A stretch of DNA of 64,000 bases from Arion vulgaris. Lineage: Eukaryota > Mollusca > Gastropoda > Stylommatophora > Arionidae. This document shows positions 1 to 64,000 of the stretch, one piece after another. Position 1 is the first letter of the stretch. Every line of letters begins with the position of its first letter. The stretch lies in NCBI GenBank assembly GCA_020796225.1, contig CM036756.1, forward strand, positions 69,981,043-70,045,042, given 5' to 3'. Position numbers and translations under genes: made by a program. The notes under the pieces were generated by a model. It worked only from the letters and a program-made list of their open reading frames with translations, was not told where the DNA came from and ran no database searches.

Positions 1-132
1 TTTATGATCCATAACTAAGCAATTTCAAATACGTCTCATGTTTATAGTTGCCAGTTAAAAACTTTGTGCCGCATCACAAGAAAGTGATACTTAAAAATAA
101 TATAAAATTTGACTTGTGAATTGTGCTAATAA

Positions 133-966
133 TTGTGTATATTTTCTGCACTAGTCTCTATAATCGGCATTATGATATCAAAGTTCTATTGTCAACTATG
201 TAAAGTAGGAACGGACAGTGAAGACAACTTCAGGATCCATATTTTCAGTCGTGGTCATGGAATGCAGAAGAGAGCATATGAAGAAAATCCAAGCGTCTAT
301 ACAGAATATTTCTCTAGTAAGTTTGCTAAACAGTTTTTGGATTTGCTATTAAAGAATTTTGGAACCGCACCAGTAGATGTGAACACTGTTTATCACAGTT
401 TTCAAACAGATGAGACTCACGTGAAACTAGCATCTACAAAGTGGGTAACAATCAGTGATTTTCTAGAATGGTTAAGTTTGAACTTTGAAGATAAATGTGC
501 AGTTTCTGTAGACTCTACCACTTTACAAACCACCGTTCAAATTTTGGATTCCAACTTCTTTGGAGTCAATGAATACCTGCCTCAAGGAAGTAGAGGAGTT
601 CCTCATGAATGTCCAGAGGTCCAGTCTGTGAATTTATCATCCAGAATATCCGTACATCGAAGACATTTCAGTCAAAAGAAACATAATGTCAAAAAGGATC
701 GCAGTACTCTAACACTTAAACAGTCGCAGATTCAACGTTCGCTTCAGTTACCAAATGATGATCCTTTCAATTTAAATCCTTTAATAAAAGAGTTACTTTC
801 TGGGCTGAAAAAGAATAAAGCAACAGACACAGTCTACATTCTTAATCAAAGACGATCAATTATATTAAGTCCATTGCAAGTTTATCGCATACGACATTTA
901 GCACGGCAAATGATAAAGATGAAAATGATTGAAAAAAAGTGTTCTCAGGAGATATTCAAGGAATAG
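133..966 (+). CDS. KIN17-like zinc-finger protein, shortened C terminus
   Basis: Single open frame of 277 codons. Near the N terminus a zinc finger with C20, C23, H36 and H42 has the spacing C-x2-C-x12-H-x5-H, the spacing of KIN17 (a DNA/RNA-binding nuclear protein linked to replication and RNA processing). Residues about 52-140 resemble the KIN17 winged-helix middle domain: ENPSVYTEYFSSKF, LDLLLKNFGT, then KWVTISDFLEWL. After about residue 145 I see no similarity, and the C-terminal KOW/SH3-like domains of KIN17 are absent; the tail is basic (RIRHLARQMIKMKMIEKK). The true start is uncertain: a TTTTCTGCACTAG tract before position 154 looks like a 3' splice site, so this may be an internal or last exon, or translation may start at the ATG at 172. 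It could be a diverged paralogue or a decayed retrocopy. AATAAA occurs at 1345. Family match is from memory. Confidence 0.6.
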   Translation: MCIFSALVSIIGIMISKFYCQLCKVGTDSEDNFRIHIFSRGHGMQKRAYEENPSVYTEYFSSKFAKQFLDLLLKNFGTAPVDVNTVYHSFQTDETHVKLASTKWVTISDFLEWLSLNFEDKCAVSVDSTTLQTTVQILDSNFFGVNEYLPQGSRGVPHECPEVQSVNLSSRISVHRRHFSQKKHNVKKDRSTLTLKQSQIQRSLQLPNDDPFNLNPLIKELLSGLKKNKATDTVYILNQRRSIILSPLQVYRIRHLARQMIKMKMIEKKCSQEIFKE

Positions 967-1489
967 TGATTTAATGGCAGCTTGAGTGCAACATATGTCT
1001 CATCTGTTTCTGATTAGACATTACTATATCACAGAATTTCCAAAAAACTCATTGAAGCAACTCTTGGAGGATCAGTCTGCCAGGATAAACAGAAATGATA
1101 ATGCATGTATAGTTCCGTATGAGAGGGAAAACCACATTCTTTAATACTGTAATATTTGTTCTGAATTAATCTTCATACGATACGATAATGTAAATATACA
1201 ATTGTGCACATACAAAAAAAATTGTACATTGTTAATCACCTACATATAGACTAGGCTAATATTCATCGTCGGCGTGTGGTGTGATAGAAACACGAATTTG
1301 TAAATCTAAAGTATCCTTATCTTCATAAAGTATTGTCAGAGTTCAATAAACGCAGTTATAAATAAATGTATAAATAGATGAAGCAGGATACGAATATTCA
1401 GAACTCATGCGAGAGCTACAGAGAACTGGCTCTATCGTCAGCCCTTTATGCAAACAGTTATGAATGGAATTTAACATTGATGTGTTCTT
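967..1489. other. Probable 3' flank, no gene seen
   Basis: AT-rich sequence after the KIN17-like stop codon. AATAAA-type hexamers at 1345 and 1361 could end that transcript. Nothing else recognised. Confidence 0.4.
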
Positions 1490-2400
1490 ATGCTCGTTCA
1501 GTCTCCAGCTGCTGAAACTGTTACTCCTTTATTTGAATCTTATTTGTTTCTAATTTGCAAGACAAGTTGCGAAACATTGCAAATTGTCAAGGAAATTAAT
1601 ACTCAGAGATATGAGGTAATCACGAAAGGGGAAGCAGGAGTTTACACTAAGTACCTAGATGTCACTAATGTGTCTCTAGTGGCGCCCACTGGACGAATAT
1701 GTTCTAAATACAATGCAGAACTCTCAGCTTTCCTGATGACAGCACAGCATATGAATAAGCAGCAAGCAATCTGCAGGCAAGATGGTCTTTCTTACAGACC
1801 TATCGTCAGCTATACAATCCAGGGAAGCTAAATCCGTTGACAGCAAAGTACAGAATCTAGAATGAGAACTTGCTTGGTTATCTAATAAGGGAGAAATTCA
1901 CATGCAGTGGAAACAATTTCACTGTAACATTGAAGGCAATGTGAGTGCTGATGTCTTGGCTAAGGAAGGCAGTGAGAAAGAGCAAATATACAAACCGCTG
2001 TCTATCCAAGCGATCCAGGAGATCAAAACCGTCATAACGAGAGAAAATCTGCAGTAGATTAGAAAACAAACATTGGATATTATTATGGCTAAGACTTCAT
2101 TAAAGACCTCATCAGAACAGATCAGTCATTATATTTCGCCTGTAGACTCAACATACACTTACATAGACTAGGAATAAGTCAACAGCTCTCTGCCAGTGTC
2201 ACCAGATGAAACAGGAGCATGTCCGCATGCAAGACTGTCCTCTCATGGGTGAGCTGAGAAGCAACATGTGGCGACAGACAGTCGACCTGAAAACTAAGCT
2301 TTGTAGAAACCTGACAGATCTGAAGCTGGCTACCCAGTTTGTGGTCCACAGTAAATTAAACACATCACCGGAGATCGCGGAAAAGAAGATGGACAATTTT
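1490..2400 (+). pseudogene. Decayed LINE: RNase H domain and C terminus
   Basis: Broken 3' part of a non-LTR retrotransposon ORF2. The first piece reads GEAGVYTKYLDVTNVSLVAP, then TGRICSKYNAELSAF, the pattern of the first strands of a LINE-type RNase H. A second frame at about 1895-2060 gives NVSADVLAKEGSEKE, equivalent to the final NExADxLAKEG motif. At about 2200-2400 the C-terminal pattern CPLMGELRSNMW followed by DLKTKLCRNLTDLKLATQF matches the usual CP..-LR..W..-..KL...-L..TA.F ending of such elements. Several frameshifts and stops make it non-functional. The rest of the RT is not visible upstream. Confidence 0.75.
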
Positions 2401-3059
2401 GTATATATTTTTTACGTACAAGTATATATGTGTATTCATGTATTCATGCATTTCCTGTTCTTTGTTTTCTGATGATATTCTCCGAACCTAACCATAATCT
2501 AACAACTATTCTAAAACACCATACATCGGTGAGATAGAAAGTATCAATTACACAGGGTTTATTTCCCTTATATATACACTATACAAGTTCTCAATTACAA
2601 GTGACGGATAAATACAAAAGTGCGGCTCTTTGAAGTATGTATTTGTGGCCAGTATTTTCAGTAAAAAATTTGATGAGACTGAACCAGAATTCGGCCCATC
2701 AGTTTTAGTAACTTTTGTCAAGATTATCAATGTGAAGGCATATGCTAGTTAAGTAAAAATAACTGTGAATATGTGTTTCCATAGCAACTTGAGTTTGCTA
2801 AGTACAGAGGCCATTAATTATTCTATGAAATATATCTCCAGTGTTAGCAACATATTTGAAAATATTGTTGAATCATACTTCTGTAGTAAGTACATTAACT
2901 TGGAAAACAATGTTGCAAATTGAAATTGTCAGTACGGATAGATGAATGTGAAACATTATTAGTAGAATACGTGCAAAATGACCCGTATTTGGGAGAAAAG
3001 CCATACAACAATTTACACAGCGCAAAATATGATATATAAAATTTACTAATATCAACGCC
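2401..3059. other. AT-rich spacer, no gene seen
   Basis: Only short chance ORFs in AT-rich DNA. No domain, RNA gene or repeat boundary recognised. Confidence 0.4.
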
Positions 3060-3542
3060 TGGAATAATTGGTAGGAGCAAATGGGTATAATAAATTATTA
3101 AGGAGGAGAATTTATAATTAATTTGATCATTTATAGGTAGATAATTTATGATTAGGGTTGTAGATTGTGACATATGAAAATCGATATTATCGATTGTGAC
3201 ATCTCATGCGCGTATTTCACAACACGTGATCATTTATTTTTTATTTCGTTTCGTATCTGTGTTTTTATTTTTAGCGATGAGGTAACTAGCCATGTATTTT
3301 TAGAAGTGCATTATGATTTCGGTATGTTAAGCTTTGTATTTGTGTGTGTAAGAGAGTGTGTGTGTTTAGAGTAATATATAAATATTAGATATTCTTAGAG
3401 CAGACAAATGTGATGACTCATTGATTGTATACTTTATAGAAATCTTATGTTGTGGGTGAGATCTAAAGTCGACCTTTCTTTTTTGGTATGTTATATTTAG
3501 TTTAGAGGAAATTAGTCATGTTTATATATATATAGTACGGCA

Positions 3543-3799
3543 TTGATACTGTCTGTCGCTTCATCTGTCTGTCCGTCTTCATCTGTCTCTTCATCTGTCT
3601 TTCCGTCTCTTTGTATGTCTATCATTCTCTTTATCTGTCTGTCCGACTGTACAAAAATATCATCTATATATAATCTATCTATCATCTATATATCTATCAT
3701 CTTTATATCTATCATATATCTTTCAATCTATCATAAATGTATATATCTATCACTTGTCTATCATCATTATAACTTTCTGGCTATATATCTATCTATCTA

Positions 3800-3850
<51 letters not shown>

Positions 3851-4120
3851 GCCTGCCTGCCTGCCTGTTTGCCTGCCTGCCTGCCTGCCCGCCCGCCTGC
3901 CTGCCTGCCTGCCGGTCGGTCGGTCTGTCTGTCTGTCTATCAGTCATCTATCTATCATCTATCTGTTTGTCCGTATGTCTGTTTGTGTGTCTGTCTATCT
4001 GTCTGTCTGTTTGTGCGTCTGTCTATCAATCTGTCTATCAATCTGTCTGTCTGTCTGTCATCTATATATCTACAAATCTATCATATATCTATCTATCTTT
4101 CTATAAATACCATACTATAT
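3543..4120. repeat. GTCT/ATCT microsatellite core 1
   Basis: Tetranucleotide repeat dominated by CTGT/CTAT, with a CCTG/CCGG-rich centre at about 3850-3925. It separates the arms of foldback unit 1 and produces misleading Cys/Leu/Ser/Val-rich ORFs in all three plus frames. Confidence 0.9.
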
Positions 4121-4869
4121 ATATATACACATGACTAATTTCTTAAACTAAATATAACATACCAAAAAAGAAAGGTCGACTTTAGATCTCACCTACAACA
4201 TAAGATTTCTATAAAGTATACAATCAATGAGTCATCACATTTGTCTGCTCTAAGAATATCTAATATTTATATATTACTCTAAACACACACAGTCATACAC
4301 ACACACATACACATAGCTTAACATACCCTAATCATAATACTCATCTAAACACACATGACTAATTTTCTCATTTCTCAAAATAAGGGCGTAATTTGTAGTA
4401 ACAAAGCCATATCATAAATTATTAACGAGGAGATTTTATTTGATCATTTAGGGGGAGATAATTTATGATTAGTTTTGTAGAATGATATATTTTTAAATAA
4501 TCGATATTATCGATTACGACATCTCATGCGCGTATTTCACAACACGTGATCATTTATTTTTATTTCGTTTCGTATCTGTGTTTTTATTTTTAGCGATGAG
4601 GTAACTAGCCATGTATTTTTAGAAGTGCAGTATGATTTCGGTATGTTAAGCATTGTATTTGTGCGTGTAAGAGAGTGTGTGTGTGTTTACGAGTAATATA
4701 TAAATATTAGGTATTTTTAGAGCAGACAAATGTGATGACTCATTGATTGTATACTTTATAGAAATCTTATGTTGTGGGTGAGATCTAAAGTCGACCTTTG
4801 TTTTTTGGTATGTTATATTTAGTTTAGAGGAAATTAGTCATGTTTATATATAGAGTATGGTATTGATAC

Positions 4870-5033
4870 TGTCTGTCGCTTCATCTATCTGTTTCTTCAT
4901 CTGCCTGTAAGTCACTTAATCTGTCTGTCCGTCTCTTTATCTGCCTGTCCGTCTTTTTATCTGTCTGTCTCTTTATATGTCTGTCTGTCTTTATCTATGT
5001 CTCTGTTTTTTATCTGTCTGTCCGTCTGTCTAT

Positions 5034-5073
<40 letters not shown>

Positions 5074-5440
5074 TTGTCTATCATCCATATATCTATATTG
5101 TTATCTATCTATATGTCTGTCTGTCTGTCTGTGTCTGTCTACCTGCCTGTCTGTCTGCCTCTCTGTCTGTCTGTCTCTCTGTCTGTATCTCTGTCTGTCT
5201 GTTTGTCTGTCTCTATATCTGTCTCTCTGTCTGTGTATCTATATATCTATCACCTATCTGTCTGTCTGTCTGTCATCTATCTATCATCTATCTTTTTGTC
5301 CATCTGTCTCTTTGTGTGTCTGTCTATCTGTCTGTATGTCTGTTTGTGTGTATGTCTATCAATCTGTCTGTCATCTATCTGTCTACATATCTATCTATAT
5401 ATCTATCATATATCTATCTATCTTTCTATAAATACCATAC
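4870..5440. repeat. GTCT/ATCT/TA microsatellite core 2
   Basis: Tetranucleotide CTGT/CTAT repeat with a pure TA run at 5037-5071, between the arms of foldback unit 2. Confidence 0.9.
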
Positions 5441-6454
5441 TATATATATATACACATGACTAATTTCCTCTAAACTAAATATAACATACCAAAAAACAAA
5501 GGTCGACTTTTGATCTCACCTACAACATAAGATTTCTATAAAGTGTACAATTAATGAGTCATCACATTTGTCTGCTCTAAAAATACCTAATATTTATATA
5601 TGGCTCTAAACATACACAGTCATTCACACACACATAGCTCAACAAACCCTAATCATAATACTCATCTAAACACACATGACTAATTTTCTCATTTCTAAAA
5701 ATAAGGGCGTAATTTGTAGTAGCAAAGCCATATCATAAATTATTAACGAGGAGATTTTATTTGATCATTTAGGGGGAGATAATTTATGATTAGTTTTGTA
5801 GAATGTGATATATTTTTAAATAATCGATATTATCGATTTCGACATCTCATGCGCATATTTCACCACACGTGATCATTTATTTTTATTTCGTTTCGTATCT
5901 GTGTTTTTATTTTTAGCGATGAGATAACTAGCCATGTATTTTTAGAAGTGCAGTATGATTTCGGTATGTTAAGCATTGTATTTTGGTGTAAGAGAGTGTG
6001 TGTTTAGAGTAATATATAAATATTAGATATTCTTAGAGCAGACAAATGTGATGACTCATTGATTGTATACTTTATAGAAATCTTATGTTGTGGATGAGAT
6101 CTAAAGTCGACCTTTCTTTTTTGGTATGTTATATTTAGTTTAGAGGAAATTAGCCATATATCTATATTGCTATCTATCTGTCTGTCTGTCTGTCTGTCTC
6201 TGTCTCTCTGTCCGTGTATCTATATATCTATCACCTATCGGTCTCTCTGTCTGTGTATCTATATATATATCACCTATCTGTCTGTCTGTCTATCTAGAAA
6301 TACCATACTATATATATATATATACATGACTAATTTCCTCTAAACTAAATATAACATATCAAAAAAGAAAGGTTGACTTTAGATCTCACCTTCGACATAA
6401 GATTTCTATTAAGTATACAATCAATGAGTCATCCCATTTGTCTGCTCTAAGAAT

Positions 6455-6456
6455 AT

Positions 6457-6510
<54 letters not shown>
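6455..6510. repeat. TA dinucleotide run
   Basis: Almost pure TA tract inside the minus arm of foldback unit 3, at a place where the other arms have only a short AATATTTATATAT stretch. A local expansion within an arm. Confidence 0.9.
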
Positions 6511-6511
<1 letters not shown>

Positions 6512-7066
6512 CTCTAAACACACACACACTCGTGTACACATATACACTGCTTAACATACCCAAATCATAATACACATCTAAAAATACATGACTAGTTAAT
6601 TCATATCTAAAAATAATGACGTAATTGATCGGAGCAAAGCTATATAATAAATTATTTACGAGGAGAATTTATTATTAATTTGATCATTTAGGGGGGATGA
6701 TTTATTATTAGTTTTGTATATTGTGATATATTTGAAAAATCAATATTATCGATTATGACATCTCATACGTGTATGTCACCACGTAAATTTATGGTTTGGT
6801 TCTTAATATTTGTGGTTTATCTTTAGCAGTGAGGTAACTAGCCGTGTATTTTTAGAAGTATATTATGATTTTGGTATGTTAAGCCCAGATTTGTGTGTGT
6901 AAGAGAGTGTGTGTGCTTAGAGTAATATATAAATATTAGGTATTCTTAGAGCAGACAAATGTGATGACTCATTGATTGTATACTTTATAGAAATCTTATG
7001 TTGTAGATGAGATCTAAAGTCGACCTTTCTTTTTTGGTATGTTATATTTAGTTTAGAGGAAATTAG

Positions 7067-7068
<2 letters not shown>

Positions 7069-7122
<54 letters not shown>

Positions 7123-7435
7123 TTGATACTATCTGTCGGTCTCTCTGTCTGTCTCCATCTGTCTGTCTCTTCATCTGTCTGTCCGTCTTTTTATCTGTCT
7201 GTTTATCTGTCTATTTCTTTATCTATCTTTTTTTCTGGCTGTCTGCCTGTCTGTTCGGTTGTCTATCTGTATGTCGGTCTGCATTACTGACTGCATATCT
7301 CTCTATAAATGAATAAATAAATATATATATATATATAATCTATCTATTATCTATATATCTATCATAAACCCATCTATCTATCAATCTATCTATCATCTAT
7401 CTATCTATCATATATATATATAAATATATATATAA

Positions 7436-7475
<40 letters not shown>

Positions 7476-7695
7476 CTATCTGTCATCTACATATCTATCC
7501 AGCTATCTAGCTATCTACCCATTTATCCACCCACCCATCCACCCATCCTGGCATCTATTACCTATCTATATATATGTATGTCTGTCTGTCTGCCTGCCTG
7601 TCTTGCTGCCTGCCTACCTTCCTTCCTGTCTGTTTGTCTATGTATCATCTACCTATCTACCTATATATCCATCTTTCTATATAGAAATACCATAA
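7069..7695. repeat. TA and GTCT/ATCT microsatellite core 4
   Basis: Starts with a pure TA run to about 7120, continues as CTGT/CTAT repeat with further TA runs near 7321-7340 and 7440-7470, and ends where the last minus arm begins (ATACCATAATATATATA). Confidence 0.85.
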
Positions 7696-8215
7696 TATAT
7701 ATATACTTGCATAATGTCTGCTAACCTAAATGTAACATACCAAAAAAGGTCGACTTTAGATCTCACCTTCGACATAAGTTTCCCTATTAAGTATACATTC
7801 TATGAGTCATCACATTTGTCTGCTCTAAGAATACCTAATATATATATAGTACTCTAAACATACACACTCTGTTACACACACATATCCAAAGCTTAACATA
7901 CCCAAATCATAATACACATCTAAAAATACATGACTAATTTCCTCATTGCTAAAAATAAAACACAAATATTAAAAGAACTAAACCATAAATTTACTGGTTG
8001 AAATACGCGCATGAGATATCATAATTGATAATATCGATTTTTTTTTATATACCAAAATAAACAAGACGAATAATAAATTATTTCCCGTAATCAAATTAAT
8101 AATATATTTTCTCTTCCCCTTCCCCTTCGCTAATTTTCAAATTAATCATAAATTATCTCCTTAATAATTCATTATATGGCTTTGCTACTACCTATTACGT
8201 CAGGCGTCGGTAGGA

Positions 8216-8667
8216 GTATGGTGAATAAATTATGATATTTCACGTGTAAGGGTGTAGTATTTTGCTTATATGAACATCCCCTGAAATGTGTGTCGTTATG
8301 CACGTACCCTACTACTATGTGCTCATAACTTAAATGTCATTTGAATTGAAATTTTAATTTTAAATTGTTTGAGAGCATGCAGTATGGTATAATTATCATA
8401 TTTTAGCTTTTCATTACTTTTAGGTTTTTCCTGTCTAATTATGATTAGCATTATTAATGTTTGATTTTTCTGTTCATATTCTTTTTCAGTCTGCTGTGCC
8501 TTTGATATATCAAAGAGTGAAATATTCCATTTACTGCATCAACCTGAAATTGTATCACAGAAAGAGAAGATGTTCTAAGAGTATTGTATATAATATTACT
8601 TGACGTCCAGTATTTTGTTGGAATACATTAATATTTATTTATATTACATCATCATCATCATTTCATT
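8216..8667. other. AT-rich spacer, no gene seen
   Basis: No gene or repeat boundary recognised. It ends in an ATC triplet run that supplies the target-site duplication of the next SINE. Confidence 0.4.
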
Positions 8668-8862
8668 TTTTTTTCGATCCATAAGCACTTTTTCAGCTCT
8701 TCGGCTCGGTGCTATGGACATCGTAACCTTCGGTTCGGTGCCACGAACACCGTCAATCTGGAGAACATGTGGCTTTCTTTGCCAACCCGCATAATTGAAC
8801 CGCACTCACAGGGGGCTTGCACCCGTAGTCCAACGCGCTACGAACACACTGGACAGGCGGGC
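8668..8862 (-). mobile_element. tRNA-headed SINE, family B, copy 1
   Basis: The reverse complement of the copy at 54151-54359. Read on the minus strand it has a tRNA-like head (GTAGCGCGTTGGACTACGGG as box A region; a GTTCAATT-type box B), the body words ACATGTTCTCC and CACCGAACCGAAGGTTACGA, and an A-rich tail. An 11-bp direct repeat CATCATTTCAT flanks it at 8657-8667 and 8863-8873, which supports retroposition. Confidence 0.85.
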
Positions 8863-9049
8863 CATCATTTCATATAATTGCCTGTAAAACATTGAGCTGC
8901 AATTGTTACACCTGATTACATCTCTGAGTTGTTCATGACATCCAGGTTGGTTTGGTTTCCTATTCTACCATTCTTCTGTAGCTTTTTTTTTATTTTTGGC
9001 TGCACTTAGTCTTCTCTCCGATTGTGAGTTGTAGTCAATATTTTGTTAT

Positions 9050-9660
9050 ATTTGTGTGTTGTTGTTTATTTTTGCCAGCCCATGATGTTTATTGAAGATG
9101 TTTATTGAAAACCAGCCCATAGTTAGACATCACTAGCCCGTCCATGATGCAGTAAGTATAACAACCTTTGTTCAAGATTCACAGCTGCCATCACTCGATG
9201 CGTTCAAAACTATTTCCTAACTTGATGATGATGATGTCATCAACATGATATCGAAGCGACAAGCATTTATGAAAACTAACACCGAGATATTATAGATCTA
9301 ATGCCCCTTCAGTAGCCCTTCCAGACATACTGACCATCGGTGCAAGTTTATTGACAATTTGGTTATTTAATGAGAATCACGGTACTCATTGACATGTATG
9401 ATTGACTTTCGCTCCTGATCTTTCACCTCATGCGGTCAATCGATCAAGTTCTTAAAGAAGGGTTGTAAATATCTAACCTCTGTATTTGACCCGCCGGTAA
9501 GTCAGTATCTCGTCTGCAAAAGAAATGATGTGCTCCAGTCCTATATTACGAGCGTGCATGATAACTGCAGTCTGCACGATGGATAGGACAGGTAACAGAG
9601 GACATTTCTGAGCCATTCTGGCATGATGTTAATCATGTATGATGTTTAATCTTCTTGGAA
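9050..9660 (-). pseudogene. LINE reverse transcriptase relic, minus strand
   Basis: Read on the minus strand, the frame gives CPLLPVLSIVQTAVIMHARN, then IGLEHIISFADEILTYRR: an RT core with FADE in place of the usual FADD/YADD. Further on come ELDRLTA-GERSGAKVN and then YLGVSFHKCLSLRYHVDDII, the GxxLGxxxDxxLxxxxHV region that follows the RT palm. Several stops interrupt it. It lies close to the plus-strand RT piece that starts at 9870, so at least two elements are present. Confidence 0.65.
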
Positions 9661-9869
9661 CTGCAAGAACTGCTGTCGCCTCTGCTCCAAAGTTGAACCA
9701 TTTACCATTGGTGACTGCTACTGATCTGGTGGCCCTATAGGGTACCTACTATTGAAATTATAGTGATTGTCAAAATCGCGTGTCTGCACAATACTGAAAA
9801 TGACTCAGATGGACATGACAGGACATATTGTTCATATATCAAAGTAGACTTTTCCATCATAATTACTCT

Positions 9870-10600
9870 CTTTGGTAAAGTGTGAGATCAATTCTTGGCT
9901 TGTTAACTGCTGCTCCTTTGGTGAAGAGAACATTTGCATTACGTTTAGGAACATGGACGTCAAACGTTGTACACATGGGCCCGGGATTAGCACAGGTTTT
10001 ACCTCTATCACCCGTTTTATTCAATATCTACACAGAAAATCTACTCTTCTTCTTTGCGTTCGTTCTTTACGACCAATTTTAATCACTCTTTGTGATATGT
10101 CTGATCTTTGCCAAGAACGTGTATACGTTGCACATTGGTTTGGTAGGCCCCTAAATGCATAGACTTCTACACGTTTAGGACATGTGCATCCGATTTCATC
10201 CAAACCTCCTTGGTCGCCTCTTACGACATGAGTGGCAGGTAACAGTGGTTCTATTCTTTACACCCCAAATTTGGGCCCCGGTTACCACTCGGGCGAAAAT
10301 CTAGTCAAAATTCAACTCGTTGGAATGGGCCAGACAAGAAGAGAACAATGAGTTTTTTTTTGCAGGAACCCCAGAGGAAGCAACGGAAGCGAAGAATATG
10401 CTCAACAAATAAACAATGTACAGGAGGTATTAAGAGTTTCCGAACCAGCTGGTTGTGTTCGTAAGGACGTTCGTATTACTAGTCTATGCGATTGGCGTCG
10501 TATAAAATGAGGGAAAGTGGTTCGAAATCTGTATTTGTCTATTTGTTTTTTACTGGGCCAGACCACGACTTTCGCAGATGACATCTAACATACAGAACTG
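9870..10600 (+). pseudogene. LINE reverse transcriptase relic split by a SINE
   Basis: The plus strand reads VKRTFALRLGTWTSNVV, then GPGLAQVLPLSPVLFNIYTE (about 9967-10037), the G-L-P-Q-G-x-x-L-S-P-x-L-F-N-x-Y-T motif of jockey/CR1-like RTs. A SINE interrupts at 10047. Beyond it, FAGTPEEATEAKNMLNK fits the spacer after the catalytic loop, but the catalytic ADD region itself is degraded. Stops and frameshifts throughout. Confidence 0.65.
10047..10295 (-). mobile_element. SINE family A, copy 1
   Basis: On the minus strand it starts CGCCCGAGTGGTTACCGGGG, which looks like a tRNA D-arm/box A region, contains the body motif GTCGTAAGAGGCGACC and ends in AAGAAGAAG. It is nearly identical to the copy at 43817-44052. 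Flanking direct repeats are AAAATCTACT (10037-10046) and AAAATCTAGT (10296-10305), one mismatch. The insertion splits a LINE RT frame. Confidence 0.85.
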
Positions 10601-10929
10601 GATTAGGTAGACACGAAATAATCCTCCAAGACATTTAAGAGGACTTTACCTATCACTCCGTGTTGATATAGGAACTCTTGTTCTCGTGTTAACTAATCCT
10701 TAGAAGGAGTGTATGGAGTGTTGCTCTTTAAATAACACTCCAGGCGACTTCATCACGAGACATCAAAGAATTGTAGAGACATCAAGAAAGCGCGATGTTG
10801 AAAACTATACACAGATGAGCACTCCTGCTTCCAGCTTCGATATTATACATCTTACATATCATATAACCATATGTTATCATTATCGCTTGTCATAAAAAGT
10901 ATATTATTACTACCATATTTTGCTTGATA
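10600..10929. other. No feature recognised
   Basis: Contains a 60-codon ORF without any recognisable motif. It may be further decayed LINE sequence downstream of the RT relic; I cannot show that. Confidence 0.3.
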
Positions 10930-12085
10930 GAATCAATATACCATACATTATGATTGATTAAAATTAAAATACCACACACTTTTTTTAAATTTATAAATAT
11001 ATCATACATGTATTTGATAGAATCAGTATACCATATATTTGCTTGATGCAATCAATATAAAATACTTTTGTGATAAAATCAATGTATCAGACATTTTCTT
11101 GATAAAATCCACAAATCATCCATTTTCTTTGATAAAATAAATAGACCATTCACTGTGTTTGATTTACCAATATTCTAGATAAAGCCAGTGTGCAATATTT
11201 TCCTCATAAAATCAATGTATCATCAATTTTGTCATTAAAAATGCACCATACAATTTCTTCATAAAATAATGTATTATAAATGTTCTTAATAAAATAACAT
11301 AACTTTTCTTCATAAAATAATGTATCCAAATTTTCTTCATAAAAATGTATTATAAATTATCTTCATAAAATAATGTATTATAATTTATCTTCAAAAATAT
11401 ATGTATTATAATTTATCTTCATAAAATAATGTATTATAAATTATCTTCATAAAATAATGTATTATAAATTTTCTTCATAAAATAATGTATCTAAATTTTC
11501 TTCATAAAAAAAGGATCACAAATTATCTTCATAAAATAATGTATTATAATTTATCTTCATAAATAAATGTATTATAATTTTTCTTCATAAAATAATGTAT
11601 CATTATTTATCTTCATAAAATAATGTATTATAATTTATCTTCGTAAATAAATGTATTAAAATTTTTCTTCATAAAATAATGTATCATAATTTTTCTTCAT
11701 AAAATAATGTATCATAATTTTTCTTCATAAAATAATGTATCATAATTTTTCTTCATAAAATGATGTATCATAAAATGTTTGAATAAAAATAATGTACCAT
11801 ATATTTTCTTCATAAATAAATGTATCATAAATTTTCTTCATAAAATAATGTATCATAAATTTTCTTCATAAAATAATGTATCATAAATTTTCTTCATACA
11901 ATAATGTATTATAATTTATCTTCAAAAATAAATGTATCATAAATTTTCTTCATACAATAATGTATTATAATTTATCTTCAAAAATAAATGTATCATAATT
12001 TTTCTTCATCAAATAATGTATGTGATAAAATGTTTGGATATTAATAATGTACCATATATTTTCCTCATAAAATCAATGTATCATA
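10930..12085. repeat. AT-rich minisatellite, about 28-bp unit
   Basis: Repeats of TTCTTCATAAAATAATGTAT with a short ATAATTT/CATAAATT linker. Units are diverged at the left edge (10930-11330) and most uniform at 11330-12000. No coding sense. Confidence 0.85.
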
Positions 12086-12315
12086 TATAAAATTTGTTTT
12101 ATAAAAATATAAAATACTGCATTATCCTAGTGTTTTTGTTTAGTTATTTAAAATTACAAACGTTGAAAAATGTATGCTTTATATTTCTATCATTGCATTA
12201 TATTTGTTGGTCAGAGTTTCAGCAGTTAGTTATAAACATGAGAACAAGAAAGACACAGTCATGGATAATGTTCATATTTCTGGCAGTCCTTAAATCATGA
12301 CTTACACATGGTAAT

Positions 12316-12415
12316 CAGACAATTGTACACAAGACAATTGTACACTAGACAATTGCACATGAGACAATTGCACACAATACAATTGAACATAACACAATTG
12401 AACACATGACAATAA
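12316..12415. repeat. Short tandem repeat, about 15-16 bp
   Basis: Seven or so units of the type AGACAATTGTACAC with drifting last bases (GACAATTGCACA, CACAATTGAACA). Confidence 0.8.
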
Positions 12416-12904
12416 TAATTAGCACGTGCTCAGTTGTCTATGTGTTTAGTTGTGTTGTGCTTTTCTGTAATGATATTCTTACACATCACCACTCTCTCCT
12501 TTCAATCGTTTCTTTTGTCCTACCTCTTGTGACTTGAAACGTTGTAGAAAAGAAGTATGAATCTCATGAACTAATTTTATCATTACAAAATGTTAAGTAC
12601 ATAGTCAGCAATAGTTATAACATACACAGAAAGATAGCACATGGAAATGAGATTCTGCAAGTCACCAAATCATACTTACAAGAATCAGACAAGTAACAAA
12701 TTTACCTAGCATCAAGAAAAGTTGCAACAAACCTTTGAATAATAATTACATGAAATTATTAGCAGAATGAAGTGTGTTTGGCATCTTATGTAAGAATCAA
12801 CAACCAACTCTTATAATGTTTCTTTCACACAAATATGTGACTTGAAAGTTACGTAGAAAAGAAGATAGTATAACGTAATTGATTCTCTCAAAAATGATTA
12901 AGTA
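12416..12904. other. Left flank of the giant satellite, no gene seen
   Basis: AT-rich. Words such as AAGTCACCAAATCAT and GACTTGAAA recall the satellite but not enough to call units. Confidence 0.35.
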
Positions 12905-13089
12905 CCATGAGAATGAATAAAATATACACAAACCACAACATGGTAAAACTCCGCAATGTACAACAACACGAATCACAGAGTAACAAAATATAAAACTCTA
13001 CAAGACTGGATTAACAACTGGAACAAGTGTCTGACATATATCAATCACAGAAGAAGTTTGCAAGATAAATATAAAAACCAAAACTGGGT

Positions 13090-15600
13090 TAATAACCGAG
13101 TAACAGTTGCTGACAACAGTCACCAGAGAAGCGAAGACAAATATATAACCACAACACTGTTAACAACCTGCAACAGTGGCTGACAACACAAGTCACCAGA
13201 GAAGCGCAAGACAAATATATAAAACCACAACACTGGGTTAACAACTGGTAACAGCATGTGCTGACAACACAAGTCACCAGAGAAGCGCAAGACAAATATA
13301 TAAAACCACAACACTGGGTTAACAACCCGGTAACAGTGTGCTGACAACACAAGTCACCAGAGAAGCGCAAGACAAATATATAAAACCACAACACTGGTTA
13401 ACAACTCGGTAACATGTGCTGACAACACAAGTCACCAGAGAAGCGCAAGACAAATATATAAAACCACAAGCACTGGTTAACAACCTGTAACAGTAGTGCT
13501 GACAACACAAGTCACCAGAAGACCTAAGACAAATATATAAAACCACAAACTGTTAACAACCCGGTAACAGTGTCTGACAACACAAGTCACGAGAAAGCGC
13601 AAGACAAATAATAAAACCACAACACTGGGTTAACAACCTGGTAACAATGTGCTGACAACACAAGTCACCAGAGAAGCGCAAGACAAATATATAAAACCAC
13701 AACACTGGGTTAACAACCGTAACAGTGTCTGACAACACAAGTCACCAGAGAAGCGCAAGACAAATATATAAAACCACAACACTGGTTAACAACCTGGTAA
13801 CAGTGTGCTGACAACACAAGTCACCAGAGAAGCGCAAGACAAATATATAAAACCACAACACTGGGTTAACAAACCGGTAACAGTGTGCTGACAACACAAG
13901 TCACCAGAGAAGCGCAAGACAAATATATAAAACCACAACACTGGGTTAACAACCTGGTAACAGTGTGCTGACAACACAAGTCACCAGAGAAGCGCAAGAC
14001 AAATATATAAAACCACAACACTGGGTTAACAACCTGGTAACAGTGTGCTGACAAACAAGTCACCAGAGAAGCGCAAGACAAATATATAAAACCACAACAC
14101 TGGGTTAACAACCTGGTAACAGTGTGCTGACAACACAAGTCACCAGAGAAGCGTAAGACAAATATATAAAACCACAACACTGGGTTAACAACCTGGTAAC
14201 AGTGTGCTGACAACACAAGTCACCAGAGAAGCGCAAGACAAATATATAAACCACAACACTGGGTTAACAACCTGGTAACAGTGTGCTGACAACACAAGTC
14301 ACCAGAGAAGCGCAAGACAAATATATAAAACCACAACACTGGGTTAACAACCTGGTAACAGTGTGCTGACAACACAAGTCACCAGAGAAGCGCAAGACAA
14401 ATATATAAAACCACGACACTGGGTTAACAATCTGGTAACAGTGTGCTGACAACACAAGTCACCAGAGAAGCGCAAGACAAATATATAAAACCACAACACT
14501 GGGTTAACAACCTGGTAACAGTGTGCTGACAACACAAGTCACCAGAGAAGCGCAAGACAAATATATAAAACCACAACACTGGGTTAACAACCTGGTAACA
14601 GGTGCTGACAACACAAGTCACCAGAGAAGCGCAAGACAAATATATAAAACCACAACACTGGGTTAACAACCTGGTAACAGTGTGCTGACAACACAAGTCA
14701 CCAGAGAAGCGCAAGACAAATATATAAAACCACAACACTGGGTTAACAAACCGGTAACAGTGTGCTGACAACACAAGTCACCAGAGAAGCGCAAGACAAA
14801 TATATAAAACCACAACACTGGGTTAACAACCTGGTAACAGTGTGCTGACAACACAAGTCACCAGAGAAGCGCAAGACAAATATATAAAACCACAACACTG
14901 GGTTAACAACCTGGTAACAGTGTGCTGACAACACAAGTCACCAGAGAAGCGCAAGACAAATATATAAAACCACAACACTGGGTTAACAACCTGGTAACAG
15001 TGTGCTGACAACACAAGTCACCAGAGAAGCGCAAGACAAATATATAAAACCACAACACTGGGTTAACAACCTGGTAACAGTGTGCTGACAACACAAGTCA
15101 CCAGAGAAGCGCAAGACAAATATATAAAACCACAACACTGGGTTAACAACCTGGTAACAGTGTGCTGACAACACAAGTCACCAGAGAAGCGCAAGACAAA
15201 TATATAAAACCACAACACTGGGTTAACAACCTGGTAACAGTGTGCTGACAACACAAGTCACCAGAGAAGCGCAAGACAAATATATAAAACCACAACACTG
15301 GGTTAACAACCTGGTAACAGTGTGCTGACAACACAAGTCACCAGAGAAGAGCAAGACAAATATATAAAACCACAACACTGGGTTAACAACCTGGTAACAG
15401 TGTGCTGACAACACAAGTCACCAGAGAAGCGCAAGACAAATATATAAAACCACAACACTGGGTTAACAAACCGGTAACAGTGTGCTGACAACACAAGTCA
15501 CCAGAGAAGCGCAAGACAAATATATAAAACCACAACACTGGTTACAACCGGTAACAGTGTGCTGACAACACAAGTCACCAGAGAAGCAAACAAATATATA
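13090..15600 (+). repeat. 80-bp monomer block 1
   Basis: Nearly uniform 80-bp units, especially 13770-15530. Variant units reading AAACCGGTAACAG occur at about 13870, 14750 and 15470. Indels concentrate at both edges. Confidence 0.9.
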
Positions 15601-17340
15601 AACCACAACACTGGGTTAACAACCTGGTAACAGTGTGCTGACAACACAATGTTACCAGAAGCGAAGACAAAGTGTTAACAACACAACACTGGGTTAACAA
15701 CCTGGTAACAGTGTGCTGACAACACAATCACTGGTTAAGCAACTAACAGTGTGCTGACAACCACAACACTGGTTAACAACCTGGTAACAGTGTGCTGACA
15801 ACACGAAGTCACCAACGAACAATTAGACACACAACACTGGGTTAACAACCTGGTAACAGTGTGCTGACAACACTGAGTTAACACCGAAGCAAAGTAAAAA
15901 GCGACCACAACACTGGGTTAACAACCTGGTAACAGTGTGCTGACAACAGCAAGAGCTGAGATTAAAACCTGGCTTAACGTAACGTTGCTGACAACACAAG
16001 CACTGGGTTAACAACCTGGAACAGTGTGCTGACAACACAACACTGGGTTAACAACCTGTAACAGTGTGCTGACAACACAACACTGGAGTTAACAACTGTA
16101 ACAGTGTGCTGACAACACAACACTGGGTTAACAACCTGGTAACAGTGTGCTGACAACACAACACTGGGTTAACAACCTGGGAACAGTGTGCTGACAACAC
16201 AACACTGGGTTAACAACCTGGTAACAGTGTGCTGACAACACAACACTGGGTTAACAACCTGGTAACAGGTGCTGACACAACACTTAACCGACAGTGTGCT
16301 TACAACAACCTGGTAACAGTGTGCTGACAACACAACACTGGGTTAACAACCTGGTAACAGTGTGCTGACAACACTGGGTTAACAACCTGGTAACAGTGTG
16401 CTGACAACACTGGGTTAACAACCTGTAACAGTGTGCTGACAACACAACACTGGGTTAAAACCTGTAACAGTGTGCTGACAACACAACACTGGGTTAACAA
16501 CCTGGTAACAGTGTGCTGACAACACTGGGTTAACAACCTGGTAACAGTGTGCTGACAACACAACACTGGGTTAACAACCTGGTAACAGTGTGCTGACAAC
16601 ACAACACTGGGTTAACAACCTGGTAACAGTGTGCTGACAACACTGGGTTAACAACCTGGTAACAGTGTGCTGACAACACAACACTGGGTTAACAACCTGG
16701 TAACAGTGTGCTGACAACACAACACTGGGTTAACAACCTGGTAACAGAGTGCTGACAACACAACACTGGGTTAACAACCTGGTAACAGTGTGCTGACAAC
16801 ACAACACTGGGTTAACAACCTGGTAACAGTGTGCTGACAACACAACACTGGGTTAACAACCTGGTAACAGTGTGCTGACAACACAACACTGGGTTAACAA
16901 CCTGGTAACAGTGTGCTGACAACACAACACTGGGTTAACAACCTGGTAACAGTGTGCTGACAACACAACACTGGGTTAACAACCTGGTAACAGTGTGCTG
17001 ACAACACAACACTGGGTTAACAACCTGGTAACAGTGTGCTGACAACACAACACTGGGTTAACAACCTGGTAACAGTGTGCTGACAACACAACACTGGGTT
17101 AACAACCTGGTAACAGTGTGCTGACAACACACATGGGTTAACAACGAACTGGCTCAACAGTAATAGTGCTGAAACACAACACTGGGTTAACAACCTGGTA
17201 ACAGTGTGCTGACAACACAACGTTAACAACCTGTAACAGGTGCTGAACAACACTGGTTAACAACTGAACGTGTCTACAACACTGGGTTAACAACCTGGTA
17301 ACAGTGTGCTGACAACACACACGTACACCACAGGAAAGCC
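15600..17340 (+). repeat. 41/36-bp monomer block 1
   Basis: Mainly 41-bp units, with 36-bp units at about 16366-16430, 16520 and 16640. Its borders at 15540-16010 and 17120-17330 are full of small indels. Confidence 0.9.
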
Positions 17341-18400
17341 TGGTCAAACAAAGTTATAAAACCACAACACTGGGTTAACAACCTGGTAACAGTGTGCTGA
17401 CAACACAAGTCACGAGTAGAACAAATCTGATAAAACCACAACACTGGGTTAACAACCTGTAACAGTGTGCTGACAACACAAGTCACAGAGAAGCGCAAGA
17501 GCAAATATAAAACCACAACACTGGGTTAACAACCTGGTAACAGTGTGCTGACAACACAAGTCACCATAGAAGCGCAAGACAAATATATAAAACCACAACA
17601 CTGGGTTAACAACCTGGTAACAGTGTGCTGACAACACAAGTCACCAGAGAAGCGCAAGACAAATATATAAACCACAACACTGGGTTAACAACCTGGTAAC
17701 AGTGTGCTGACAACACAAGTCACCAGAGAAGCGCAAGACAAATATATAAAACCACAACACTGGGTTAACAACCTGGTAACAGTGTGCTGACAACACAAGT
17801 CACCAGAGAAGCGCAAGACAAATATATAAAACCACAACACTGGTTAACAACCTGGTAACAGTGTGCTGACAACACAAGTCACCAGAGAAGGCGCAAGACA
17901 AATATATAAAACCACAACACTGGTTAACAACCTGGTAACAGTGTGCTGACAACACAAGTCACCAGAGAGCAAGACAAATATATAAACCACAACACTGGGT
18001 TAACAACCTGGTAACAGTGTGCTGACAACACAAGTCACCAGAGAAGCGCAAGACAAATATATAAAACCACAACACTGGTTAACAACCTGGTAACAGTGTG
18101 CTGACAACACAAGTCACCAGAGAAGCGCAAGACAAATATATAAAACCACAACACTGGGTTAACAACCTGGTAACAGTGTGCTGACAACACAAGTACCAGA
18201 GAGCGCAAGACAAATATATAAACCACAACACTGGGTTAACAACCTGGTAACAGTGTGCTGACAACACAAGTCACCAGAGAAGCGCAAGACAAATATATAA
18301 AACCACGACACTTGGTTAACAACCCGGTAACAGTGTGCTGACAACACAAGTCACCAGGGAAGCGCAAGACAAATATATAAGAACCAACACTGGGTTAACA
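17340..18400 (+). repeat. 80-bp monomer block 2
   Basis: 80-bp units with more single-base deletions than block 1 (for example GGGTT reduced to GGTT). Confidence 0.85.
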
Positions 18401-19655
18401 ACCTGGTAACAGTGTGCTGACAACACATGGGTTAACAACCTGAGTAACATATATGAAACCACAACACTGGGTTAACAACCTGGTAACAGTGTGCTGACAA
18501 CACAACACGGGCAACAAACTGGACATATTGAAACACAACACTGGGTTAACAACCTGGTAACAGTGTGCTGACAACACAATGGTTAACAACGGAACAGGTG
18601 CTAAATACACAACACTGGGTTAACAACCTGGTAACAGTGTGCTGACAACACAGTACAACTGGCAGTTAAAACCACAACACTGGTTAACAACTGACGAACA
18701 GTGTGCTGACAACACAACACTGGGTTAACAACCTGGTAACAGTGTGCTGACAACACAACACTGGGTTAACAACCTGGTAACAGTGTGCTGACAACACAAC
18801 ACTGGGTTAACAACCTGGTAACAGTGTGCTGACAACACAACACTGGGTTAACAACCTGGTAACAGTGTGCTGACAACACAACACTGGGTTAACAACCTGG
18901 TAACAGTGTGCTGACAACACAACACTGGGTTAACAACCGGTAACAGTGTCTGACAACACAACACTGGGTTAACAACCTGGTAACAGTGTGCTGACAACAC
19001 AACACTGGGTTAACAACCTGGTAACAGTGTGCTGACAACACAACACTGGGTTAACAACCTGGTAACAGTGTGCTGACAACACAACACTGGGTTAACAACC
19101 TGGTAACAGTTTGCTGACAACACAACACTGGGTTAACAACCTGGTAACAGTGTGCTGACAACACAACACTGGGTTAACAACCTGGTAACAGTGTGCTGAC
19201 AACACTGGGTTAACAACCTGGTAACAGTGTGCTGACAACACAACACTGGTTAACAACCTGGTAACAGTGTGCTGACAACACAACACTGGGTTAACAACCT
19301 GGTAACAGTGTGCTGACAACACAACACTGGGTTAACAACCTGGTAACAGTGTGCTGACAACACAACACTGGGTTAACAACCTGGTAACAGTGTGCTGACA
19401 ACACAACACTGGGTTAACAACCTGGTAACAGTGTGCTGACAACACAACACTGGGTTAACAACCTGGTAACAGTGTGCTGACAACACAACACTGGGTTAAC
19501 AACCTGGTAACAGTGTGCTGACAACACAACACTGGGTTAACAACCTGGTAACAGTGTGCTGACAACACAACACTGGGTTAACAACCTGGCAACAGTGTTG
19601 AAACACAACACTGGGTTAACAACCTGGTAACAGTGTGCTGACAACACAACACGAG
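18400..19655 (+). repeat. 41/36-bp monomer block 2
   Basis: Mainly 41-bp units; a 36-bp unit near 19200. The first 300 bp are degraded. Confidence 0.85.
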
Positions 19656-21550
19656 AAGCCAAGACAAATATATAAAACCACAACACTGGGTTAACAACCT
19701 GGTAACAGTGTGCTGACAACACAAGTCACCGAGTAAGGCAACGACAGTCATATAAACCACAACACTGGGTTAACAACCGGTAACAGTGTGCTGACAACAC
19801 AAGTCACAGAGAGCAAGACAAATATATAAAACCACAACACTGGGTTAACAACCTGGTAACAGTGTGCTGACAACACAAGTCACCAGAGAAGCCTAAGACA
19901 AATATATAAAACCACAACACTGGGTTAACAACCTGGTAACAGTGTGCTGACAACACAAGTCACCAGAGAAGCGCAAGACAAATATATAAAACCACAACAC
20001 TGGGTTAACAACCTGGTAACAGTGTGCTGACAACACAAGTCACCAGAGAAGCGCAAGACAAATATATAAAACCACAACACTGGGTTAACAAACCGGTAAC
20101 AGTGTGCTGACAACACAAGTCACCAGAGAAGCGCAAGACAAATATATAAAACCACAACACTGGGTTAACAACCTGGTAACAGTGTGCTGACAACACAAGT
20201 CACCAGAGAAGCGCAAGACAAATATATAAAACCACAACACTGGGTTAACAACCTGGTAACAGTGTGCTGACAACACAAGTCACCAGAGAAGCGCAAGACA
20301 AATATATAAAACCACAACACTGGGTTAACAAACCGGTAACAGTGTGCTGACAACACAAGTCACCAGAGAAGCGCAAGACAAATATATAAAACCACAACAC
20401 TGGGTTAACAACCTGGTAACAGTGTGCTGACAACACAAGTCACCAGAGAAGCGCAAGACAAATATATAAAACCACAACACTGGGTTAACAACCTGGTAAC
20501 AGTGTGCTGACAACACAAGTCACCAGAGAAGCGCAAGACAAATATATAAAACCACAACACTGGTTAACAACCTGGTAACAGTGTGCTGACAACACAAGTC
20601 ACCAGAGAAGCGCAAGACAAATATATAAAACCACAACACTGGGTTAACAACCTGGTAACAGTGTGCTGACAACACAAGTCACCAGAGAAGCGCAAGACAA
20701 ATATATAAAACCACAACACTGGGTTAACAACCTGGTAACAGTGTGCTGACAACACAAGTCACCAGAGAAGCGCAAGACAAATATATAAAACCACAACACT
20801 GGGTTAACAAACCGGTAACAGTGTGCTGACAACACAAGTCACCAGAGAAGCGCAAGACAAATATATAAAACCACAACACTGGTTAACAACCTGGTAACAG
20901 TGTGCTGACAACACAAGTCACCAGAGAAGCGCAAGACAAATATATAAAACCACAACACTGGGTTAACAACCTGGTAACAGTGTGCTGACAACACAAGTCA
21001 CCAGAGAAGCGCAAGACAAATATATAAAACCACAACACTGGGTTAACAAACCGGTAACAGTGTGCTGACAACACAAGTCACCAGAGAAGCGCAAGACAAA
21101 TATATAAAACCACAACACTGGGTTAACAACCTGGTAACAGTGTGCTGACAACACAAGTCACCAGAGAAGCGCAAGACAAATATATAAAACCACAACACTG
21201 GGTTAACAACCTGGTAACAGTGTGCTGACAACACAAGTCACCAGAGAAGCGCAAGACAAATATATAAAACCACAACACTGGGTTAACAACCTGGTAACAG
21301 TGTGCTGACAACACAAGTCACCAGAGAAGCGCAAGACAAATATATAAAACCACAACACTGGGTTAACAACCTGGTAACAGTGTGCTGACAACACAAGTCA
21401 CCAGAGAAGCGCAAGACAAATATATAAAACCACAACACTGGGTTAACAACCTGGTAACAGTGTGCTGACAACACAAGTCACCAGAGAAGCGCAAGACAAA
21501 TATATAAAACCACAACACTGGGTTAACAACCTGGTAACAGTGTGCTGACA
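19655..21550 (+). repeat. 80-bp monomer block 3 with 240-bp higher-order period
   Basis: Uniform 80-bp units. The AAACCGGTAACAG variant recurs at about 20090, 20330, 20810 and 21050: steps of 240, 479 and 239 bp, that is every third (or sixth) unit. Confidence 0.9.
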
Positions 21551-23040
21551 ACACAATCACGGGTAACACCTGGCAACATGTGCATACAACACACACTGGG
21601 TTAACAACCTGGTAACAGTGTGCTGACAACACAACACTGGGTTAGACAAATTGAAACAGTCGACAACACTGGGTTAACAACCTGGTAACAGTGTGCTGAC
21701 AACACAACACCGGGTAATATACAACACATGGTTAACACTGGTAAGGCTGACAACACAACACTGGGTTAACAACCTGGTAACAGTGTGCTGACAACACAAC
21801 ACTGGGTTAACAACCTGGTAACAGTGTGCTGACAACACAACACTGGGTTAACAACCTGGTAACAGTGTGCTGACAACACAACACTGGGTTAACAACCTGC
21901 AACAGTGTGCTGAAACACAACACTGGGTTAACAACCTGGTAACAGTGTGCTGACAACACAACACTGGGTTAACAACCTGGTAACAGTGTGCTGACAACAC
22001 AACACTGGGTTAACAACCTGGTAACAGTGTGCTGACAACACAACACTGGGTTAACAACCTGGTAACAGTGTGCTGACAACACAACACTGGGTTAACAACC
22101 TGGTAACAGTGTGCTGACAACACAACACTGGGTTAACAACCTGGTAACAGTGTGCTGACAACACTGGGTTAACAACCTGGTAACAGTGTGCTGACAACAC
22201 TGGGTTAACAACCTGGTAACAGTGTGCTGACAACAAATGGGTTAACAACCTGGTAACAGTGTGCTGACAACACAACACTGGGTTAACAACCTGGTAACAG
22301 TGTGCTGACAACACAACACTGGGTTAACAACCTGGTAACAGTGTGCTGACAACACTGGGTTAACAACCTGGTAACAGTGTGCTGACAACACTGGGTTAAC
22401 AACCTGGTAACAGTGTGCTGACAACACAACACTGGGTTAACAACCTGGTAACAGTGTGCTGACAACACGGGTTAACAACCTGGTAACAGTGTGCTGACAA
22501 CAACCTGGGTTAACAACCTGGTAACAGTGTGCTGACAACACAACACTGGGTTAACAACCTGGTAACAGTGTGCTGACACACAACACTGGGTTAACAACCT
22601 GGTAACAGTGTGCTGACAACACAACACTGGGTTAACAACCTGGTAACAGTGTGCTGACAACACAACACTGGGTTAACAACCTGGTAACAGTGTGCTGACA
22701 ACACAACACTGGGTTAACAACCTGGTAACAGTGTGCTGACAACACAACACTGGGTTAACAACCTGGTAACAGTGTGCTGACAACACAACACTGGGTTAAC
22801 AACCTGGTAACAGTGTGCTGACAACACAACACTGGGTTAACAACCTGGTAACAGTGTGCTGACAACACTGGGTTAACAACCTGGTAACAGTGTGCTGACA
22901 ACACAACACTGGGTTAACAACCGGTAACAGTGTGCTGCAACACAACACTGGTTAAACGAACAGTGCTGACAACACCTGGGTTAACAACCTGGTAACAGTG
23001 TGCTGACAACACAACACAGGTAACAACTAAACATTAAACT
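21550..23040 (+). repeat. 41/36-bp monomer block 3
   Basis: 41-bp units with 36-bp units near 22160, 22195, 22350, 22385 and 22865; degraded borders. Confidence 0.85.
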
Positions 23041-24110
23041 ACAACACTGGGTTAACAACCTGGTAACAGTGTGCTGACAACACAAGTCACCAGAGAAGAG
23101 CAAGACAAATATATAAAACCACAACACTGGGTTAACAACCTGGTAACAGTGTGCTGACAACACAAGTCACCAGAGAAGCGCAAGACAAATATATAAAACC
23201 ACAACACTGGGTTAACAACCTGGTAACAGTGTGCTGACAACACAAGTCACCAGAGAAGCGCAAGACAAATATATAAAACCACAACACTGGGTTAACAAAC
23301 CGGTAACAGTGTGCTGACAACACAAGTCACCAGAGAAGCGCAAGACAAATATATAAAACCACAACACTGGGTTAACAACCTGGTAACAGTGTGCTGACAA
23401 CACAAGTCACCAGAGAAGCGCAAGACAAATATATAAAACCACAACACTGGGTTAACAACCTGGTAACAGTGTGCTGACAACACAAGTCACCAGAGAAGCG
23501 CAAGACAAATATATAAAACCACAACACTGGGTTAACAACCTGGTAACAGTGTGCTGACAACACAAGTCACCAGAGAAGCGCAAGACAAATATATAAACCA
23601 CAACACTGGGTTAACAACCTGGTAACAGTGTGCTGACAACACAAGTCACCAGAGAAGCGCAAGACAAATATATAAAACCACAACACTGGGTTAACAACCC
23701 GGTAACAGTGTGCTGACAACACAAGTCACCAGAGAAGCGCAAGACAAATATATAAAACCACAACACTGGGTTAACAACCTGGTAACAGTGTGCTGACAAC
23801 ACAAGTCACCAGAGAAGCGCAAGACAAATATATAAAACCACAACACTGGGTTAACAACCTGGTAACAGTGTGCTGACAACACAAGTCACCAGAGAAGCGC
23901 AAGACAAATATATAAAACCACAACACTGGGTTAACAACCCGGTAACAGTGTGCTGACAACACAAGTCACCAGAGAAGCGCAAGACAAATATATAAAACCA
24001 CAACACTGGGTTAACAACCTGGTAACAGTGTGCTGACAACACAAGTCACTGAAAGCGCAAGACAAATATATAAACCACAACACTGGGTTAACAACCTGGT
24101 AACAGTGTGC
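23040..24110 (+). repeat. 80-bp monomer block 4
   Basis: Uniform 80-bp units; AACCCGGTAACAG variants at about 23697 and 23937, again 240 bp apart. Confidence 0.9.
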
Positions 24111-26512
24111 TGAACACAAGCACAAAACGGGTTACAAGCCAACAGTGTGCGCACAACACTGGGTTAACAACCCGGTAACAGTGTGCTGACAACACAACAC
24201 TGGGTTAACAACCTGGTAACAGTGTGCTGACAAACACACTGGGTTAACAACCTGGTAACAGTGTGCTGACAACACAACACTGGGTTAACAACCTGGTAAC
24301 AGTGTGCTGACAACACAACACTGGGTTAACAACCTGGTAACAGAGTGCTGACAACACAACACTGGGTTAACAACCTGGTAACAGTGTGCTGACAACACAA
24401 CACTGGGTTAACAACCTGGTAACAGTGTGCTGACAACACTGGGTTAACAACCTGGTAACAGTGTGCTGACAACACAACACTGGGTTAACAACCTGGTAAC
24501 AGTGTGCTGACAACACAACACTGGGTTAACAACCTGGTAACAGTGTGCTGACAACACAACACTGGGTTAACAACCTGGTAACAGTGTGCTGACAACACAA
24601 CACTGGGTTAACAACCTGGTAACAGTGTGCTGACAACACAACACTGGGTTAACAACCTGGTAACAGTGTGCTGACAACACAACACTGGGTTAACAACCTG
24701 GTAACAGTGTGCTGACAACACAACACTGGGTTAACAACCTGGTAACAGTGTGCTGACAACACAACACTGGGTTAACAACCTGGTAACAGTGTGCTGACAA
24801 CACACACTGGGTTAACAACCTGGTAACAGTGTGCTGAACACACACTGGGTTAACAACCTGGTAACAGTGTGCTGACAACACAACACTGGGTTAACAACCT
24901 GGTAACAGTTTGCTGACAACACAACACTGGGTTAACAACCTGGTAACAGTGTGCTGACAACACAGTTAACAACTGAACTGTGCTGCACCTGTACAACCTG
25001 GTAACAGTGTGCTGACACACAACACTGGGTTAACAACCTGGTAACAGTGTGCTGACAACACAACACTGGGTTAAAACCTGGTAACAGTGTGCTGACAACA
25101 CAACACTGGGTTAACAACCTGGTAACAGTGTGCTGACAACACAACACTGGGTTAACAACCCGGTAACAGTGTGCTGACAACACAACACTGGGTTAACAAC
25201 CTGGTAACAGTGTGCTGACAACACAACACTGGGTTAACAACCTGGTAACAGTGTGCTGACAACACAACACTGGGTTAACAACCTGGTAACAGTGTGCTGA
25301 CAACACTGGGTTAACAACCTGGTAACAGTGTGCTGACAACACAACACTGGGTTAACAACCTGGTAACAGTGTGCTGACAACACTGGGTTAACAACCTGGT
25401 AACAGTGTGCTGACAACACACCACTGGGTTAACAACCTGGTAACAGTGTGCTGACAACACTGGGTTAACAACCTGGTAACAGTGTGCTGACAACACAACA
25501 CTGGGTTAACAACCTGGTAACAGTGTGCTGACAACACTGGGCTAACAACCTGGTAACAGTGTGCTGACAACACAACACTGGGTTAACAACCTGGTAACAG
25601 TGTGCTGACAACACTGGGTTAACAACCTGGTAACAGTGTGCTGCACATAACAACCTAAGTTGCACACTGGGTTAACAACCTGGTAACAGTGTGCTGACAA
25701 CACAACACTGGGTTAACAACCTGGTAACAGTGTGCTGACAACACAACACTGGGTTAACAACCTGGTAACAGTGTGCTGACAACACAACACTGGGTTAACA
25801 ACCTGGTAACAGTGTGCTGACAACACAACACTGGGTTAACAACCTGGTAACAGTGTGCTGACAACACAACACTGGGTTAACAACCTGGTAACAGTGTGCT
25901 GACAACACAACACTGGGTTAACAACCTGGTAACAGTGTGCTGACAACACAACACTGGGTTAACAACCTGATAACAGTGTGCTGACAACACTGGGTTAACA
26001 ACCTGGTAACAGTGTGCTGACAACACTGGGTTAACAACCTGGTAACAGTGTGCTGACAACACAACACTGGGTTAACAACCTGGTAACAGTGTGCTGACAA
26101 CACAACACTGGGTTAACAACCTGGTAACAGTGTGCTGACAACACAACACTGGGTTAACAACCTGGTAACAGTGTGCTGACAACACAACACTGGGTTAACA
26201 ACCTGGTAACAGTGTGCTGACAACACAACACTGGGTTAACAACCTGGTAACAGTGTGCTGACAACACAACACTGGGTTAACAACCTGGTAACAGTGTGCT
26301 GACAACACAACACTGGGTTAACAACCTGGTAACAGTGTGCTGACAACACAACACTGGGTTAACAACCTGGTAACAGTGTGCTGACAACACAACACTGGGT
26401 TAACAACCTGGTAACAGTGTGCTGACAACACAACACTGGGTTAACAACCTGGTAACAGTGTGCTGACAACACAACACTGGGTTAACAACCTGGTAACAGT
26501 GTGCTGACAAAA
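24110..26512 (+). repeat. 41/36-bp monomer block 4 with a 77-bp dimer
   Basis: 41-bp units. Between about 25260 and 25630, 41- and 36-bp units alternate, giving a 77-bp higher-order repeat. The block ends in GACAAAAGAAGAAG, which is unique to the array end. Confidence 0.9.
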
Positions 26513-26764
26513 GAAGAAGTACATGGTTACTTAAACAACAAAAAATCAGGTTCTTTGCGAACTATAGCATTTCAGCTTCTATTACTAGCTTTTAAAAATG
26601 TATGAGTATCCTACCCTCTGTATCTTGAAATGTTTCAGGTCCAGTCCCTGGCATGTAAAAGGTTGCCCACCTCATATACATTCGTCAAGAAACATTTCAA
26701 GTTAGGAAATATTGATAAACTACGGCTCTGTCATGTTACACAATTACCGCCCAGCAGTACACAA

Positions 26765-26935
26765 CACGACCCAAAACGACCTGGAGGAGAACGATAGAGC
26801 AAGAGCTGAAGGAAATGAATCATAGCTGGAACACAATACAGAGGAGGGCCATGAACAGGGAAGAATGGTGTACGTTTGTTGTGCCCTAAACGCCAAGGGC
26901 GTAACAGGCTAAAGAGAGAGAGAGAGAGAGAGTAC
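26765..26935 (+). pseudogene. LINE C-terminal relic with GA tail
   Basis: The plus frame reads RPKTTWRRTIEQELKEMNHS, then WNTIQRRAMNREEWCTFVVP and a stop. This is the GRPKTTWRR...ELK...DRxxWRxFV ending of RTE-like LINE ORFs. A GA dinucleotide run at about 26912-26931 follows as the 3' tail. Confidence 0.75.
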
Positions 26936-27164
26936 ACAACAACGAGCACTACTATTAAGAAGAAATGGTTTCAATGCCAAAAGTCGCACACGTAAACGGT
27001 GGAGCTCACAAATATCAGAGACGGTAGGAAACACAATATGCGAGGCACACTCGTGGGAACTTGCTAGAACTCTTTGCATAGTCTGAACGCTGAAATGCAC
27101 AACGGGAATAGTCAGGTTCAATTTCAATTTGGAATATCTTCATTGCACTCCGGACATGTTCATA

Positions 27165-27439
27165 GTAAAAAGTAAAGGAACCCTTTCATACCTCGTGGTA
27201 CATAGGGCAGTACAGTGTTAGGCCTGTATTGTTCATTGACCATCGGCACATGATGGGTGATGTGGTCAGCATCACGCCGGCCGCCTTACTTTCCCAGAGC
27301 ATGTCTGGTACCCAGTTAAAGCTGAGTCGACCTGAGAGCCGTAGCGGTCGGGAAAATTCAACTCCCACTGCGGGAGTTGAGCCCAGACCACCAGCCTTGA
27401 GAAGCGAGTTCACTAACAACTACGCTACCGCGGCTCTCG
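27165..27439 (-). mobile_element. tRNA-headed SINE, family D
   Basis: On the minus strand it starts CCGAGAGCCGCGGTAGCGTA, continues as a tRNA-like box A (TAGCGTAGTTGTTAGTGAAC) and box B (GGGCTCAACTCCC), and ends in an A-rich AAAGGAACCCTTT... tail region. Perfect 13-bp direct repeats GGACATGTTCATA flank it at 27152-27164 and 27440-27452. ORFs over it are chance. Confidence 0.85.
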
Positions 27440-27452
27440 GGACATGTTCATA

Positions 27453-27946
27453 AGTGCTCCGATCTCCTTTGCATTATCTCCAACAGCGTCCAGCGACTGG
27501 ACGTACCAGTTCGATTTTGATTGATGAGCCTACTAATATACCTGTTGTGCTGTTCCTTTCTTGCTACTCCAATATTCACCCCCTGCTCTTGCAATCTTGT
27601 AGTTCACATGGATTGGTTTAAATAAAAATCGTCTTTGCGGTTACACTATAAGGGCGTTCAAGATGTCAGCTCTATCCATAGAAATAATCAATATATAGAT
27701 AAACTACGGATGTTCAAATTCTTAACGTAACTTAGGATTATAAATATTAGGGTCGATAATTTTGATTTTCTCACTTTATCAGTTAGAAGTGATTATATCC
27801 CTTACAAAGTTCGTAATATATTGGCTTCCGTCGGAAGAAACTAACACACACAATTGTCAAGGGATATCCTTACGACAGGAAACAAACTGATACTTTTTTT
27901 AAAAGAAATGTAATCATTGGGACATCGTCATGATTATAGCAATTAG
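27453..27946. other. No feature recognised
   Basis: Mixed-composition DNA with no convincing ORF, repeat or RNA gene. Confidence 0.35.
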
Positions 27947-28109
27947 CAGGGGCGGCTCGCCATTAAGGGCCAGTGGGGCCCGGCCCACTAAAACCGAAAG
28001 GGGAATAACTTCCCGGAATAGACAAATAATAGTAAATACTCTAAAAACCATGATTTTTCCAAAATTTTTGTCTGGCCCCACAAAGAAAAATGATCACGAG
28101 CCGCCACTG
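27947..28109. mobile_element. hAT-type MITE, copy 1
   Basis: 163-bp element with terminal inverted repeats CAGGGGCGGCTCG and CGAGCCGCCACTG. The 8-bp target duplication GCAATTAG lies at 27939-27946 and 28110-28117. 8-bp duplications are typical of hAT transposases. No coding capacity. Confidence 0.9.
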
Positions 28110-28475
28110 GCAATTAGTATAACAAAGAGACGTGACACATTGATCAAAACCTTATTTCCTGTGTGATCTACTATGAACCTGCATTCCCGTAGTTCTAATG
28201 TATACATTCTCTTCCAAGAGTAATGATGAAGCTGGGAAAGTGTGTCTTGCTTATATCTATAAGAATTCATTATTCTTCTTTTAGTAGGGTACTAGCTGTA
28301 GTTACCATGTTGATCGTTCTTTCAACTTATGCTAGCTACGATATTCCATGCTTGAGTCTTTTGCCCTTAATAATATCAATGTTAGTTGTGCAGCGTTGTC
28401 TCTGTTCTACACTATCCTGCACGTATGCTTGGTTGGTGTAGTATCTTTACTGGAATGTAGTGACAGGAAGTCAAG
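28110..28475. other. Spacer between two MITEs, no gene seen
   Basis: A 72-codon hydrophobic ORF (28223-28441) has no recognisable motif and is probably chance. Confidence 0.3.
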
Positions 28476-28639
28476 CAGGGGCGGCTCGTCATTAAGTGCT
28501 AGTGGGGCCCGACCCCACCAAAAATCGAAAGGGGATAACTTCCCGGATTAGACAAATAATAGTAAATACTCCAAAACCATGATTTTTCCGAAAATATGTG
28601 TCTGGCCCCACCAAGAAAAGTTACCACGAGCCGCCACTG
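28476..28639. mobile_element. hAT-type MITE, copy 2
   Basis: 164-bp copy of the same family, with the same inverted ends. Flanking 8-mers AAGTCAAG (28468-28475) and AGGTCAAG (28640-28647) differ at one base, fitting an ageing target duplication. Confidence 0.88.
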
Positions 28640-28821
28640 AGGTCAAGCATATATCTCAACTTCACAATGAGAGATAGCTAGTGCAGCCGATGACTACATG
28701 TATGCCTTCAGCAGGAAAACGCTCATATTCTGATCGTATTATCGTGTGGATGTCAAGTTCGAAATCCATTACATTTATAACCAATTGATTAAACAAGAGG
28801 ACAAGAAGTCGCTGCTCAAGA

Positions 28822-31330
28822 TGTAGCTGGAAGTGTTCTAACAAGTAGGGGATAGCTAAAATTGTTCTTACATGTAGGGAGATACCTGAAAGTGTTCTAA
28901 CACGTAGGGGGATCACTAAAATTGTTCTTACATGTAGGGAGATACCTGAAAGTGTTCTTACATGTAGGGAGATACCTGAAAGTGTTCTAACATGTAGGGA
29001 GATACCTGAAAGTGTTCTAACACGTAGGGGGATCACTAAAATTGTTCTTACATGTAGGGAGATACCTGAAAGTGTTCTTACATGTAGGGAGATACCTGAA
29101 AGTGTTCTAACACGTAGGGGGATCACTAAAATTGTTCTTACATGTAGGGAGATACCTGAAAGTGTTCTAACACGTAGGGGGATCACTAAAATTGTTCTTA
29201 CATGTAGGGAGATACCTGAAAGTGTTCTTACATGTAGGGAGATACCTGAAAGTGTTCTAACATGTAGGGAGATACCTGAAAGTGTTCTAACACGTAGGGG
29301 ATCACTAAAATTGTTCTTACATGTAGGAGATACCTGAAAGTGTTCTAACACGTAGGGGATCACTAAAATTGTTCTTACACGTAGGAGATACCTGAAAGTG
29401 TTCTTACATGTAGGAGATACCTGAAAGTGTTCTAACATGTAGGAGATACCTGAAAGTGTTCTAACACGTAGGGGATCACTAAAATTGTTCTTACATGTAG
29501 GAGATACCTGAAAGTGTTCTAACACGTAGGGGATCACTAACATTGTTCTTACACGTAGGAGAATACCTGAAAGTGCTCTAACATGTAGGGAGATCACTAA
29601 AATTGCTCTAACATGTAGGGAGATACCTGAAAGTGTTCTAACACGTAGGGGGATCACTAAAATTGTTCTTACATGTAGGGAGATACCTGAAAGTGTTCTA
29701 ACACGTAGGGGGATCACTAAAATTGTTCTTACACGTAGGGAGATACCTGAAAGTGTTCTTACATGTAGGGAGATACCTGAAAGTGTTCTAACATGTAGGG
29801 AGATACCTGAAAGTGTTCTAACACGTAGGGGGATCACTAAAATTGTTCTTACATGTAGGGAGATACCTGAAAGTGTTCTAACACGTAGGGGGATCACTAA
29901 AATTGTTCTTACACGTAGGGAGATACCTGAAAGTGCTCTAACATGTAGGGAGATCACTAAAATTGCTCTAACATGTAGGGAGATACCTGAAAGTGTTCTA
30001 ACATGTAGGGAGATACCTGAAAGTGTTCTAACATGTAGGGAGATACCTGAAAGTGTTCTAACATGTAGGGAGATACCTGAAAGTGTTCTAACATGTAGGG
30101 AGATGGGGGATCACTAAAACTGTTCTAATGTGTATGGGGATAGTTAATAGTGTTCTAACACTTAAGGGGTAGTTAAACGTGTTCTAACCTAACACGTAGT
30201 GAACTATCTAAAAGTGTTTGAACACGTAGTGAACTATCTAAAAGTGTTTGAACACGTAGGGGACTAGCTGAAAGTTATTGAACACGTAGGAGGCTAGCTG
30301 AAAGTTATTGAGCACGTAGGAGGCTAGCTGAACGTAAGAGGCTAGCTAAATATGTTCAAACACGTAGGCGGCTAACTGAAAGTTATTGAAGACGTAAGAG
30401 GATAGCTAAATATGTTCAAACACGTAGGATGCTAGCTGGAAGTTATTGAGCACGTAGGAGCCTAGCTGAAAGTGATCTAACACGTAGGAGGCTAACTAAA
30501 TATGTTCAAACACGTAGGATGCTAGTTGGAAGTTATTGAGCACGTAGGAGCCTAGCTGAAAGTGATCTAACACGTAGGAGACTAGCTGAAAGTTATTAAA
30601 CACGTAGGAGGCTAACTAAAGGTTATTGAACACGTAAGAGGATAGCTAAATATGTTCAAACACGTAGGAGTCTAGCTAAAAGGTATTGAACACGTAGGAG
30701 GCTAACTAAATATGTTCAAACACGTAAGAGGCTAACTAAATATGTTCAAACACGTAGGAGGCTAACTAAATATGTTCAAACACGTAGGAGGCTAACTAAA
30801 TATGTTCAAACACGTAGGAGGCTAACTAAATATGTTCAAACACGTAGGAGGCTAACTAAATATGTTCAAACACGTAGGAGTCTAGCTAAAAGTTATTGAA
30901 CACGTAAGAGGCTAGCTAAATATGTTCAAACACGTAGGAGACTAGCTGAAAGTTATTGAACACGTAGGAGGCTAACTAAATATGTTTAAACACGTAAGAG
31001 GCTAACTAAATATGTTCAAACACGTAAGAGTCTATCTAAATATGTTCAAACACGTAGGAGACTAGCTGAAAGTTATTGAACACGTAGGAGGCTAACTAAA
31101 TATGTTCAAACACGTAAGAGGCTAACTAAATATGTTCAAACACGTAAGAGTCTATCTAAATATGTTCAAACACGTAGGAGACTAGCTGAAAGTTATTGAA
31201 CACGTAAGAGGCTAGCTAAATATGTTCAAACACGTAAGAGGCTAACTAAATATGTTCAAACACGTAAGAGTCTATCTAAATATGTTCAAACACGTAGGAG
31301 GTAGCTGAAAGTTATACAGTAAGGGCACAA
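28822..31330. repeat. 30-bp satellite, two subfamilies
   Basis: Left part (28822-30110): 30-bp units ACATGTAGGGAGATACCTGA plus AAGTGTTCTA alternate with ACACGTAGGGGGATCACTAA plus AATTGTTCTT, giving a 60-bp dimer pattern in places. Units of 28-29 bp occur at 29290-29570. Right part (30110-31330): diverged 30-bp units of the type CACGTAGGAGGCTAACTAAA plus TATGTTCAAA. A 431-codon minus-strand ORF over the left part is a periodicity artefact. Origin unknown. Confidence 0.9.
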
Positions 31331-31640
31331 GAAGTTCAAACGAATGAGCTAACTAACTATGTTCAAGTGCAGTAAGAGTCTATACTAAATATGTTTAATA
31401 GAGATTAGCTGAAAGTTATAAATGCATAATGAGGAGCTAGAGTATCTGTTGAAGTAGAGGTAACCATGATGTTCAAACCGAAGTCTATCATAATATTCGC
31501 AATCGTAGCATTGCTACGTAGTTCTAGCAAATGCAGACCTACTCCTAGTCTACTAATCTCATCGTTCATAGCATCTATATTACCTCAATGAGTTATCCTT
31601 ATTAACTTACTGTGATATTGAAGTCTATTATAACAAACCA
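31331..31640. other. Degenerate junction between two satellites
   Basis: Broken fragments of the 30-bp units fade out by about 31480 and broken 34-bp units begin at about 31620. The middle 140 bp are unrecognised. The texture (many small indels) could be decay or poor consensus. Confidence 0.45.
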
Positions 31641-34600
31641 ATATGTTATACTGTGCTTCTATACAAACCATTCATGTTGATACTGAGCTTTTACAACATT
31701 AGTGTCATAAACAAACCATTATGTTGTACTGTGCTTTTCATATAACAAACCATTATGTTGACGTTTCATTAAAAACCATTATGTTGTACTGTGCTTTTCA
31801 TATAACAAACCATTATGTTGTACTTCTTATATACAAACCATATTGACTGTCTTTTCTATATAACAAACCATTATGTTGTACTGTGCTTTTCATATAACAA
31901 ACCATTATGTTGTACTGTGCTTTTCATATAACAAACCATTATGTTGTACTGTGCTTTTCATATAACAAACCATTATGTTGTACTGTGCTTTCATATAACA
32001 AACCATTATGTTGTACTGTGCTTTTCATATAACAAACCATTATGTTGTAATCTATTAAAACTTGTTGTATTCTTTTCATATAACAAACCATTATGTTGTA
32101 CTGTGCTTTTCATATAACAAACCATTATGTTGTACTGTGCTTTTCATATAACAAACCATTATGTTGTACTGTGCTTTTCATATAACAAACCATTATGTTG
32201 TACTGTGCTTTTCATATAACAAACCATTATGTTGTACTGTGCTTTCATATAACAAACCATTATGTTGTACTGTGCTTTTCATATAACAAACCATTATGTT
32301 GTACTGTGCTTTTCATATAACAAACCATTATGTTGTACTGTGCTTTTCATATAACAAACCATTATGTTGTACTGTGCTTTTCATATAACAAACCATTATG
32401 TTGTACTGTGCTTTCATATAACAAACCATTATGTTGTACTGTGCTTTTCATATAACAAACCATTATGTTGTACTGTGCTTTTCATATAACAAACCATTAT
32501 GTTGTACTGTGCTTTTCATATAACAAACCATTATGTTGTACTGTGCTTTCATATAACAAACCATTATGTTGTACTGTGCTTTTCATATAACAAACCATTA
32601 TGTTGTACTGTGCTTTTCATATAACAAACCATTATGTTGTACTGTGCTTTTCATATAACAAACCATTATGTTGTACTGTGCTTTTCATATAACAAACCAT
32701 TATGTTGTACTGTGCTTTTCATATAACAAACCATTATGTTGTACTGTGCTTTTCATATAACAAACCATTATGTTGTACTGTGCTTTTCATATAACAAACC
32801 ATTATGTTGTACTGTGCTTTTCATATAACAAACCATTATGTTGTACTGTGCTTTTCATATAACAAACCATTATGTTGTACTGTGCTTTTCATATAACAAA
32901 CCATTATGTTGTACTGTGCTTTTCATATAACAAACCATTATGTTGTACTGTGCTTTTCATATAACAAACCATTATGTTGTACTGTGCTTTTCATATAACA
33001 AACCATTATGTTGTACTGTGCTTTTCATATAACAAACCATTATGTTGTACTGTGCTTTTCATATAACAAACCATTATGTTGTACTGTGCTTTTCATATAA
33101 CAAACCATTATGTTGTACTGTGCTTTTCATATAACAAACCATTATGTTGTACTGTGCTTTTCATATAACAAACCATTATGTTGTACTGTGCTTTTCATAT
33201 AACAAACCATTATGTTGTACTGTGCTTTTCATATAACAAACCATTATGTTGTACTGTGCTTTTCTTATAACAAACCATTATGTTGTACTGTGCTTTCATA
33301 TAACAAACCATTATGTTGTACTGTGCTTTTCATATAACAAACCATTATGTTGTACTGTGCTTTTCATATAACAAACCATTATGTTGTACTGTGCTTTTCA
33401 TATAACAAACCATTATGTTGTACTGTGCTTTTCATATAACAAACCATTATGTTGTACTGTGCTTTTCATATAACAAACCATTATGTTGTACTGTGCTTTT
33501 CATATAACAAACCATTATGTTGTACTGTGCTTTTCATATAACAAACCATTATGTTGTACTGTGCTTTTCATATAACAAACCATTATGTTGTACTGTGCTT
33601 TTCATATAACAAACCATTATGTTGTACTGTGCTTTTCATATAACAAACCATTATGTTGTACTGTGCTTTTCATATAACAAACCATTATGTTGTACTGTGC
33701 TTTTCATATAACAAACCATTATGTTGTACTGTGCTTTTCATATAACAAACCATTATGTTGTACTGTGCTTTTCATATAACAAACCATTATGTTGTACTGT
33801 GCTTTTCATATAACAAACCATTATGTTGTACTGTGCTTTCATATAACAAACCATTATGTTGTACTGTGCTTTTCATATAACAAACCATTATGTTGTACTG
33901 TGCTTTTCATATAACAAACCATTATGTTGTACTGTGCTTTTCATATAACAAACCATTATGTTGTAATGTGCTTTTCATATAACAAACCATTATGTTGTAC
34001 TGTGCTTTCATATAACAAACCATTATGTTGTACTGTGCTTTTCATATAACAAACCATTATGTTGTACTGTGCTTTTCATATAACAAACCATTATGTTGTA
34101 CTGTGCTTTTCATATAACAAACCATTATGTTGTACTGTGCTTTTCATATAACAAACCATTATGTTGTACTGTGCTTTTCATATAACAAACCATTATGTTG
34201 TACTGTGCTTTTCATATAACAAACCATTATGTTGTACTGTGCTTTCATATAACAAACCATTATGTTGTACTGTGCTTTTCATATAACAAACCATTATGTT
34301 GTACTGTGCTTTTCATATAACAAACCATTATGTTGTACTGTGCTTTTCATATAACAAACCATTATGTTGTACTGTGCTTTTCATATAACAAACCATTATG
34401 TTGTACTGTGCTTTTCATATAACAAACCATTATGTTGTACTGTGCTTTTCATATAACAAACCATTATGTTGTACTGTGCTTTTCATATAACAAACCATTA
34501 TGTTGTACTGTGCTTTTCATATAACAAACCATTATGTTGTACTGTGCTTTTCATATAACAAACCATTATGTTGTACTGTGCTTTTCATATAACAAACCAT

Positions 34601-37355
34601 TATGTTGTACTGTGCTTTTCATATAACAAACCATTATGTTGTACTGTGCTTTTCATATAACAAACCATTATGTTGTACTGTGCTTTTCATATAACAAACC
34701 ATTATGTTGTACTGTGCTTTTCATATAACAAACCATTATGTTGTACTGTGCTTTTCATATAACAAACCATTATGTTGTACTGTGCTTTTCATATAACAAA
34801 CCATTATGTTGTACTGTGCTTTCATATAACAAACCATTATGTTGTACTGTGCTTTTCATATAACAAACCATTATGTTGTACTGTGCTTTTCATATAACAA
34901 ACCATTATGTTGTACTGTGCTTTTCATATAACAAACCATTATGTTGTACTGTGCTTTTCATATAACAAACCATTATGTTGTACTGTGCTTTTCATATAAC
35001 AAACCATTATGTTGTACTGTGCTTTTCATATAACAAACCATTATGTTGTACTGTGCTTTTCATATAACAAACCATTATGTTGTACTGTGCTTTTCATATA
35101 ACAAACCATTATGTTGTACTGTGCTTTTCATATAACAAACCATTATGTTGTACTGTGCTTTTCTATAACAAACCATTATGTTGTACTGTGCTTTTCATAT
35201 AACAAACCATTATGTTGTACTGTGCTTTTCATATAACAAACCATTATGTTGTACTGTGCTTTTCATATAACAAACCATTATGTTGTACTGTGCTTTTCAT
35301 ATAACAAACCATTATGTTGTACTGTGCTTTTCATATAACAAACCATTATGTTGTACTGTGCTTTTCATATAACAAACCATTATGTTGTACTGTGCTTTTC
35401 ATATAACAAACCATTATGTTGTACTGTGCTTTCATATAACAAACCATTATGTTGTACTGTGCTTTTCATATAACAAACCATTATGTTGTACTGTGCTTTT
35501 CATATAACAAACCATTATGTTGTACTGTGCTTTTCATATAACAAACCATTATGTTGTACTGTGCTTTTCATATAACAAACCATTATGTTGTACTGTGCTT
35601 TTCATATAACAAACCATTATGTTGTACTGTGCTTTTCATATAACAAACCATTATGTTGTACTGTGCTTTTCATATAACAAACCATTATGTTGTACTGTGC
35701 TTTTCATATAACAAACCATTATGTTGTACTGTGCTTTTCATATAACAAACCATTATGTTGTACTGTGCTTTTCATATAACAAACCATTATGTTGTACTGT
35801 GCTTTTCATATAACAAACCATTATGTTGTACTGTGCTTTTCATATAACAAACCATTATGTTGTACTGTGCTTTTCATATAACAAACCATTATGTTGTACT
35901 GTGCTTTTCATATAACAAACCATTATGTTGTACTGTGCTTTTCTATAACAAACCATTATGTTGTACTGTGCTTTTCATATAACAAACCATTATGTTGTAC
36001 TGTGCTTTTCATATAACAAACCATTATGTTGTACTGTGCTTTTCATATAACAAACCATTATGTTGTACTGTGCTTTTCATATAACAAACCATTATGTTGT
36101 ACTGTGCTTTTCATATAACAAACCATTATGTTGTACTGTGCTTTTACATGTACATAAAAACCATTATGTTGTACTGTGCTTTTCATATAACAAACCATTA
36201 TGTTGTACTGTGCTTTTCATATAACAAACCATTATGTTGTACTGTGCTTTTCTATATAACAAACCATTATGTTGTACTGTGCTTTTCATATAACAAACCA
36301 TTATGTTGTACTGTGCTTTTCATATAACAAACCATTATAGTTATAACTGTGCTTTTCATATAACAAACCATTATGTTGTACTGTGCTTTTCATATAACAA
36401 AACATTATGTTGTACTGTGCTTTTCATATAACAAACCATTATGTTGTACTGTGCTTTTCATATAACAAACCATTATGTTGTACTGTGCTTTTCATATAAC
36501 AAACCATTATGTTGTACTGTGCTTTTCATATAACAAACCATTATGTTGTACTGTGCTTTCATATAACAAACCATTATTTGTACTGTGCTTTCATATAACA
36601 AATCCATTATGTTGTACTGTGCTTTTCATATAACAAACCATTATGTTGTACTGTGCTTTTCATATAACAAACCATTATGTTGTACTGTGCTTTTCATATA
36701 ACAAACCATTATGTTGTACTGTGCTTTTCATATAACAAACCATTATGTTGTACTGTGCTTTTCATATAACAAACCATTATGTACTGTGCTTATATAACAA
36801 ACATTATGTTGACTGGCTTTTCATATAACAAACCATTATGTTGTACTGTGCTTTTCATATAACAAACCATTATGTTGTACTGTGCTTTTCATATAACAAA
36901 CCATTATGTTGTACTGTGCTTTCATATAACAAACCATTATGTTGTACTGTGCTTTTCATATAACAAACCATTATGTTGTACTGTGCTTTTCATATAACAA
37001 ACCATTATGTTGTACTGTGCTTTTCATATAACAAACCATTATGTTGTACTGTGCTTTTCATATAACAAACCATTATGTTGTACTGTGCTTTTCATATAAC
37101 AAACCATTATGTTGTACTGTGCTTTTCATATAACAAACCATTATGTTGTACTGTGCTTTTCATATAACAAACCATTATGTTGTACTGTGCTTTTCATAAA
37201 AACATTATAATGCTTTAAAACAAACATTATGTTGTACTGTGCTTTTCATATAACAAACCATTATGTTGTACTGTGCTTTTTCTTTATAACAAACCATTAT
37301 GTTGTACTGTGCTTTTCATATAACAAACCATTATGTTGTACTGTGCTTTTCATAT
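31641..37355 (-). repeat. 34-bp satellite continuing a reverse transcriptase frame
   Basis: About 165 units containing CATTATGTTGTACTGTGCTT, most 34 bp, some 33 bp (TTTT reduced to TTT). Strikingly uniform in the middle, broken near 31640-31860, 36140-36360, 36560-36820 and 37190-37280. On the minus strand each unit reads ATGAAAAGCACAGTACAACA and translates MKSTVQHNGLL. At the right end (37340-37360) the unit continues without interruption into the RT frame RFFHQD of the next feature. Confidence 0.9.
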
Positions 37356-37580
37356 CTTGATGGAAGAACCGAATTAAACTAAACATCTGTGGTGGACAGC
37401 CAACGCTCTCAAGTATCCTGAATAGTCCGTCTCTATTGGTGTTATATGTTTTACTAAGGTCAATGGAACCAATAGAGAGTGACGTGTTTCTCTCTGCATT
37501 TTTCTGGTATCGGCCTCATTGAGAAGACTGAGTCTAAAGTCTACAATTTTTACACGGAACACGCACTGCGACACATGGTA
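37356..37580 (-). pseudogene. LINE reverse transcriptase island between two satellites
   Basis: On the minus strand: SQCVFRVKIVDF, then PEKCREK, then (one frameshift later) NTSLSIGSIDLSKTYNTNRD and GLFRILESVGCPPQMFSLIR. This is the SQCGFR...LQEKCREQ...FIDLTKAFDTVxRDGLW...GCPxxxxxLIRxFH block of RTE-like RTs (fingers and start of palm, including the first catalytic Asp in IDLSK). The left end runs into the 34-bp array and the right end into the 39-bp array. Confidence 0.8.
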
Positions 37581-39512
37581 ACCATGTTAGCCAGCTTTCA
37601 CTCACTGAGACACATGGTAACCATGTTAGCCAGCTTTCACGCACTGCGACACATGGTAACCATGTTAGCCAGCTTTCACGCACTGAGACACATGGTAACC
37701 ATGTTAGCCAGCTTTCACACACTGAGACACATGGTAACTATGTTAGCCAGCTTTCACGCACTGAGACACATGGTAACCATGTTAGCTAGCTTTCACGCAC
37801 TGAGACACATGGTAACCATGTTAGCCAGCTTTCACGCACTGAGACACATGGTAACTATGTTAGCCAGCTTTCACGCACTGAGACACATGGTAACCATGTT
37901 AGCCAGCTTTCACGCACTGAGACACATGGTAACCATGTTAGACAGCTTTCACGCACTGAGACACATGGTAACCATGTTAGACAGCTTTCACGCACTGAGA
38001 CACATGGTAACCATGTTAACCAGCTTTCACGCACTGAGACACATGGTAACTATGTTAGCCAGCTTTCACGCACTGAGACACATGGTAACTATGTTAGCTA
38101 GCTTTCACGCACTGAGACACATGGTAACCATGTTAGACAGCTTTCACGCACTGAGACACATGGTAACTATGTTAGCCAGCTATCACGCACTGAGACACAT
38201 GGTAACTATGTTAGCCAGCTTTCACACACTGAGACACATGGTAACTATGTTAGCTAGCTTTCACGCACTGAGACACATGGTAACCATGTTAGCCAGCTTT
38301 CACACACTGAGACACATGGTAACCATGTTAGACAGCTTTCACACACTGAGACACATGGTAACCATGTTAACCAGCTTTCACGCACTGAGACACATGGTAA
38401 CCATGTTAACCAGCTTTCACACACTGAGACACATGGTAACCATGTTAGCCAGCTTTCACACACTGAGACACATGGTAACTATGTTAGCCAGCTTTCACGC
38501 ACTGAGACACATGGTAACCATGTTAACCAGCTTTCACGCACTGAGACACATGGTAACCATGTTAACCAGCTTTCACGCACTGAGACACATGGTAACCATG
38601 TTAGCCAGCTTTCACACACTGAGACACATGGTAACCATGTTAGCCAGCTTTCACGCACTGAGACACATGGTAACCATGTTAGCCAGCTTTCACGCACTGA
38701 GACACATGGTAACCATGTTAGCCAGCTTTCACGCACTGAGACACATGGTAACCATGTTAGCTAGCTTTCACGCACTGAGACACATGGTAACTATGTTAGA
38801 CAGCTTTCACGCACTGAGACACATGGTAACCATGTTAGCCAGCTTTCACTCACTGAGACACATGGTAACCATGTTAGCTAGCTTTCACGCACTGAGACAC
38901 ATGGTAACCATGTTAGCCAGCTTTCACGCACTGAGACACATGGTAACTATGTTAGACAGCTTTCACGCACTGAGACACATGGTAACTATGTTAGCTAGCT
39001 TTCACACACTGAGACACATGGTAACCATGTTAGCCAGCTTTCACTCACTGAGACACATGGTAACCATGTTAACCAGCTTTCACACACTGAGACACATGGT
39101 AACCATGTTAGCTAGCTTTCACGCACTGAGACACATGGTAACTATGTTAGACAGCTTTCACACACTGAGACACATGGTAACTATGTTAGACAGCTTTCAC
39201 ACACTGAGACACATGGTAACTATGTTAGCCAGCTTTCACGCACTGAGACACATGGTAACCATGTTAGCTAGCTTTCACGCACTGAGACACATGGTAACCA
39301 TGTTAGCTAGCTTTCACGCACTGAGACACATGGTAACCATGTTAGACAGCTTTCACGCACTGAGACACATGGTAACTATGTTAGACAGCTTTCACGCACT
39401 GAGACACATGGTAACTATGTTAGCCAGCTTTCACGCACTGAGACACATGGTAACCATGTTAGCCAGCTTTCACGCACTGAGACACATGGTAACCCTGTTA
39501 GCCAGCTTTTTT
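37561..39512 (-). repeat. 39-bp satellite bounded on both sides by LINE RT codons
   Basis: About 50 units containing CTGAGACACATGGTAACCAT and GTTAGCCAGCTTTCACGCA. A length of 39 (3 x 13) keeps a 694-codon plus-strand ORF open; this is an artefact of the period. On the minus strand the unit reads CATGTGTCTCAGTGCGTG, and at the left end those bases continue into SQCVFR of the RT island. At the right end the last unit merges into LLDRLKKLANRV on the minus strand. Confidence 0.88.
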
Positions 39513-39560
39513 AATCTGTCCAAGAGGACAAGTGAGTATAATTTTCTCACACTATTTTAC
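39505..39560 (-). pseudogene. Short LINE RT fragment at the array edge
   Basis: The minus strand translates SLVLLDRLKKLANRV, like the ARVLLNRLxxLAxRVxPESQCGFR segment just upstream of SQCGFR in RTE-like RTs. It is the N-terminal side of the same RT whose next part lies 2 kb away beyond the 39-bp array. Confidence 0.6.
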
Positions 39561-39589
39561 TAATTTAAAGAAGAAGATGGAAATATGTT

Positions 39590-39835
39590 GGGCATACATT
39601 GAGAAGAAATTAAAACAGTAACAAAGCAAGCATTAAAGTGGGGGGCAAATGGTTCAAGAAAGAGATGACGCCCTAGGAGAACCATGAAACAAAAAAATTT
39701 CTGAGAGAGGCAAGAAATATCGGACTCAATTCCAAGGATGAGGTTGAGCGAGTTACCCAGGACAAAGCGGTATGGAGAAATTACTTGCAGGTCCTATGTA
39801 ACGTTGTACGAGAGGAATATATATATATATATATT
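39590..39835 (+). pseudogene. LINE C-terminal relic with TA tail
   Basis: Plus frames give RKR-RPRRTMKQKNF, then GLNSKDEVERVTQDKAVWRN and YLQVLCNVVREEYI, the usual RGRPRxTW...DRxxWRxxVxALCxxRHEE ending. A TA run at 39818-39833 follows as tail. Frameshifts and stops present. Confidence 0.7.
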
Positions 39836-40636
39836 ATTGTTTAAATAATTGTTGATTAATTTGTTCATCTCTATATTGTAGAAATACTGATTGTTTGAGA
39901 CTAAATTATGATCGATATTAAACATAAATAATCGATACAGATTAGAACTGTTCACGAAACATAGTAAGCAGAGATGGGTCTTCTAACCTTAAAGAGAAAC
40001 AAAAAGTAGACGTTAATTGAAAGACAAGTAACACACACTGATTTGGCCATCATTCTGGTCTCTGAGCCCGTAATAAAACGGCAAGCCACCAATCGATCAG
40101 CTGACCCAGTCAACGCACTAACTCGTGCGATAAGTCTAAAAATAACTCGCTGGCAACATAGCTTGGCTGTGTGGCTAGGCTAAACTAGAATGTTAGGCTA
40201 GGCTGTGTCGATTGTGCGGGGCAACTAATCTCGCCAGCAAGTAACACATCTAGCGAGCTGTATTCAAGCCAGCAGACGAGCTGCCATATTATTTCTGGCC
40301 GTTTCTGAGAGTTCTGACTGTTGTTTCATGAACGTGTGTGTAGTTTCATTAGTTCTTGTTAGTTACTAGTAACATATTATATCTGTTAAATAACCTATAC
40401 AAAACAAGTGATTACTTTTGATTATGATATGTGAATAGTTAATTGCGTTGTTTTTATTTAGCTAGCATGTTACTTCGTCTGCTTTAATCTAGTAAGTCAC
40501 GTGTCTGGTGTTTGGCACGCCCACAGGAGGTTGACGTATTTACTTACTTTAGAAGTTTTCGTTCTGGATTACAAAATAGGCACCAACGACATGTGCCCCC
40601 GTGGCTTGGCGAATATGGCAACAACACATTCTACAG
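39836..40636. other. No feature recognised
   Basis: AT-rich to mixed sequence. Some words near 40090-40270 (CTAGGCTAAACTAG, TAGGCTAGGCTG) are locally repetitive. Nothing else supportable. Confidence 0.35.
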
Positions 40637-40771
40637 AACTGCCCCCAGTATGCAGACCTGAGAGGAAAGAGGTGGCCCACTTACACCAGCATCCAAGACA
40701 AACTGTATAGCGTGGCTGATAACCTGAGGCAGACGGCTGCCTTTATTAGAGAATCCGAAATCCCAATCTAG
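40637..40771 (+). pseudogene. LINE C terminus (post-RNase H)
   Basis: Reads NCPQYADLRGKRWPTYTSIQ, then DKLYSVADNLRQTAAFIRES and EIPI-stop. Same CP..-LR..W-...KL-...L..TA.FI ending as the relics at 2206 and 44285, probably the same LINE class. Confidence 0.75.
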
Positions 40772-40909
40772 TGAGAACGCAGAAGAAGGATTATTTTACT
40801 GAACATACTTCACTGATCAGCTTTTGTATATATCAATGAACTCTGACTTATAGGGTTTACTGTGCAACAAGAAACGAACGTCCTCACTACACCATGCACG
40901 TCCTTAAAT

Positions 40910-40936
40910 GGCATCGGCCAAAAGGCCTTCATCGGG
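40910..40936 (-). ncRNA. Hammerhead-ribozyme-like core relic
   Basis: The minus strand reads CCCGATGAAGGCCTTTTGGC then CGATGCC. The GATGA box, the AGGCC/GGCC helix II and a TTTT loop match a type I hammerhead core, but the GAAAC box has become GATGC and the leading C-U is changed, so it should be inactive. Such motifs accompany Penelope-like elements. Confidence 0.5.
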
Positions 40937-41084
40937 AACATTAGACACGTAGTGAAAAAAAAAAGCAATCCACATTGGTAACAGTGAATGGAACAATTAA
41001 GGAGCTTTCAAATATGAAGTCACTCGCTCTATATGAATCGGAAACATAGCGGATGAGAAAGCAATATATCGAGAGACTTCTTCT

Positions 41085-41800
41085 TCTTTTGTCGTCACAC
41101 TGCTACCGGGTTGTTGCCCAGTGTTGTGGTTTTCTGTTTTTGTCTTGCGCTGTTCTGGTGGCTTGGGTGATTGTTATTTTTGCTCTTTGACAGGATTCTG
41201 CTATGCCATCTAACCATCTTTTTCGTGGTCTTCCTCTCGCCTTCTTTCCTGATGTTCTGTTGTAGAAGACTTTGTATACTGTGGAGTTTGGATGCATTCT
41301 CATTAAGTGGCCAAACCACTTCATTCTTTGTTTCTCAATGTAATTCAAGCAAGGTTCTGTGCCAACTGTCTTTCTTATGCTGATGTTGGTGACTCTGTCT
41401 TTTCTGGTGTTGTTGGTAACTTTTCGCAGGCATCGCATTTCCTATGTCGTTATTTTTAGTGCCTGGGATTTGCTCATTGTCCATGTTTGGCTCTGGTAAC
41501 ACAAAGTAGGTATGAAAATGCTGTTGATCATCTGTTGTTTAGCTGTCAGTGAAATTTTTGGGTGCCTTATCAATGGGGCTAGCTGGTAGGTTACAGCATT
41601 TGCTTTTTCAACTCTAGCCTCTATATCTCCATCTAATCTTTTGTGAATATGCTTCCTAAGTATTTGAATTCTTTCACTTGGTTTATTTTAGTGCCATTGA
41701 TATAGATGTCTAGTTTATTATGTTTTCTTCCCATATTCATTGTTTCTGTTTTAGTGTTGTTGATTTTCATGTCATGGTTTATACAATCGAGAGACTAGTT
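41085..41800 (-). pseudogene. RTE-like LINE, RT C-terminal region and 3' end (relative of the giant satellite)
   Basis: Minus-strand frames, in order: INNTKTETMNMGRKHNKLDI, KINQVKEFKYLGSIFTK, RLDGDIEARVEKANAVTYQL, CYQSQTWTMSKSQALKIT, EMRCLRKVTNNTRKDRVTN, RMKWFGHLMRM, GRPRKRWLDGIAESC, ITQATRTAQDKNRKPQHW and a stop. This is the complete post-palm part of an RTE-like ORF2 with few frameshifts, so it is younger than most relics here. The 3' tail after the stop is GACGACAAAAGAAGAAGAAG. Its last ~80 bp align with the 80-bp satellite monomer at 12.9-26.5 kb. Confidence 0.85.
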
Positions 41801-41830
41801 TTCATAAATAGGTAGATATGTCACTAAAGG

Positions 41831-41855
41831 GTTTCGGCAAAAGGGCATTCATCAT
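41831..41855 (-). ncRNA. Hammerhead-ribozyme-like core relic
   Basis: The minus strand reads ATGATGAATGCCCTTTTGCC then GAAAC. The TGATGA and GAAAC boxes are intact and helix II can pair as GCC/GGC-like, but the first C of CUGAUGA is A. Confidence 0.45.
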
Positions 41856-42189
41856 AAAGTTAAAACACCAAGGGAACAAAACATAGCTCAACCATGACAA
41901 CAGGGAATAACCTTGACAATGGACAATAACATGATGTAAAGCTAATGTTGGATGAACGTCTCATCGGCAGAGCACTTACACATAAGCTTCAACGACGCCT
42001 TAATGAAAATTAACAACCTGATTCACCATCCACTTCTGATAGTCGGCATTCACTTCACGACTATTCGACAAAGAGCAAGTTCAGAAGACTAACGATAGAC
42101 GGTTTTGGACGGCAGGACACTTGTCTCCCGGTTTCATGGTTTTTTTTACACGTGGTTAAATCAGACAGGGAGATAAATAAACTAACACT

Positions 42190-42760
42190 CCAGCAAAGCT
42201 ACATGAATATATGGAGGTAACAGTTGGCTTGGACAGAAACTGCAGAAATTGGTTCTAGACAGATTCCCATGTAGAGACTAAAACCTAATTGATGAGACTT
42301 CATCATTCATACTAATGGTTTTGTGGATCAAGGAGTACGATCTGGATAGGCATATACTGCACACAGTGGCGGCTCGTCATTAAGCGCCTGTAGGGCTGGG
42401 CCCTACCAAAAAAAATATGTAACGTGTATTTACTATTTTATAAAATAAAACATAACCTAATCCAAAACCATGATTTCCCCGAAAATTTGTGTCTGGCCTC
42501 ACAAACAAAAATGATCAGGAGCCGCCACTGACTGCACAGCTACCTGCTGTCTCTGGGTCTATTTCGTTGCCGGCAGGACAGAAAGCCACGAACGTAATGT
42601 TAATAACAGATTCGATGAGTATGCTTAGGATGATATATGCAGAGAAGCTTCATACTGGATACATAAACAGCCTCCAGTAGTTCCTCAAGAAACTGCCTTT
42701 GCTTTACACATTGAAGAGAAATGAAATAATAGATGCAGTCGCTAGTGGACACGTGCCATG
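42190..42760 (+). pseudogene. LINE RNase H relic interrupted by a MITE
   Basis: Before the MITE: FIIHTNGFVDQGVRSG, corresponding to the first RNase H strand with TDGS changed to TNGF. After it: AGQKATNVMLITDSMSMLRM, IYAEKLHTGYINSLQ, and in the same broken frame KRNEIIDAVAS, the last motif (GNExADxLA). Stops present. The 45-bp satellite begins directly downstream. Confidence 0.75.
42364..42530. mobile_element. hAT-type MITE, copy 3, nested in a LINE
   Basis: 167 bp with ends CAGTGGCGGCTCG and GGAGCCGCCACTG. Perfect 8-bp duplication ACTGCACA at 42356-42363 and 42531-42538. It interrupts the LINE RNase H relic, so it is younger than that LINE. Confidence 0.93.
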
Positions 42761-42784
42761 GAAGTTCCGGGGTTCTAGACCAGC

Positions 42785-43640
42785 TTGGATCTAACATTCT
42801 TGGTGGGCACACGGTTGGATTACAAGAAACCCTGATCCTATACTTGGTGGGCACACAGTTGGATTACAAGAAACCCTGATCCTATACTTGGTAGCGCACG
42901 GCTGGATTACAAGAAACCCTGATCCTATACTTAGTGGGCACACAGTTGGATTACAAGAATTCCTGATCCTATACTTGGTAGCGCACGGCTGGATTATAAG
43001 AAGCCCTGATCCTATACTTGGTAGCGCATGGCTGGATTATAAGAAACCCTGATCCTATACTTGGTGTGCACGCGGCTGGATTACAAGAAACCCTGATCCT
43101 ATACTTGGTGGGCACAGAGTTAGATTATAAGAAACCCTGATCGTATACTTGGTGGGCGCATGGCTGGATTATAAGAAGCCCTGATCCTATACTTGATAGG
43201 CACACAGTTGAATTACAAGAATTCCTGATCCTATACTTGGTGGGCGCATGGCTGGATTACAAGAAGCCCTGATCCTATACTTGGTGTGCACGCGGCTGGA
43301 TTACAAGAAGCCCTGATCCTATACTTGGTGGGCACACGGCTGGATTACAAGAAACCCTGATCCTATACTTGGTGGGCACACGGCTGGATTACAAGAAACC
43401 CTGATCCTATACTTGATGGGCACACAGTTGAATTACAAGAATTCCTGATCCTATACTTGGTGTGCACACAGTTAGATTACAAGAAACAGTGATCCTATAC
43501 TTGGTGTGCACACAGTTAGATTACAAGAAACAGTGATCCTATATTTGGTGTGTACACAGTTAGGTTACAAGAAACAGTGATCCTATATTTGGTGGGTACA
43601 CAATTAAATTACAAGAAACCCCGATCCTATAATTGGCGGC
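42785..43640. repeat. 45-bp satellite
   Basis: About 19 units containing ATTACAAGAAACCCTGATCC and TATACTTGGTGGGCACACAG; a 43-bp variant has GGTAGCGCACGGCTGG. Divergence between units is greater than in the other arrays. It starts about 40 bp after the RNase H motif of the preceding LINE relic. Confidence 0.88.
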
Positions 43641-43816
43641 ATCCATTGCAAGTAAGAGAAGTTTGAACAAAACAAACACAATAAATACCATATACTTCAC
43701 AGACGTGGAAACAGAATCAGATATATTGAATCGACCGGCTGAAATGATTTTAAGCGCGGATATACATGCTTGCGCTTTCTTCGAGGTAGAGATACGTGTG
43801 CCAACCAACATCACTT

Positions 43817-44052
43817 CTTCTTTGCGTTCGTTCTTTACGACCAATTTTAATCACTCTTTGTGATATGTTTGATCTTTGCCAAGAACGTGTATACGTTGCA
43901 CATTGGTTTGGTAGGCCCCTAAACACATAGACTTTTACACATTTAGGACATGTGCATCCGATTTTAACCAAGCCTCCTTAGTAACATCTTAAGAGGTAAC
44001 AGTGGTTCTATTCTTTACACCCCAAATTTGAGCCCCGGTAACCACTCGGGCG
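43817..44052 (-). mobile_element. SINE family A, copy 2
   Basis: Same element as 10047-10295, with a small deletion in the GTCGTAAGAGG region. Perfect 13-bp target duplication ACCAACATCACTT at 43804-43816 and 44053-44065. The minus-strand start CGCCCGAGTGGTTACCGGGG is tRNA-like; the end is AAGAAG. Confidence 0.9.
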
Positions 44053-44284
44053 ACCAACATCACTTGAAGTACAGTGAGCGCGTAATCATTGATATGGCTG
44101 CTGCACTAGAAGATGAGTATGCATGGACTTGAGCGATGATGGCGTCTCGTAATAGTAAATGAGTTATGGATCGTTAATTCAACTGGGAGGTCAGCTATTT
44201 TGTATGGATCGGTGACATGCGTGTGATCAAGCAAAATTTCAAGAGACTACATGTTTCTTAAACAGATGCCTGCGTAGGATTATT

Positions 44285-44550
44285 TTGCATCGGATTCTAT
44301 GTCTGCAATGGTTCGATAAAGTCATTAGTGCTGACGCGGGAACGAGAACAGGAGATACTCTAAACAGTTACCTACACAGACTAAGACTGGTTCCATCACA
44401 TGCATGTCGGCAGACACCCAACTATATCTTGATAGATTGTCACCTGATGAATCAACTGCGGAAAGAACACTGGCCAACAGAGACAAACATCCATGCAAAG
44501 CTGTTTGGAAGCCTTGAGAAACTATTAAACACACCAGCATACATCTAGAG
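44285..44550 (+). pseudogene. LINE C terminus (post-RNase H)
   Basis: Reads TLNSYLHRLRLVPSHACR, QTPNYILIDCHLMNQLRKEH, WPTETNIHAKLFGSLEKLLN, TPAYI-stop. This is the HLxRLxLxPSxxCxC...QTPxHIL..C.L...LRK..WP...KL.GSLEDL..TA.FI ending of jockey/I-like LINEs, with the Cys cluster damaged. Confidence 0.75.
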
Positions 44551-44867
44551 AACCGGACTCATTATGTAGACATTGAACAACAGTAACATCATAGTTTTAC
44601 ATCAGCCACTTTGTTTATGAAATTTCATTTCAGTAAGCTCGCATTAGATGAGTTTTGGCGCAGGTTTCCTACAAGAATTTAAGCAGCTTCATGGACAGAA
44701 AGCAACCTTCCTGAATTGTTGTATTCCAATTTATATATATATTTTATATTATTATTTGTTTTATAATGCATTGCTACTGTTATTTGTTGGACAAATAATT
44801 TTGGGACGGGTTGATGAACAAAATAAACATTAAGTATTTACTTGTTTTATCTTTACTTTCTGTCTAG

Positions 44868-45213
44868 CACCAAATGATGGCGGCGTATGACCCTCGGATT
44901 TTTCATATGCACACCGGCATACATCCGAGCGTTTTGAGCGGTGTGGGACAGAGATACCCCCATCCAGGTGCAAATGTCACCAACATACCGACAGTGGCAG
45001 CCCCCCAGCAAAGACAAGTTGTACCGACTACAGATATCAAACAAAAAGCTGGCCCTGGCTGGGAGAACACGTACCGAACCGCTCAAAACATCGCATTTCC
45101 CGACCCAAAGTCTGCTTGTGGGGAAAGGGTAGGAGAGTGGATCGAAGACCTCGCCCGTGGGATTGGATGTCCAGTGGAATATGTGCTTGTTCCACTGTTG
45201 CCATGTGTTGGAA
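44868..45213 (+). CDS. DUF3987-like gene, exon 1
   Basis: Preceded by a 3' splice site TTTCTGTCTAG, so 44868-44873 is probably 5' UTR joined to an upstream exon; the ATG at 44874 is the first in frame. The end is best placed before GCAAGT at 45214, a GC donor, because only that joins G-S-L-L-G across the intron in frame with the family pattern. Confidence 0.75.
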
Positions 45214-48200
45214 GCAAGTATTTGTTATACATGTTTGCTAATAAATATAACAGTTGCATGTGTGGTACGAATGTAAACTATTACATCATCAAGATTCGTA
45301 TCTTTTATAAAATAGATGAGACTGCAGTAAAACTATTTGATTGGTAAAATACGTAATCACAAAGTACTGTAGTTTTACAAATTACAAAAACAATGACAAA
45401 ATACAGCAACGTTTCGACCAACAAGGCCTTTATCAAGCAAACGAACAACAGGAGTGACAAATTTAAAAAACAAATGGACGACCAAATACAAACGTTTCTA
45501 ATGAAAATCTGGGAATAAAAACGAATAACGAAATAAATGTAACACAAAAGAGCTGCGAGAATGGCAAAGAGTCACGACAAGCCCGGGGATGGGAAGAAGT
45601 ATAAAGGAGAAAACTATGTGCATCAGTAGGCTTGTAATAATGGATAATGGATAGGCGTATGGTGATAGTAATGTCAAGAAAGTTGACACAAGTAGTGGAG
45701 ATGTGAGAAGTAAAACGAATAGAAGGGTTGAAAACATTAATGAAATTAATGAAGCGTGACAAATCGGCTTCTCAGGCATATCAGTAATGCCAATACAGTC
45801 ATCAATGTATCTGTGATAGACAGACGGAAGGGGGCCATCATATGTAATCCATACTAGGTGTTCAAGATAACCCATGAATAGACAAGCATAACTAGGTCCC
45901 ATTTTAGTACCCATGGCAACCCCACTGATCTGCTCAAAGAATTGATCATTAAACTGAAAGGAGTTAAGAGTGAGAACTAGTTCCGCAAGACGAAGGAGAG
46001 CAGAAGTTGACACAGGGGAATTAGTTCTCTTATTGAGAAAGAACTGGAGAGGCCGTCAGGATGTTATCCTTTATAGGACGTTGCTTTCTTTGCAGCACAT
46101 CTGAAATTCACTCTGTCTCTTGCCAGTTCACCCACTTCGTCGATGGTCATGTTCATGATTTCTATAATATCTTGTAGCCATCTTCTTCGTGGTCTGCCTC
46201 TGTGTCCTGGGACCCTGCCCTCTAGTATTGTTCTTTCCAAGCTTGATGTGACCAAAGTATGCAATTTTTTCTATATAGTATGTTGTTTATCAGCCAATTC
46301 TCTTTAACATTTAGTTCTTTCAGAACATTAGTGTTCTTTCTTTTTTCTGTCCATGGTATTTGTAAACTATTTACTGTGAATATTTATTGCACATCATGTA
46401 GTAAAAACTATAGGCTTATACACAAGAGGAAAATTAAAACACGAATTAAAATAGGTGTACAGAAATATATACAGTACAACAATATACTAAATCAAAATTT
46501 GGTCAAAGAGTCGATTTTGTCAAATTTTTTACTTCGTAAATCTGCATCTTCCATGTTTTGATATTGTTTCGTTTAATATATACTGAATACATTGTGTATA
46601 TGTAAGAAGTGCACATGTCTATATATTGCAAATCTCTAGTTATGCAAAAAGTATGATTTTCTTCATGTAACGTCCTCAGTTTTATTGTCCATATCTTCTG
46701 TAATCACTAGAAAGTACATCAAATTATCACAATGTTCTGCCGTTCAATCTTTATTTACTTTTTCTCATTATCCCGCAGGTTTACTTGGAACTAACACAAC
46801 GATTCGTGTGCATCGCGCGTGGGCTGAACCTCCCATAGTGTGGAGCATAGTTGGTGCCAGCTCTGGGTCACGTCGCTCAGCGGTTATCAGGCAGCTTCTG
46901 GCTCCCATACTAGGCATTCAGGCGCAAAGAAACAAAGACGCTCCCATGTCAAGGGTTGAAGAATCTATGTCGACGTCGTCACATGTCAACGGTTATGAAA
47001 ATACAGACTCTGATGATGAAAACGAGCATACAACAATCAAACGAGGATCGACACAAATAGGAAACCATAATAGAGCTTTGTATTCTGGTATGCATTTTTA
47101 CACATTTTGTTATCAAATGCGAGGGAGTCTGAAGTAGAAATGGGTATCGATATGAAAAAAATGATAACTATTTAACTCTTTTCATACAACTGGCCACTAT
47201 AGTGGCGTACAAACCAGTGCTGTTCCCACCACCAGCCACTGTATTAGTTTTTAATATTGCTCATTTGTTCCCTTTTTGTAACTAAACGTTCAAGTTTTTA
47301 TCCTAGCTATAAATAGCAAAAGAAATATATTTAACTAAATAGTATATTGAATCCTCCTCCTAGGAAATACTTCTGCCTGAGTTCCTCCAGAAACATGATT
47401 ACATAATCTTTTGGCAAGAAGAAAACAAGGAAGATGTCAGAGAGCAAGTTTTTAGATTCTCTGTCATGAACTCGCTGCTATGTATGATGGAATCATGACA
47501 GAGAGCAATGACACAGTAAGAGGACAGTCACTCCATCTGTGGCTAAGTGGTTAAGCCCTTTGCCTTGTGAGTCGAAGGTCGTGGGTTCGAGTCCGGACCA
47601 CGCCATTCTGTTCACGAGTGCAGTTTTTTCCTGAGACCCCTAGGATTATTGCTGGAGCTACGGAGTTCATGTTTGTGCAATACTCTCGGCAAGTGGTGTG
47701 CCATTTCTGCGGAGAGGGAACGAGCCGTATGGGGTAAAACCCGGTGCAATGAAGTCAATCCTTCGGCTTTTAAACCCTTTAAACATCCACTGTTCCTGTC
47801 AAACCTAGAACCATTTATACACCAATACTGAATGCCACCAAGGATGCAATGCATAAGTACTATGACCATGTTGATTTAGTTATTGTTGAGATCCTCATAA
47901 TAGAGTACCTGATATTACTTGGTGACAAGAAAACCCTGTGGTCATGGAGGCAGAAATTCAGGCATTGATTTCAAAGAACTCATCTGAGAGTGATAGGAAC
48001 ATTTACACAAATGGGCCAGTGGTTCAACATATTCAGAGCTCATTGTTTTTCATTGCTCAAGTTAGAGGGGATGTTGTAAAAGAAGATGGTGGTTTTGTTG
48101 TGACTACATGTAGTCTGACTATGGAGATCATGGCAGTATCTAAAACCACTGGTCTGGCTGGAATCAAAGACTTTTATCCATGCATGTTTTAGCCGTGACT

Positions 48201-51200
48201 CAATGAGTAGGCTCAGAAAGATTGAAATAGGCTGGACTCAAAGACAGTGGTTGAAGTCTCTGATGAGGTCCGGATAAAAATCAGTTTTGGTTTTAGGTAA
48301 CCCATAATTGTGCACACTGAAATGGCTCCTACCTATTTTTTTTAAAAATGTTACAGTTTGGTTTACCAATTATCGTTATATTTTAAAATGTCAACAAGAA
48401 CATAAAATGTTTGATCAAATTCAATGGTTTATGTTCCTATGATTCTCAATTATGTATAATGTCAAAGTTATGCTACTAAACATGTGGATACTTTCTTCTG
48501 TATGCACTCAGGCAGTTTGGTTTACTAATTATCGTTATATTTTAAAATGTCAACATGAACATAAAATGTTTAGTCATCTTTGATGGTTTATGTTCCTATG
48601 ATTCTCCATTGTGTATAATGTCAAAGTTATGCTACTAAACATGGGGATACTTTCTTCTGTAGGCACTCGGATAACACAGGCTGCACTAACAGAAGTCTTA
48701 CACAGAAATAATGGTCATGCTTTCAGCTTAACAGAGAATGTGCACACTCTTCATGAAGTGTTAGGGCTCGTACAACCTGTCATCTCACAAAGACTGGTCT
48801 CTGTTTTGGAGGACCTATATGAGGGATTACCTCTTGTTGCTGTAGAAGATGGGAGAGTTACCACTATTCTTGGTTCCAACTTTAACCATGGAGGTTTGTG
48901 TATTTTACAATCTAGTTTATTGTTATCTGTTATCATGCTAGATCAGCATTTACCAACTGGGGTCAGAAGACCCTGGGGTCCGCAAGCACTCACATGGGGT
49001 CCTCAAGCGCTTGAAGAAATATTATGATCTTTGACATTTCAAAAGAAAAATACATTTTTAAAATATGTATAAAAACTAGTTCCGCTACGAAATCAAAGGA
49101 CACGGACCAGACCGGAGTCTAAATGTATGACAGGACAAAATGAAAGATCATTTAAAGTTTCCCACAGTCTGAGAAATTTGAACCAGCCTGATTGCTGGTG
49201 TGGTGTAATGATAATTCCATCGCTGGAAGATTTTCATATATAGAACCTTTTGGGAGTTTGCAGAAGTAAAATGTATTTAAAAGGGGATCTGCGGTAATGC
49301 AAAGTTTGGGAACCACTGTGCTAGATCACTGACCTGAATGAAGAAGATGAAGTCCCACTTAAGGAAACCAGCATTGGGGAAATGCAAAATAGTGTTTAAA
49401 AAAATAACGTCAAAACATGAACATACTCTTTGGTTTAGATCCTACACATGCTGCATAGAGAATGGCTGAAAAATGATCAATAGAAAGTGTTGGACATTCA
49501 GTGTCAGAAACAATGAAACATGTAAGGGGCTGTCAGGTCAGGCAAATCCAAGTATTTCATTAGTCCAAAGTTTTTGGGATGTGCTTATCCTAAATGCATA
49601 GGTTAAGTTAATTGCATATACTTTACATGACTTTGCGAATCAACCCCAGCTTTGTAACGCTGTTTGTGATTTTTCTAGGCATTATTACGTTCAGTAGTTT
49701 GCCATTGCTTTCTGAACGGGTGGTGCCATCGTCCTTTTTGTTAAAATCCACGTGAAACAATTTGCAACCAAATTGTCCGCAGCGTGATTCGAAATCAGAA
49801 CGTCGAGGTTAATAGACAGAATCACTAACCCCTAGGCCACAAATGCATAGGTGCACTGCGTATTAACACTCTCAGTGTAAACCATATATATCACAATGAG
49901 TGGTCCACCTGGTTGATAAGAACAAACCACACAGATCACAATGAGTGGTGCACTTGGTTGATTGGACCACACAGATCACAATGAGTGGTCCACTTGGTTG
50001 ATAAGAACAAACCACACAGATAACAATGAGTGGTCCACTTGGTTGATAAGAACAATCCTCACAGATCACAATGAGTGGTCCACTTGGTTGATAAGAAAGA
50101 CCGCAGAAAAGAAAATCTCAAGAGTAAAATTAATTTGGTTTGTAAAAAGAACTGATAATTGTTCAGAAATATATGCTCTATTATTTTCTTAAGTCAAAAT
50201 ATGTCAGATAATTTGTGTGTTAAATTGACCGGACAACTCTAAGTTTCTTATTTCTGACAAATTGATAGTACAGTTTACTTGTCAGTTATTCTTTCATACT
50301 ACTGTTTTTCATTCCTTATATTATAATTTTCTTTGAGAAACACCTACTAACACTTTTAGACTTAGCAATAAAGGTCGCTTTGCACAGGTCTTTTTTTTAA
50401 ATATACAAATGAAAATCATAGTACTAAGATCATGCATGCTCCCAGTAGCAGCATACTGCTGCAAGACTTGAATATTTAGCTAATCATTTGAAAAACACAC
50501 AAGCACTTTTGAATACACATGTTATAGAATTCTCACAATTCCATGGACAGAGAACAAAAAGATCTATCTAACAAGATCTTAGAATAGAAGAAAGTTGATT
50601 GATGAGAAAATAAGACTGAGAAAAGGGAAATATTTTGGACACATTACAAGATGTCTTGATTTGAAAAAGACACCAATGAGCAGAGACATTCTAAGATAGT
50701 AGAGAAAAGGAAGACCAAGACAGGGATAGATACAGGATGTGATATCTCCACTCTCTCCCCAGTTTCTTCTTGCAGAGTCCTTCTTTCTCAGTGAGAAGCT
50801 ATGAATTCTCTTGGCTGTGGTTTCTTTAGCTATCTAGTGTTTTTTACGGGGTTTGGGTAGTTAGCCCCACTCCAACCTCCTTAATTACCTCATGCATGAC
50901 GACATGCGGGGTAGGTAACAGTGGTTCAATTCTTTACACCCTAATTTGGACCCGGTAGCCACTCGGGCGAATGTGTTTATTGGTAATCTTTTTTTTTTTC
51001 CATAATGCTACAATAATATGCTCCTTAGTATTCTTTTTTCTATATTACTACATTAATATTTCCTGGGTATTCTTTTTTTCATATTACTACAATTATATTT
51101 TCCCTAGTATTCTATTTTCTATATTACTACAATTATATTTTCCTAGTATTCTTTTCTATATTACTACATTCATATTTCCTGGGTATTCTTTTTTTCATAT

Positions 51201-52763
51201 TACTACATTAATATATTCCTGCGTATTCTATTTTCTATATTACTACAATTATATTTTCCCTAGTATTCTGTTTTCCAGAATATTACAATAATATGTCATC
51301 TTCTTTGATTATTTGATCTATTATAACAAATGCAGAAGATTACTAAAAACTGTTAACAACATGTTTGTTTTGTTTTGCAAGGGTTTGCTAGTCCAGAGTA
51401 TGTGGTTACTATGATGGTAAAGTCACCACCTTGGTTGTCAGCCAGACTCCTGTTATCATGCCCTCAAGCTGATGACATGAAAGGTGTATTTGGAGAACCA
51501 AGCACAGATGCAGAGCTTCCCGAGCTTGAAAACATCTACTCTGTTCTTTTGGATATGCACCAGGAGAAGCATAAGTATGTCTTTGACTCTGATGCAGTTC
51601 AGGAACTCAGTAAATTTTTTGATGAAGAATGGTCAACGGTTTTAAACCAGCTGGATCAGAATGAGCATGAAGGAATCATTGGCAAATCTATGGGTCAAAT
51701 TGTCAGACTTTGTGGTATACTAAAAGCGTTAGATAACAGTATTATTGCTACGACAAGATCACACTTTGAAGATTGGGACTGGAACATTAGTGTTGATACT
51801 GTAAAATGTGCTATTAATTTGGGCAAGTACTTTCTTGAGCAAAAACTAGCAATGACTTTTATGGTGGGAACAGGTTTTTTTAGTCATGCTTCAGACTCTT
51901 TTGTAGACAATAATGTCACCGAATGCAACAACCAGGCTACAACTTTACCACAAACAGCTGTTCATGATAGTCCAGACGCTGCTTATCAGACAAGTCCATT
52001 TTCTAATTCAAAATCCTCTTCATCTCATGCACCATCACCAATGGCTCAAGCAAGTACCCCCAGACCAATGAATCAGGACTCCAACCTCTCAACATCACAA
52101 CAGTCACCAAATTCTTCATTTGGTTTACCCAGGCAACCTGGAGAAGTCGATTTCAGTACCCTACCTCACACTATGACCACTGTAGAAGAAGATGTTAGTG
52201 AAATGATGCAAGCAGTTGACTTTGTACACTTCTCAAAGACACAATTTGTTGCTGTGCATGGAAGGAGAATTAAACGACTTTTGGAATGCTATGATGATGG
52301 GCATGGTGTCTCAGCTACAACTGCTGCTCAGAAGTCAATTACCCCTCCTGTTCGAATTGAGGGTACAAATAATCGACATCCTGCTTGGGCCAGCGCTCTT
52401 TTTTTCCAGAAAGTTGCTGAATTAGAGCTAGGATCTGCACAGCAAGGCAGACATCCAACCAACCGGAAGGTTTGCTGGCGTTTCAGGAGAAAACCTGTAA
52501 ATGAGCTATCAGAAAAAGATTTCCAATTACTGCAGTACTTACGTGTAGAGATGGATAAATATTCACAATTTGGCTCTGCTCCCTTTAACCCCAGTATGAT
52601 AGTTAACTCTGGACTGATAGGTCTGCCATCAAGCAGTCCTGGACCACACCATCATATGAATTCAGGAGCCAGTCCTCGCATTTCAGGTCTGGATGATGAT
52701 TCCACCAGCCCGAGCAGTTCACAACATTCAGGGATGCCCAACATTAAGACTGAGGTTTTTTAA
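44874..52763 (+). CDS. DUF3987-like P-loop-related protein, four exons
   Basis: Exons 44874-45213, 46779-47087, 48663-48893 and 51382-52763 join to 2262 nt (753 residues plus stop) with every split codon closing. The product resembles the DUF3987 family (primase-polymerase/helicase-associated ATPase-like proteins; function in animals unknown to me). Residues 75-147 (FPDPKSACGERVGEWIEDLA, VPLLPCVG/SLLG, HRAWAEPPIVWSIVG) match its start. The P-loop position reads GASSGSRRSA, without the Walker A Gly-Lys-Ser. Exon 3 carries NNGHAFSLTEN and LEDLYEGLP; exon 4 begins FASPEYVVTMM then PPWLSARLLLSCP, the conserved 'EYV..L...P.WL.ARFLL.CP' part. Residues about 478-556 and 707-753 are Ser/Pro-rich and probably disordered; the end is IKTEVF, a sumoylation-type motif. 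The first exon may start upstream: TTTACTTTCTGTCTAG ends at 44867. Confidence 0.82.
45411..45437 (-). ncRNA. Hammerhead-ribozyme-like core relic at the Penelope-like element 3' end
   Basis: The minus strand reads CTTGATAAAGGCCTTGTTGG then TCGAAAC. The AGGCC/GGTC helix II and the GAAAC box are present; CUGAUGA has become UUGAUAA. Its place next to the element's RT supports the assignment. Confidence 0.55.
45460..46060 (-). pseudogene. Penelope-like element reverse transcriptase relic
   Basis: Minus-strand frame 1: LRLAELVLTLNSFQFNDQFF, EQISGVAMGTKMGPSYACLF, MGYLE, then HRYIDDC, the catalytic loop (YIDD in place of YVDD). After a one-base frameshift: LSRFINFINVFNPSIRFTSH, FLDITITI, LSIIHYYKPTDAHSFLLYTS, SHPRACRDSLPFSQ, the thumb region typical of Penelope-like RTs. 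No GIY-YIG endonuclease is visible after it; only about 50 bp separate the end of RT from a hammerhead-like motif. It lies in intron 1 of the DUF3987-like gene, antisense. Confidence 0.85.
46064..46250 (-). pseudogene. LINE C-terminal relic
   Basis: The minus strand reads EGRVPGHRGRPRRRWLQDII, EIMNMTIDEVGELARDRVNF, RCAAKKATSYKG-stop, a standard LINE ORF2 ending. Lies in intron 1 of the DUF3987-like gene. Confidence 0.78.
46779..47087 (+). CDS. DUF3987-like gene, exon 2
   Basis: Acceptor TTATCCCGCAG ends at 46778; donor GTATGC starts at 47088. Encodes the region with the changed P-loop (GASSGSRRSA) and an acidic stretch SDDENEHTT. Confidence 0.85.
47533..47790 (+). mobile_element. tRNA-headed SINE, family C, copy 1
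   Basis: tRNA-like head: box A TGGCTAAGTGGTTAAGCC and box B GGTTCGAGTCC. The body words GACCCCTAGGATTATTGCTG, ACGGAGTTCATG and CCCGGTGCAATGAAGTCAA are shared with the copy at 62657-62885. In intron 2 of the DUF3987-like gene. Duplication not identified. Confidence 0.78.
47938..48290 (+). pseudogene. LINE RNase H relic
   Basis: Reads RNIYTNGPVVQHIQSSLFFI, AQVRGDVVKEDGG, TTCSLTMEIMAVSKTTG, then in another frame DSMSRLRKIEIGWTQRQWLK. Matches the LINE RNase H series YTDGS, SSLTMEIMAV, SDSMSxLRKIExGWLRREW, with D and S residues of the first motif lost (TNGP). In intron 2. Confidence 0.78.
48354..48671 (+). repeat. 159-bp tandem duplication across a 3' splice site
   Basis: Two direct copies start CAGTTTGGTTTACYAATTAT at 48354 and 48513. 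The second ends with the acceptor and first bases of exon 3 (TTCTTCTGTAGGCACTCGG). The first copy has TTCTTCTGTATGCACTCAGG, so its AG is lost. Confidence 0.85.
48663..48893 (+). CDS. DUF3987-like gene, exon 3
   Basis: Acceptor CTTTCTTCTGTAG ends at 48662; donor GTTTGT starts at 48894. Encodes TRITQAALTEVLHRNNGHAF and the LEDLYEGLPLVAVEDGRVTT segment. Confidence 0.85.
48944..49318. mobile_element. hAT-type non-autonomous element (375 bp)
   Basis: Ends CAGCATTTACCAACTGGGG and (inverted) CAGTGGTTCCCAAACTTTG, imperfect terminal repeats of hAT type. Perfect 8-bp duplication TGCTAGAT at 48936-48943 and 49319-49326. In intron 3, 50 bp after the donor site of exon 3; no coding capacity. Confidence 0.88.
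49327..49689. other. Intron 3 sequence, no feature recognised
   Basis: No convincing ORF, RNA or repeat. Confidence 0.35.
49690..49850 (-). mobile_element. tRNA-headed SINE-like fragment, family E
   Basis: On the minus strand it starts GTGGCCTAGGGGTTAGTGAT (box A type) with box B GATTTCGAATCAC, then a non-tRNA body ending near AACAAAAAGGACGATGGCAC. Only one copy in the window and no clear duplication. Confidence 0.6.
49880..50095. repeat. 45-bp minisatellite, five units
   Basis: Units contain CACAATGAGTGGTCCACTTG and GTTGATAAGAACAAACCACA; one unit is 39 bp (GATTGGACCACACAG). In intron 3. Confidence 0.9.
50565..50745 (+). pseudogene. LINE RT C-terminal relic
   Basis: Reads RLRKGKYFGHITRCLDLKK, then RKGRPRQG-IQDVIS, the RxxKWFGHxxR...RGRPRxxWIQDV pattern. 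Truncated shortly after. In intron 3. Confidence 0.65.
50850..50969 (-). mobile_element. SINE family A, partial copy
   Basis: Retains only the head side of the family: minus-strand start CGCCCGAGTGGCTACCGGGT, then GTAAAGAATTGAACCACTGT and ATGTCGTCATGCATGAGG. The tail part is missing. Confidence 0.75.
50995..51295. repeat. Minisatellite, about 38-40 bp, seven units
   Basis: Units of the type TATTACTACATTAATATTTC plus CTGGGTATTCTTTTTTTC. Pyrimidine-rich, ending about 85 bp before exon 4. Confidence 0.85.
51382..52763 (+). CDS. DUF3987-like gene, exon 4 (last)
   Basis: Acceptor TTTGTTTTGCAAG ends at 51381. Encodes 460 codons: the conserved C-terminal half of the domain, a helical segment (ELPELENIYSVLLDMHQEK, FFDEEWSTVLNQLDQNEHEG), a Ser/Pro-rich linker, and a basic segment (NRKVCWRFRRKPVNELSEKD) before the Ser-rich tail. 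Stop TAA at 52761. Confidence 0.88.
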
Positions 52764-53010
52764 AGTATATTATCTCGGGAAGTGATGAATGTTAAAAAAA
52801 TCAATAGAAATATTAAATTATAAAGTTTGAGATCATGCAACCAGTTTTTAGCATCAATTGTAACATTTGTCATAAATAGCAGATGTGTGTCCTGACATTT
52901 AAAAATCTCTACTTTGCGTAGAATCAAAGTTATTGTAAATTATTCATGGCTGAAGTCATTTAAATATTTTTATCAGAAGATATATGTTTTATGAATACTA
53001 TAACATTTTG

Positions 53011-53190
53011 TTGTATATTTTGTTAATAGTTGCTGTCTGTTATAACAATTTTTGTTGTATATTTTGTTAATAGTTGCTGTCTGTTATAACAATTTTTGTT
53101 GTATATTTTGTTAATAGTTACTCTTTCTGTTAAAACAATTTATGTTGTATATTTTGTTAATAGTTACTCTGTCTGTTCTAACAATTTATG
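53011..53190. repeat. 44-46-bp tandem repeat in the 3' UTR
   Basis: Four units starting TTGTATATTTTGTTAATAGT at 53011, 53055, 53099 and 53145, followed by GTCTGTTATAACAATTT. Downstream of the DUF3987-like stop codon. Confidence 0.85.
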
Positions 53191-53233
53191 TTTTGCTATC
53201 CTGCTAATCATCCATGTCACCCTTTTTATTAAA

Positions 53234-53239
53234 AATAAA
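53234..53239 (+). promoter_or_regulatory. Possible polyadenylation signal
   Basis: AATAAA about 470 bp after the stop codon of the DUF3987-like gene, after the 44-bp repeats. The 3' end itself is not determined. Confidence 0.45.
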
Positions 53240-53501
53240 ACAATTTCTGTTTGAAACAATTAATTTGTAGAATTGTTTTTATTGCTTGATCTCATTTTAT
53301 TATCAACAAAGAGAAGTCTATTTTTGTTATATTAATTTTATTTTTTATAGGGCCCGCCCCGAAAGTGTTACAACGGGTAGACCCAGTAATAGTTAACATG
53401 AAATTTTTTAAACTCCTAGCGTCATCGCTCTTTTGATTGAGACTGCTTGGAGTTTGTTTAAGTGGTTTTATTTTGCCTTTTAGCATTTATTGAAGGTTCA
53501 T

Positions 53502-53560
53502 ATCTTTATGCTGAGATCAAGTGGACACTACATTTTGATCTTAGCCAAAACACTGACAAG
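53502..53560 (-). pseudogene. U2 snRNA-derived fragment
   Basis: The minus strand contains TTTTGGCTAAGATCAA followed by AATGTAGT, against the U2 5' region TTTTGGCTAAGATCAAGTGTAGT (from memory), including part of the branch-point-recognition segment GTAGT. Similarity weakens on both sides, so this is a truncated pseudogene. Confidence 0.55.
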
Positions 53561-53832
53561 ATATTAAGATGTAGAAACACTGTAAAATCTATGGAGACCA
53601 TGACACTGAGGGTTTTACTTAAATTTAAAAAAAATTATATTTAATATTATCAATTATTCTGATTTGAGTTTATTCGCAGCATGACATAAAATATGGTGAC
53701 TTGAGGGTGCAGCCGGAAGTATAAGCCATTGATGACAAATTTAATTTATAAAAGAAAGCAAGAAACAATAATTTCTATTTAGTTTATATTGTATCTTCTT
53801 CATTTACTCTCAGATATCATCTTTATTTTTAT

Positions 53833-53856
53833 CTGACAAAGACTTATAGTCGAAAC
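53833..53856 (+). ncRNA. Hammerhead-ribozyme-like core relic
   Basis: CTGACAAAGACTTATAGTCG then AAAC: helix II GACT/AGTC with a TAT loop and an intact GAAAC box; CUGAUGA has become CUGACAA. Probably the remains of another Penelope-like terminus. Confidence 0.45.
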
Positions 53857-53906
53857 GTTGGATTTCTGTTAGTTTTATGATTTGGTAATTCATTTTGCTT
53901 GCTTAT

Positions 53907-54015
53907 GTGATAAAATACTTATGTGATACCATACATATGTGATACCATACATACGTGATACCATACATATGTGATACCATACATATGTGATACCATACAT
54001 ATATGATACCATACA
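53907..54015. repeat. 16-bp tandem repeat
   Basis: Units of GTGATACCATACATAT, about seven copies with few changes. Confidence 0.9.
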
Positions 54016-54150
54016 TATGTGTCATTGTCCTAAAACACCAATTTATTAAGTATCACCGCAGCCAGCCCTAGGTTTTCTCCAGATCTGATCCACTCTGACC
54101 ACATCAGATGTGTAGGTTTCTGTACAACGCCTTTTTTATCTCCTCTAGAT

Positions 54151-54359
54151 CTGCCCAGCGCGTTCGTAGCACGTTCGTAGCGCGTTGGACTACGGGTGAC
54201 TAGCCCTCTGTGAGTGTGGGTTCAATTCCGCAGGCTGGCAGGGAAGCCACATGTTCCCCAGATTTACAGTGTTTGTGGCACCGAACCGAAGGGTTACGAT
54301 GTCCATGGCTCCGAGCCGAAGAGCTGAAAGCTCAAGTGCTTCTGGATCAGGAAAAAAAA
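54151..54359 (+). mobile_element. tRNA-headed SINE, family B, copy 2
   Basis: Head with GTAGCGCGTTGGACTACGGG (box A) and GTGGGTTCAATTCC (box B), body GCCACATGTTCCCCAGATTT and GCACCGAACCGAAGGGTTAC, A-tail. Perfect 13-bp duplication ATCTCCTCTAGAT at 54138-54150 and 54360-54372. Same family as 8668-8862 in the opposite direction. It sits inside a LINE relic. Confidence 0.92.
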
Positions 54360-54372
54360 ATCTCCTCTAGAT

Positions 54373-54675
54373 ATAAATTTAAGGGCTGTATGAAAACAAG
54401 TCGTTCTAAATCTTAGTTATTTCCCTTTGGAAAACAACAATCTTACAGTGCTTTTTTATTAGTGTTCTTAGGATAGCATTGTCGGTTCCCTTGTGTTCAA
54501 CAAACCCCCTACTCTTCAACAAATGTTGGTCGTAATCTGCTTCTTATTCTTCTCATCATTCTTCTTAGCAGTATCTTTGTTTTATATGGCTCATCAGACT
54601 AATAGCGCGGTGATCTTCCCATTTAACTGCTTTTGGTATCTTTGGCAAGGAAATAAATACAAATTTCAGTAGATT
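54373..54675 (-). pseudogene. LINE reverse transcriptase relic feeding the 33-bp satellite
   Basis: The minus strand reads LLKFVFISLPKIPKAVKWED, HRAISLMSHI, then after stops RGFVEHKGTDNAILRTLIKK. This is the SVFIxLPKKPxAxxCxxHRTISLMSHxxK...FGFxxGKGTRNAIFxLRxLIER block of a non-LTR RT. On its N-terminal side it continues directly into the 33-bp array peptide (ILNN). Confidence 0.82.
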
Positions 54676-57600
54676 GTTCAGAATGTGCCAACTGTTATAA
54701 TATATGTTGTTCAGAATGTGCCAACTGTTATAATATATGTTGTTCAGAATATGCCAGCTGTTATAACATATGTTGTTCATAATGTGCCAACTGTTATAAT
54801 ATATGTTGTTCAGAATGTACCAACTGTTATAATATATGTTGTTCAGAATGTGCCAGCTGTTATAATATATGTTGTTCAGAATGTGCCAGCTGTTATAATA
54901 TATGTTGTTCAGAATGTGCCAGCTGTTATAATATATGTTGTTCAGAATGTGCCAACTGTTATAATATATGTTGTTCAGAATGTGCCAGCTGTTATAATAT
55001 ATGTTGTTCAGAATGTGCCAGCTGTTATAATATATGTTGTTCAGAATGTGCCAGCTGTTATAATATATGTTGTTCAGAATGTGCCAACTGTTATAATATA
55101 TGTTGTTCAGAATGTGCCAACTGTTATAATATATGTTGTTCAGAATGTGCCAACTGTTATAATATATGTTGTTCAGAATGTGCCAGCTGTTATAATATAT
55201 GTTGTTCAGAATGTGCCAGCTGTTATAATATATGTTGTTCAGAATGTGCCAACTGTTATAATATATGTTGTTCAGAATGTGCCAACTGTTATAATATATG
55301 TTGGTCAGAATGTGCCAACTGTTATAATATATGTTGTTCAGAATGTGCCAACTGTTATAATATATGTTGTTCAGAATGTGCCAGCTGTTATAATATATGT
55401 TGTTCAGAATGTGCCAGCTGTTATAATATATGTTGTTCAGAATGTGCCAACTGTTATAATATATGTTGTTCAGAATGTGCCAGCTGTTATAATATATGTT
55501 GTTCAGAATGTGCCAGCTGTTATAATATATGTTGTTCAGAATGTGCCAGCTGTTATAATATATGTTGTTCAGAATGTGCCAACTGTTATAATATATGTTG
55601 TTCAGAATGTGCCAACTGTTATAATATATGTTGTTCAGAATGTGCCAACTGTTATAATATATGTTGTTCAGAATGTGCCAACTGTTATAATATATGTTTT
55701 TCAGAATGTGCCAACTGTTATAATATATGTTGTTCAGAATGTGCCAACTGTTATAATATATGTTGTTCAGAATGTGCCAACTGTTATAATATATGTTGTT
55801 CAGAATGTGCCAACTGTTATAATATATGTTGTTCAGAATGTGCCAGCTGTTATAATATATGTTGTTCAGAATGTGCCAGCTGTTATAATATATGTTGTTC
55901 AGAATGTGCCAGCTGTTATAATATATGTTGTTCAGAATGTACCAACTGTTATAATATATGTTGTTCAGAATGTGCCAACTGTTATAATATATGTTGTTCA
56001 GAATGTGCCAGCTGTTATAATATATGTTGTTCAGAATGTGCCAACTGTTATAATATATGTTGTTCAGAATGTGCCAACTGTTATAATATATGTTGTTCAG
56101 AATGTGCCAACTGTTATAATATATGTTGTTCAGAATGTGCCAACTGTTATAATATATGTTGTTCAGAATGTGCCAACTGTTATAATATATGTTGTTCAGA
56201 ATGTGCCAACTGTTATAATATATGTTGTTCAGAATGTGCCAACTGTTATAATATATGTTGTTCAGAATGTGCCAGCTGTTATAATATATGTTGTTCAGAA
56301 TGTGCCAGCTGTTATAATATATGTTGTTCAGAATGTGCCAACTGTTATAATATATGTTGTTCAGAATGTGCCAACTGTTATAATATATGTTGTTCAGAAT
56401 GTGCCAGCTGTTATAATATATGTTGTTCAGAATGTGCCAACTGTTATAATATATGTTGTTCAGAATGTGCCAACTGTTATAATATATGTTGTTCAGAATG
56501 TGCCAGCTGTTATAATATATGTTGTTCAGAATGTGCCAGCTGTTATAATATATGTTGTTCAGAATGTGCCAACTGTTATAATATATGTTGTTCAGAATGT
56601 GCCAGCTGTTATAATATATGTTGTTCAGAATGTGCCAGCTGTTATAATATATGTTGTTCAGAATGTGCCAACTGTTATAATATATGTTGTTCAGAATGTG
56701 CCAGCTGTTATAATATATGTTGTTCAGAATGTGCCAGCTGTTATAATATATGTTGTTCAGAATGTGCCAACTGTTATAATATATGTTGTTCAGAATGTGC
56801 CAGCTGTTATAATATATGTTGTTCAGAATGTGCCAACTGTTATAATATATGTTGTTCAGAATGTGCCAACTGTTATAATATATGTTGTTCAGAAAGTGCC
56901 AACTGTTATAATATATGTTGTTCAGAATGTGCCAACTGTTATAATATATGTTTTTCAGAATGTGCCAGCTGTTATAATATATGTTGTTCAGAATGTGCCA
57001 ACTGTTATAATATATGTTGTTCAGAATGTGCCAACTGTTATAATATATGTTGTTCAGAATGTGCCAACTGTTATAATATATGTTGTTCAGAATGTGCCAA
57101 CTGTTATAATATATGTTGTTCAGAATGTGCCAGCTGTTATAATATATGTTGTTCAGAATGTGCCAGCTGTTATAATATATGTTGTTCAGAATGTGCCAGC
57201 TGTTATAATATATGTTGTTCAGAATGTACCAACTGTTATAATATATGTTGTTCAGAATGTGCCAACTGTTATAATATATGTTGTTCAGAAAGTGCCAACT
57301 GTTATAATATATGTTGTTCAGAATGTGCCAACTGTTATAATATATGTTTTTCAGAATGTGCCAGCTGTTATAATATATGTTGTTCAGAATGTGCCAACTG
57401 TTATAATATATGTTGTTCAGAATGTGCCAACTGTTATAATATATGTTGTTCAGAATGTGCCAACTGTTATAATATATGTTGTTCAGAATGTGCCAACTGT
57501 TATAATATATGTTGTTCAGAATGTGCCAACTGTTATAATATATGTTGTTCAGAATGTGCCAACTGTTATAATATATGTTGTTCAGAATGTGCCAAATGTT

Positions 57601-59101
57601 ATAATATATGTTGTTCAGAATGTGCCAACTGTTATAATATATGTTGTTCAGAATGTGCCAACTGTTATAATATATGTTGTTCAGAATGTGCCAACTGTTA
57701 TAATATATGTTGTTCAGAATGTGCCAACTGTTATAATATATGTTGTTCAGAATGTGCCAACTGTTATAATATATGTTGTTCAGAATGTGCCAACTGTTAT
57801 AATATATGTTGTTCAAAATGTGCCAACTGTTATAATATATGTTGTTCAAAATGTGCCAGCTGTTATAATATATGTTGTTCAGAATGTGCCAACTGTTATA
57901 ATATATGTTGTTCAGAATGTGCCAGCTGTTATAATATATGTTGTTCAGAATGTGCCAGCTGTTATAATATATGTTGTTCAGAATGTGCCAGCTGTTATAA
58001 TATATGTTGTTCAGAATGTGCCAGCTGTTATAATATATGTTGTTCAGAATTTGCCAACTGTTATAATATATGTTGTTCAGAATGTGCCAGCTGTTATAAT
58101 ATATGTTGTTCAGAATGTGCCAGCTGTTATAATATATGTTGTTCAGAATGTGCCAGCTGTTATAATATATGTTGTTCAGAATGTGCCAACTGTTATAATA
58201 TATGTTGTTCAGAATGTGCCAACTGTTATAATATATGTTGTTCAGAATGTGCCAGCTGTTATAATATATGTTGTTCAGAATGTGCCAGCTGTTATAATAT
58301 ATGTTGTTCAGAATGTGCCAGCTGTTATAATATATGTTGTTCAGAATGTGCCAGCTGTTATAATATATGTTGTTCAGAATGTGCCAAATGTTATAATATA
58401 TGTTGTTCAGAATGTGCCAACTGTTATAATATATGTTGTTCAGAATGTGCCAACTGTTATAATATATGTTGTTCAGAATGTTCCAGCTGTTATAATATAT
58501 GTTGTTCAGAATGTGCCAGCTGTTATTATATATGTTGTTCAGAATGTGCCAGCTGTTATAATATATGTTGTTCAGAATGTGCCAGCTGTTATAATATATG
58601 TTGTTCAGAATGTGCCAGCTGTTATAATATATGTTGTTCAGAATGTGCCAGCTGTTATAATATATGTTGTTCAGAATGTGCCAGCTGTTATAATATATGT
58701 TGTTCAGAATGTGCCAACTGTTATAATATATGTTGTTCAGAATGTGCCAGCTGTTATAATATATGTTGTTCAGAATGTGCCAGCTGTTATAATATATGTT
58801 GTTCAGAATGTGCCAGCTGTTATAATATATGTTGTTCAGAATGTGCCAGCTGTTATAATATATGTTGTTCAGAATGTGCCAACTGTTATAATATATGTTG
58901 TTCAGAATGTGCCAGCTGTTATAATATATGCTGTTCAGAATGTGCCAGCTGTTATAATATATGTTGTTCAGAATGTGCCAACTGTTATAATATATGTTGT
59001 TCAGAATGTGCCAGCTGTTATAATATATGTTGTTCAGAATGTGCCAACTGTTATAATATATGTTGTTCAAAATGTGCCAGCTGTTATAATATATGTTGTT
59101 T
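54676..59101 (-). repeat. 33-bp satellite in frame with a reverse transcriptase
   Basis: About 134 units containing TTGTTCAGAATGTGCCAACT and GTTATAATATATG, with a common A/G alternation (CAACTG or CAGCTG). Almost no indels over 4.4 kb. Because 33 is divisible by 3, both strands stay open for about 1490-1500 codons: VPTVIIYVVQN on plus, NNIYYNSWHIL on minus. The minus-strand peptide resembles the LLNxIYxSGxIP segment that precedes SVFIxLPKKP in the adjacent RT. Rare variants (AGAAAGTGCC at 56891 and 57287; TATGTTTTTCAG at 56947 and 57343) reveal a 396-bp (12-unit) duplication. Confidence 0.9.
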
Positions 59102-59164
59102 CAAAGTTTTATTGTCTCATCTATTCTACTTCATTTTTGAACGCTCCATATTAATCACTTGTTA

Positions 59165-59345
59165 ACCAATCTCTGTGATTTGTATGTGATCTGAACCTAA
59201 GAGCGATTGTACGTTGTGCCAGTTATGCGCCTACAAGCAGGCCAGCACATTCTATTTCTGCGCCGCTTTTTATTTAGTAGGTTAGCTTCCTAGCCCCTAC
59301 CTCAGTCGCCTCTTACGACATGCCTTGTAGGCCGCAGTGTTACTA
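59165..59345 (-). mobile_element. SINE family A, diverged copy
   Basis: Shares TGTGATTTGTATGTGATCTG and GTACGTTGTGCC order with the family and the core GTCGCCTCTTACGACATGCC. Borders not clear. Confidence 0.6.
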
Positions 59346-59424
59346 TACTTTGCTCCTCTTGCGAGCCCCAACAACACACGGGCTGTCATATCCATTCCAA
59401 CATTTGCATCTACTTGGATCTCTT

Positions 59425-59525
59425 CTCATCATCATCAAGTGCCGTCTCCACTTCGATGGTTGGCTGCAATGAATCTCCAGCATCCTCTTTCTTTGCCTTG
59501 TGTTGCACACTGCCAGACTATAACC
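59425..59525 (-). pseudogene. LINE C-terminal relic
   Basis: The minus strand reads CWRFIAANHRSGDGT-stop, followed by TGATGATGATG as 3' tail. Same ending as the relic at 63679 (SITANLRCRDGT-stop). Confidence 0.6.
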
Positions 59526-59865
59526 TGTCCATTTCTTAAAGTTCTCTTCTACTGCTATATATTCTGTGCCTGGAGCATTTCTTCTTTTTATGTACTTGAT
59601 AGCATCTTCAAGTGCTGTTGCAATTATTGGAGAATCTCTTTTTGTTGTTTCACGTCGTCCTTACCAAATAAGTTAACAACTTTGTGTGATTTGTGTGGTT
59701 TGTCCTGGAACGTGAGTACGTTGCACCCCCATTAGACCATTATGGCTCGTATTGTCCAACAGGACACACATTTATAAAGAATAGTTTTTCTTTCTTTCTT
59801 TTCTCCAATCCTGTTTTGCTTCACAGCATCAGGTCAAGAAGAGATTTCTAAAACGGGACTTTGTG

Positions 59866-60092
59866 TGCTCTTCGTAGATGATGTCTTTCGTCGTCTCTGT
59901 TATCTTTGTGGTGCAAAATCAAAGGGTGCAAAATCCTGTGAGGCAGCACGTCAAGCAGCATTAGTACTGCGCAGACAAAAGAGAAAGGCTAGTGCACACG
60001 AGTCCCAGACTGTAGCAACAATCACATGCCCACACTGTCCACGACTCTTCAAGGCACGCATCGGACTGACAAGTCACCTACGTGTCCATTGA
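59866..60092 (+). pseudogene. LINE C terminus with C2H2-like finger
   Basis: Reads AARQAALVLRRQKRKASAHE, then ITCPHCPRLFKARIGLTSHL and RVH-stop. A C-x2-C-x(n)-H-x3-H finger at the very C terminus is usual in one group of RTE-like LINEs (CxxCxRxFRARIGLxSHxRTH). The finger is complete, so the fragment looks like part of a host zinc-finger gene but is not. Confidence 0.65.
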
Positions 60093-60160
60093 TTGATACT
60101 ACATTTTGTTTGTTGGATGAAATAACTATGTGGTTATAATCATATTTGATTGACGAACAT

Positions 60161-60435
60161 TATTATTATTATTATTATCTTTGTGGTCCATCTTTTGCGT
60201 GACCGGCCTTTTGCTTTGTACCCATTGTATCGGAGCAGCATTGCTCTTTGAGGTGCACTGTCTGTTGGTAATCTGTATATGTGGCCGAACTATTTACTTT
60301 GTTGTTTCTTGATGAAGTTCATTACTGATGTTGTACCCACTTTTTCCTGATGTCTTCATTTCTCAACCGGTCTCTTCTTGTTACCTCCACCATTCTGCGT
60401 AGACACTTCATCTCTGTCGTGATTATGTGAAAGAA
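60161..60435 (-). pseudogene. LINE RT C-terminal relic with ATT tail
   Basis: The minus strand reads EMKCLRRMVEVTRRDRLRNE, DIRKK, then after a frameshift VMNFIKKQQSK-FGHIYRLP, and KGRSRKRWTTK. An ATT triplet run at 60161-60178 follows as its 3' tail. Confidence 0.75.
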
Positions 60436-60744
60436 TAGTAACTGGAAGATTTTACATAAAGAAAAACCCCACCTTTAAAGTATCACATCTGGAGTTATAC
60501 TGTAGCGTGGTATCAGACCTGATTGGTCATGGGAGGCCGTCAGAGCTGACTCGTGCCAATCCGCCATAGTCAATTTTGAGATAATTTGACAATGAAAGAA
60601 ATTATGGTATAGTCTGTATTACTTGACCAAACGAAACAGACAAACGGCGACAAGATGCGGAATTTGTTACTGTATTAATACATATAACTTACAAGCAAAC
60701 ATACTGTTATGACATCCGGGTCTTCATGAGCAGTTTGAAGTTTT
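60436..60744. other. No feature recognised
   Basis: No supported gene or repeat. Confidence 0.35.
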
Positions 60745-60890
60745 TCTGTTTCTGTGGCACTTTGCTTTTTTTTACAGTGTAGTGTTGTCGACCCGACGCA
60801 AACCCCTCTTATGCGTCTTTTACGACATGCGAAGGAATACAGTGGTTCTATTCTTCTCTACTCCGTAAACCACACAGGGTCTCAGACTGT
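60745..60890 (-). mobile_element. SINE family A, diverged fragment
   Basis: Contains GTCTTTTACGACATGCGAAG and ACAGTGGTTCTATTCTTCTC, which match the family core; the head is altered (CCGTAAACCACACAGGG). Confidence 0.55.
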
Positions 60891-61179
60891 AGGCTGCTTC
60901 AAGAGAAACATTGCGCCACCACAGTTTTGAGTCAAAACTATATAACACAAGGGAGGACTTGAGCAGAATTATAAGTTTCATCAAAGCTACTGGTCCCCAA
61001 ATTTAGACTCACTGACGGCAAAAACAATGACGAAGAAGACGACAGAGATGACATGTTATGCAAAAATTTTAACTAAAGACAAAGTGAACGAGATGACATA
61101 AGTCAGCGATCCACGTGATCAAAATTACTTAACCTTGAATTGGTGGTTCTCGTAGCCCGCTGAATCACTGCATTCTAAT

Positions 61180-61262
61180 ATGCAAGTAAAGATTAAAGCA
61201 ACAAAAGTAACCACCAGACAACTACAGACCTTCGTAAATGGATATTTACATAGAATGGAATG
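61180..61262 (+). pseudogene. Short LINE fragment
   Basis: Reads VKIKATKVTTRQLQTFVNGY then LHRMEW, like the TLKxLQTFINxCLRRIL segment before the LINE C terminus. Very short. Confidence 0.45.
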
Positions 61263-61319
61263 ACTGAGATGGTTTGAGAAGATTACAAACGGTGAACTTT
61301 GGAGAAAGAACTAAGCAGA

Positions 61320-61500
61320 TTCTTCTTTCCCCTTCGCCTCTAGGGAAGCATAGGTCCGAAACCAAGGCCTTCCAAGACCGCCTATCCATGGCCATCTTTT
61401 GCAGATCGCTCCACTCTCTCCACATTTTCTTGCATTCCGTCTCCAACTCCTGTCTGAAGGTGTTCCTGGGTCTTCCCTTGCCTCTGTTGCTCTAGGGTTC
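61320..61500 (-). pseudogene. LINE C-terminal relic
   Basis: The minus strand reads GKGRPRNTFRQELETECKKM, WREWSDLQKMAMDRRSWKAL, VSDLCFPRGEGE. Standard GRPRNTW...DRxxWKxLVxxLC ending; orientation opposite to the next relic. Confidence 0.78.
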
Positions 61501-61639
61501 CATCGAAGAGCTTGTCTTGCTGTTAGGGGGTTTCCTCAGTGTTGTCCTATCCCTCGCCTCCTTCTGCTCAACTTAGCAGATACCGGTGGAGAAATAGCTA
61601 AGGAAAAGACGCTGGCGATGGACACATTGAGCAGGCCGT

Positions 61640-61835
61640 CCGGGAAAAATTAGCAAAAGATGCACTGTTTTGAAACCCGCACAGAAATGGGAGTAGGGAA
61701 AGGCCTAGAAATGCCCGAAGAAGAAAGCTGGAGACAAAGCTGGAAAAAAGCTGGAAAAAATTGGAAGGGATGGCAAGAGAGAGGAAGAGCTGGAAGAAGT
61801 TTGTTGAAGTCCTGTGCTCCGTTGGGAGATGAAAG
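61640..61835 (+). pseudogene. LINE C-terminal relic
   Basis: Reads KLETKLEKSWKKLEGMARER then KSWKKFVEVLCSVGR-stop. Same kind of ending as the minus-strand relic 200 bp away, from a related family. Confidence 0.72.
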
Positions 61836-61987
61836 GTGAAGAAGAAGGATCAAAGCGGGAAGGTAAACCTGGTCTAAAAAATGCTGGATGTGTTGAACCG
61901 AAAAGTACATACATCGCTGCCTTGCTGTAAAATGTGTGAACATAACAAACATCCTTTCAATGCTAAAGAAGAAGAGGAATATTCATC

Positions 61988-62175
61988 ATCATCAAATAGC
62001 TTGTCCTGAGCAGAACTTTGCCACCCCAACAGTCCTTCGAAATATCTCTCTCTCATAGGCCAGATGTCCGGCCACTGCAATCGTCATGCTCAACACATCT
62101 GTTACATCCTGAATCCATCTTCTATTTTGGTATTCCTCTTCGCAGGGATGCCTCCTTTCATAATAGTCTTCTCAA
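61988..62175 (-). pseudogene. LINE C-terminal relic with ATG tail
   Basis: The minus strand reads GGIPAKRNTK, RWIQDVTDVLSMTIAVAGHL, AYEREIFRRTVGVAKFCSGQ, AI-stop, then TGATGATGATGA as tail. Confidence 0.75.
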
Positions 62176-62394
62176 ATACTTCTTTTTTTATGTGCTAAGA
62201 ATACTATAGACAGTTAAAGCAGCAAACATGAGATGTTGAATGAGATCAATGCTCTAAAGAAGCTCAGCATGCAGGGCAGGTGAATGTACTTATTACTTTT
62301 TTAAATTACTTATAAATCTTATAGTGTCATATCAAACGTATATAAAAGTCAGACCCCCGTCAAACAGACATGTCCGATTTCCCTACTGAGCTAG

Positions 62395-62605
62395 TCGGCC
62401 ATATTTAGCGTTGGCCACGCAAACCTTTCATGCACAGTTCCCACTCAGACCATTTAATCTGTTGTTCTTTTATGAATTGCATGACTGGTTTCACATCCAG
62501 CCTTCTTCTGATTTCTTCATTTCTAATTGTGTCTCTTATAGTCACACCTGCAGCTCTTCTTAGACACATCATCTCTGTCGTTATGATTTCTGAAGAAGTA
62601 GTTAC
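62395..62605 (-). pseudogene. LINE RT C-terminal relic
   Basis: The minus strand reads MMCLRRAAGVTIRDTIRNEE, IRRRLDVKPVMQFIKEQQIK, WSEWELCMKGLRG. Matches the EMRxLRRxxGVTRRDxxRNExIRxxLxVKPVxxFIKxxQLxWxGH segment of RTE-like LINEs. Confidence 0.78.
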
Positions 62606-62656
62606 TGGAGCATTATCTTTTATTCTATTTCAACTACACTTTGTATAATCACATTT

Positions 62657-62885
62657 CTGTGTCTCTGTGGCTAAGACATTTACTTTCCTTCTGAAGATCC
62701 TAGCTTCGAATCCGGACCTATGTTGTTCGGATCATATGTGTACTTTTTTCGGGGACCCTAGGATTATTACTGGAACTACGGAGTTCGTGATTTGTGCAAT
62801 ACTCCTAGCAGATGACTTTCCATTTCTGCGAAGATCGGCCGATCCATACGGTTGAAGCCCGGTGCAATGAAGTCAACGCTTCGCT
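62657..62885 (+). mobile_element. tRNA-headed SINE, family C, copy 2
   Basis: Head with CTGTGGCTAAGACATTTAC and box B GCTTCGAATCCGGACC; body GACCCTAGGATTATTACTGG, AACTACGGAGTTCGTG, CCCGGTGCAATGAAGTCAA. More than half of the body is identical to the copy at 47533. Confidence 0.78.
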
Positions 62886-62961
62886 TGTAGATCTTTTCTG
62901 ATAGCTACATTTTACTTGCTGAACCTGTTACAAATCTATAAACGTAAAATGATTTGAAATC

Positions 62962-63450
62962 AAACGCAATTTGAATTGTACCATGAGTGAAGGGAGTGGA
63001 GAAACGTACAGTATACTCAAACGCAATTTGAATTGTACCATGAGTGGGGGGAGTGGAGAAACGTACAGTATACTCAAACGCAATTTGAATTGTACCATGA
63101 GTGGAGAAACGTACCGTATACTCAAACGTAAGTTGAATTGTACCATGAGTGGAGGGAGTGGAGAAACGTACAGTATACTCAAACGCAATTTGAATTGTAC
63201 CATGAGTGGAGGGAGTGGAGAAACGTACCGTATACTCAAACGTAAGTTGAATTGTACCATGAGTGGAGGGAGTGGAGAAACGTACCGTATACTCAACGCA
63301 ATTTGAATTGTACCATGAGTGGAGAAACGTACAGTATACTCAAACGCAATTTGAATTGTACCATGAGTGGAGGGAGTGGAGAAACGTACAGTATACTCAA
63401 ACGCAATTTGAATTGTACCATGAGTGGAGGGAGTGGATAAACGTACAACA
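62962..63450. repeat. 57-bp tandem repeat with 45-bp variants
   Basis: About nine units containing CGCAATTTGAATTGTACCAT and GGAGAAACGTACAGTATACT. Units at about 63095 and 63315 lack the 12-bp GGAGGGAGT-type segment. It yields overlapping Gly/Ser-rich ORFs that I do not accept. Confidence 0.9.
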
Positions 63451-63554
63451 TACTCGACACAGAATCCAAAATATCCTAAGGCTTAATACGAATCATACAA
63501 GTCACTGAAATCCCTTATGCTGACAGCAGAACAGCGAAGAAGAAAATACATATA

Positions 63555-63640
63555 TGTGTTGTGTGTGTACGTGCGTACGTGTGTGTGTGTGTGCGTGCGT
63601 GTGTGCGCGCACGTGTGTGTATGTGTTATTTGATATTTAC
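63555..63640. repeat. GT/GC microsatellite
   Basis: GTGTGTGT with GTGCGTGC and GCGCGCAC interruptions. Confidence 0.9.
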
Positions 63641-63678
63641 GTCACGGTTGACTCAATTCGCGATTATTCAATACGCAT

Positions 63679-63880
63679 CATCATCAGGTACCGTCTCTAC
63701 ATCGAAGGTTTGCTGTAATGGACATCCAATTTGCCATGTCTCTCGCCTTGATGTTACCATCTGTCATTCTGTAAATGGTTCATCTCTTGATGTATGACTA
63801 CCACTTGTGTCTCGGTCTTCCTCTTGCTCGACGTCCTTCAACTTTTCCCTCTAATAAGGTTTCGATCAATGTGTTGTGTT
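63679..63880 (-). pseudogene. LINE C-terminal relic with ATG tail
   Basis: The minus strand reads LLEGKVEGRRARGRPRHKW, then MTDGNIKARDMANWMSITAN and LRCRDGT-stop, followed by GATGATGATG. Same family as 59425. Confidence 0.72.
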
Positions 63881-64000
63881 TCTTTACATGTCCTAAAACA
63901 TTTTTTTATTTTAATTCGCATTTTATCTAGTATTTATTTCTTTATTATGAATTTTTCTAGAACATTTTTTGGGGGTCTGTTTTTCTTTCCATGAATATGA

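Follow-up and report, generated by a model that had tools for sequence, protein, structure and literature searches.

How a satellite acquires its first few tandem copies is an open question. It is raised by a 13.6-kb array on the plus strand (12905–26512) of the window analysed here, a 64 000-nucleotide stretch of the Arion vulgaris genome. Tandem Repeats Finder and half-unit tiling resolved this array into tandem repeats of the last 80 bp of a LINE, i.e. C-terminal codons, the stop and a short 3′ UTR. It is a long, homogeneous head-to-tail array, with at most one edit in 266 of 323 interior tiles, as is typical of satellite DNA. The monomers are not uniformly 80 bp, as the first-pass annotation had it; instead, the 341 tiles fell into 86 ‘C’ tiles (the 5′ half, 39 nt) and 255 ‘H’ tiles (the 3′ half), equivalent to approximately 86 full 80-bp units and 170 short units of 41 or 36 bp. 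Four 80-bp (C-H)n blocks (13640–15650 and approximately 17330–18390, 19645–21550 and 23080–24080) are interleaved with four mainly H-only 41-bp blocks (15650–17330 and approximately 18390–19645, 21550–23080 and 24080–26509), all on the plus strand.

The left edge of the array (12905–13640, plus strand) is degenerate and rich in deletions. Positions 12905–12985 still matched the monomer (z 6.6), while 12100–12905, tested in five pieces, did so no better than shuffles. No LINE coding sequence was found upstream of this edge by tblastn with 26 LINE proteins (E 0.01), the first match being at 13186. At the right end, the array is closed once by the 3′ tail of the LINE (the GACAAAAGAAGAAG tail; ACAAAAGAAGAAG at 26507–26519, plus strand); the sole other copy of ACAAAAGAAGAAG in the window lies at the LINE relic described below, in agreement with the earlier claim of a single closing tail. 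A search for target site duplications (TSDs) around the array showed that AAGTACAT, which follows the tail, recurs at 12595, while AAGTACCATG lies directly left of the array; this edge is garbled, and neither is a proven TSD. A degenerate copy of 12504–12632 is present at 12814–12932. A KIN17-like ORF had no match at E 1e-3 in a protein search, and Rfam, run on the window, gave no match at gathering score. The H unit returned no result from genome contigs or viral contigs. A higher-order repeat was considered for the array and dismissed: 60-mers with exactly two occurrences are few, and the printed block borders do not look shared. At these borders, the array switches back and forth between garbled tiles and perfect H tiles. 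Noisy tiles made up 32 of the 323 interior tiles and had clean neighbours in 55 of 64 cases, a value equally high in 10 of 2000 permutations. This alternation looks like consensus error, and the order and length of the blocks are therefore uncertain.

The relic is a 5′-truncated, frameshifted LINE with one 3′ end (41078–41785, minus strand), identified by tblastn and from its sequence, and represents a sister subfamily that we call N-type. Its flanks, read by eye, contain a candidate TSD, GTCTCTCGAT, with the 5′ copy at 41786–41795 and the 3′ copy at 41068–41077 (minus strand). By tblastn, the relic is 89% identical to P0002 and 71% to P0001. All 26 homologues from the first search matched it, placing its reverse transcriptase ORF among known LINE proteins; two longer homologues, P0011 and P0031, contain RVT_1, and P0031 weakly matches LINE-1 ORF2 chains. 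The C-terminal 178 aa of the relic itself hit no Pfam family. The Y-type subfamily described below is dispersed through the 1.52-Gb genome. The element shows the 5′ truncation, 3′ tail and TSDs of a LINE, with estimated 5′ ends that vary among the 31 loci described below. Its tail is GAA-rich, and the element is putatively RTE-like, as the first-pass annotation labelled it. N-type or N-like 3′ ends numbered six among the sequences retrieved, one of them tandem. Searches of viral contigs with P0002 and with the LINE 3′ end pattern yielded no result, and a search of genome contigs with the LINE alignment gave 85 pattern matches, none of them confirmed. A recognition hairpin was also rejected: a similar stem forms when the 3′ ends of the LINE and of the satellite are folded, but its energies are no better than those of shuffles (z −1.05 to 0.14).

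The relic 3′ end (minus strand, 41168–41083) and the doubled monomer are 83% identical over 87 bp (blastn E 1e-19 within the window, array masked). The alignment score of 97 compares with a maximum of 39 among 2000 dinucleotide shuffles, so that the match on which the first-pass annotation was built is well beyond chance. The common sequence blocks and the AQDK..KPQHW reading of satellite and LINE were likewise as claimed. The LINE stop was misplaced, however: it follows ...HWATTR and not HW. The relic was rightly seen as a related LINE, but as a member of a sister subfamily it is not the closest source, since a ‘Y-type’ LINE unit differs from the satellite monomer at only three of 80 positions. 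The C-terminus encoded by the monomer is kept in the independent LINE proteins P0001, P0002, P0066 and P0010, and the satellite-type 3′ end is also borne by copies of the LINE at other genomic sites, which speaks against a secondary pick-up of the satellite by the relic. Judged from these alignments, it is near certain that the satellite originates from the LINE. The comparisons also show the direction, from LINE to satellite and not the reverse. That the LINE instead took a pre-existing satellite as its 3′ end is scarcely conceivable: we found no support for it, the repeated bases encode a C-terminus common to independent LINE proteins, and 27 of 39 LINE copies chosen by their ORF have a single, non-repeated 3′ end. 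Conservation of the coding frame in effect refutes this reading.

Are such tandem 3′ ends peculiar to the window? With the satellite as probe, all 31 other loci carried 2–31 tandem units (316 in total), preceded by the LINE ORF at 26 loci; clear TSDs surrounded ORF, array and tail at six of the 31. In a second sample, drawn by ORF from the best 40 of 3921 candidates, tandem 3′ ends were present in 12 of 39 independent copies, three of the 27 single ends being damaged; L061 was counted together with L050, as the two are 98% alike through their flanks and represent one locus. The intermediates suggested by the first-pass annotation thus exist, as LINE copies with 1, 2, 3, 4, 5 and up to 31 tandem 3′ ends, and their formation is recurrent rather than a one-off event. 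Choosing loci with the satellite biases class frequencies towards 80 bp, which accounted for 203 of 285 junctions in that sample; 26 of the 285 fell outside the four class patterns. Moreover, the unit pattern used for these 31 loci ended at the LINE terminus, and other left breaks there were possibly missed.

In 11 of the 12 tandem copies of the ORF-chosen sample, the left side of the junction is the LINE 3′ terminus (GACA, GACAA or GACAAAAG), while repeat starts vary upstream, giving periods of 116, 80, 75, 73 and ∼33. A left side fixed at the RNA 3′ end combined with a variable right side is the pattern expected of a template jump, and these 11 copies display it. The exception, L065, has a 31-bp repeat with its left break away from the terminus, as slippage would give. 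A homologous GACA|CTGGG junction is present in an N-type copy in L023, and several loci show junctions of the 116 and 73 classes. If slippage used the longest direct repeats (7 and 6 nt) in the 3′ end of the master, periods of 44 and 52 would result, and neither class appears in the spacing lists of the sampled loci; 4-nt microhomology is found at the 75 and 33 junction classes. L058 shows a dimer pattern, and L028 alternating 75/73 units. At L025, L037 and L039, none of which has clear TSDs, the 5′ end of the insertion lies inside the array, and the most upstream unit stops short of the start point of later units. Taken together, the termini in 11 of 12 copies and the 5′ ends at these three loci fit a reverse transcriptase acting at integration better than later DNA duplication.

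Repeats made at integration should be as old as the insertion, and by this measure the evidence was mixed. The divergence and age tests omitted ten ORF-chosen loci (L041, L042, L043, L051, L056, L061, L064, L065, L068 and L072), either for a missing, disrupted or irregular 69-bp core or, in the case of L061, as a duplicate of another locus. By the strict criterion, which considers all units, 25 of 36 arrays lacked a common non-master substitution, whereas a later origin at uniformly random times would predict 13.2 such arrays (P 3e-5). In large arrays, a single mutated unit is enough to mask a shared change, so that this criterion leans towards an old origin there. A recount ignoring gaps gave 24 of 36 (P 2e-4), and the 21 arrays of 2–6 units gave 12 compared with 7.9 expected (P 0.05). 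Scoring changes present in ≥ 80% of units left 20 of 36 arrays without any (P 0.014); a simple majority left only 10 of 36, one of these having 31 units, and the excess over the expected 13.2 was gone. Hence, most arrays look as old as their insertions by the strict criterion but not by the majority criterion. Median within-array divergence was 0.65 of the star expectation which, together with the age results, implies that later growth or homogenization is common. The window array has clearly been homogenized, with three fixed differences from the master.

We consider it more probable than not that the LINE reverse transcriptase makes the first repeats at integration and that these are amplified later. 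At many loci, during target-primed reverse transcription, the enzyme would often copy only the last 33–116 nt, jump back to the RNA 3′ end and restart, a single time or repeatedly, until it either continued into the ORF or stopped. Next to its single tail, the resulting new copy would have several tandem 3′ ends, followed by a truncated ORF or by no ORF at all. In a second stage, to which the window array and the shared changes in other arrays may be attributed, such seeds would be lengthened and homogenized at the DNA level by unequal exchange or slippage. In the window, one seed with no remaining ORF may have grown to 13.6 kb, part of the array losing its C half via a short-repeat (CACAA) deletion. 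In the first-pass annotation, the array grew as the 3′ end of a copy already inserted was duplicated in tandem; this stands for the growth to 13.6 kb, for which DNA-level duplication is the best account, but for the first step the junctions fit reverse transcriptase at integration better.

It is unlikely, if by no means far-fetched, that the tandem ends arose entirely after insertion, with single-ended copies being duplicated locus by locus through slippage or unequal exchange at microhomologies. The internal junction of L065, the unit patterns of L058 and L028, the microhomology of 4 nt in the 75 and 33 classes and the fixed differences of the homogenized window array all agree with such a history, as do the 26 of 36 arrays with at least one majority-shared non-master change, about the number expected for a random later origin. 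Such duplication does not, however, readily explain why 11 of the 12 ORF-chosen tandem copies break on the left at the RNA terminus, why the longest direct repeats are not used, or why ten arrays, including that of 31 units, lack a majority-shared change. L025, L037 and L039 would also need a later 5′ deletion, because their most upstream unit stops short of the later start point. From these observations we infer that the first repeats are the work of a jumping enzyme rather than of DNA repair.

Less probable still is that a few master elements carry tandem 3′ ends and pass the units on in their RNA, each insertion inheriting a number of them. The dominance of the 80-bp class in the satellite-probed sample and the recurrence of the 116 and 73 junctions would be natural outcomes, and such sources could also supply the changes that most units of an array have in common. 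An ORF tree of 17 copies (nine tandem, eight single) had tandem and single copies intermixed (seven changes versus a shuffled mean of 5.9), which speaks against inheritance; yet the tree has no well-supported branch and a clade of all tandem copies was not formally rejected (p-AU 0.061), so that inheritance of tandem RNAs is possible. Units showed no positional correspondence between loci (first-first 0.914, first-internal 0.918). Among the printed arrays, beyond uniform 80-bp or 73-bp runs, no two loci shared unit order and number apart from L050/L061, and the homologous GACA|CTGGG junction occurs in a diverged subfamily. Finally, the large array could be mostly an assembly artefact, given the garbled tiles beside perfect ones at block borders, the deletion-rich 5′ edge and the degenerate second copy of 12504–12632 at 12814–12932. 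We regard this as very unlikely, since 31 other loci have arrays of the same LINE-end unit, most with LINE ORF and tail; the doubt touches only how long the window array is and how its blocks are ordered.

Returning to the jumping enzyme, the R2 reverse transcriptase studied by Bibillo and Eickbush in 2004 reportedly performs end-to-end template jumping, in which this non-LTR enzyme continues from the RNA it is copying onto the end of a second one. The jumps proposed here would occur after 33–116 nt and repeatedly, as read from genomic products. A further parallel is DRT2, a bacterial defence reverse transcriptase that turns an RNA of ∼120 nt into tandem repeats, most commonly five and up to > 100; unlike the LINE, it uses a dedicated non-coding RNA, and its product is not integrated as satellite seeds (PMC12039810, as far as available). 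We find it slightly better than an even bet that the LINE enzyme behaves as a sloppy telomerase or DRT2-like polymerase, recopying the last 33–116 nt of its RNA in roughly a third of insertions and thereby seeding satellites.

Satellites with LINE 3′ ends have precedents. The chicken HinfI repeat derives from CR1 and, like the present unit, combines the end of ORF2 with the 3′ UTR; unlike this repeat, which the available text lists as one satellite, the LINE studied here has many copies with their own tandem 3′ ends, differing starts and a single tail (PMC9659126). The cetacean common satellite derives from the L1 3′ end, and the same portion of that source describes no series of 1–31 tandem ends at dispersed insertions (PMC9659126). 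Short tandem tails of LINEs and SINEs, e.g. TAAATG in HAmo, have been tied to slippage at initiation; they too link 3′-end repeats to reverse transcription, but with units of a few bases, whereas those found here span 33–116 bp and include coding sequence (PMC2653535, in the part available). Helitron arrays, in which the 5′ ends are multiple and the 3′ end is single, similarly have one end tandem and the other not; theirs is a rolling-circle DNA mechanism acting on the opposite end (PMC12628747). The accessible sections of the same 2025 review name DNA slippage, replication loops, rolling circles, repeated insertion and unequal exchange as satellite origins (PMC12628747). In the literature searched, as far as the texts were available, we found no description of 30–120-bp tandem 3′ ends at many LINE insertions.

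Here, single-ended LINEs, LINEs with 2–31 tandem ends and a 13.6-kb satellite form a series within one genome, and the junctions point to reverse transcriptase. If the jumping proposal is true, retrotransposition itself creates the tandem seeds of satellites.

The tandem array at 12905-26512 and its likeness to the 3′ end of a LINE, as proposed in the first-pass annotation, were borne out. The doubled 80-bp monomer aligned with the 3′ end of the relic, a 5′-truncated LINE remnant near 41 kb, at 83% identity over 87 bp (E 1e-19 after masking of the array). This alignment scored 97, against at most 39 for 2000 dinucleotide shuffles. Within the window, the tail ACAAAAGAAGAAG occurs only at 26507 and in the relic. 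The array does repeat the LINE 3′ end, but its layout is more complex than first described: the 80-bp unit consists of a 5′ half of 39 nt, C, and a 3′ half, H, and the 86 C and 255 H tiles are arranged in four C-H blocks that alternate with four mainly H-only blocks. At the block borders (15560-16000, 17120-17480, 18400-18710, 19640-19830, 21555-21750, 22940-23040 and 24040-24160), garbled half-units alternate with perfect ones, noisy tiles having clean neighbours in 55 of 64 cases (as high in 10 of 2000 permutations). The garbled tiles look as if reads with C and reads with H at one position had been averaged. They probably represent consensus error in the assembly, and with such error suspected at the borders, array length and block order are provisional. 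Mutually similar degenerate copies lie just left of the array (12504-12632 and 12814-12932; score 105, maximum 76 in 500 shuffles).

The repeated bases are codons for the C-terminal residues of the LINE protein, and these residues are retained in independent LINE proteins from other contigs: the C-termini of P0002 (89% identical), P0001 (71% identical) and P0066 read QATRTAQDKNRKPRHWATTR, QITRQAQDKYRKPRHWGTTR and QITREAQNKYFKPRHWAATR respectively. A four-sequence LINE profile built without the relic gave 75 matching rows within the array at E <= 1 (best 3.5e-8); the broader LINE family profile matched none there, although it detected the relic. On the evidence of the conserved C-terminus, the direction is from LINE to satellite, as first proposed, rather than uptake of a satellite by the LINE. 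The relic itself, a 5′-truncated insertion at 41078-41785 with a candidate 10-bp target-site duplication (GTCTCTCGAT, by eye), matches the array at its 3′ end but is a member of a sister subfamily, the N-type. The Y-type subfamily, present on many contigs, is closer, with three differences from the monomer in 80 bp.

We used the satellite to probe the genome from which the window comes (1.52 Gb, 3227 contigs). At least 31 loci outside the window were found and all 31 retrieved; as 40 of 160 candidates were scored, further array loci may exist. Every one of the 31 carried an array, of 2 to 31 units (316 in total), terminating in the tail of the LINE or in a variant tail. The tandem intermediates foreseen in the first-pass annotation occur in this genome, from copies with one 3′ end to arrays of 2-31 units. 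Measured from the end of the first unit, LINE sequence extended > 140 bp upstream at 26 loci, 104 bp at L009, 114 bp at L025 and less than one unit at L037 and L039; L014 was masked upstream of its array. Estimated 5′ ends vary between copies, which marks the 31 loci as separate insertions. Target-site duplications, counted up to 15 nt from the expected 5′ end, were clear (9-14 bp) at six loci (L010, L015, L028, L029, L033 and L035), ambiguous at three (L019, L021 and L023) and absent or unconvincing at the other 22.

Other minisatellites in the window (10911-12085, 28827-31315, 31705-37355, 37560-39509, 42799-43636, 49879-50097, 50994-51294, 54674-59100 and 62960-63455) contributed eight consensus units for comparison with the 31 loci, the 40-bp unit at 50994 being left out; only the 45-bp unit matched (L010, 85%). 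Searches with tblastn and hmmsearch revealed protein remnants of the same broad LINE family at 60182-60456 (-) and 62450-62608 (-), and weak ones at 26913-27083 (+), 46067-46270 (-) and 63801-63905 (-). Shortly after the array, 26720-26935 (+) is, judged by eye, a candidate (GA)n-tailed 3′ end from a different LINE family (weak profile match, E 0.017). A 462-aa ORF at 51375-52763 (+) matches DUF3987 (PF13148; E 3e-11), is unexpected in an animal genome and is perhaps part of a mobile element; an uninterrupted ORF at 169-966 (+) with the KIN17 winged-helix domain (PF10357; E 6e-16) is possibly a retrocopy.

For a sample independent of the repeat, we used a 501-bp ORF query outside the 80-bp unit and scored the best 40 of 3921 candidates. 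One hit was L033 and the remaining 39 were read 1 kb downstream; with L061 counted together with L050 (98% identical through the flanks), 39 independent copies remain. Among these, drawn from the best 40 of 3921 candidates, 12 had tandem 3′ ends (L033, L041, L042, L050, L054, L056, L058, L062, L064, L065, L072, whose one extra unit is partial, and L076) and 27 a single 3′ end (three damaged: L043, L051 and L068); the single-ended form is therefore usual, with tandem ends also frequent. On the left side of the junction, 11 of these 12 tandem copies have the LINE 3′ terminus (GACA, GACAA or GACAAAAG), and the right side starts at several upstream points, with periods of 116, 80, 75, 73 and about 33 bp. 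At the satellite-probed loci, where the left side could not vary because the unit search pattern ended at the terminus, 259 of 285 junctions fell into four classes (80 bp, n = 203; 75 bp, n = 39; 73 bp, n = 11; 116 bp, n = 6). Classes are mixed within single arrays, e.g. 115, 116, 73, 73 and 73 in L050, 115 followed by 75, 72 and 74 in L033, and alternating 75 and 73 in L028. Tail variants starting GACAAAAGCAGA were seen at L010, L028, L036 and L037; these bases are similar to those of the junction GACAAAAG|CAGAGAAG in the 73-bp class, for which they may offer a clue. The tandem habit extends beyond the Y-type, since an N-type copy (L023:1-250, +) carries six 3′ ends in tandem, 31-32 bp each, with a GACA|CTGGG junction homologous to that of the Y-type.

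Target-primed reverse transcription begins at the RNA 3′ end. An enzyme that halted after 33-116 nt and restarted at a 3′ end would yield, in the sense direction, a 3′ terminus, then the stretch from a start point to the 3′ terminus, then the tail. Such a product would bear its one tail at the distal end, with at most a short tail at the internal junctions; its start points would vary, and the opposite side would hold either a truncated ORF or no ORF. The observed loci fit the pattern expected from such a putative jumping enzyme. Slippage at the longest direct repeats of the master 3′ end would instead give 44 and 52 bp, classes absent from the unit spacing lists, and a 4-nt repeat coincides with the 75 and 33 classes only; the Y-type copy L065, whose 31-bp repeat inside the H region has an internal left break rather than the LINE terminus, does look like ordinary slippage. 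At L025, L037 and L039, where the search of the 31 loci gave no or no convincing target-site duplication, no LINE sequence is recognizable to the left of the array, and the 5′-most unit, by eye, is truncated and does not reach back to the start point of the next units. Such a truncated insertion with a single 3′ end could not supply these units; either the array was already present when the 5′ end formed, or a later deletion may have trimmed it.

Some of the copies may possibly have inherited their tandem ends. A tree of 300 bp of ORF from nine tandem and eight single copies had no well-supported branch, and one clade of tandem copies is formally unrejected (p-AU 0.061); the tandem/single label changed seven times, against a mean of 5.9 on shuffling and with as few changes in 476 of 500 shuffles, and units showed no correspondence by position between loci. 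The tree and this lack of correspondence speak against one tandem master. Template jumping is reportedly a property of the R2 enzyme. Bacterial DRT2 copies about 120 nt of RNA into tandem repeats, most commonly 5 and up to > 100, according to the part of PMC12039810 cited here. Satellites from LINE 3′ ends are known, as in the passages cited from PMC9659126 on chicken HinfI from CR1 and a cetacean satellite from L1. The first of the two parts of section 4 of a 2025 review (PMC12628747) gives replication loops, MITE stem-loops, rolling circles, repeated insertion and unequal exchange as routes from transposon to satellite, reverse-transcriptase jumping not being among them, and the portions of PMC6947457, PMC8392823, PMC2653535 and PMC8091179 used here describe no such case.

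Over the last 69 bp, single-ended copies (n = 24) differ by 4.4% from the master consensus and by 8.2% pairwise, and units of an array formed long after insertion are expected to share private changes. Under a strict criterion, which tends to make large arrays look old since a single mutated unit masks a shared change, 25 of 36 arrays lacked a non-master substitution common to all units, against 13.2 expected under a uniformly random later origin (P 3e-5). Requiring 80% of units left 20 of 36 without a shared change (P 0.014), and a simple majority 10 of 36, no excess; for arrays of 2-6 units (n = 21), the strict count was 12 against 7.9 expected (P 0.05). Shared changes, pooled here, may in part be source-element variants, which would make the test conservative. 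The ten arrays with no majority-shared change (L010, L013, L018, L029, L032, L033, L037, L038, L050 and L076), one of them with 31 units, look as old as their insertions. Within-array divergence had a median of 0.65 of the star expectation, the star level being reached in L029, L033 and L076, and three fixed differences from the master together with near-identical units indicate that the window array was homogenized later. Some arrays were thus probably born at or near insertion, and later growth or homogenization is, by these measures, common.
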